From: Geobacter sp.
Lineage (GTDB): Bacteria > Desulfobacterota > Desulfuromonadia > Geobacterales > Geobacteraceae
Direction of reading: 5' to 3'
Length of the DNA stretch: 38,258 nt
Assembly: GCA_027356255.1 (NCBI GenBank)
Contig: DAIEGL010000253.1
Span: forward strand, 1 to 38,258
The notes under the pieces: generated by a model
Databases searched by the model: none
Seen by the model: the letters and a program-made list of their open reading frames with translations, nothing else
Told to the model about the DNA's origin: nothing
Made by a program: the position numbers and the translations under genes
Shown: positions 1 through 38,258 of the stretch, piece by piece
Position numbering within the stretch: position 1 is the first letter of the stretch
How the letters are laid out: the number at the start of each line of letters is the position of its first letter

Positions 1-114
1 TCTACACCAAGGTTTGACCAGACTATTTTTATGGAAAGGTGGTGATGGAGAGCCGGATTTACGTTGTACGACATGTGATTATTTAATTTTCTACAACAAT
101 GAAGGAGGCACAAA

Positions 115-1518
115 ATGAGTTTCAAGAAGAAGATATTGGCAGTTGCCGCTGTTTCGGCCCTGACTGCGGCCACCGCAGTGCCGGCCCTGGCGCTGGAGAA
201 CGAGTTCCACGGGATGTTCCGGTTGAAGGCCGACATCTCCAACTTCGATAACGGCGGTACCGGCTTGAGGATCCCAAAATACAACCCAGGAACCAGCAAT
301 TTCGTGGACCAGCGGGCCAGGCTCCTCTATATGGCCAAGGCAAACGACGACCTGAAGCTGATCACCCACTTCGAGATCGACTCCCGCTGGGGCGACGCAT
401 CGTACACCAATGGAAGGAATCTGGGTGGTTCAATCGGCGCTGATACCGTCAACCTGGAGACCAAGAGCGTCTATCTCGACTTCAACATCCCCACCAAGGT
501 GCCCGTCAACGTCAAGGGCGGCATGCAGCCGTTCACCGATGCCTACAAAGGGATCTTCGTCAATACCGACGCTGCCGGCGTGGTCGCTTCCGCCCAGTAT
601 GCGGGATTCACGAACGCCGTTGGCTGGTTCCGATTCGATGACAGGGGGACAGAGGTTACTGCCGCCGGCTCGGCTGCCGCAGCAATTTCTGCAACGGCCA
701 ACACAGGGAAGAGGACGCGCGACCTGATCATAGCGGATACCAAATACGGGATTTCCAAAGACCTGAAGGTTGGCGGCTCCTACTACATGATCAATGATGA
801 CGAATCTGTACCCACGACTACTGCGGCTGGTCAAGCCGTTACAGATGGTATCGTTCATACCCTCGGTGTTAACGCGGAAGCCAACCTCGGTCTTGCTACT
901 GTGGATGGTTTCGCCCTCTATCAGTTCGGTAACGCAACTGTTGCCGGCTTCGAGAGGCATATCAGCGCTTGGGCCGCCAACGTGGGTGCCAAAGCAAAGA
1001 TTGGCATCGGTACCGCACGGGCTAATTTCCTCTACACCTCCGGTGAGGGGAATCCGGCCAGAGGGAACTACAACGGCTTCATTCCGGTGAAGAACGAGAC
1101 CTCTGGTGCCGACGCCGAGAACACCTTCTATCCCGCCGAGATGCGCATCCTCCTGAGGGACAAGTTCGGCACGACCGATGATCGCGCCATGGTATACAAC
1201 TCCGACAACCAGGGACAGGGGATCATCGGCGGCTTTATCGGCTACGACGCCAACATCACCCCCAAGGTCTTCGCCAACGCCAATGCCGGCTTCGTTGCTG
1301 TAGCAAAACGCGGACTCGTTGCAGCCAGCACCACTTCGGACAGCGGCTACATGGGCACCGAACTCAACGCAGAGGTTGGTTACAAGCTTTACGACAACCT
1401 GACCGCCAGCGTTCAGGGCGCCTACGTGATTCTCGGTGATTACTACAAAGGGACCAGCGCTGGGAAAGACCCGAACAGTCCCTTCCTGAGCCGCATAGTC
1501 CTGAACTACGTGTTCTAG
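115..1518 (+). CDS. Porin-like outer-membrane beta-barrel protein
   Basis: This 467-residue protein has a Sec signal peptide: MSFKKKI, then an Ala/Val-rich core, with likely cleavage after ALA near residue 26. The mature part alternates short hydrophobic and polar stretches rich in Gly, Asn, Asp and Tyr, and it ends in ...LNYVF. A C-terminal Phe is typical of beta-barrel proteins recognised by the BAM machinery. The start is fixed by AAGGAGG at 102-108, six bases upstream of the ATG. Length and composition fit the porin-like outer-membrane proteins common in Geobacter, which probably allow diffusion of small anions or organic acids; the substrate cannot be read from sequence. It is a single gene, followed by a GC-rich hairpin at 1539-1561. 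The porin-like class is inferred from general features, not from a recognised signature motif. Confidence 0.75.
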   Translation: MSFKKKILAVAAVSALTAATAVPALALENEFHGMFRLKADISNFDNGGTGLRIPKYNPGTSNFVDQRARLLYMAKANDDLKLITHFEIDSRWGDASYTNGRNLGGSIGADTVNLETKSVYLDFNIPTKVPVNVKGGMQPFTDAYKGIFVNTDAAGVVASAQYAGFTNAVGWFRFDDRGTEVTAAGSAAAAISATANTGKRTRDLIIADTKYGISKDLKVGGSYYMINDDESVPTTTAAGQAVTDGIVHTLGVNAEANLGLATVDGFALYQFGNATVAGFERHISAWAANVGAKAKIGIGTARANFLYTSGEGNPARGNYNGFIPVKNETSGADAENTFYPAEMRILLRDKFGTTDDRAMVYNSDNQGQGIIGGFIGYDANITPKVFANANAGFVAVAKRGLVAASTTSDSGYMGTELNAEVGYKLYDNLTASVQGAYVILGDYYKGTSAGKDPNSPFLSRIVLNYVF

Positions 1519-1538
1519 ACAACAACCGGATGCTGGTA

Positions 1539-1561
1539 TGAGGGGGCTCAGTGCCCCCTCA
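1539..1561 (+). terminator. Hairpin after the porin gene
   Basis: A 9-bp perfect stem (TGAGGGGGC pairing with GCCCCCTCA) closes a 5-base loop 20 bases after the porin stop codon. It lacks a strong T-run, so it may be a weak terminator or an RNA-stabilising hairpin. Confidence 0.55.
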
Positions 1562-1564
1562 CTA

Positions 1565-1592
1565 TTGACAAACGCGAAGAGTCTGCTTTAAT
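1565..1592 (+). promoter_or_regulatory. Sigma70-type promoter for the small exported protein
   Basis: TTGACA (1565-1570), a 16-bp spacer, then TTTAAT (1587-1592). The -35 box is consensus and the -10 box matches four of six positions. It lies 45 bases upstream of the ATG at 1637, directly after the porin hairpin. Confidence 0.65.
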
Positions 1593-1636
1593 TTTTCTTA
1601 AGACCTCATCCAAATTACATGACGGAGGGAAAGATC

Positions 1637-1924
1637 ATGAAGAAGATGGCGATGGTGATTATGGCGGCATTTGCTTTGGCTGTGGCGGTACCCGCCATTT
1701 CCGCAGAAATGAGCAAGGAAGAGAAAGACCAGTGTCTGCTGGCCTCAAAGAACTGCGCCAATGAAGTAGACAGCATCCAGAAAAAGATGAAGAGGCTGAA
1801 CGCCGAGATCAAAAAGGGGAAGAAGGTTTATTCTGCCGAAGAAATCAAGAAGCTCAACAGCAAGTTGAAAGAGGCGGAAGATATGCTGGACGTCCTTTTG
1901 GGATTGAAAGGCGGCGGCAATTAG
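1637..1924 (+). CDS. Small exported coiled-coil protein, unknown function
   Basis: This protein has 95 residues. An ATG at 1619 is possible, but the ATG at 1637 is preferred: it has GGAGGGA at 1624-1630 and it puts the signal peptide (MKKMAMVIM, then an Ala/Val core ending AISA) at the N-terminus. The mature part is about 72 residues, highly charged (Lys/Glu) and almost certainly alpha-helical or coiled coil. Two cysteines lie eight residues apart (QCLLASKNC), which could form a disulfide or bind a ligand in the periplasm. I do not recognise a family. It has its own promoter and a strong terminator, so it is a monocistronic gene, probably well expressed. A periplasmic structural or stress protein is possible, but nothing in the sequence decides it. 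Confidence 0.7.
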   Translation: MKKMAMVIMAAFALAVAVPAISAEMSKEEKDQCLLASKNCANEVDSIQKKMKRLNAEIKKGKKVYSAEEIKKLNSKLKEAEDMLDVLLGLKGGGN

Positions 1925-1945
1925 TCTCGTTTGTAACGGAGTACG

Positions 1946-1974
1946 AAGGGGAGAGGCGACTCTCCCCTTTTTTT
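1946..1974 (+). terminator. Rho-independent terminator
   Basis: A 10-bp perfect stem (AAGGGGAGAG with CTCTCCCCTT) closes a GCGA tetraloop and runs into seven T residues. It ends the transcript of the small exported protein gene. Confidence 0.93.
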
Positions 1975-2001
1975 ATGTCACGACAGAAACTCGATATTCC
2001 T

Positions 2002-2029
2002 TTGACTTGCCGCGTCGCTTTGGGATAAT
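2002..2029 (+). promoter_or_regulatory. Sigma70-type promoter with a long leader
   Basis: TTGACT (2002-2007), a 16-bp spacer, then GATAAT (2024-2029). Transcription would start near 2036, leaving a leader of about 110 bases before the ATG at 2146. I saw no known riboswitch consensus in that leader. Confidence 0.6.
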
Positions 2030-2145
2030 TCTGAACCTCTCAGAAAGCAAAGGGAGCCTGCCTGTTGGAATCGATAAAACATGAGTAGGTCTGTTACCGA
2101 AACAATAGTTTGTTTTTTTACTCCCCTTTTGTTGCAGGAGCCGTT

Positions 2146-3621
2146 ATGAAAAAATTTGCCGTTTTTATTATCTTGCTGTGCCCGCTTTACTTTGTGCCCC
2201 AGGTGCGCGCGGCCCAGGTCAGGGCATATGTGGCAGAGTTCAACGTAGCTGGGGTGCCGAATAGGGACGAACTGAAAGGGACCCTCCAGACGCTGCTTGC
2301 ATCACGCCTGAGCACTGAGGCGATATCCGTTGTGGATACCGCCGGCGCTGCTGACGTGCTCGTAACGGGGAGCTATGCGGTGATGGGGAAGATGTTCAGC
2401 CTGGATGCGGTTGCCAAGGACAGCTCCGGCAAGGTGCTGACCAGGATGTTCGAGCAGGGTGAGGGACAGGATGAGCTGATTCCCGCCCTTAACAGGCTGG
2501 CGCAGAAGCTGGGCGGCGAGATTGCAAAGACTTCATTCACCCCGGCGGCCAAACCGGTTTCACCCGCTCCGGCATCCCCGGTTCCGGTCCCTCCCGTGGT
2601 TGCCGCACCATCTGGCGAAATTGTCAGGGCTGAGACTGTGACCCAAAGCGGCGGTTCAAGCTGGACCAGCCAGCGGCTTGACGGCGCATTGGTCGGCATT
2701 GCTCCGGGGAGGACCCTGGAAGACGGCGAGCGGGAATTGTATGTCGTTGACAAGCACGCCCTGCGCCTCTATCTCCAGGGAAAGGAGCTGAAGCTGATTG
2801 CCGAGGTTGCCTTCGGCAATTCCGACACGATACTCGGCGTGGATACGGCCGACCTTGACGGCGACGGGGTCCCAGAGGCCTACCTGACCATGCTGCGCGA
2901 CGACAATCTGGCGTCGCAGGTCTGGGTCGCCCGGGATGGTGCATTACAGAAGATTGCGGAGAACCTTCCGTATTTCTTCCGCGCGATCGCCCTGGACGGG
3001 AAAGGAAAACGGCTCTACGCACAGGCTATGGGCCTTGACGTCGATTTTTACGGCGATGTTCAGGAACTGGTGAAAAAGGGGTCCAAGTTCGAGACGCAAA
3101 ATCCCATCAAGCTTCCCCGCTTCGGCTGCCTTTACAACTTCAACCGTTTCAGCGATACGAAAGGTAACAGCTATTTCGTGGTGATAAACGATGACGGCTA
3201 CATCATCGTTTATTCCGCGGCGGGTGAGGAGCTCTGGCGCAGCAGCGACAAGTTTGGCGGGACCGAGCTGTATTTCAAACGGCAGGATATGGCCAAAATG
3301 AGGACAACCGGCGATCAATACCGCTGGAGATTCCTCCAGCAGCGCATAGTCGTTACGCCGCAAGGTGAAATCATCATTCCGAAAAACAGCGGCCTGTTCG
3401 TCTTCGGCAATAACCGCTCCTATAAGAAGAACACCGTGTTCGCCTTTGTCTGGAACGGTTCCACCCTGGACGAAAAGTGGCATACCAAGGAGAGCCAGAA
3501 TTATCTGGCTGATTATTCTTATGATGCGCCCCGTAAGGAGCTGATCCTTCTTGAGGTGGTAAAGAAGGAGGGACTGGTAGGAAAAGGGGCGAGCGCCGTC
3601 GTTGTGAAGCGGGTTGAATAA
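2146..3621 (+). CDS. Exported FG-GAP/VCBS-like protein, unknown function
   Basis: This 491-residue protein starts with a signal peptide (MKKFAVFIILLC..., cleavage near VRAA). An in-frame TTG at 2110 exists, but the ATG at 2146 has AGGAG at 2136-2140 and begins exactly at the signal peptide. Residues about 22-135 form an alpha/beta domain resembling the lipoprotein-like domains that predict a regulated outer-membrane or periplasmic component. A Pro/Ala-rich linker (about 140-165) follows. The C-terminal part resembles a beta-propeller with integrin-type FG-GAP repeats: a DLDGDGVPEAYL calcium-loop-like segment near residue 245 and later repeats around NDDGYIIVYS. The function is unknown; a periplasmic binding or scaffold role is plausible. 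It is a single gene between its own promoter and a terminator. Confidence 0.75.
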   Translation: MKKFAVFIILLCPLYFVPQVRAAQVRAYVAEFNVAGVPNRDELKGTLQTLLASRLSTEAISVVDTAGAADVLVTGSYAVMGKMFSLDAVAKDSSGKVLTRMFEQGEGQDELIPALNRLAQKLGGEIAKTSFTPAAKPVSPAPASPVPVPPVVAAPSGEIVRAETVTQSGGSSWTSQRLDGALVGIAPGRTLEDGERELYVVDKHALRLYLQGKELKLIAEVAFGNSDTILGVDTADLDGDGVPEAYLTMLRDDNLASQVWVARDGALQKIAENLPYFFRAIALDGKGKRLYAQAMGLDVDFYGDVQELVKKGSKFETQNPIKLPRFGCLYNFNRFSDTKGNSYFVVINDDGYIIVYSAAGEELWRSSDKFGGTELYFKRQDMAKMRTTGDQYRWRFLQQRIVVTPQGEIIIPKNSGLFVFGNNRSYKKNTVFAFVWNGSTLDEKWHTKESQNYLADYSYDAPRKELILLEVVKKEGLVGKGASAVVVKRVE

Positions 3622-3653
3622 GTACTCGCACTAAGTCCGGTTCATGATTATGC

Positions 3654-3685
3654 AGGGGCGCCGCAAGCCGGCGCCCCTTTTTTTT
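3654..3685 (+). terminator. Rho-independent terminator
   Basis: A 10-bp GC-rich stem (AGGGGCGCCG with CGGCGCCCCT) closes a 5-base loop and is followed by eight T residues, 33 bases after the stop of the FG-GAP-like gene. Confidence 0.93.
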
Positions 3686-3699
3686 CGGGGATTTAATCG

Positions 3700-3728
3700 T
3701 TGACAACCACTTTGTATGCTGTTAGGAT
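3700..3728 (+). promoter_or_regulatory. Promoter for hisZ-purA
   Basis: A consensus TTGACA (3700-3705), a 17-bp spacer, then TAGGAT (3723-3728). The predicted transcript starts near 3735, which is downstream of the most upstream in-frame hisZ start (3716). This promoter therefore argues for the ATG at 3767. Confidence 0.6.
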
Positions 3729-3766
3729 TTCAGGCGTTTTGCGCTCAAAACGACGCGTTTGCGTCC

Positions 3767-6410
<2,644 letters not shown>

Positions 6411-6433
6411 AAAATAATTTATGCAAAAAAAGC

Positions 6434-6462
6434 TTGACCATCTCAAAAACGTTTGTTATAAA
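6434..6462 (+). promoter_or_regulatory. Promoter of the tRNA-Lys/tRNA-Glu operon
   Basis: TTGACC (6434-6439), a 17-bp spacer, then TATAAA (6457-6462). Both boxes match five of six consensus positions. It lies 30 bases upstream of the mature tRNA-Lys 5' end, as expected for a stable-RNA promoter. Confidence 0.8.
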
Positions 6463-6491
6463 GTTGTTCTTTCCTGGCGCATGTCAGAAAC

Positions 6492-6567
6492 GAGCCGCTA
6501 GCTCAGTCGGTAGAGCACCTGACTTTTAATCAGGTGGTCGTTGGTTCGACCCCAACGCGGCTCACCA
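6492..6567 (+). tRNA. tRNA-Lys (UUU)
   Basis: The acceptor stem is GAGCCGC with GCGGCTC, followed by A and an encoded CCA (6565-6567). The anticodon stem CCTGA/TCAGG holds the loop CTTTTAA with anticodon TTT at 6525-6527. The T-arm contains GGTTCGACCC. It reads AAA and AAG codons. Confidence 0.98.
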
Positions 6568-6568
6568 T

Positions 6569-6646
<78 letters not shown>

Positions 6647-6654
6647 AAAAAAAC

Positions 6655-6688
6655 AGCCCTTCCAAGGTAACTTGGAAGGGCTTTTTTT
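6655..6688 (+). terminator. Rho-independent terminator of the tRNA operon
   Basis: A 12-bp perfect stem (AGCCCTTCCAAG with CTTGGAAGGGCT) closes a GTAA tetraloop and runs into seven T residues, nine bases after tRNA-Glu. Confidence 0.96.
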
Positions 6689-7098
6689 GTTATGAACTCT
6701 TCTTTTTTCGGTCTCTTCTTTTCCCAGCATACGTGACTGCGTATTTTCACCGCTTAAGCCGTGCATTCCGGTCTTTCTGTGGCGTTTTCTCTGCTGGTGA
6801 AAGCCCGGTTAGGGCCGCATAACCGAGCATAATCGAAAACCGGACCAAGGCGAAGTGGCTGTCCGTCCGGATGCCGCATTTTTTTCTTGAAGAATATCCC
6901 TTCGGGGGCAATTAGCAATCCGTGCGGGATGTCCCGGCTATTTCTGACGTGATTCCGATAATCCAGGCAGCCTGACCATGGCCCCAAACATTAACGTGCT
7001 TGTGTATTTTCGGCAAAAGAGGTAATCTTTTGTGCACCCGTGTCCATTTGCCCATAACGCATGAGGCAGGTGGTAAAATAAATTTCAGAGGATATTTC
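6689..7098. other. Gene-free stretch with foldable sequence
   Basis: No convincing coding region was seen on either strand; the short open frames lack ribosome binding sites and recognisable content. On the plus strand it contains a hairpin CGGTTA/TAACCG around 6804-6823. It also has a stem GTGGC (6855-6859) with GCCGC (6873-6877) that runs into T residues at 6879-6885, and a competing pairing CGGAC/GTCCG around 6841-6869. Just before the next gene, GGCAAA (about 7012) can pair with TTTGCC (about 7048), enclosing AAAAGA/TCTTTT. It may hold a small RNA or a structured leader; I recognise no riboswitch family. Confidence 0.4.
6855..6885 (+). terminator. Possible orphan terminator in the gene-free stretch
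   Basis: An imperfect stem (GTGGC with GCCGC, with an inner TCC/GGA pairing) is followed by seven T residues. No protein gene ends just upstream, so it could end a small RNA or act as an attenuator. Confidence 0.4.
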
Positions 7099-7875
7099 AT
7101 GAAAACTACAGCAAGGATATTGGCCGTTTCGCTGGTTGTCGCCCTGCCGGTTGCCGGGCAGTATGTGGGTATCGCCTCCGCCATGCCCGGCATGGGGGGC
7201 GCGCCTGCATCGTCGGCATTGGCCGCGCCGGAGGGGCATGAAGCCGGCTCGCAGATCGCCGGGAAGGTGGTGGAAACCATGAGCAGCGGCGGGTACACCT
7301 ATGCGCTCCTGGAGAACAAGGGTGTGAAGACCTGGGTCGCCATGCCGGAGACAACGGTGGTGGTGGGGCAGGAGCTGGTGTTCGAAGGTGGCGCCGAGAT
7401 GTGGAATTTCAAGAGCAAATCCCTCGGCCGCACTTTTGAGAAGATCATGTTCTGCAGCGCCCCCGTAAAAATGTCCGGGAGCGATAAAGAGGGCAAGATG
7501 GCGGGGAAGTTTTCCGTCGGCAGTGATATAGTCGTGGCGGCGAGTGAGAAGATCAAGGTGGAAAAAGCGGCTGGAGCTAACGCCTATACTGTGGCTGAGA
7601 TCCATGAGAAAAGCGCCGGTCTCGATAAGAAGCAGGTTGTCGTGAGGGGAAAGGTCGTCAAGGTCTCCGCGGGGATCATGGACAAGAACTGGATACATGT
7701 GCAAGACGGCAGCGGCGATGCCAAGGCGAAAACGAACAACCTGGTGGTGACCACGCAGGATATGGCCAAGGTGGGTGATGTGGTGACCGTGACCGGCACC
7801 CTCTACAAGGACAAGGATTTCGGCGGTGGGTACAAATACGGCGTGATTGTTGAGGACGCGACCGTAAAACAGTAG
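7099..7875 (+). CDS. Exported OB-fold protein, NrfJ-like
   Basis: This 258-residue protein has a signal peptide (MKTTARILAVSLVV..., cleavage near the AMPGM region). The open frame extends back to 7000, but the ATG at 7099 has AGAGGA six bases upstream and begins the signal peptide. After a Met/His-containing linker come two beta-rich repeats. The first (about residues 52-125) carries GGYTYALLENKGVKTWVAMP, the pattern of NrfJ-like proteins found near multiheme cytochromes and nitrite reductases. The second (about 160-255) is a nucleic-acid-type OB fold (VVVRGKVVKVS...WIHVQDGSG...VTVTGTLYKD), as in other periplasmic OB-fold proteins. It probably acts in the periplasm, perhaps with cytochromes or metal, but its role is not established. 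It is a single gene with a strong terminator. Confidence 0.75.
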   Translation: MKTTARILAVSLVVALPVAGQYVGIASAMPGMGGAPASSALAAPEGHEAGSQIAGKVVETMSSGGYTYALLENKGVKTWVAMPETTVVVGQELVFEGGAEMWNFKSKSLGRTFEKIMFCSAPVKMSGSDKEGKMAGKFSVGSDIVVAASEKIKVEKAAGANAYTVAEIHEKSAGLDKKQVVVRGKVVKVSAGIMDKNWIHVQDGSGDAKAKTNNLVVTTQDMAKVGDVVTVTGTLYKDKDFGGGYKYGVIVEDATVKQ

Positions 7876-7898
7876 CCATGCTTGGCATGTTTTCCATT

Positions 7899-7929
7899 AA
7901 AAGCCCCCTTTCTTGCAGGGGGCTTTTTT
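7899..7929 (+). terminator. Rho-independent terminator
   Basis: An 11-bp stem (AAAAGCCCCCT with AGGGGGCTTTT) closes a 7-base loop, with six T residues on the 3' side. It ends the NrfJ-like gene. The A-run on the 5' side could let it work on both strands. Confidence 0.93.
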
Positions 7930-7960
7930 ATGCCCTGGGTTTTACAAGGTAGCGGAAACG

Positions 7961-7988
7961 TTGAACAGGGACGATATCGAGATATCAT
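7961..7988 (+). promoter_or_regulatory. Promoter for the adenylate cyclase operon
   Basis: TTGAAC (7961-7966), a 16-bp spacer, then TATCAT (7983-7988). Two GATATC palindromes two bases apart (7973-7986) overlap the -10 box and could be an operator. The cyclase ATG is at 8022. Confidence 0.5.
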
Positions 7989-8021
7989 CTAAATGCGGCA
8001 GTTCAACCTTGGAGGCGGCAG

Positions 8022-10112
8022 ATGATTTTCACCGGAGCCCAGTTGCGCAAAATAGTCGTTCTTACGATTGCGGCGCTCGCCATATCCCTCGGGCTGTTTC
8101 TCTCCGGCGTCCTCTCACCGTTCGAGTTGAAGGTCTTTGACCTCTTTTCCAGGCAGCTGAATCCGACCAGAAGCGCAGGGGGCATCGTCATCGTCCAGAT
8201 CGACCAACGGAGCATCGATGCCATGAGCGGCGAGAACATCACCTGGCCCTGGCCGAGGCAGATGTATGCGCCGCTCCTCGATTATCTCTCCGAAGCCGAT
8301 GCCGTATTCATCGATATCCTTTTCACCGAGCCCTCATCCTACGGAGAGGAGGATGATGCCGTATTTGCCGATGCCGTTAAAAAGGCGGGAAACGTCTACC
8401 TTCCCCTCTTCCTTTCCGGCAACAAGCGGGACATGGCTGCAACAGAGCTGGCGTACATGCGGAGGGTTTCCATGCCCGACGTCCTGTCAACGCGGCTCGT
8501 CTACGAATCCGCCATTACCGACATCGACAAGTTGCGCAACGCGGCGCGCGGTGCCGGTAATGTCATGATGAAACCCGATCCCGACGGGGTGTACCGGCGG
8601 GTGCCGCTCTCCTTCCGGTTCCGTGGGATGACGATCCCCCATTTCGTCCTCGGTTATCTCCTGGAGAAAGGGAGGGTTGCTGTCCGTGACGGGCGTCTCG
8701 TCGTCGATGACAGCCGAGTGCCGCTCATGGGCGACTCTCTGCTGCTCAGGTATTACAGTGGCGAACAGCCGTTTCCCGCCATCTCAGCGGCTACCCTGTT
8801 CAAGGCCTCGCTGGACAGCCAGGCGGGAAAGACGCCGGCCATCCCAAAGGGATACTTCAAGGGGAAAAAGGTATTCATCGGCCTGACCGCAGCCGGACTC
8901 TACGACATGAAGCCGACCTCCATCTCGCCGGTTTCCACCGGCGTCATGGTCCATGCCACGACGCTGGACACCCTGCTCCACAGACAGTTCATCACGCCGG
9001 CTCCGGCTCTTGTCCCGATCGTCCTCATGTTCATCATTTCGCTTGCCGTCTGCTGGTTCGTCCTCACCCACCATACGCTCGGCTCAAACCTGTCGTTTTT
9101 CGCCGTGGCGTCCCTGTTTGCAGTCGGGCTTCCAGCCGCCCTTTTCAGAAGCGGCATATATGTGCAGACCGTTCCAATGGTGTCGGCGCTGATCGTTGCC
9201 ATGATATCGGCGGTTGCGTACAGTTACGCCACCGAGGGGAAGGAGCGCCGCTTCGTGCGGCGGGCGTTTGCCCAATACATGGACGAGACCATCGTCCAGT
9301 ATCTCTTGAAGAACCCTGACCTGATTAAGCCCGGCGGGCAGAGGCGGCGGGTGTCGGTGTTCTTTGCCGACATTGCGGGCTTTACCACCCTGGCCGAAAA
9401 GCTTCCTCCCGAAGCGACGGCGAGGATACTCCATACCGCGCTCAACGCCTTCAGCGAGGTGATAATCCGTAACCACGGGGTGATCGATAAGTATATCGGC
9501 GACTGCATCATGGCATTCTGGGGCGCCCCGCTGGAGACGGAACATGACGAGATCAACGCTTGCCGCGCCGCTGTCCAGTGCCAGGAGACGCTGGTGGAGG
9601 TGAACCGGGGGCTGGCGGCCGAGGGGCTGACCGAGATTGCCATCCGCATCGGCATCCATTCCGGCGACGCAATCGTCGGCAACCTCGGCAGCGACCGGCT
9701 GTTCGACTACACGGCCATCGGTGATACCGTAAATCTCGCCTCACGCCTGGAGTCCGCGAACAAGCACTTCAAGACCAGGGTCATGGTGAGCGAGGAAACG
9801 TTCAAAAGGACAGAGGGACTCTTCCCGGCACGGGAGCTGGGGCTGATAGAGGTGAAGGGGAAGTCTCAGCCGATCAGGATCTTCGAACTGATGGCGGCGG
9901 AGAATCCGGCGCCACTCATTGTCGCATATCAGCGGGCTTATGCACTGTTCCTGGAGAAGCGATGGGCGGAAGCGGCGGAGGCATTCGACCATTTTCTGGA
10001 CGCCTATCCCGGCGACGGTCCTGCCGTTTATTACAAGGGGTGGGGCGAGACCCTCAGGGAAAATCCGCCGTTGACTAATGACTGGAATGTGATAAAAATG
10101 ACGGAGAAATGA
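8022..10112 (+). CDS. CHASE2-domain membrane adenylate cyclase
   Basis: This 696-residue protein makes cAMP from ATP at the inner membrane in response to an extracytoplasmic signal. One N-terminal membrane helix (about 10-30) is followed by a CHASE2 sensor domain (about 35-320), with VIVQIDQRSIDAM and PWPRQMYAPLLDYL typical of the family. Three membrane helices follow (about 330-400), then a class III cyclase domain (about 440-600). Metal-binding Asp450 (FFADIAGF) and Asp494 (YIGDCIMAFWGAP), the ATP-specifying Lys490 with Asp562, and the transition-state Asn571 and Arg575 (VNLASRLES) are all present, so it should be active. A short TPR-like helical tail follows (about 625-690). GGAGG at 8011-8015 supports the start. 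The stop overlaps the next gene by four bases. Confidence 0.93.
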   Translation: MIFTGAQLRKIVVLTIAALAISLGLFLSGVLSPFELKVFDLFSRQLNPTRSAGGIVIVQIDQRSIDAMSGENITWPWPRQMYAPLLDYLSEADAVFIDILFTEPSSYGEEDDAVFADAVKKAGNVYLPLFLSGNKRDMAATELAYMRRVSMPDVLSTRLVYESAITDIDKLRNAARGAGNVMMKPDPDGVYRRVPLSFRFRGMTIPHFVLGYLLEKGRVAVRDGRLVVDDSRVPLMGDSLLLRYYSGEQPFPAISAATLFKASLDSQAGKTPAIPKGYFKGKKVFIGLTAAGLYDMKPTSISPVSTGVMVHATTLDTLLHRQFITPAPALVPIVLMFIISLAVCWFVLTHHTLGSNLSFFAVASLFAVGLPAALFRSGIYVQTVPMVSALIVAMISAVAYSYATEGKERRFVRRAFAQYMDETIVQYLLKNPDLIKPGGQRRRVSVFFADIAGFTTLAEKLPPEATARILHTALNAFSEVIIRNHGVIDKYIGDCIMAFWGAPLETEHDEINACRAAVQCQETLVEVNRGLAAEGLTEIAIRIGIHSGDAIVGNLGSDRLFDYTAIGDTVNLASRLESANKHFKTRVMVSEETFKRTEGLFPARELGLIEVKGKSQPIRIFELMAAENPAPLIVAYQRAYALFLEKRWAEAAEAFDHFLDAYPGDGPAVYYKGWGETLRENPPLTNDWNVIKMTEK

Positions 10113-10579
10113 GAACAGTTACCGCCATCACAATCGCTGCCATTTTCCTCCTTTCCCCCGAGCTTTCCCCGGCCGCCGATACCGCGCGGGTCGTTGTCAG
10201 GGAGAACGCAATCCGGGAGCAGTGCAGGTTCTTTGCGCCGGTCAAGGTGAAGATCCGCTACAACGATCTGCTCACTATCCTCTCCAAAAGCGGCGACTGG
10301 TACAAGGTCCGCTTCAAGGGGGTCAGCGGCTGCGTCCACAAGAGCGCCATCGAGGAAAAGAGCTTCAAGCTGGGGGGAGGATTTGCCTCCCAGGGGCAGA
10401 CCCCTTCCAGGGACGAGGTGTCCCTGGCCGGAAAGGGGTTCAATCCCCAGGTGGAGGCTTCCTACAAAGGGAGTCATCCGGAGCTCGATTTCCGCACCGT
10501 TGAAGCCATAGAGCATTTCCAGGTGAGCAGCGAGGCCCTCAGTGAATTCCTCAAGGACGGAGGTCTCAGCGAGCCATGA
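10109..10579 (+). CDS. Exported SH3-domain protein
   Basis: This 156-residue protein has a signal peptide (MRTVTAITIAAIFLL..., cleavage near SPAAD). A bacterial SH3-like domain follows at about residues 25-90: ARVVVRENAIREQC at its start, then LLTILSKSGDWYKVRF and a VSGCVHKSAI end. Such domains often bind peptidoglycan or partner proteins in the periplasm. The C-terminal part (about 95-156) has a WXG-like helical stretch of unknown role. Its ATG overlaps the cyclase stop (ATGA), and its own stop overlaps the next ATG the same way. All three genes are therefore translationally coupled. Confidence 0.85.
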   Translation: MRTVTAITIAAIFLLSPELSPAADTARVVVRENAIREQCRFFAPVKVKIRYNDLLTILSKSGDWYKVRFKGVSGCVHKSAIEEKSFKLGGGFASQGQTPSRDEVSLAGKGFNPQVEASYKGSHPELDFRTVEAIEHFQVSSEALSEFLKDGGLSEP

Positions 10580-11439
10580 CCAGGAACCTGTTATGCGCGT
10601 GCCTGGCGGCTCTCCTCTTCCTGCCGGGATGCAAAATCCAGGACCTTACCCCGGAACAGATCGGCATGATATCCAGGTCGCTTACTACCACGATCAAGAC
10701 CGCCAGGCCCATCAGCGACGAGGAGGAGTATTACGTCGGCCGTGCAGTAGCTGCCCGGATACTCTCCACTAACCATCTGGTGAACAACAAGAAGCTGACC
10801 GACTATGTGAATCTGGTGGGGCAGTCGGTCGCCATCCACTCGGAGAAGCCGTTCACCTACGGCGGATATCATTTTGCCGTCCTGGACGATAGCCAGATAA
10901 ACGCTTTTGCCTGCCCGGGCGGCATCATCTTCATCACCCGCGGCATGGTGAATGCCGTTAAGGACGAGGACGAACTGGCGGCCGTCCTTGCCCATGAAGT
11001 GGGGCACATCAACCACCGCGACGGCATCAACGCCATCTCCCAGTCGCGCTGGACTGAGGCGCTGACCGTCATCGGCGCCGATGCAGCCAAGACCTACGGT
11101 TCGCAGGACGCAGCCAAACTGGCAGGGCTTTTCGAGGGCTCCATCGACGACGTCTTCAAGACCCTGGTGGTCAACGGCTACGGCCGCTCCCAGGAGTACG
11201 ACGCCGACCGCGCGTCCCTTGCTTATCTGGCTGCAACCGGCTATGAGCCTCGGGCGCTGAAAGACTTCCTCGAACGGATCGTGAAACAGAGCAAAGGCTC
11301 TGAGGGAGGGATCATGAAGACCCACCCTGCGACCAGCGACAGGATAGAGAACGTGATCGCCAATATGCCCGAGCAAAAGGCTGACCCGGCACTGGTTCAG
11401 ATGCGCAGCCGAAGGTTCGCCGCCGCCGTAGGCAGGTAA
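10576..11439 (+). CDS. M48-family metalloprotease lipoprotein
   Basis: This 287-residue protein has a lipoprotein signal peptide with lipobox LPGC, lipidated at Cys19. The zinc protease motif HEVGH lies at residues 140-144, and the third ligand is Glu207 in SQEYDAD. These are the hallmarks of periplasmic M48 proteases such as LoiP/YcaL and BepA-type proteins, which cut or chaperone misfolded outer-membrane proteins. No TPR tail is present, so it is closer to LoiP/YcaL than to BepA. The gene is coupled by ATGA overlap to the SH3 protein, which may guide it to the cell wall or act as a partner. The active-site residues look complete. Confidence 0.92.
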   Translation: MTRNLLCACLAALLFLPGCKIQDLTPEQIGMISRSLTTTIKTARPISDEEEYYVGRAVAARILSTNHLVNNKKLTDYVNLVGQSVAIHSEKPFTYGGYHFAVLDDSQINAFACPGGIIFITRGMVNAVKDEDELAAVLAHEVGHINHRDGINAISQSRWTEALTVIGADAAKTYGSQDAAKLAGLFEGSIDDVFKTLVVNGYGRSQEYDADRASLAYLAATGYEPRALKDFLERIVKQSKGSEGGIMKTHPATSDRIENVIANMPEQKADPALVQMRSRRFAAAVGR

Positions 11440-11490
11440 AGCCGCCCCCGAAACGAGAAACTGAATCCCCTCTGCGCCATCTGGTACGCC

Positions 11491-12741
11491 ATGACCCTCA
11501 CCGTTCTGATCTGTTATCTGCTCGTCACCGCAACGGAGTACTTCCTCCGCTTCCTTAATCTGCAATACTTGAAACAACACGGCTCCGAGGTTCCACCCGG
11601 TTTCGAGGGCGCCATCGACGCCGATACCCTGGCAAAAACCTCTGCGTACACCCTGGAGCAGAGCCGGCTTGGGCTTGTGGAGTCGCTTTTCGACAACGCC
11701 CTCCTCCTTTTGTTCCTCTTCGGCGGACTTCTTGTTTTTTACGACCGCTGGATTGCATTCCTCAGCGGCTCCTTTGTCTGGAACGGGGTGCTGTTTTTCC
11801 TAGTCCTTACCCTCATCCAGACCGCCATCGACATCCCGTTCAGCCTCTACGGAACCTTCCGGATAGAAAACCGCTATGGCTTCAACACCATGACCCCTAT
11901 CCTCTGGCTTTCCGACTTGGGCAAATCCCTGGCAGTTTCTTCGTTCATTCTGGCCCTGATGACCGCAGGAGCGTTTTCCCTGGTGCGCTGGAGCCCCGGT
12001 TTCTGGTGGCTCTGGGTCTGGGGGTTCGTTGCCCTGGTTTCCATATTCTTCATGTATCTCTCACCCTACCTGATCGAGCCCATGTTCCACAAGTTCGAGC
12101 CGGTGCAGGATGAGGAACTGGAGCAATGTATCCGGCAGCTCATGGAGAAGGCGGGGCTTCACGTCAGCCGCGTCATGCAGATGGACGCCTCGCGGCGGAG
12201 CCGGCACTCCAATGCCTATTTTACCGGGATCGGCCGGGTAAAACGGATCGTGCTCTACGATACGCTCCTTGCGCAAATGGAGCGGCAGGAGATCCTCACC
12301 ATTCTCGCCCATGAGGTCGGGCACTGGAAGAAGGGGCATGTGTGGAAACGTCTGGTCATGGCCGAGATTTCCGGTTTCCTCGGCTTCTACGCGGCCTTCA
12401 GGCTCCTCCAGTGGGGCGGCCTGCCGGGCGTGCTCGGCCTTCCCCACGCATCGTTTCCCGCCCAGCTGGTGATCGTGGGGTTCATTGGCTCGATCTTCAT
12501 GTTCCCCTTCACCGCCCTTTCCAGCTGGCTCTCGCGCAGGGACGAGCGCCAGGCGGACCGCTTCGCCGCGGAACTCTCCGGCACCCCCGTCGCCCTGGCA
12601 ACGGCGCTAGTCAAGCTCAACCGGGAAAACCTCGGCAATCTGCACCCCCACCCCCTCTATGCCAAGTTCTACTATTCCCACCCACCGGTCGTCGAAAGGG
12701 TGCAAACCCTCCACGATTCCGCCCGTGCGGCGGATGCCTGA
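11491..12741 (+). CDS. Ste24-like M48 membrane endopeptidase
   Basis: This 416-residue protein has about six or seven membrane helices, including two near residues 1-20 and 67-85, one at 97-115, two between 150 and 195, and a pair around 290-345. The CAAX-protease N-terminal family region precedes the peptidase M48 domain. Zinc ligands are His274 and His278 in HEVGH with Glu352 in DERQADRFAA; Glu275 is catalytic. Bacterial Ste24 homologues are thought to serve in membrane-protein quality control; prenylated CAAX substrates are not known in these organisms. The ATG at 11491 is the only plausible start in frame, but it has no clear ribosome binding site and lies 51 bases after the previous stop. 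Translation may depend on the upstream gene. Confidence 0.92.
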   Translation: MTLTVLICYLLVTATEYFLRFLNLQYLKQHGSEVPPGFEGAIDADTLAKTSAYTLEQSRLGLVESLFDNALLLLFLFGGLLVFYDRWIAFLSGSFVWNGVLFFLVLTLIQTAIDIPFSLYGTFRIENRYGFNTMTPILWLSDLGKSLAVSSFILALMTAGAFSLVRWSPGFWWLWVWGFVALVSIFFMYLSPYLIEPMFHKFEPVQDEELEQCIRQLMEKAGLHVSRVMQMDASRRSRHSNAYFTGIGRVKRIVLYDTLLAQMERQEILTILAHEVGHWKKGHVWKRLVMAEISGFLGFYAAFRLLQWGGLPGVLGLPHASFPAQLVIVGFIGSIFMFPFTALSSWLSRRDERQADRFAAELSGTPVALATALVKLNRENLGNLHPHPLYAKFYYSHPPVVERVQTLHDSARAADA

Positions 12742-12803
12742 ACCAACCCTTGTTTTTGTTTTTCATGGTTTCTATCGTTACTCCTATTTTTTCAGGTTGA
12801 TCG

Positions 12804-12832
12804 GTGACAAAACAGCCCTTCCGTGGTATAAA
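12804..12832 (+). promoter_or_regulatory. Promoter of the octaheme cytochrome
   Basis: GTGACA (12804-12809), a 17-bp spacer, then TATAAA (12827-12832). Each box matches five of six consensus positions. The cytochrome ATG lies 44 bases downstream of the -10 box. Confidence 0.6.
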
Positions 12833-12876
12833 ATGCACATTATGTAATATTAATGCGCAGCGATTGAGGAGGGCAC

Positions 12877-14250
12877 ATGCAACGGTCGGCAAGTTTGCTG
12901 AGACACTTGGCTACAGCAGCCCTGACGGGGGGCGTTCTGGCGCTCCTTGTTGCGGCTGCGGGGGCGGCAGAGTCCATGCACGCCGGGATCGAGAAGTACG
13001 AGGGGACCAGGACCTGCCTGGAGTGCCATGACACCTTGGGAAAGGAGGTCGCCATGAGCCTCCATTACCAGTTGCAGGCTGAGCCGCAGTTCATTGAGGG
13101 GTGGGATAAGGGAAAGACCGCAGGCATGCTCGTGAGCTATTGTCCCCCTCCCAATACGGTCGCCGGGCCCAACTGGCTTGGCACGCTCCAGTCCAATGAC
13201 CCCTCGAAGGGGACGCAGCCGGGCGGGTGCGGCCGGTGCCATATTGGTCTCGGCGCCAAGCCCAATCCTGTCGATAAGCTTACGGATGCGGATTACGAAA
13301 ACATCGACTGCCTTATCTGCCACGGACCCGACTATCAGAGGGTCGTGGTGAAGGAGGTGGTGAAGGGGAAGGCGAAGGGAAGGGAGGATGTCCGGTTCAG
13401 GCTTGCACCCGCTCCGGACGTGGATATCCTCAAGGTCGTGCGCAACGTAAAGAAGCCGACCAGCGACATGTGTCTCCGCTGCCATGCCATGGTCGGCGGC
13501 GGTCCCAACTTTAAGGGCGGGGTGATTCCCACCGCAGATACGGATGTACATACCTCCATGGGGATGAACTGCACGGAGTGCCACACCACCAAGCAGCACA
13601 GGATTGCCGGCGGGGGGGACCTCATGGTCCGGGAGCTGACCGATGTCAGGGTGGCGTGCGACAATTGCCACACGCTGGCGCCTCACAAGGGTGAGCAGGC
13701 GGACTTCCTCAATCGGCACGTGGAGCGCATCGCCTGCCAGACCTGCCATATCCCGGCCATAGCCCGCGACCCGAAAATGCCGACCCTTGTGGAGCGCGAC
13801 TGGACCAAGCCGGTACTTGACGCGAAGAGCGGCCTGTACGGGCCGGCCGACAAGACGGCGAACAACGTAAGACCGGAATACCTCTGGTGGAACGGGACCA
13901 TGCAGGCGAACAATGAGCCCGTCGGCGCGAAGAGAGACCGGAAATCCAGGATCTACCCCTGGAAGCGGACCAACTACACGGTTATCGCCGATGCCGCCAC
14001 CGGCATGCCGGTCCATATAAAGTCGAGCGCGTATGCGCAGAGCGGCGATCCGGCCGCAGCAGCCGTAAAAGGAGCCGTGGAGGCGAAGCAGCGGTACAGC
14101 GGCGAGTGGAAAGGTGTCCGGGAGCCGGTGCGGTATGCGCTCAACCACCAGGTGGCCCCCAAGTCCGAATCGCTCCAGTGCGACGCCTGCCACAGCGAGA
14201 ACACCATCCTGGACTTCAAGGCGCTCGGGATGAGGAGCAGGAGAAAATAG
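12877..14250 (+). CDS. Octaheme c-type cytochrome
   Basis: This 457-residue exported protein has a signal peptide (cleavage near residue 31) and eight CXXCH heme sites, with first cysteines at residues 47, 118, 145, 199, 232, 261, 287 and 435. Seven lie in the first 291 residues; the eighth is separated by a heme-free stretch of about 140 residues with many Trp, Tyr and Arg, near the C-terminus. No alternative CXXCK or CX15CH active-site motif was seen, so it is not an obvious nitrite or tetrathionate reductase. The protein most likely carries electrons in the periplasm for metal or other extracellular respiration. The start has GGAGGG at 12868-12873. No terminase or oxidoreductase partner is adjacent. 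Exact redox partner and substrate are unknown. Confidence 0.93.
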   Translation: MQRSASLLRHLATAALTGGVLALLVAAAGAAESMHAGIEKYEGTRTCLECHDTLGKEVAMSLHYQLQAEPQFIEGWDKGKTAGMLVSYCPPPNTVAGPNWLGTLQSNDPSKGTQPGGCGRCHIGLGAKPNPVDKLTDADYENIDCLICHGPDYQRVVVKEVVKGKAKGREDVRFRLAPAPDVDILKVVRNVKKPTSDMCLRCHAMVGGGPNFKGGVIPTADTDVHTSMGMNCTECHTTKQHRIAGGGDLMVRELTDVRVACDNCHTLAPHKGEQADFLNRHVERIACQTCHIPAIARDPKMPTLVERDWTKPVLDAKSGLYGPADKTANNVRPEYLWWNGTMQANNEPVGAKRDRKSRIYPWKRTNYTVIADAATGMPVHIKSSAYAQSGDPAAAAVKGAVEAKQRYSGEWKGVREPVRYALNHQVAPKSESLQCDACHSENTILDFKALGMRSRRK

Positions 14251-14461
14251 CTTTCGGAGGAAGGACGTCTGCCGTGACTTCGTCCGTTCGTTCGGTCGCC
14301 GTAGCTGCGGACCTTGCACCGTCCGTCCATGTAATCGGCTGAACATCCGTTTGCAGGTGAAGGAGCTTCGTTCAACATTGGGCGAGTGTCCGCTCGCCGC
14401 TACGGCTCTGTCACTCACTCCCGAAGCCACGACAGCCGTCCTTGGAAATGTCGGAAAAACC
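14251..14461. other. Intergenic region between converging genes
   Basis: No gene is supported here. A hairpin GGCGAG/CTCGCC around 14380-14397 could help end the cytochrome transcript, but no T-run follows. CCGTAGC near 14304 and GCTACGG near 14400 form a distant inverted repeat. Confidence 0.45.
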
Positions 14462-14492
14462 AAAAAAAGCCACGGCGATGTCGCCGGGGCTT
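14462..14492 (-). terminator. Rho-independent terminator of the gsp operon
   Basis: Read on the minus strand, AAGCC-CGGCGA pairs with TCGCCG-GGCTT with one mismatch and a short loop, then seven T residues follow. It lies 38 bases after the gspN stop. Confidence 0.9.
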
Positions 14493-14530
14493 CTGCATGC
14501 CGGTTGATTGTAGCCTCGGGTTTTATCGGG

Positions 14531-15373
14531 TCATAACAACGCCGGTTTCCCCAGGGTTCCCCTGACCGGGATCTGGTAATGTCCGGGGGAGCTCTGGTAT
14601 TTGAGGAGCAGGAGGAAGACGAATTTCTGCTTTTCGAGAAACTCGGCCTTCGGCATCAGCTCCAGGGTCAGGTTCAGGGGGGCGGCGCCCATGGGGGTCG
14701 TGAGCGGCATGTCCCCCTTGAGCCGCACATAGAGGCCATCACCCTCCAGGTTCAGGCTGTCCAGGGTGGCCTTGCCGCCGCCTATGCGGAGCATCCCCTG
14801 CACCGTCTTGTAGGAGGCGTCCGGAAGGGGCATCCCGCCGATCTTCACTCCCTGCAACTGGGCATCCTTCACGGCCAGCCGCAGTTCTCCGGTCGCGTCG
14901 TTCTGTTTCCCCCTGAAACTTCCCTTGACGTTGAGCTCTCCCTTCACCTGGGCACCGGTCACGCTCTGGAAAAAAGGTATCTCGTCCAGCCGCACATCGG
15001 CGATCTCCAGGGATGAGACCCCCTTTTTCAGCGACGCGAACTCACCATTTACCTCACCCTTGCCTATGGTCCCCCGGAAGGCGATGACCACCTTTCCGGT
15101 GAAGAGGGGGAGGATACGGAGCTTTGCCGTGGCCCGGCCGAATTTCAGCAGCGCCCCGCGGTCGGAATCGATCTCCAGCTCCCTGGCCCGAAGGCCTATG
15201 GGGAAGGCCAGTCCGAAGCCGGCGGCGCGCATGGTGTATCCCTGGGTTTCCAGGGCACGGCTGACGACCCCCTTCAACTCCCTGTTGGGAATGAAGAGGA
15301 TGGTGAGGACAATCAGGCAGAATAGGGCGGCGGGAATCCCCACCCCTATGAGGAGGAAACGGCTGCGGTTCAT
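14531..15373 (-). CDS. gspN: Type II secretion system protein GspN
   Basis: This 280-residue protein has one N-terminal membrane helix (about 6-28) and a large periplasmic part, the layout of GspN, an accessory type II secretion component found in a subset of systems. The N-terminal region resembles AsmA-like proteins (GLRARELEIDSDRGALLKFG, then KVVIAFRGTIGKGEVNGEF). The C-terminal half has the GspN-type beta-rich domain ending ..YQIPVRGTLGKPAL. Its start overlaps the gspM stop by four bases (ATGA), and it is the last gene before the operon terminator. GspN's exact function is not well known; it may assist secretin assembly. Confidence 0.88.
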   Translation of the reverse strand: MNRSRFLLIGVGIPAALFCLIVLTILFIPNRELKGVVSRALETQGYTMRAAGFGLAFPIGLRARELEIDSDRGALLKFGRATAKLRILPLFTGKVVIAFRGTIGKGEVNGEFASLKKGVSSLEIADVRLDEIPFFQSVTGAQVKGELNVKGSFRGKQNDATGELRLAVKDAQLQGVKIGGMPLPDASYKTVQGMLRIGGGKATLDSLNLEGDGLYVRLKGDMPLTTPMGAAPLNLTLELMPKAEFLEKQKFVFLLLLKYQSSPGHYQIPVRGTLGKPALL

Positions 15374-15918
15374 CGCGCTCCTTGCTGGGCGGCCTTTATC
15401 AGGGCGACCGTCAGGGTCAGGTCAAGCCTTGACGGGTCGTCGAAGCGGCTCTTAATCACGGCCTTTTTGACGGATACGGGCTTTGCGCCTTTTTCCAGCC
15501 TGAAGAGGAGGTTCACCGCTTCGTTGGCGGTCAACCCTTCGATCTTCACCTCGGCGGCGTCCTCCACGTACCCGGGGATGTCTTCACCCTTCACCGGCTT
15601 GATCTGGGTGTTTTTCCCCTTGATCCCGATCTCTTCAATGACCTTTGCCGGCGAATCGTCGGGACGGGTTGCAGCAAGGCGGTTGGCAAGCCTCTGCGCG
15701 CCGGAGTTCGCCTCCTGGTAGCGCAGCTTCAGCATGAGCATTTCGGCGATGTCTGCTTCCCTCGCAGCTCGTTTCTTCTCCAGAGCGGCAACCTGTTTGT
15801 TGGCTGCAGAGAGGAGCACCGCCAAAAGGAGGATGGCAGCAATCCCCATCCCCCAGCGGAGGCGGGTCTTTTCATCCATGTTCTTATAGGTTTCCGTCAG
15901 GAGGTGCAGGTATTTCAT
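15370..15918 (-). CDS. gspM: Type II secretion inner-membrane protein GspM
   Basis: This 182-residue protein is of usual GspM size. A short cytoplasmic N-terminus precedes one membrane helix (about residues 24-42, MGIAAILLLAVLLSA). A coiled-coil segment (about 45-85) and a small ferredoxin-like periplasmic domain follow. GspM binds GspL and helps form the inner-membrane platform that connects the ATPase to the growing pseudopilus. Both ends overlap neighbours by four bases (ATGA), giving translational coupling with gspL and gspN. Confidence 0.88.
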   Translation of the reverse strand: MKYLHLLTETYKNMDEKTRLRWGMGIAAILLLAVLLSAANKQVAALEKKRAAREADIAEMLMLKLRYQEANSGAQRLANRLAATRPDDSPAKVIEEIGIKGKNTQIKPVKGEDIPGYVEDAAEVKIEGLTANEAVNLLFRLEKGAKPVSVKKAVIKSRFDDPSRLDLTLTVALIKAAQQGAR

Positions 15919-17252
15919 TTTTCCCCCTCCTTTACCGTTCCGCGCAGGACAAAGGTGACGCTTCCGTCCGTCCGGGACTTTATCTCGCCCACCTCGGCAT
16001 CGCTCAAGACATCGGCCGCACGCAACTTGAAATCGTTGACCGCCTGGATGGATCGGGCATCCCCCTTGAGACGCACCTGATTGCCGTCGATCTCGGCCTC
16101 GTAAACCCCGAAGACGTCGTCACCCTTGGCCTCGGCCACCTTTTTCAGGACCGCCAGCACATTGCTCGTGGTCTTGCCGCTGTTCAGGCGCTTGATCTCT
16201 GCGCGAAGCTCTGCAACCTCGTCTACCGGTTTTTTCCGGGTGGGGAACACCTCACGGTAGATGGCTTTGATGGAGTTGTTCAGCGAATCCACATCCTTCT
16301 TCGCCAGGTAATAACGGAGGCCGACCTCGGCAAAGAGGAGGATGACGAAGCCGGCGGCGAGAAACATGGAGAGGCGCAGTTTCTTCAGGGCCTTTGCCTG
16401 GCCCGCGGTGTAGGCAAGCGCGCCGCTGCGCAGGTTTACCGGATCACCGGCGGTGACGTCCCTGGCAATTGCATAGGTGCCGGCAAGATCCCGGGCTGCA
16501 TCGGCATTGGCGGCGAAGGTTTCGAGAAATTTGCCGTCCAGCGGGAGCGGCGGGAAGGAAGAGACTTTTTCCCCGGCGTGCTCCGCCGAAACGGCATCCT
16601 TCTGTGAATGCCCTCCGTGGGAAAAGACCCGGTCCACCACGATCCCTTTGCCGATCTCCAGCGCTGCCAGCGTCTTCGCGACCTCTGCATCAGGATCTCC
16701 GGCGGCCAGGGCACGGAAATAGAGCGGCTTGCCGTTATTGTATACCGCCAGCGCCTCCCCGTCGGTGACGGCAACCGTGCCGCTCGCCGCTTCCGCCGGG
16801 ATGAGGTGCTGCCAACTGAAGAGCGAGGCAGTGACCATTTCCGGCTCCATCCCGGTTTCCGTCATCACCCCGATCAGGTTCTCCACCGCGTGCCTCTTTG
16901 CCCAGACGGCGAGGACCTTCCCCCCGTCGAGGGTGAGTGCGTCGAACACCAGTTCGTCCGCATCGACAGCGGTTTCGCCCTTTAGCTCCAGTGGTAGAAG
17001 TTCCCTGACCTTGCGCCTGTCGCTCAACGGGAGCTCCAGTTCGCGCATGCCGATCTGTCCGGCGGGGATGGCCAGTATTACCCGGCGCTCCTCCCGGTCC
17101 GCGGGGACGAACTCCTCCACGAGACGGGAAAAAGAGTCCTCATGGCCGAGATGGTGGCGGGTCGCCTCCACAAAGCTGAGCACCCCCCGTTTCCTGCGGA
17201 ACGTGGCAAAGAGGAGCTCGTTTCGTTTAACTTCCACGATGAGCAGATTCAT
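15915..17252 (-). CDS. gspL: Type II secretion inner-membrane protein GspL
   Basis: This 445-residue protein recruits the GspE ATPase to the inner membrane. Residues about 1-280 form the cytoplasmic actin-like/PilM-like domain (FRRKRGVLSFVEA..., VILAIPAGQIGMRELELPLS, TVAVTDGEALAVYNNG). A membrane helix at about 295-315 (MFLAAGFVILLFAEVGL) is followed by a coiled coil and a ferredoxin-like periplasmic domain (about 370-440) that pairs with GspM. Its ATG shares one base with the gspK stop (TGATG), and its stop overlaps the gspM start. Sequence identity of GspL proteins is low across bacteria, so the call rests on layout and operon position. Confidence 0.9.
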   Translation of the reverse strand: MNLLIVEVKRNELLFATFRRKRGVLSFVEATRHHLGHEDSFSRLVEEFVPADREERRVILAIPAGQIGMRELELPLSDRRKVRELLPLELKGETAVDADELVFDALTLDGGKVLAVWAKRHAVENLIGVMTETGMEPEMVTASLFSWQHLIPAEAASGTVAVTDGEALAVYNNGKPLYFRALAAGDPDAEVAKTLAALEIGKGIVVDRVFSHGGHSQKDAVSAEHAGEKVSSFPPLPLDGKFLETFAANADAARDLAGTYAIARDVTAGDPVNLRSGALAYTAGQAKALKKLRLSMFLAAGFVILLFAEVGLRYYLAKKDVDSLNNSIKAIYREVFPTRKKPVDEVAELRAEIKRLNSGKTTSNVLAVLKKVAEAKGDDVFGVYEAEIDGNQVRLKGDARSIQAVNDFKLRAADVLSDAEVGEIKSRTDGSVTFVLRGTVKEGEK

Positions 17253-18163
17253 CAGAATTCTCTCCAGTACAGATACTTCTTGTTAGAGATGCGCACCACC
17301 GCCTCGACGGTACGGGTGGTTTCCCCGACGGTGGCCGTTGAGGTGATGCGGTAAACATCTCCTTTCGTGAAAACAATTTTAGTGCCATACAGCCCTGTTG
17401 CCAAATTCTGGTCGCCCAAGGCATCTCCCAATTGTTTAGTGTTTTCGAACGGCCGCTGAGCGAGGACTTGTTTTGCCTTGTCCGGACCGATTTGAGGGTC
17501 AATCGCCTCAATAATCTCCTCTGGAGCGGTATTGATGTTGATTGCTTGCTGGTCGCTATAGACGGTCACCAGGGATTTGAGCTTCTCTATTGACGCCCCG
17601 GCGAACCCCTTAACCAGCGCTAGCTCCTCGACGGTGTCCAGCGGCCCATTTTTTGCCGCGTAAGGCGGTGTTAGCGTGCTGTAATACTGCGTTTTTGCCC
17701 CGTTTGGATGGGGTATTTCGTTGTTGCCGCGCCAGTCAGCTAATGCTTGGACGAGACCCTCGCTGTCTTTGAAATTTAAGATTCTGAAAAGACGGCCTGC
17801 CATCTCAGCTGTTGTTGGATCAGCTTGTATGTCGCCGGTTGGAGGAAACCGGTTCAGGTTCAGCTTGCCGCTCTCATCCTGGATGGTGATTACGAGCTTT
17901 CCCTCATCCTCCTCAAATGTGAGGGGTTGAGCCAGGAGCTTATACAGGCTGACGTACGTTTGATCCTTATTGGCAAAACTAAGTAACGCCTCGGCGCCTT
18001 CTTCTCCCGACGCGGCGAGAATGCCCGCCTGCTGGGCCGCCACGAAATTGTGGCCAAGCGACGTGTCCACGTAGACCTCGTCGACGAATTCGGCGGTCAG
18101 TGCCACGAGGAGCGCGGTGACGATAAGGGTTATGACAAGGGCGAAGCCACGCTCGTCCCTCAC
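17252..18163 (-). CDS. gspK: Type II secretion minor pseudopilin GspK
   Basis: This 303-residue protein has a short leader (MRDERG) cut by prepilin peptidase before Phe, then the hydrophobic helix FALVITLIVTALLVALTAEF. Position 5 of the mature protein is Ile, not the Glu found in other pseudopilins; this is the known mark of GspK, which sits at the pseudopilus tip. The long insert with helix-hairpin-helix-like repeats (PLDTVEELALVKGF, ININTAPEEIIEAI) is also typical. It overlaps gspJ by four bases and gspL by one. Codon use and AT content from about 17360 to 18000 look higher in A/T than in neighbouring genes. Confidence 0.93.
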   Translation of the reverse strand: MRDERGFALVITLIVTALLVALTAEFVDEVYVDTSLGHNFVAAQQAGILAASGEEGAEALLSFANKDQTYVSLYKLLAQPLTFEEDEGKLVITIQDESGKLNLNRFPPTGDIQADPTTAEMAGRLFRILNFKDSEGLVQALADWRGNNEIPHPNGAKTQYYSTLTPPYAAKNGPLDTVEELALVKGFAGASIEKLKSLVTVYSDQQAININTAPEEIIEAIDPQIGPDKAKQVLAQRPFENTKQLGDALGDQNLATGLYGTKIVFTKGDVYRITSTATVGETTRTVEAVVRISNKKYLYWREF

Positions 18164-18798
18164 GGCACGATCCTCGTTTTGACCGTGGCGGTGTATTCCA
18201 CGATCTTCTCGCCATCCTTAACTTGCAGGGTTATCCTGACAGCCTTGGGGAGTCCGCTGTTCAGTGCGGCGTTAGTGTCCCAAGTCCTGACCCATTTCCC
18301 CCCCGTGCCCTGGCACTCCACTAGAAATCCTTCCAGCTCCTCCATTTGCGGGTAAGGGTATGGCTTGACGTTGAGGTAGTAAAAATCGTGTGCTTCCCTC
18401 GTCAGGACGATCTTGTTGTTGTCTTTCTCGACGGGCTTGTATGTCAGATCCATCAGGTCCGAGTGGGGCTGGGGATCGCCGCTTGGTGGAGCGATTGCCG
18501 TGAAATGCAGGGTGGATGCCGGCTTGCCAAAAAAATCCCTGTCCTCGACGACAAAACAAAGTCTATTGCCTTGGCTGTTCGACTGGGGCTTGAAATACGC
18601 CGAGGCTATCTCCCGACGAAGCATGTCCAGGGTTGTGCGCAGCTCCCGTCGCGCTTCCATGCCGGACACGGCCGATTCTCGCCCGTTCATCAGGGAAAAA
18701 TAGGTGCCGTAGAGCGCTCCGCTGAGGATGACGAGAAGCGCCATGGCTACCAGCAGCTCCAGGAGCGTAAAACCATTATTTTGCGATGTATTCGACAA
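18160..18798 (-). CDS. gspJ: Type II secretion minor pseudopilin GspJ
   Basis: This 212-residue pseudopilin has a 9-residue leader (MSNTSQNNG) and the processed helix FTLLELLVAMALLVILSGAL, with Glu5 present. GspJ joins GspI and GspK in the tip complex. There is no ATG or GTG start. In-frame TTG codons lie at 18831 and 18798. The shorter form is preferred because pseudopilin leaders are short. A strong GGAGGAG lies at 18823-18817, but 18 bases from that TTG, and a non-standard ATA at 18810 would have better spacing. The gene overlaps the end of gspI by 23 bases and shares ATGA with gspK. The exact start is uncertain. Confidence 0.88.
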   Translation of the reverse strand: MSNTSQNNGFTLLELLVAMALLVILSGALYGTYFSLMNGRESAVSGMEARRELRTTLDMLRREIASAYFKPQSNSQGNRLCFVVEDRDFFGKPASTLHFTAIAPPSGDPQPHSDLMDLTYKPVEKDNNKIVLTREAHDFYYLNVKPYPYPQMEELEGFLVECQGTGGKWVRTWDTNAALNSGLPKAVRITLQVKDGEKIVEYTATVKTRIVP

Positions 18799-19120
18799 GG
18801 GACAGTTTATTTTTGTCTCCTCCCCACCCAACAGTCAGTACCACCTTGTTCAGGACGGGCAAATCCGTGGGGGATGTATCCACCTGCCAGGTCATTTCCG
18901 GGTGGTCCGGGGCGAAGGTCCCTTTCTTTTCCTGCAGGTTATTTATGTCGATGTCTTCCCACTCGTCCATCTTTTCCCGCGCCAGCAGGACGGCTATGGT
19001 CTCTTCCTTGTCGCGGGCGACCACGGACAGATGGTAATTGAAGGAAGTGATGACGGTCAGCACCACCCCCGCCATGATCGCCAGAGCAATCATTATTTCC
19101 AGGAGGGTGAACCCCTTCAC
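18776..19120 (-). CDS. gspI: Type II secretion minor pseudopilin GspI
   Basis: This 114-residue pseudopilin has a three-residue leader (MKG) before FTLLEIMIALAIMAGVVLTV with Glu5. The C-terminal domain (AVLLAREKMDEWEDID, then MTWQVDTSP and a beta sheet) is typical for GspI, which starts pseudopilus assembly with GspJ and GspK. Its ATG overlaps the gspH stop by four bases. Confidence 0.92.
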   Translation of the reverse strand: MKGFTLLEIMIALAIMAGVVLTVITSFNYHLSVVARDKEETIAVLLAREKMDEWEDIDINNLQEKKGTFAPDHPEMTWQVDTSPTDLPVLNKVVLTVGWGGDKNKLSLVEYIAK

Positions 19121-19707
19121 GTCTGCATCTCCCGGTATCCTTCCTCCACCTTGACCTTGCCGTTGTTCGGGTAGGCGGTTATGGTGTAATGACCGCTGCC
19201 GGCATCCTTCAGGTGGACGACCATGAACTCCGACAGGCCACTGGGGCCGAAGGCAACTACCACTTCGCCGTCGGCAACCTTTCCCAGCCGCGGGATGGTC
19301 ACGTCTTCGATGGTTATCCCTTCGGCAATGATGCGCTTGGTGAGGAAAGTATCGTCCGTCGCGGCCTCATCCCCGCTATCCGTAAGCTTTTTCACGGTTA
19401 TCGTGCTGTCTGCGAGGTTCAGGTGCATCCGGTAGCTGCTCTTGGTAGTAACGGCTTGATCGCTCAGGTACCTGATCGTCGAAGCCAGGGTGCGTGCGGA
19501 ATCGCGCAGTTTGCCGGATTCCGTGGAGGGAAGTCGCGGCAGCACCATGAGCACGACGAGCGAGAGGATGGCGATGACGACCATCAGCTCGATGAGGGTG
19601 AAGCCGGCGGAAAAACAGGTACGAGGATCGAGGTTCGAGGCTAATGTTTTTCCCTCGTTCCTCTTTCCTTTTTCCTCGAACCTTTCTTCTCGCTCCTTGT
19701 TCCTCAT
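19117..19707 (-). CDS. gspH: Type II secretion pseudopilin GspH with an unusual leader
   Basis: This 196-residue pseudopilin has the processed helix FTLIELMVVIAILSLVVLMV (Glu5 present) and a GspH/FimT-like C-terminal domain (ARTLASTIRYLSDQAVTTK...). The leader before the Gly-Phe cleavage site is 35 residues, rich in Lys, Arg and Glu. Pseudopilin leaders are usually about 5-15 residues. The leader is encoded by degenerate 7-bp tandem repeats (19620-19640 and 19653-19708), and the ATG lies inside the last repeat, three bases after the gspG stop with no good ribosome binding site. No other start codon is available in frame before the helix. GspH should still be processed by prepilin peptidase. 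Confidence 0.9.
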   Translation of the reverse strand: MRNKEREERFEEKGKRNEGKTLASNLDPRTCFSAGFTLIELMVVIAILSLVVLMVLPRLPSTESGKLRDSARTLASTIRYLSDQAVTTKSSYRMHLNLADSTITVKKLTDSGDEAATDDTFLTKRIIAEGITIEDVTIPRLGKVADGEVVVAFGPSGLSEFMVVHLKDAGSGHYTITAYPNNGKVKVEEGYREMQT

Positions 19708-19708
19708 G
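19620..19708. repeat. Degenerate 7-bp tandem repeats with inverted arms in gspH
   Basis: On the plus strand, TACGAGG, ATCGAGG and TTCGAGG follow one another at 19620-19640. After a 12-base break, eight heptads run from 19653 to 19708: CCTCGTT, CCTCTTT, CCTTTTT, CCTCGAA, CCTTTCT, TCTCGCT, CCTTGTT, CCTCATG. The two blocks are partly complementary: GGTTCGAGG (19632-19640) pairs with CCTCGAACC (19674-19682). Confidence 0.8.
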
Positions 19709-19710
19709 AT

Positions 19711-20154
19711 TTACTGGATGTTCCAGCTTTCAATGTCGGCGTTCTTTCCTTCACCGCCTCTGGCGCCGTCGGCCCCCAGGGAGGAGAGGTCGTAATCGCC
19801 ATGTTCACCGGGGGAAAGATAAATGTAATCGTTCCCCCAGGGATCTTTGGGGACATTCTTGTTTTCCAGATACCCTTCAGCCTTGTAGTTCTTCGGAATC
19901 TGGCCTACGGTCGGCTTGGTCGCCAGGGCCGCGAGCCCCTGTTCGGTGGACGGGAAGTTGCCGCTGTCCAGTTTGTAAAGCTTCAGGGCTGTTTCAAAAT
20001 TACGAATCTGCACCTTGGCGTCAGCGATTTTGGCGTCGTCGGAGCGGCCGATGATTCTCGGAGCGACCAGGGCCGCCAGCAAGGCCAGAATGACCACCAC
20101 AATCATAATTTCAATGAGGGTAAAACCGCGGTTGTTGTTGGTCGTATTGATCAT
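19711..20154 (-). CDS. gspG: Type II secretion major pseudopilin GspG
   Basis: This 147-residue class protein is the main subunit of the pseudopilus piston. A 10-residue leader (MINTTNNNRG) precedes FTLIEIMIVVVILALLAALV with Glu5. The conserved C-terminal region has YKLDSGNFPSTEQGLAAL, PKDPWGNDYIYLSPG and a calcium-site region around DYDLSSLGADG. The frame extends upstream to 20229, but the ATG at 20154 has GGAGG (20165-20161) with good spacing and gives a normal leader. Seventy-seven bases separate it from the gspF stop, so extra translation or an RNA-processing site may raise its expression. Confidence 0.96.
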   Translation of the reverse strand: MINTTNNNRGFTLIEIMIVVVILALLAALVAPRIIGRSDDAKIADAKVQIRNFETALKLYKLDSGNFPSTEQGLAALATKPTVGQIPKNYKAEGYLENKNVPKDPWGNDYIYLSPGEHGDYDLSSLGADGARGGEGKNADIESWNIQ

Positions 20155-20231
20155 GTGAAACCTCCGTTTAATCTGTTCGTTATCAGAGCACCTTGTGGGT
20201 GCCGTTGGTTGGCCATGTACAGGAGTCATCC

Positions 20232-21443
20232 TTACTTTACCAGTTCGTTCAACTGGAAGATGGGGAGCAACACGGCAATGACCACGAAACCGACGCTGAG
20301 ACCCATTGCCAGGATGAGGAGCGGCTCCAACAGGGCCATCGAGCGGGTAGTGGACGATTCAAACTCCTTTTCAAAGGCTTCTCCGGCCTTGATAAGCATC
20401 TTTTCCAGCTCTCCGCCTTTTTCCCCGACCGCGACCATGTGCACTAACAGCGGCGGAAACAGGGGACTCTTATTGAGCGTTGCCGAGAGGCTTCCCCCTT
20501 GAATCAGCTCCTCGCTTGCCTCCATGAGAATGGTGCGGTATTCACGGTTGACTATCGCTGCGCCGGTGATTTCCATGGCCTTGATAACCGGCACGCCGCT
20601 CATGAGCAAGAGTCCCAGCACCTTGGCGAAGCGGGAAAGGATCAGCCTCTGGAGGAGTGAACCGAAGAGGGGGAGCTTGAGCAGCAAGCTGTCCCTTTTC
20701 CGGCACATGGTTTCGCTGCTCTTGAGTTTTTTCGATGCGTAGCTGATGGCGAAGCCGAGGATGATGAGCGCCCACCACCCTTTACGCACCAGGTTACTGA
20801 CCTTGATGAGGATGATGGTTATCAGAGGGAGGGTGGCCTTACTCTCTTCAAAAACAGTGACGATTTTCGGTACGACAAAGGCGAGGAGAAAGAGCATGAC
20901 GGCGACTCCTACCACTACCATGAGGATCGGGTAGGCGAGCGAGGTGATCACCTTGCTCCTGATCGCAGCCTGATCCTCAAGGAACTCGGCCAGCCGCTCC
21001 AGCACCACTTCCAGCGCCCCGCTCGCCTCGCCGGCGGATACCATGCCGATGTAGCTGTCGCTGAATATCTGCGGCTCGGCGGCCAGCGCCTTGGCCAGGC
21101 TGGTTCCTTCGGCCAGCCTGTCGCGCACCCGGCCGAGCATCTTTCTCAGCTCCCCCGGCCGTTCCTGTTCGTAAAGGGTGCTTATCGCCTCATAGACCGG
21201 GACCGACGAGCCGAGGAGCGTAGCCAGTCTTCTCGTCATGAGGGAGAGTTCCGGGAGGCCGACCTTGCTGCGGAAGAGCTGTATCCCCTTTCTGCTTCCC
21301 CCTTCGTCGGCCGATGCGATTTCCTTAGGGTAGAGGCCGTCTTTCTTCAGGCGGAGCCTCGCCTCCGCAGGGTTCCCCGCATCGATGGTACCGGTGACCT
21401 CTCCACCCCCGGCTTTGTAGGCGCTATAACGGAAGGTCGGCAT
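20232..21443 (-). CDS. gspF: Type II secretion inner-membrane platform protein GspF
   Basis: This 403-residue polytopic protein has two related cytoplasmic T2SSF domains (about residues 70-190 and 270-395), each followed by a membrane helix, plus a middle helix near 220-238. The N-terminal [18 protein letters not shown] pattern and LATLLGSSVPVYEAI are typical. GspF is thought to turn GspE motion into pseudopilin addition. A strong AGGAGG lies just before its ATG, inside the last codons of gspE (20-base overlap). Confidence 0.96.
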   Translation of the reverse strand: MPTFRYSAYKAGGGEVTGTIDAGNPAEARLRLKKDGLYPKEIASADEGGSRKGIQLFRSKVGLPELSLMTRRLATLLGSSVPVYEAISTLYEQERPGELRKMLGRVRDRLAEGTSLAKALAAEPQIFSDSYIGMVSAGEASGALEVVLERLAEFLEDQAAIRSKVITSLAYPILMVVVGVAVMLFLLAFVVPKIVTVFEESKATLPLITIILIKVSNLVRKGWWALIILGFAISYASKKLKSSETMCRKRDSLLLKLPLFGSLLQRLILSRFAKVLGLLLMSGVPVIKAMEITGAAIVNREYRTILMEASEELIQGGSLSATLNKSPLFPPLLVHMVAVGEKGGELEKMLIKAGEAFEKEFESSTTRSMALLEPLLILAMGLSVGFVVIAVLLPIFQLNELVK

Positions 21444-22986
21444 AGTCCTCCTGCGTTACCCGCAGCACCTCCTCGATGGTGGTGATCCCGGCCGCCGCCT
21501 TGGCGAGACCGTCCTCGCGCAGGGTGCGCATCCCCCTGGATATGGCGTACTCCTTGATGACACCGGCAGGGGCCTGTCTTATGATCATGGAGCAGAGCTC
21601 GGAGTCGATGAGGAGGAATTCATAGATGCCGATCCTCCCCGTGGTCCCCAGGTTGAAGCATTTGTCGCAGCCGCGGCCGCGGTATAGCTTGGGCGGCAGC
21701 TTGATGCCGGCGTACTCCCTCTCCGGCGTGTATTCTTCCTTGCAGTGGGGGCAGATCACCCGCACCAGACGCTGGGCCATGACCGCAGAGAGGGAGGATG
21801 CCACCATGAACGGCTCGACCCCCATGTCGATGAGGCGGGTCACGGCGGTGGCGGCATCGTTGGTATGGAGGGTGGAGAGCACCAGGTGGCCGGTGAGACT
21901 TGCCTGCATGGCGATTTCGGCGGTTTCCGCGTCGCGGATCTCCCCCACCATGATGATGTCCGGGTCCTGTCGGAGTATGGATCTTAGCCCCCCGGCAAAG
22001 GTAAGGTCGATCTTCGGGTTCACCTGGATCTGGCCGATCCCCTTCAGCTGGTATTCTATCGGGTCTTCGATGGTGATGATGTTCTTTTCCGGCGTGTTGA
22101 TCCGGTTGAGGGCCGCGTAGAGGGTGGTCGTCTTGCCGCTGCCGGTCGGTCCGGTGACGAGGATGATGCCGTTCGACCGGGAAAGGAGTCGTTCCATGGC
22201 CGCCTCGTTTTCGGGCGACAGACCGATGTTCGCCAGGGAGATCACCCCCCGCTGCTTGTCCAGGAGCCGGAGCACCACCCGCTCGCCGAAAAATGTGGGG
22301 ATGATGGAGACGCGGATGTCCACGTCCCGGCCTGCGACGATGACCCTGAGCCTTCCGTCCTGGGGGAGGCGCTTCTCGGCGATGTTCAGGCCGGACATGA
22401 TCTTGACCCGGGAGGTGAGCGCTTCCTGCACCACCTTGGGGGGGGTGAGCATCTTGTACAGGAGGCCGTCGATCCTGAAGCGGACCTCCAGCTCCCTTTC
22501 GAACGGCTCGATGTGGATGTCGCTGGCCCGCTCCTTGACCGCCTGGAAGAGGATCGAATTCAGTAGGCGGATCACCGGCGCCTCGTCGGCCAGGTCCAGG
22601 AGGTCCTTCGGCTCGTTGAACTCGGTGGCGATGGCGGAGAGCTCCTCACCCTCCAGTTCCTCGACCACCTCCTGGGCAGAGCCGGACGTCCTTGCATAGA
22701 GGCGGTTGATGGCGTCCAGCACCACCTGCCTCGGCACTGCCACGCCATGGACCGGCATGGCGTATACCCCCGACAGCTCGTCGAGTGCGAGGAGGTTGGC
22801 CGGGTCCCCGGTTGCGGCCACCACTTTGCCGTCCTCCTCCCGGAGCGGCAAAACGAGATTGTTGCGGGCAAACGCCAGCGGCAGGCGCGCAAGGAGCGCT
22901 GTATCCACCAGGCTGTCGTCGATCTCCGTCAGGAAGGGGATGCCGAGGCGTTCGGCTATGCGGGTTATTTCGGCATTGTCGCTCAT
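21424..22986 (-). CDS. gspE: Type II secretion ATPase GspE
   Basis: This 520-residue cytoplasmic ATPase powers pseudopilus assembly. An N-terminal T2SSE domain (about 1-130) precedes the ATPase core. Walker A is GPTGSGKT at 279-286, the Asp box is near [10 protein letters not shown], and Walker B with the catalytic Glu is in [12 protein letters not shown] (Glu349). His box residues are in [13 protein letters not shown]. The zinc-binding tetracysteine (Cys412, Cys415, Cys440, Cys443) distinguishes GspE/PilB-type ATPases from PilT; the gsp operon context makes it GspE. The start overlaps the gspD stop by four bases. Confidence 0.96.
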
Positions 22987-24890
22987 TGGACGGGCTTCAG
23001 TTCCTTGTTGATGTTGAACGGCTTGTCGCTCTTGGTGGCTTCGATGAAGCCGGCCTTCTGGTTGGCCGAGACCTCGGCCATCTCATCGGCGCCCCTGATG
23101 ATCCGCGGGGTGAGGAGAATCAGGAGATTGGTCTTCGTCCGCTCCGTGTGCTTGCTCTTGAAGAGCCAGCCGAGGATCGGTATGTCCCCCAGGAACGGAA
23201 CCTTGGAGACGGTTTCCTGGTCCTGATCCTGGATCAACCCGCCGATGACGACGGTGTCCTTGTCCTTGACCACGACCGAGGTCTTGGCCGATCGCTTGGT
23301 GGTGACCAGGTCGGTGGCCTGTCCCTTGTTGGGGGTCACGGCGGATATCTCCTGGTAGATGTCCAGCTTCACGTATTCACCCTCGCTGATCTGCGGCGTG
23401 ATTTTGAGGGTGATGCCGGTATCCTTTCGTTCCACGTTGGACGTCTGCGCCACACCGGTATTGTATGCGGTGGTCGATGTGACAAACGGCACGTTCTGGC
23501 CGACGAATATCTCCGCCTCCTTGTTGTCCGAGGTGAGGATGGTCGGGGTCGAGAGGACGTTTGTCGCATCGTTGGAGAAGAGCGCCTTGAGGGCAGCCGA
23601 AAAGTTCATCGGAGTATTCAGTGTGGTCGGAAGGGTGATCCCGGCCTGGCTGAAGCCCTGCAAGACATTGAAGAGCTGGCTGAAGGTGTTTTGCGGATCG
23701 TATATTCCGGCAACGCTGGCGTACTTGCCGTCTGAACCGGCACCGAGCAGCCCCCACTGCAAGCCGAGGTCCTTCAGCTTGTCGAGGGAGATCTCGGCGA
23801 TCACCGCCTGGACGAAAACCTGGCGGCGCCGCTTGTCGAGCTTCTGGATCACCTGGAGCAGGTTCTGGTAGTCGTTGGGGGAGGCCATGATGATGAGGGA
23901 GTTGGTCGCCTTGTCCGGCGTGATGGTGATCTTTCCCCCCTCGAAGGGGGATGCCTGGGGCGCGGCCGCAGCCTGCCCCTGGGCTGGCGCGGGTGCGGCG
24001 GATATCCCCTTGACCACGCCGTCCAGGACCTTGGCAACTTCGGTAGCGTCGGCATTTTCCAGGTAGTAGACATTCACCTTGCTGCTGGAAATGGGGGGCA
24101 CCACGTCGATGAGGGCGACGAGCTTTTTCACGTCATCCTTGTCCTTGTCGCTGCCGAAGACGATGAGGGCGTTCAGGCGGGTGTCGGCGACCACGATGTT
24201 GCCCTGGCCGGCAGCGGCGGGCTGACCGGCGGGGCGCTGCACCTTGTCCCGGCTGCCCAGCCACTCGCGGGCCACGTTGGCGGCGTTTTCCGCACCGGCG
24301 TTCTTGAGGTAGATCACTTCGGCCGTGCCGCGCTGCTGCTCGGTATCGATCAAATCGAGGATGCCGAGGATCTTCTGGATGTTGAGGGACGAATCGACCA
24401 CCAGGAGCATGTTGGCGGGGCCGAAGGCGGATATGTAGCCGTCCTTTGAGACCACCGGCTGGAGGAAGCTGACCGCTTCCTGGCCGGATATGTTTTCCAG
24501 GGATATGACCCTGGCCACATAAGACTCGTTCACCGGCCCCCGTTCACCGTTGCTGAGAATCTTCATCCCCGCCTGCTTGGCGGCGGCGGTCGGGACGATC
24601 TTGTAGACCCTGCCCGCCTGGACGACGGTGAATCCCTTCAGCTCAAGGACCGAGGTGAAGACGTTGAACGCATCCTCCGGGGAGAGCTTGGCGGGGGAAA
24701 AGACGGATATCTTCCCCTTGACCCGGTCGTCCATGATGAAGTTCTTGCCGGTCAGGTCGCTGATGAACTTGACCATGGTGGAGATGTCCACGTCGCTGAA
24801 GTTCAGCACAACTCCCTTTGCCAGCGCCACGGAAGGTACCAGTGCGAAGAGCAAGAGGGCGATGATGGTATGCGAGATGCGTCTATTCAA
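22983..24890 (-). CDS. gspD: Type II secretion outer-membrane secretin GspD
   Basis: This 635-residue protein forms the outer-membrane channel. A signal peptide ends near VALA (residue 24). The N0 domain (VVLNFSDVDISTMVKFISDLTGKNF) and repeated N1-N3 domains (about 100-350, with VIYLKNA and VYYLENADATEVAKVL) precede the secretin domain (about 400-600): VLSTPTILTSDNKEAEIFVG, then VVIGGLIQDQD and KVPFLGDIPILGWLF. An Ala/Pro/Gln-rich linker in N3 is near residue 295. No lipobox is present and a pilotin-binding tail is not evident. It starts 111 bases after gspC; that gap holds heptamer repeats. Confidence 0.96.
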   Translation of the reverse strand: MNRRISHTIIALLLFALVPSVALAKGVVLNFSDVDISTMVKFISDLTGKNFIMDDRVKGKISVFSPAKLSPEDAFNVFTSVLELKGFTVVQAGRVYKIVPTAAAKQAGMKILSNGERGPVNESYVARVISLENISGQEAVSFLQPVVSKDGYISAFGPANMLLVVDSSLNIQKILGILDLIDTEQQRGTAEVIYLKNAGAENAANVAREWLGSRDKVQRPAGQPAAAGQGNIVVADTRLNALIVFGSDKDKDDVKKLVALIDVVPPISSSKVNVYYLENADATEVAKVLDGVVKGISAAPAPAQGQAAAAPQASPFEGGKITITPDKATNSLIIMASPNDYQNLLQVIQKLDKRRRQVFVQAVIAEISLDKLKDLGLQWGLLGAGSDGKYASVAGIYDPQNTFSQLFNVLQGFSQAGITLPTTLNTPMNFSAALKALFSNDATNVLSTPTILTSDNKEAEIFVGQNVPFVTSTTAYNTGVAQTSNVERKDTGITLKITPQISEGEYVKLDIYQEISAVTPNKGQATDLVTTKRSAKTSVVVKDKDTVVIGGLIQDQDQETVSKVPFLGDIPILGWLFKSKHTERTKTNLLILLTPRIIRGADEMAEVSANQKAGFIEATKSDKPFNINKELKPVQ

Positions 24891-25001
24891 TGGATGCCTC
24901 CAAAACTGGGAATAGGGAACAAGGATCGGGTAGCACCTTAGCGAAAAGAGATTCTTCCAAGGTTTTTGCTCTTAACCATTCACCATTCACAATTCACCGT
25001 T
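24891..25001. repeat. Two short heptamer repeat arrays between gspC and gspD
   Basis: On the plus strand, GGGAATA, GGGAACA, AGGATCG and GGTAGCA run from 24908 to 24935. ACCATTC, ACCATTC, ACAATTC and ACCGTTT run from 24975 to 25002. Both have a 7-bp period. The second block reaches the gspC stop codon. Confidence 0.7.
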
Positions 25002-25868
25002 TTATCTGATGTCATAATTGAACGTCACCGGCTGACCGTCCCGTATCAGGTCGAGCTTGATCCTGCTCTGTCCCTTGAGCGATGCAAAGGACTGGATTGC
25101 CTTTTCCGGTGAATCGATGGGAAAGTCGTTGATGCTTAAGAGCACGTCGCCGTTTTTGATGCCGATGGTACCGAATATCCCCTGCGGTTTCACTTCCGAG
25201 GCCCTGAACCCCTGTACCTTGCCGTCCTTCATGCTCGGCAGAAGCCGGGCGTCGGTCATTGCCTGGCCGATGTTGTCCAGGGCGGCGTTCAGCGCGCGCT
25301 GGTCGACCACATAGTTTCCGGCCCCCACCTGGGAGGCGAGGCCCGTTGGGCCTGCCGGCGGCTGGGCTGCAGCCTCGGTGGCTACTGCCGTGGGGGTCAG
25401 GATTTTTATTCTTCTCCCCCCCACCAGTATCTCGGCGACCTCTTTTTTCACAGACACCAGCGGTCCCGTATCGAAGACCGTGTCGCCGAGCCGGAAGACC
25501 CGCTCCTCCTTGGTGCTGGTCTTCTGCATCAGGGCGAACGTCTCTCGGAAGGAGCCGACAGCGGTCCCGAGGAGTATCAGATCTCCCTGGGAAACGGCCG
25601 GCGCCGCCTTGTTCGCGGCGGTTGCCTGTATTACCGGCGAGAGCTTTCCCTGGGTGGCCTTGCCGAACAGTCCCTTTTCGAGGATCGGCGCAAATGACAT
25701 GAGGTCATCGGCCGTTGCAACGGAAGGGGGTGCTGCTGCGGCCTTTCCGGCGCTTTTAGGGTAGAGTTTGGCGAGTCTGAAGGAGATCAGGTCGGAGGAA
25801 ATCAAGGCCAGGGCCGAGATGATGAGAAAAGCGAGAAAAATGTTGATCGGCAAGATCCATTTCTGCAT
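25002..25868 (-). CDS. gspC: Type II secretion inner-membrane protein GspC
   Basis: This 288-residue protein links the inner-membrane platform to the GspD secretin and may select substrates. One membrane helix (about 5-28) is followed by the HR domain (about 60-160: LFGKATQG, then LILLGTAVGSFRETFALMQ and a VFDTGPL beta segment). A Pro/Ala linker precedes the PDZ domain (about 185-288), with GASEVKPQGIFG-like and KNGDVLLSINDFPIDSPEKA motifs. It is the first gene of the operon. AAAGGG lies eight bases upstream of the ATG, and the promoter is at 25901-25929. Confidence 0.93.
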   Translation of the reverse strand: MQKWILPINIFLAFLIISALALISSDLISFRLAKLYPKSAGKAAAAPPSVATADDLMSFAPILEKGLFGKATQGKLSPVIQATAANKAAPAVSQGDLILLGTAVGSFRETFALMQKTSTKEERVFRLGDTVFDTGPLVSVKKEVAEILVGGRRIKILTPTAVATEAAAQPPAGPTGLASQVGAGNYVVDQRALNAALDNIGQAMTDARLLPSMKDGKVQGFRASEVKPQGIFGTIGIKNGDVLLSINDFPIDSPEKAIQSFASLKGQSRIKLDLIRDGQPVTFNYDIR

Positions 25869-25900
25869 GAATAACCCTTTATCCGGCGTTTAACTGTCTG

Positions 25901-25929
25901 AATATAGTAAATGTGGCGCCCTTATGCAA
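25901..25929 (-). promoter_or_regulatory. Promoter of the gsp operon
   Basis: Read on the minus strand, TTGCAT (25929-25924), a 17-bp spacer, then TATATT (25906-25901). The transcript would begin near 25893, about 25 bases before the gspC ATG, and could cover all twelve gsp genes. Confidence 0.7.
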
Positions 25930-26022
25930 GGGAAAAGACGGGGGGAAAGGCCCCATTTCCCGGCGCCGATTCGGGCAACCATGCCCCCCTGTGCCGACAG
26001 GGCGGGGCGTTTGCTTCAGGTG

Positions 26023-26052
26023 TTGAATTGGCCTGTGTGGATGTGCTAATAT
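26023..26052 (+). promoter_or_regulatory. Promoter of mqnB-mqnD
   Basis: TTGAAT (26023-26028), an 18-bp spacer, then TAATAT (26047-26052). It lies 37 bases before the mqnB ATG. It is divergent to the gsp promoter, about 100 bases away. Confidence 0.5.
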
Positions 26053-26089
26053 CGCGCCAGAACATGTAATGCTGGTGGAGGTCTTACCC

Positions 26090-26803
26090 ATGAAACCCGT
26101 CGTTGTAGCTGCTTCCACCATCCAGGAGCTTTCCCTTCTCGTTCGGGCCGCCTGCGCCCGCCAAAGGGGCGCCGGGAGCGGGGTCTATGACGCCCGCATC
26201 GGCGGACGGGAGATCATACTTGCCGTGACCGGCATGGGGAAGGTGAATGCCGCGTCGACAATAACGGCGCTTTTGGAGTGTACGCCGCCGCAGCTCCTTG
26301 TAAACACCGGCTGCTGCGGTGCCTATCGCGGGAGCGGCCTCGAACCGGGAGATCTCGCGGTCGCAACCGCCGAAATCTTTGCCGACGAGGGGGTCTTGAC
26401 TCCGGCCGGATGGCGGCCGCTGGAATTCATCGGCATCCCTTTCCTGGAGCACGGCGGGAAACCCCTTTTCAACGAGTTTCCCCTCTCTGCGCAGGCTGCT
26501 GAAAAAGCCGTGCATCTGGCCGACTCCTTGGGCATTTCCATGAGAAGCGGGCGGTTTCTCACCGTTTCCACCTGCAGCGGGACATCGGCCCGGGGGGACG
26601 AGCTGTGCAGGCGGTTCGGCGGCATCTGCGAGAACATGGAAGGCGCCGCCGCGGCCCAGGTTGCCCTGCGATACGGGGTTGATTGCCTGGAAATCCGCGG
26701 GATCAGCAACATGGTGGAAGACCGGGACCTCTCCCGCTGGGACATTCCGCGTGCGGTAGAGGCGGCGCAGAGCTTTGTCCTTAAATATATCGAAGAGCTG
26801 TAG
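26090..26803 (+). CDS. mqnB: Futalosine hydrolase
   Basis: MqnB splits futalosine into hypoxanthine and dehypoxanthine futalosine, a step of the futalosine route to menaquinone. The 237-residue protein is a nucleoside phosphorylase-fold hydrolase: AVTGMGKVNAAST near residue 45, LLVNTGCCGAYRGSGLEPGDLA near 70, and a NMEGAAAAQVALRYGV purine-site motif near 183, with RGISNMVEDRD near 205. An ATG at 26069 is possible, but GGAGG at 26077-26081 fits the ATG at 26090. Menaquinone is the quinone used for anaerobic respiration here. mqnD follows 33 bases later. Confidence 0.93.
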   Translation: MKPVVVAASTIQELSLLVRAACARQRGAGSGVYDARIGGREIILAVTGMGKVNAASTITALLECTPPQLLVNTGCCGAYRGSGLEPGDLAVATAEIFADEGVLTPAGWRPLEFIGIPFLEHGGKPLFNEFPLSAQAAEKAVHLADSLGISMRSGRFLTVSTCSGTSARGDELCRRFGGICENMEGAAAAQVALRYGVDCLEIRGISNMVEDRDLSRWDIPRAVEAAQSFVLKYIEEL

Positions 26804-26836
26804 GAGCGTCTCGCCCCTGCTTCGAGGAACACCGAC

Positions 26837-27670
26837 ATGCGATCATTGACCCTTGGCTATTCTCCCTGCCCAAACGATACATTCATCTTCCATGCCCTGA
26901 CCCACGGGCGGGTCGGCTGCGAAGGCTTTGCGTTCAAGGAGCGGCTGGAGGACGTCGAAACCCTGAACCGTCTGGTGCTCGAAGGGGGGCTGGATATCAG
27001 CAAGATATCCTATCACCTGCTCGGGTTCGTCCGGGAAGAGTACTGCCTGCTCCGTTCGGGCGGCGCCCTCGGACGCGGATGCGGGCCGCTGGTCGTTTCC
27101 GGGAAATACGGGCACATGTCGCAGCTCAAGGGAAAGCGGATCGCCGTGCCGGGAAAGTATACCACGGCAGCCCTGCTGCTGCGCCTCTTCGACCCGTCCC
27201 TGGACAATATCGTCCATATGCCGTTTCACGAAATCATGGCTGCCGTGGCCGGCGGCACGGTGGATGCGGGTGTGATAATCCACGAATCGCGCTTCACCTA
27301 TGCCGGCTTGGGGCTTAAGAAGCTCCTCGACCTGGGGGACTGGTGGGAGGGGGAGACCGGCCACCCGATTCCGCTCGGCGGGATCGTGGCAAAGCGTTCG
27401 CTGGGGGAGGAGGCACTGGCAGCCATCGGCAACGCCCTGCGCGCCAGCGTCGAGTACGCGTTTGCCCATCCGGCCGAGGCGAACGGCTATATCCGCTCCC
27501 ATTCCCAGGAGATGAGCGATGAAGTCTGCTCCGCCCACATAAGACTCTACGTGAACGATTTTTCCCTCGATCTGGGCGCGGAAGGTGAGGCCGCAGTCAA
27601 CGCTCTCCTCTCCCGTGCCGAAGAAAACGCTCTCATCCCGAGATCGCCCTACAGCCTCTTCCTCCCATGA
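26837..27670 (+). CDS. mqnD: 1,4-dihydroxy-6-naphthoate synthase
   Basis: MqnD converts cyclic dehypoxanthine futalosine to 1,4-dihydroxy-6-naphthoate, the late naphthoate-forming step of the futalosine route. The 277-residue protein has the periplasmic-binding-protein-like fold of MqnA/MqnD enzymes. It shows GYSPCPNDTFIFHAL at the N-terminus, the family's most typical motif, and later GKRIAVPGKYTTAALL and DAGVIIHESRFTY, where the His is the proposed catalytic residue. GAGGA lies upstream of the ATG. It is in an operon with mqnB; the other mqn genes must lie elsewhere. Confidence 0.95.
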   Translation: MRSLTLGYSPCPNDTFIFHALTHGRVGCEGFAFKERLEDVETLNRLVLEGGLDISKISYHLLGFVREEYCLLRSGGALGRGCGPLVVSGKYGHMSQLKGKRIAVPGKYTTAALLLRLFDPSLDNIVHMPFHEIMAAVAGGTVDAGVIIHESRFTYAGLGLKKLLDLGDWWEGETGHPIPLGGIVAKRSLGEEALAAIGNALRASVEYAFAHPAEANGYIRSHSQEMSDEVCSAHIRLYVNDFSLDLGAEGEAAVNALLSRAEENALIPRSPYSLFLP

Positions 27671-27727
27671 TCGCCGTGTTAGGTTAATTTCTCCTGTGTG
27701 AAGATGTTTTTCAGGGGAGCTAAAGCA

Positions 27728-27757
27728 TTGACTCGTTTCAACCGATAAGGTCATAAC
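27728..27757 (+). promoter_or_regulatory. Possible promoter of the signalling cassette
   Basis: TTGACT (27728-27733), an 18-bp spacer, then CATAAC (27752-27757). The -10 box is poor, so this is tentative. The first cassette ATG is at 27817. Confidence 0.3.
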
Positions 27758-27816
27758 CCGGCCTTCCGTACGCCTGCCATACGCCATCGAAAGGCTTTCA
27801 GCAAGGAATCACACCA

Positions 27817-30048
27817 ATGACAGATTCCAAAAAGAAGAGTGCCCTCCGTCCCCCCTGTAAATATTACTTGTTGCTTACTGCCCTTGTCTGGACGCTCCTG
27901 ATGGCCGCCTCGTTCGCCTGGAACCTGCGTCATGAAAAAGAGGAGGCATCGGCCGTGAATGGAGCGGGTGAGCATTTCTCTCCCCCGGGAGGACGTCTGT
28001 TGCCTCTTGCAGCGGGGCATCTCTTTCTGTTTCTGGTGGGGGTGGCCGGTCTCGGCATGGGCGCCGCCAGGATCAGGAAAAGCGAAGACGAACGCAGCCG
28101 GGTTGAGGAGGCGCTCAGACGCGCGCTTGAGCTGTCCGGCATCGTCCTCGACGCCACCAACGACGCCATCTGTATTATCGACGCCGCCAGTTGCAGGATC
28201 GAAGGGGCCAATCATGCCTTTCTCAAGGGGGTCGGCCTGCGCGAAGAAGAAGTGCTGGGGAAAACCTGCCATGCGGTGACGCACGACAGCAGCGAACCTT
28301 GCTCATCCCCCGACCATACCTGCCCCCTGCGGAACACCCTCGGCACCGGGACCGTTTCCATGGCTGAACATCTCCATTACAACCAGGAAGGGGAGAAGCT
28401 TTATGTGGAGGTGATCACCTATCCGATCCTCGACGGGGAGGGACAGGTCAGGCGGGTCCTGCATGTGGCGCGGGACGTATCCGAACGCAGAAGGGCGGAG
28501 GAGCTGTTGCGGGAATCGGAGAACAGTTACCGCGCCATTTTCGAAAATACCGGCGCTGCGATGATCATTGTTGCCGAAGACACGACCATCTCCATGATGA
28601 ACAGGGAGTTTGAAAAGCTGAGCGGCTACTTCAAGGAGGAGGTCGAGGGTATCAGGTGCTGGACCGATTTCGTCTGCCGGGACGAGCTGGACAAAATGAT
28701 CGAATTCCACCGCCTGCGGCGGATTGACCCGGACGCTGCGCCGAAAAGCTATGAATTCCGCTTCATCGCTGCCGGAGGAGGGGTCAAGGAGGTTTCGGCA
28801 AACTGGGCGGTGATACCGGGGACGAACAAGAGCGTCGGTTCGTTGCTGGATATTACGGAGCACAAGCGGATCGAGGCGGCGTTGCGGGAGAGCGAAGCGA
28901 CCCTTGCCATGGCGCAGAAAATCTCCCACCTGGGGAGCTGGGAATGGGATGTGGAGGCGGATGCCTTCAAATGGTCCGATGAGATGTACCGCATCAGCGG
29001 CATGGACCCCCGGGAGTTCACGGTAACTTATGAGGCTTTTCTGGACATGGTGCACCCGCAGGACAAGGAGGCTGTCAACCGTGCCGTGAACGAGGCCCTC
29101 TACGCGCAGAAGGCGTATCGCATCGATTACCGCATCGTGCTGCCTGACGGGAGAATGCGGATGGTGGACGGCCAGGGAGAGGTGGTCTTCGATGAGGCCG
29201 GCAAGCCGATCCGCATGGTCGGCACCACTCAGGATGTCACCTGGCGCAAAGAGGCCGAAGAGGCGCTGAGGAAATCGGAGGAAAAATTTTCCAAGGCGTT
29301 CCATGCGAGCCCGGATTGGATTGCCATAACCCGGGTCGGAGACGGAAACTATCTCGAGGTGAACGACGCCTTCCTCGGCATTACCGGTTACGGCCGGGAG
29401 GAGGTGATCGGCCGCACTTCCAACGAACTGGGAATCTGGGCCAACCAGCAGGACCGGATCACGATGCTGAAGCTCCTCAACGAGCACGGCCTGGTGCGCA
29501 ACCTGGAGGTGGAGTTCAGGATCAAGAGCGGAGAGCCCCGCACCATGCTCTGGTCTGCGGATGTGATGGAATACAACGGTGAAGCCTGCCTGATCACCAT
29601 CGCCCGGGACGTGACCGAGCAGCGCTACTTGGAGAAGGAGCTCTTGAAGAGCCAGGCACAGCTGTACATGAAGCACGAAGAGTTGAAGAACCTCTTCAAC
29701 CAGATGGAAAACATCAGGCGGGAGTGGGAACAGACCCTGGATTGCATCGCCGACATGTTCATCCTTACCGACCACGAAGGGCGGATCAAGCGGTTCAACC
29801 GCGCCGTGGAGGACTTCACCGGCAAGACGCACCGTGACATTGTAGGCAGCGAATGGGGCGCGTTCCTGGCCGAGCATGGGCTCAAGGCCAACATCGACAG
29901 TCCCGGCATGGAAATTTACAACGGTGCCGCGGACAAGTGGCTGGTGTTCAATTCGTACCCGTATGCCGATCCCCTGGGGGGAGGGAGCACGGGGATCGTC
30001 ATAACCATACATGATGCGAGCGGAGCCAGGAAGGCATGCAGGCATTGA
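27817..30048 (+). CDS. Membrane protein with five PAS domains and no kinase
   Basis: This 743-residue protein has two membrane helices (about 17-36 and 61-82). Five PAS/PAC units follow (about 105-230, 235-350, 360-480, 485-610 and 630-735), each ending in the usual linker pattern such as VARDVSERRRAEE, LDITEHKRIEAAL and IARDVTEQRYLEKEL. It stops at [13 protein letters not shown], exactly where the related downstream kinase continues into its histidine kinase core. No HisKA, ATPase, GGDEF, EAL or REC domain is present. PAS 1 carries Cys151, His152, His156, Cys162 and Cys169, a spacing seen in cofactor or metal sites. The stop overlaps the next gene's ATG by 13 bases, so it is likely a sensory partner of that kinase. 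Alternatively it is a kinase that lost its C-terminus. Confidence 0.85.
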   Translation: MTDSKKKSALRPPCKYYLLLTALVWTLLMAASFAWNLRHEKEEASAVNGAGEHFSPPGGRLLPLAAGHLFLFLVGVAGLGMGAARIRKSEDERSRVEEALRRALELSGIVLDATNDAICIIDAASCRIEGANHAFLKGVGLREEEVLGKTCHAVTHDSSEPCSSPDHTCPLRNTLGTGTVSMAEHLHYNQEGEKLYVEVITYPILDGEGQVRRVLHVARDVSERRRAEELLRESENSYRAIFENTGAAMIIVAEDTTISMMNREFEKLSGYFKEEVEGIRCWTDFVCRDELDKMIEFHRLRRIDPDAAPKSYEFRFIAAGGGVKEVSANWAVIPGTNKSVGSLLDITEHKRIEAALRESEATLAMAQKISHLGSWEWDVEADAFKWSDEMYRISGMDPREFTVTYEAFLDMVHPQDKEAVNRAVNEALYAQKAYRIDYRIVLPDGRMRMVDGQGEVVFDEAGKPIRMVGTTQDVTWRKEAEEALRKSEEKFSKAFHASPDWIAITRVGDGNYLEVNDAFLGITGYGREEVIGRTSNELGIWANQQDRITMLKLLNEHGLVRNLEVEFRIKSGEPRTMLWSADVMEYNGEACLITIARDVTEQRYLEKELLKSQAQLYMKHEELKNLFNQMENIRREWEQTLDCIADMFILTDHEGRIKRFNRAVEDFTGKTHRDIVGSEWGAFLAEHGLKANIDSPGMEIYNGAADKWLVFNSYPYADPLGGGSTGIVITIHDASGARKACRH

Positions 30049-33000
30049 GTATCAAATCCAGGATGACTTTGGCCGTTTCCGTGCTGGTGGCGGTTGTGCT
30101 CTCCGTATCAGGCTTTATTGCCCTCTCCTATTTTCGCAGCGAGCTCAAGGAAACCATATCCGGCCAGCAGCTCACCCTCATCACTTCCGTTGCCGAAAAT
30201 CTGGACCACAGCCTCGCCCAGTCCCGTGATGAACTCGCAGAAATCGCGAAGAGCGTCACCCCGGATATGCTCGCGGATGGAGAGAGGTCCCAGCGCTTTC
30301 TCGACGGCCGGGGGAAGAACGAAATCAGGTTCGACAACGGCATCTTCCTCCTGTCCCGGGAAGGGAGGCTGATTGCGGAGACCCCATTCCTCCCCGGCTG
30401 GAGGGGGCGCGACTTCTCGTTCCGCGCCTACTTCAAAAAGGTTGCGGAAACCGGCAGGCCCTGCATCTCCGATCCTTATGTCTCCAGCCAGGCGCACCGG
30501 CACCCGGCCATCATGTTTGCGGCCCCCGTTCTCGACGCCAAGGGGGAACTCGCGGCGGTCCTGGCCGGGAGCGTCGATCTGCAGAACGACAATTTTCTCG
30601 GAAAACTCTCCCGGCTCAAGGTAGGGCGGAGCGGTTACCTCTCCCTCTATACCGCCGACGGGGTCGTCATTGCCCATCCCGACCGGAGCCGGACCATGAA
30701 TAAGGTCGCCCCCTCCGGGAAAGGCGCCCTCCTCGGCTCGGCGCTGGCAGGCTTCGAAGGGAGCGATGAAAGGGTGAACGGATCTGGGGTGCCGGTCCTC
30801 TCGTCGTTCAAGCACCTGCGGGAGGTGGACTGGGTGCTGGCCGCCAACTATCCGCAGTCGGAGGCGTATGCCGCCATCTACAGGGCGCAGCGGTACTTCT
30901 GCTGGGCGCTCGGCGCAATGGTGGTCCTCTCCGTGTTCCCCGCCTGGTTCCTGATGCAGCGGATGACCGCCCCTCTCCTGCTCTTCACCAGGCATGTGCG
31001 GGAATTGCCCGGCAGGGAAGGGGATGAAAGGTTTGCTGCGGTCACTGCCGGGGGGGAGATCGGCGCCCTTGCCGAGACGTTCAACACCATGGTCCGGGAG
31101 TTGGACAGGAAACAGGCGGCGTTGCGGGAGAGTGCGGAGCTTTACCGGATCGTCGCCCGGTTCGCCTCCGAACTGGCCGTATGGCGCGCCCCGGACAATT
31201 CCATCCGCTACATCTCCGAAAACTGCCTGGAGCTTACCGGCTATGGGGAGGAGGCGTTTTATGCCTCCCCGGAGCTGATCGATGAAATCGTCCATCCGGA
31301 GGACCGGCGGCGCTGGCTGCGCCACACGCTGGACAGGGACGAGAACGGGGTTACCCGGCCGCTCGATATCCGCATCGTCACCAGGGGTGGGGAGGTGCGC
31401 TGGCTGAACCATACCTGCCACACTATCTACGGTTCAGACGGCGAGTTTTTCGGGGTCCGCGGCAGTTTCAGGGACATCACCCCGCGCAAACGGCTGGAGA
31501 AAGAGCTCCAGACGCAGAAGGAATTTGCCGAAAGCCTGCTGGAAAACGCCACCGTTCCCATTTGCGTGGTTGACGCCGGGCACCGTGTCATAAGCTGGAA
31601 CAGGGCGTGCGAAGAGCTCACCGGGGTGGAGCGGCCGGAGGTCGTAGGCTCCGACCTCCTCTGGAAAGCCTTCTACGACCATGAGCGGCCGACGCTGGCG
31701 GACATACTGATCGACGGCAACTGCGAAAAACTCGCCCAATATTACGAAGTCTACTCGAAGTCCCCCTTCCTCGCCGAGGGTATGCAGGCCGAGGGGTGGT
31801 TTCCCGGCCTCAAGGGGGTGGACCGATACCTCTGCTTTGACGCCGCCCCCATTCGCAACGGGAAGGGGGAGCTGGTCGCGGTCATAGAGACGCTGCACGA
31901 CATCACTCCGCGTAAGAAGGCGGAGCGGGAGCTCAGCAAGAGCCGGGCCGAACTCATGGTCAGGCACGAACAGCTGTCGAACCTCTTCTCCCAGGTGGAG
32001 ATCGCCAAGAAGGAATGGGAGCGGACCCTCGACTGCACCGGCGAACTGGTCATGCTCGTCAACAACTCCGGGCGGATCAGGAGGTGCAACCGTGCGGTCG
32101 GGGAGCTCGCGGGGATCTCCTACGACCGGATCATCGGCGCGGACTGGCAGGAGATCGTCCTGACCCCGGAGATGGACGCCGGCCGCTTTAACGGCCAGAG
32201 CGGAGAACTATATCACCGTGCGACCGGACGCTGGTATTATCTCGCCTCGTATCCCTTCAAGGAGGGGGACGCGCTGGAGGTCTCCGGGGCCGTAGTGACC
32301 CTCCACGATACCACGGAGGTGAAACGGGTCTCGGCCGCCCTGGAAAATGCCTATGCCGAGCTGAAGGCGACCCACGCCCAGATGCTGCAGAAGGAGAAAA
32401 TGGCCTCCATCGGCCAGCTTGCCGCCGGCGTGGCCCACGAGATCAACAACCCGATCGGCTTTGTCTCCTGCAACCTGGGGACGCTCGACAAATATGTGGG
32501 AAGGATGAAGGAGTTCATCTCCCTCCTGGAAGAAAAAATCGCCCCGATCGCCCTTCCCGAGGTGCTGTCCGAGCTGGCAGGGAAAAAGAAGGGTCTCAAG
32601 CTGGAGTACGTGATGGGAGATGCGGTGGCGCTCATCCGGGAATCGCTCGAAGGTTCCGAACGGGTGCGCAAGATCGTAGCTGACCTGAAGAGCTTCTCCC
32701 GTTTGGACGAGGCGGAGCACAAGCAGGCGAACATCAACGAATGCCTGGAGAGCACCATCAACATAGTCTGGAACGAGATCAAATACAAGGCGACCCTGAA
32801 GCGGGAATTCGGCGAACTCCCCCAGCTGAAATGCCATCCGCAGCAGCTGAACCAGGTATTCATGAATCTTCTTGTCAACGCCGCCTATGCCATCGAGAAG
32901 CAGGGGGAGATAACCGTCAGGAGCCGGTACGCGGACGGTTCGATCCTTGTCTCCATATCCGACACCGGCTGCGGCATCCCCGCGGAGATCAGGGACAGGA

Positions 33001-33161
33001 TCTTCGAGCCGTTCTTCACCACCAAGGAGGTGGGGAAGGGGACCGGCCTGGGGCTCTCCATCTCCTACGACATCGTCAAGAAGCATGGCGGCGAGATAAG
33101 CGTGGCGAGCGAGGTGGGGGAAGGGGCCACCTTCACGGTCCGGTTGCCGGTCGTGGAATGA
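30036..33161 (+). CDS. dCache-HAMP-PAS hybrid-free sensor histidine kinase
   Basis: This 1041-residue inner-membrane kinase has a membrane helix (about 10-30), a periplasmic double-Cache sensor (about 35-280; [20 protein letters not shown] and [10 protein letters not shown] are typical), a second helix (about 285-308), and a HAMP segment (about 308-362). Three PAS domains (about 370-485, 500-625 and 645-765) follow. The phospho-accepting His801 lies in [14 protein letters not shown]. The ATPase domain has an N box ([14 protein letters not shown]), G1 (SDTGCGIP), an F box ([19 protein letters not shown]) and G2. No receiver domain is attached. The ligand is unknown; dCache domains often bind amino acids, amines or organic acids. 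It is coupled to the PAS-only gene upstream. Confidence 0.94.
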
Positions 33162-33349
33162 ACAAATAACAACCCAAAGATGCACGCCTCCTGATATCGG
33201 AAATCCGCTTTCCCTGCCATTACCCCCCCCACTGAATCAGCCCCGTAAACATCACCTGAAACTCAAGCTTTGCCCCCCGAAACCGATAAGAAGTTCATCA
33301 AATGGGTGACGTCAGTCGGCCACGGAAGGAATAGGGGAGCTTTGTTTTT
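33162..33349. other. Gap between the two kinase genes
   Basis: No gene, terminator or convincing promoter was seen. A long C-run lies near 33226. The downstream gene may be read from the upstream transcript or from an unrecognised promoter. Confidence 0.4.
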
Positions 33350-34777
33350 ATGAACAATACCGCATCAATGGAAACTGCCACCAACATGGCGACTGCCAAC
33401 CAAATATCCCCCTTGCGCATGTTCACCTCTCTGCTGGTCGTTCTCTTCATGGCCGAAGCGATAATCATGTTCACGCTGCCGTTGTTATTTTCCGCCGATG
33501 TCGATCCGGTGGAAAACCTCGCCGACTCCGTCGTTCTCGTTATCCTCAGTGCCCCGTTTATCTGGTCCCTGATCGTCCGTCCACTGCGTAACGCCGTGAC
33601 GGCGGAGGCAACCTGGGCCAACGCGTTGCTGGAGCATGTTATTGACGGCGTGGTCATTTTCGACGACCGGGGGGTCATAATCTCGTGCAATCCCGCTACC
33701 GAGGCCATGTTCGGTCATACCACCAGGGAAGTAATCGGGCAGCGTCTGGATTCACTGTTGCATGCATCAAGCGACAGCGGTGGACATGGCCTGCATCTCC
33801 TTGGGATGTCCGATTCCCCATACGATATTTGCCGTATCAGCCATGACGTGCTCGGCCGTCGCAAAGATGGCAGCGTCTTTCACATGGATCTTTCCGTGAG
33901 CAAGGTCAATCTGGCGGGTAAGGTCTCGTTCATCGGGATCATTCGGGACATCACCGAACGGAAGCGGATCGAGCTGGAGCTGACGGAGACCCAGGCGAAG
34001 TTTCTCCAGCAGGAAAAGATGGCGTCCATCGGCCAGCTCGCCGCGGGGGTGGCCCACGAGATCAACAACCCCATCGGCTTCATCTCCAGCAATCTGGGCA
34101 CCCTGGGGAAATACGCGACAAGGTTTACCGGCTTCATAAAAGCCCAGGCCGATGTCCTTTCCGGGATGAAATCGGCGGAGGAGCTGGCGGAAGAGAGAAA
34201 ACGGCTGAAGATAGACCACATCCTGGCCGATGTGGAGGGGTTGATCCGGGAGTCCCTGGACGGCGCAGACCGGGTGAGAAAGATCGTGGCCGATCTGAAG
34301 AGCTTTTCGCGGGTGGATGAAGCGGAATGCAAATATGCCGACCTCAACGAATGCCTGGCGAGCACCATCAACATAGTCTGGAACGAGCTGAAGTACAAGG
34401 CAGAGCTGGTCCGGGATTTCGGGGAGATCCCGCAGGTGAAATGCTATCCCCAGCAGCTGAACCAGGTCTTCATGAACCTTTTGGTCAACGCCGCCCATGC
34501 CATCGACCGGCACGGGGAGATCACGGTCAGGAGCTGGGGGACGCCTGGAAGCGTATGCGTCTCGGTGAGCGATACCGGCTGCGGCATCCCCAAGGAGCAG
34601 ATAAACAGGATTTTCGAGCCGTTCTTCACCACCAAGGAGGTGGGGAAGGGGACCGGCCTGGGGCTTTCCATCTCCTATGACATTGTGAAAAAGCATAACG
34701 GCGAGATCTCGGTCCAGAGCGAGGTGGGAAAGGGGACAACCTTCACCGTGACCATACCGGCCGTTTTGGGGGGGTAG
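33350..34777 (+). CDS. PAS-domain sensor histidine kinase
   Basis: This 475-residue kinase has two membrane helices (about 22-44 and 60-78) with a very short loop, so it probably senses inside the membrane or cytoplasm. A PAS domain (about 90-205, ending [18 protein letters not shown]) is followed by a HisKA domain with His236 and an ATPase domain with N, G1, F and G2 boxes. The core is strikingly similar to that of the preceding kinase; the F box region is identical over 53 bases (33003-33055 and 34613-34665). The stop lies one base before the GTG of the REC-PAS gene, so the kinase and regulator are a pair. An ATG at 33368 is a second possible start. Confidence 0.93.
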
Positions 34778-34778
34778 C

Positions 34779-35621
34779 GTGGAGCAGGTAAGAATCCTCT
34801 GCGTCGATGACGAGGTGAACGTCCTGAAGGCGGTGGAGCGCGTCTTCCTCGATGAGGAGTACGAGATCCTGAGCGCGGAGTCGGCCGCCGCCGGTCTCGA
34901 CGTGCTGGAAAAGAGCGGGCCGGTGCAGATAGTCATCTCCGACTACCGCATGCCGGGGATGAACGGGGTCGATTTCCTGAGCGAGGTCTGCCGCAGATGG
35001 CCGGAAACGGTGCGGATCGTCCTTTCCGGCTATGCGGATACGTCGGCGGTTGTCTCAGCCATCAACGAGGGGCAGATCTACAAGTTCATCCCGAAGCCGT
35101 GGAACGACGACGAGTTGAAGGTGACCATCGCCAACTCCATTGAACGTTATTTCCTCAGGCAGAAGAATTCCCAGCTCATGGCCGAGCTGAAGGGGAAAAA
35201 CGAGGAGCTGGAAAGGATCAACAGCGACCTGGAGCAGCGCATCGTCGAGAAGAGCGGCCGGGCCATGTTCCAGTACAAGATACTGACCCTTTCCCAGAAC
35301 ATCCTCGACGCGCTCCCCGTGGGGGTAATCGGCATCGACACCGACGGCGTCATCGTCCAGTGCAATCGGATGGCAACGGACCTGCTCAACTGCAACGACA
35401 ACGAGTGCCTGGCGGCTCCGTGCCGGGACCGGCTTCCTCCCGAACTCCACGCCTTCGTGAAGGGGATCGACGGTTGCCGGTACGTGCGCAGCCGCATCTC
35501 CCTGAACGGCAGAGAACTGCTGGCAACGGGGGGGTACATGAAATGCCGGGAACAGGAAGGGATAATCCTGGTGCTTGACCGCTACGAGTCGGACATGAAG
35601 GGGAAAAAGAGCGATGATTGA
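34779..35621 (+). CDS. REC-PAS response regulator
   Basis: This 280-residue cytoplasmic protein starts with GTG, one base after the previous stop. The receiver domain (about 1-125) has the acidic pair Asp10-Asp11, phospho-acceptor Asp55 (VISDYRMPGMNG), Ser83 and Lys106 in a KPW motif typical of RpfG-type receivers. A coiled coil (about 128-165) precedes a PAS domain (about 170-275, ILDALPVGVIGIDTDGVIVQCNRMA). No DNA-binding or enzyme domain is present, so its output is likely protein interaction, perhaps with the next gene's product. It overlaps that gene by eight bases. Confidence 0.9.
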   Translation: MEQVRILCVDDEVNVLKAVERVFLDEEYEILSAESAAAGLDVLEKSGPVQIVISDYRMPGMNGVDFLSEVCRRWPETVRIVLSGYADTSAVVSAINEGQIYKFIPKPWNDDELKVTIANSIERYFLRQKNSQLMAELKGKNEELERINSDLEQRIVEKSGRAMFQYKILTLSQNILDALPVGVIGIDTDGVIVQCNRMATDLLNCNDNECLAAPCRDRLPPELHAFVKGIDGCRYVRSRISLNGRELLATGGYMKCREQEGIILVLDRYESDMKGKKSDD

Positions 35622-36933
35622 GAACAGCACAGAAGACGCATTGAAAGTCCTCCTCGTCGACGACGAGATGAACATCCTGCTGGCCCTGAAGCGCCTCCTG
35701 ATGGATGAGGAGTTCGATGTCATTACCGCATCCTCCGGCGCCGAAGCCCTTGAGATGCTCGACCGTGTCGGGGATGTGGCCCTGATAGTCTCGGACCAGC
35801 GCATGCCCGGCCTTTCCGGCGCCGAATTCCTGGAACGGGCGCGAGACGTCGCCCCCGACGCCGCCCGGATGGTCCTGACCGGTTATGCCGATGTGGCGGC
35901 GGCCGTGGACGCCATCAACAAGGGTGGGGCGCATCGTTACCTGAACAAGCCGTGGGATGACGCGGAGCTCTTGAGGTCGGTCCGGGAAGCGGTCGAAAAA
36001 TACCGGCTCGTCCGGGAAAACCGCCGGCTCACGGAGACGGTCAAGCGCCAGAACGCGGAGCTGAAGGACTGGAATGCGAACCTGAAAATCCGGGTGCTGG
36101 AGCAGACCAGCCAGATAAGAAGGAAGAACGAGGAGCTGCATGGCCTGAACAGCAGGCTGAAACGGAACTACGGCGACTCCATCCTGGCGTTTTCCCGGCT
36201 CATCGAACTGCGGGACCGGGAGGTCAGGAACCACTCCGGCAACGTGGCGAAGCTCTCCGCGTTCATGGCCGAAGACATGGGGCTTAAGGCGGAGGAGATC
36301 GAGACGGTCAGGGTCTCTTCCCTCCTCCACGACATCGGGAAGATCGGCGTATCCGATCTCTTGCTGCAAAAAGGCGAGGGGGAGATGACGGAGCGGGAGC
36401 GGGAGGCATACGTCCAGCACACCGTCAGGGGGCAGGCGGCCATTGATTCCATCGAGGATCTGCGCGGTGCGGGGCTCCTCGTCCGCCATCACCACGAATG
36501 CTACGACGGCAGCGGGTTTCCCGACCGGCTGCGGGGGGAGGATATCCCGCTCGGCGCGAGGATCATCGCCATGGCAGACCATGTGGACCGGAGCGTCAGA
36601 AAGCTGTCCGGCGACGACCTGCCGGAGCTCGTCCTGGCCGACGTGGAGCCGTGGTTGGGGAAGAGATTCGATCCCCGCCTCTTCCCCTTCCTGGAGAGGG
36701 GGGTGCGGGAGTGTTACGGGGCGTTATCGTCCGCGGCCGAAATGACGGAGATGGAGTGCCGGCCGGCCGATCTCCTGGCGGGGATGGTCCTGGCCCGCGA
36801 CCTGTGCAGCGGCACCGGCATCCTCCTCCTCGGCAGGGGGGCTGTGCTGGACATCGAAAAGATAGCGGCGCTCAAGCGCTACTACCGCATCGATCCGCCG
36901 GCTGACGGGGTCTTTGTCCTGGTCAGGAGGTAG
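35614..36933 (+). CDS. REC-HD-GYP response regulator, probable c-di-GMP phosphodiesterase
   Basis: This 439-residue RpfG-type protein has a receiver domain (Asp61, Lys112) and a coiled coil (about 135-185). An HD-GYP domain (about 185-355) follows, with His207, the His239-Asp240 pair (LLHDIGKIG) and His292-294, then DGSGFP instead of DGSGYP at 298-303. Metal ligands look complete, so it may hydrolyse c-di-GMP. The usual region after the last motif (DA...RPYR) is shortened and reads DRSVRK, while the later FDP is retained. A C-terminal domain (about 365-439, with LLAGMVLARDL and GAVLDIEKIAALKRYY) is common in Geobacter RpfG-like proteins. The next gene's ribosome binding site lies within its last codons. 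Confidence 0.88.
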   Translation: MIENSTEDALKVLLVDDEMNILLALKRLLMDEEFDVITASSGAEALEMLDRVGDVALIVSDQRMPGLSGAEFLERARDVAPDAARMVLTGYADVAAAVDAINKGGAHRYLNKPWDDAELLRSVREAVEKYRLVRENRRLTETVKRQNAELKDWNANLKIRVLEQTSQIRRKNEELHGLNSRLKRNYGDSILAFSRLIELRDREVRNHSGNVAKLSAFMAEDMGLKAEEIETVRVSSLLHDIGKIGVSDLLLQKGEGEMTEREREAYVQHTVRGQAAIDSIEDLRGAGLLVRHHHECYDGSGFPDRLRGEDIPLGARIIAMADHVDRSVRKLSGDDLPELVLADVEPWLGKRFDPRLFPFLERGVRECYGALSSAAEMTEMECRPADLLAGMVLARDLCSGTGILLLGRGAVLDIEKIAALKRYYRIDPPADGVFVLVRR

Positions 36934-36937
36934 CGCT

Positions 36938-37495
36938 TTGATCGAGTACGACGAAACCGCCCGGCGGATGGTGCTGAAACTGGTCTACTACGGACCGGCG
37001 CTCTCCGGCAAGACCACAAATCTCTTGCGCCTGCACGACATGCTGGCGCAGGAGGGGCGGGGTGAGCTTATGGTGCTGGACACTACGGATGACCGTACCA
37101 TCTTCTTCGACCTCCTCCCCTTTTTCATCGTCGCCCCCAGCGGCCTGAAGATAAAGGTGAAGGTCCATACCGTTCCCGGCCAGGTAAAGCGTGACGCAAT
37201 GAGAAAGGCGGTGCTGCAAAGGGCCGACGGCGTGGTGTTCGTCGCCGATTCCCAGCTCGATGAATCGGCCAACAACTTCGCCAGCTTCGACAATCTGGAG
37301 AAAAACCTGGCGATCGTCGGCCTGGACATCGATAAGCTCCCGCTGGTGGTGCAGTTCAACAAGCGGGACCTGCCGGGGATCGTTTGCGAAGCGGATGTCC
37401 GGCGCCGCTGGGGGCCGACCGGAGTTCCGGTGTTTATGGCATCCGCCCTCAAGGGGTGGGGGTCGTGGAAACATTCGCCCGGCTGGCCGAGCTGA
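36938..37495 (+). CDS. MglA-like small GTPase, frameshifted near the end
   Basis: This open frame of 185 residues begins at a TTG with AGGAGG (36925-36930) seven bases upstream. It matches MglA-type Ras-like GTPases that control cell polarity and motility. P-loop GPALSGKT spans residues 19-26, the switch I Thr is in DDRTIFFDLLP, switch II reads HTVPGQ instead of DXXG (a known MglA trait), NKRD spans 141-144 and ASALKG 168-173. After Gly173 the frame becomes WGSWKHSPGWPS and stops. A different frame continues the family sequence (VGVVETFARLAEL) to 37593. A single G missing from the run at 37453-37456 explains this; restored length is 218 residues. It could be a mutation, a sequencing error or recoding. 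Confidence 0.85.
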   Translation: MIEYDETARRMVLKLVYYGPALSGKTTNLLRLHDMLAQEGRGELMVLDTTDDRTIFFDLLPFFIVAPSGLKIKVKVHTVPGQVKRDAMRKAVLQRADGVVFVADSQLDESANNFASFDNLEKNLAIVGLDIDKLPLVVQFNKRDLPGIVCEADVRRRWGPTGVPVFMASALKGWGSWKHSPGWPS

Positions 37496-37593
37496 CTTAC
37501 GACAATCTCGACCGGAGATACCGGCTCTTTGAGGAACACGGGCTCGGGCGCGCCGATTTCGTCGGCAGGCTGACGGTCAGGAGGGAAGGATGA
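37456..37593 (+). pseudogene. Displaced C-terminal part of the MglA-like GTPase
   Basis: This frame encodes 45 residues that complete the GTPase C-terminal helix (VETFARLAELTYDNLDRRY, then EHGLGRADFVGRLTVRREG). Its stop overlaps the next gene's ATG in an ATGA, as expected if it is the true end of the GTPase gene. Confidence 0.8.
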
Positions 37594-38009
37594 CCGACCA
37601 GGGGATATCCTATGTGGTGGGTGAGGAAAAGTGTCTGACCGACATCGTCGGTGACGCCGATGTGCTCCCCCTTCTCAGGGGGGCCGTCCGTGCAGGGGTT
37701 GCCGAAGCTTCCGTCATCGATGCGGAAGGCGCCCTGTTGTGGGGGGAACGGAACCCCGCCGCCCGCGGCGCGATCTCCGAGAGCATCCCGATCCGCCTCG
37801 AAGGGGAAGTGGTGGGGAGCCTGGTCGTCACGGGGGAGAGGGGTGAGGATTACCTGAAGGGGATCGCCGGACTCCTGTCCGACGCCCTGAACAACATCAT
37901 CGCTACGAGCCTGAAGCGGATGCTCACCACCGAGATCCATACCGGCGTGGTCATCCCCGTCGATGAATTGGCTTCTCTGGTCGCCGAGTGTGAGCGGGAG
38001 TACCGCTGA
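37590..38009 (+). CDS. Small GTPase-linked protein, unknown (roadblock- or GAF-like)
   Basis: This 139-residue cytoplasmic protein starts with AGGAGG at 37578-37583 and an ATGA overlap with the GTPase tail. Its middle (about 25-85) has a helix followed by ASVIDAEGALLWG and SIPIRLEGEVVGSLVV strands, the alternation seen in roadblock/LC7 or GAF-like sensor folds. A long helix follows (LKGIAGLLSDALNNIIATSLKR). MglA GTPases are often encoded beside an MglB roadblock GAP, so a regulator of the GTPase is the simplest idea, but I cannot assign the family with certainty. It is the last gene of the cassette. Confidence 0.7.
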   Translation: MTDQGISYVVGEEKCLTDIVGDADVLPLLRGAVRAGVAEASVIDAEGALLWGERNPAARGAISESIPIRLEGEVVGSLVVTGERGEDYLKGIAGLLSDALNNIIATSLKRMLTTEIHTGVVIPVDELASLVAECEREYR

Positions 38010-38128
38010 TGCTCCTGCACGGGCGTCCTCTCAGGCGCATTATATGCGATTAATGGGCTTTCTCACTGAATTTCCGGTGCAAAGCATAGTAATATCAATA
38101 TGTTGCGTTATTGTGTGCGGCTTTTTGC

Positions 38129-38157
38129 TTGACCTTGCCGGATCGCTTGTGTTATAA
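38129..38157 (+). promoter_or_regulatory. Strong sigma70-type promoter
   Basis: TTGACC (38129-38134), a 17-bp spacer, then TTATAA (38152-38157). It lies 30 bases before the ATG at 38187 and starts a new transcript after the signalling cassette. Confidence 0.65.
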
Positions 38158-38186
38158 GTGCGCCTCGCCCAACAAAGGAGGTGCGC

Positions 38187-38258
38187 ATGGCATCACTCGA
38201 GCGGAGTGGCAATCTGGCGCTGATAGCTGCCATTTGCCTGATGCTCCTTCCGATCCAC
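38187..38258 (+). CDS. Start of an exported or membrane protein, cut by the window end
   Basis: Twenty-four codons are visible. The ATG at 38187 follows a near-perfect AAAGGAGGT (38174-38182) and a good promoter. The N-terminus MASLERSGNLALIAAICLML looks like a signal peptide or a first membrane helix. The product cannot be identified from this much sequence. Confidence 0.7.
   Translation, partial: MASLERSGNLALIAAICLMLLPIH

Follow-up and report, generated by a model that had tools for sequence, protein, structure and literature searches.

The gene run at positions 27817-38009 of the analysed Geobacter sp. DNA (genome G000; the window, 38,258 nucleotides in all) is best explained overall, with moderate confidence, as a decayed copy of a widespread GTPase-kinase-ATPase operon in which kinases would control a filament motor. 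As observed in relatives, the intact core consists of an orphan MglA-family GTPase, a soluble histidine kinase with a GAF/roadblock-like N-terminal domain, and a receiver-carrying PilB/GspE-type ATPase. The intact module further has a REC-PAS protein, either one REC-HD-GYP protein or two, a small receiver protein, and a variable set of sensor kinases. Judged by its sequence, the window copy is probably defective: the GTPase is frameshifted, and the kinase core and the ATPase are lost.

The gene run and its interrupted GTPase

The genes named in the initial annotation are present between 27817 and 38009, all on one strand, with domains assigned via Pfam. The features are as follows.

27817-30048, + strand: multi-PAS sensor with N-terminal hydrophobic segments and no kinase domain (Pfam PAS families, no HisKA/HATPase)
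30036-33161, + strand: dCache_1-HAMP-PAS-HisKA-HATPase histidine kinase (Pfam)
33350-34777, + strand: PAS-HisKA-HATPase histidine kinase (Pfam; best NCBIfam match T2SS_HK, under its cut-off)
34779-35621, + strand: REC-PAS response regulator, a conserved module member (Pfam; equal position in most intact loci)
35614-36933, + strand: REC-HD-GYP response regulator of the NosR family with HD and GxGFP motifs (Pfam; NCBIfam NF053512, 455.6 bits against a cut-off of 400)
36938-37495, + strand: orphan MglA-family GTPase, frame interrupted near 37455 (68-86% identity to orthologues, MglA profile match, G motifs)
37459-37593, + strand: C-terminal part of the GTPase, displaced to the +1 frame, GVVETFARL... 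(63% identity to the L033 tail, low dN/dS)
37590-37952, + strand: N-domain of the soluble histidine kinase of the module, without the catalytic half (57% identity to L033 kinase residues 4-125, open-frame numbering)
37953-38009, + strand: C-terminal end of the module's small receiver protein, joined on in frame, PVDELASLVAECEREYR (matches ..MQEDELAQIIEECNREYR* of L033:17028-17609)
37940-37960, no strand: inferred deletion junction with about 3.7 kb absent (comparison with the L033/L138 order)

Seven genes can be counted in this run (multi-PAS sensor, dCache kinase, PAS kinase, REC-PAS, REC-HD-GYP, GTPase, and the 139-aa open reading frame). The eight units of the initial annotation are reached only when the shifted GTPase tail (37384-37593) is counted. 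Its description of mostly overlapping genes, by 1-13 bases, applies to part of the run: overlaps of 13 bp (30036/30048) and 8 bp (35614/35621) are present, but 188 bp separate two of the genes (33162-33349), and there is no overlap at 34777/34779. The PAS and kinase genes upstream of the module differ from relative to relative among the loci compared. In different phyla, the sensor kinases of the module have NCBIfam NF038348 (T2SS_HK) as the best match, all under the cut-off. Both motifs of the HD-GYP phosphodiesterase test, LLHDIGK and HHHECYDGSGFP, are found in the window REC-HD-GYP sequence, and the usual DALT..RPYR stretch is absent from it. Elsewhere in the window, a CHASE2-adenylate/guanylate cyclase protein, a further cyclic-nucleotide signalling gene, is encoded at 8022-10112 (+).

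The GTPase start that fits the family is a TTG at 36938, past the stop of the HD-GYP gene. The open reading frame stops early at 37495, and homology in that frame is lost after about 37453. Family members have SAL.G.GVVETF as the G5 region, with about 45 further residues after it; in the window those residues are located in the +1 frame, to 37593, where the displaced tail overlaps the following start codon by ATGA, as in tightly packed operons. Because the conserved GTPase C-terminus resumes in the +1 frame, the tract GGGGTGGGGG, also given as GGGGTGGGGGTC, has one G too few; this G run lies near 37455. When compared with L033, dN/dS was about 0.09 both before and after the shift. Coding constraint is thus alike on both sides, which indicates either a recent shift or an error of sequencing. 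The window GTPase also departs from its family at two near-invariant positions, H85R and T88M.

The family of the GTPase was assigned from its profile and motifs. The module GTPase profile was searched against PDB via hmmsearch, and the MglA structures 6h17, 5ymx, 6hjh, and 3t12 were matched at 1e-55 to 1e-51. The motifs GPALSGKTTN, TVPGQ, NKRD, SA, and R53-T54 (G1, G3, G4, G5, and the Arg beside the G2 Thr) are invariant or near-invariant in the GTPase alignment, the window included. An Arg adjoining the G2 Thr is the mark of Group 1 MglA (PMC4316618). By its motifs, the module GTPase is an orphan MglA-family member of Group 1-like type. No match to MglB was found in 149 cassette loci with the genome's own MglB as query, and the paralogous mglA of the same genomes adjoins mglB, unlike the module GTPase. 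The canonical MglA-MglB pairs of the same genomes (L002, L022-L032) have a GTPase of the same family, with 46-49% identity to the module GTPase, but they stand in their own locus beside MglB. The module GTPases form a single clade (81/81, support 0.95) apart from these MglB-coupled MglA proteins. A third MglA-like GTPase type, represented by L003 (G000:C130:10252-10755) and its counterparts with open frames of about 290-390 aa, is present besides MglA proper in most genomes of the family.

The window GTPase (36938-37453) has 86% identity to the GTPase of another genus (G047) and about 75% to that of its own assigned genus. The assigned genus includes Geotalea toluenoxydans, and L138 is the sister of the window GTPase in the tree. 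Either the module was transferred or the genus assignment is debatable.

The 139-aa open reading frame and the missing 3.7 kb

The 139-aa open reading frame, listed in the initial annotation as a small putative partner, is chimeric. Residues 1 to about 121 correspond to the N-domain of a histidine kinase of about 430 aa in 18/18 loci first compared, and in relatives this kinase lies directly 3' of the GTPase. The last 18 or so residues match the C-terminus of the receiver protein R190 in L033, where R190 sits about 3.7 kb beyond the kinase N-domain. In relatives, the stretch between those flanks encodes the kinase core, then a REC-MshEN-T2SSE ATPase (about 800 aa), and finally the R190 receiver domain. 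The comparison of sequences identifies the 139-aa open reading frame as the scar of a deletion of about 3.7 kb, an in-frame fusion with no gene family of its own; what was read as a partner is a kinase fragment, the N-domain with a foreign tail. L035 carries an intact cassette at the same site in the order T2SS-mqnB-mqnD-cassette. Because L035 is intact there with the same T2SS and menaquinone neighbours, a deletion in the window lineage is the simplest reading.

The window has a Type II secretion cluster at 14531-25868 (-), with GspC, the GspD secretin, GspE above its cut-off, GspF, GspG, and a further pseudopilin-type gene; then follow two genes at 26069-27670 with matches to the phosphorylase superfamily and to menaquinone biosynthesis. 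This T2SS-to-cassette order recurs only in L035, and a T2SS is adjacent to the module in two genomes in all. The neighbouring gsp cluster was considered as the dedicated output of the module and was rejected, as an adjacency common only to L035 gives no general evidence.

An assembly or sequencing artefact, with the module of the organism intact and one G and about 3.7 kb lost from the contig, is an unlikely account. The metagenome-derived source assembly consists of 301 contigs and is 84.6% complete, a single-G homopolymer indel is a typical error, and the coding constraint continues on either side of the shift. However, the expected flanks are joined cleanly and in frame at the junction, the remaining window genes are long open frames, and near-invariant GTPase residues are changed besides the lost G. 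The missing kinase core and REC-ATPase have no copy on other contigs of the window genome; an unbinned second copy is possible because of the 84.6% completeness.

The N-domain retained in the window keeps the conserved residues E71, G72, E73, K109, and H117. In the model of the kinase N-domain (pLDDT 81), a long helix comes after a small alpha-beta domain. Its structural matches are a tie between GAF (Z 10.1) and MglB/roadblock (Z 9.5-9.6), with all Foldseek E-values above 1e-3. A roadblock assignment by sequence was tried and rejected, with an hhalign probability of 8.8% against the genome's own MglB family, and a Pfam scan of 50 N-domain members gave only stray weak matches. The modelled domain is described as GAF/roadblock-like, as near to GAF as to MglB folds.

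The in-frame fusion and the retained residues could also be read as a new functional small regulator, whose freed N-domain would bind the GTPase or dimerise with other kinases. Such a gain is most improbable, as the fusion is a single case, seen in none of the relatives examined, and the adjoining GTPase is frameshifted.

Conservation and components of the intact module

The class survey covered 277 genomes of the class Desulfuromonadia, with a GTPase threshold of E <= 1e-50 and the N-terminal half of the REC-ATPase as the ATPase query. The GTPase was found in 68/277 genomes, the kinase N-domain in 70/277, and the REC-ATPase in 74/277; these counts are phylogenetically non-independent, and the distribution is patchy over 26 genera. 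All 68 GTPase genomes contain the N-domain and 67 contain the REC-ATPase, the one exception being the window genome. Seven genomes have the ATPase and no GTPase. In four of them (G043, G226, G236, and G262), completeness is low or the locus lies at the end of a contig; the other three carry relatives of about 41% identity (G114, G118, and G127).

The module gene order was compared across 69 loci. The scan of genome contigs gave at least 475 relatives, and the best 80 include Nitrospirota, Deferribacteres, Desulfobacterota, and Gamma- and Betaproteobacteria; the GTPase-kinase-ATPase core recurs in Nitrospirota, Desulfobacterota, and Beta- and Gammaproteobacteria. Within the best-80 set, the REC-ATPase is located within 5.5 kb 3' of the GTPase in 61 of the 64 loci with enough downstream DNA. 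The kinase directly follows the GTPase in 67/77 under a strict gap rule, and most of the others show a kinase frame there in the gene map. The distances of GTPase, kinase, and ATPase correlate at 0.89-0.91 (GTPase-ATPase, 0.90), uncorrected for species phylogeny. A hemerythrin domain forms the N-terminal part of a kinase encoded immediately upstream of the Methylomicrobium sp. wino1 module, on the opposite strand (L196:7560-9383); it suggests an oxygen- or NO-related input there.

Within the class, 26/82 genera have the full cassette, which also occurs in several phyla; the clustering exceeds chance. The initial annotation had stated that genes not kept together in relatives would make the cassette a chance cluster; the genes are kept together across the class. 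The connection that it drew among kinases, receivers, HD-GYP, and the MglA-type GTPase holds good. Its model, in which a working cassette would lead to HD-GYP and a GTPase state and the 139-aa protein would be the partner of the GTPase, is very improbable. The HD-GYP and the receivers are intact, and the N-domain stands beside the GTPase in nearly all relatives. Nevertheless, the GTPase frame is broken, the 139-aa frame consists of part of a kinase plus a foreign tail, and the ATPase output is kept in all GTPase genomes but one. The proposed path to c-di-GMP turnover and GTPase state is incomplete because the listed composition omits the receiver-carrying ATPase and because the window copy is probably defective. 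The pointer towards polar pili or motility goes in the right direction. The main output of intact copies is a PilB/GspE-like ATPase.

The receiver of the REC-ATPase has Asp/Asp/Asp/Thr in 124/124 sequences and Lys in 125/125. The motor motifs, Walker A, Asp box, Walker B, and His box, are present in 125/125 sequences, in agreement with the T2SSE motor test. In the MshEN domain, the first Arg is kept in 4/125, the second Arg is mainly Phe, and the Gln is kept in a minority. The genome's own PilB retains RLG..Q twice, unlike the REC-ATPase. Control of the REC-ATPase by c-di-GMP via MshEN was rejected, as the contact residues are mostly lost. It was also considered whether PilB of the window genome is broken too; the stop codons fell beyond the gene, and PilB is an intact 573-aa frame.

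The L033 REC-ATPase scored 554 bits against the PilB equivalog NCBIfam TIGR02538 (cut-off 675.65) and 536 bits against the GspE equivalog TIGR02533 (cut-off 630.25), below both cut-offs. The window's own T2SS ATPase passes TIGR02533 with 742 bits. By these scores the REC-ATPase lies between PilB and GspE, as a PilB/GspE-like motor ATPase. The L033 form (L033:14338-16770) has extra C-terminal double zinc ribbons, to which the Methylomicrobium form (L196) has no match. It is rather unlikely that the REC-ATPase is a signalling or scaffolding ATPase and that the module regulates something besides pili or secretion. Such a role would be in keeping with an ATPase that is no equivalog of PilB or GspE, with the zinc ribbons of the Desulfuromonadia form, and with T2SS genes near the module in two genomes only; the invariance of all motor motifs in 125 sequences argues against it and for a motor.

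Known systems and the proposed working of the module

No published description of the intact module was found in open-licence papers, to which the search was confined, so that this absence is weak evidence. A 2014 survey of prokaryotic small GTPases reports no conserved neighbourhood of this kind for MglA of Group 1, 4, or 5 (PMC4316618). In Myxococcus xanthus, MglA and SgmX recruit PilB, and in the MglA-SgmX/FrzS-PilB pathway, as in the module, an MglA-type GTPase and response-regulator partners control the recruitment of a PilB-type extension ATPase (PMC11580455). The module differs in being one operon, in an ATPase with its own receiver, and in cassette loci where no MglB was found. The actinobacterial conservons or AGPS (CvnABCD; PMC13343842, PMC4316618) share an operon of a histidine kinase and an MglA-family GTPase. 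Conservons encode CvnB (roadblock) and CvnC as proteins of their own and lack a response regulator, whereas the module has receivers, HD-GYP, a motor ATPase, and a GTPase with Group 1-like motifs; the MglB query found no CvnB-type roadblock gene beside the module GTPase in these loci.

The NosP-NosK-NosR system shares a soluble kinase with an unassigned N-region of about 130 aa that is tuned by a neighbour protein, and this kinase phosphorylates a REC-HD-GYP regulator (PMC12570481). In the module, the neighbour of the kinase is a GTPase, not NosP, and no FIST domain was found in the window genes scanned with Pfam. In B. pseudomallei NosR the motif is degenerate, HG-GTP, whereas the window HD-GYP keeps HD and GxGFP. 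The MshE/PilB ATPases controlled by c-di-GMP through MshEN share the MshEN-T2SSE architecture, and an association of MshEN with REC was noted earlier (PMC5013675). In contrast to them, the module ATPase has lost most Arg and Gln contacts of RLG...Q and has a strictly conserved receiver instead. By analogy, the module resembles a merger of MglA control of PilB, kinase-GTPase conservons, and NosK-NosR c-di-GMP regulation. On the sequence tests applied, it is not to be filed under conservons, PilB, GspE, or MshEN receptors.

In the proposed working of the intact module, sensor kinases and the soluble kinase would phosphorylate the receiver on the motor ATPase, a step that family knowledge makes quite likely. 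Phosphorylation would switch or place the motor, and the motor would drive a type IV pilus-type or type II secretion-type filament; from what is known of the families, this output is also likely, at slightly lower confidence. The GTPase would act as a gate on the kinase N-domain, on the position of the ATPase, or on both. Action through the kinase N-domain is possible but less likely than not. The alternative route would be placement of the ATPase, as MglA does for PilB via SgmX in Myxococcus. The REC-HD-GYP proteins would lower c-di-GMP within the same response. A more specific scheme is tentative and rather doubtful: an MglA-family GTPase would dock on the roadblock-like kinase domain, its GTP state would set the phosphorylation of the motor receiver, and phosphorylation would have replaced c-di-GMP as the motor input, in an undescribed arrangement found across phyla. 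In the window organism, the sensors, REC-PAS, and HD-GYP are retained and the dedicated output arm is lost, barring an error in the contig, which is unlikely.

The window holds a caution in that a tidy cassette with a novel small partner proved to contain a deletion scar. The locus itself is ordinary decay; as a pointer, it leads to a conserved and widespread variant of filament-motor control by a GTPase and two-component proteins that is apparently undescribed. The genes that tie small GTPases, two-component systems, and filament motors to one another are usually scattered, and the module carries them as a unit across several phyla. How kinase signals and Ras-like switches reach a pilus or secretion motor is a long-open question, which is now testable in culturable hosts of the module such as Geotalea toluenoxydans, Geomonas, Methylomicrobium sp. 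wino1, and Desulfatibacillum alkenivorans.
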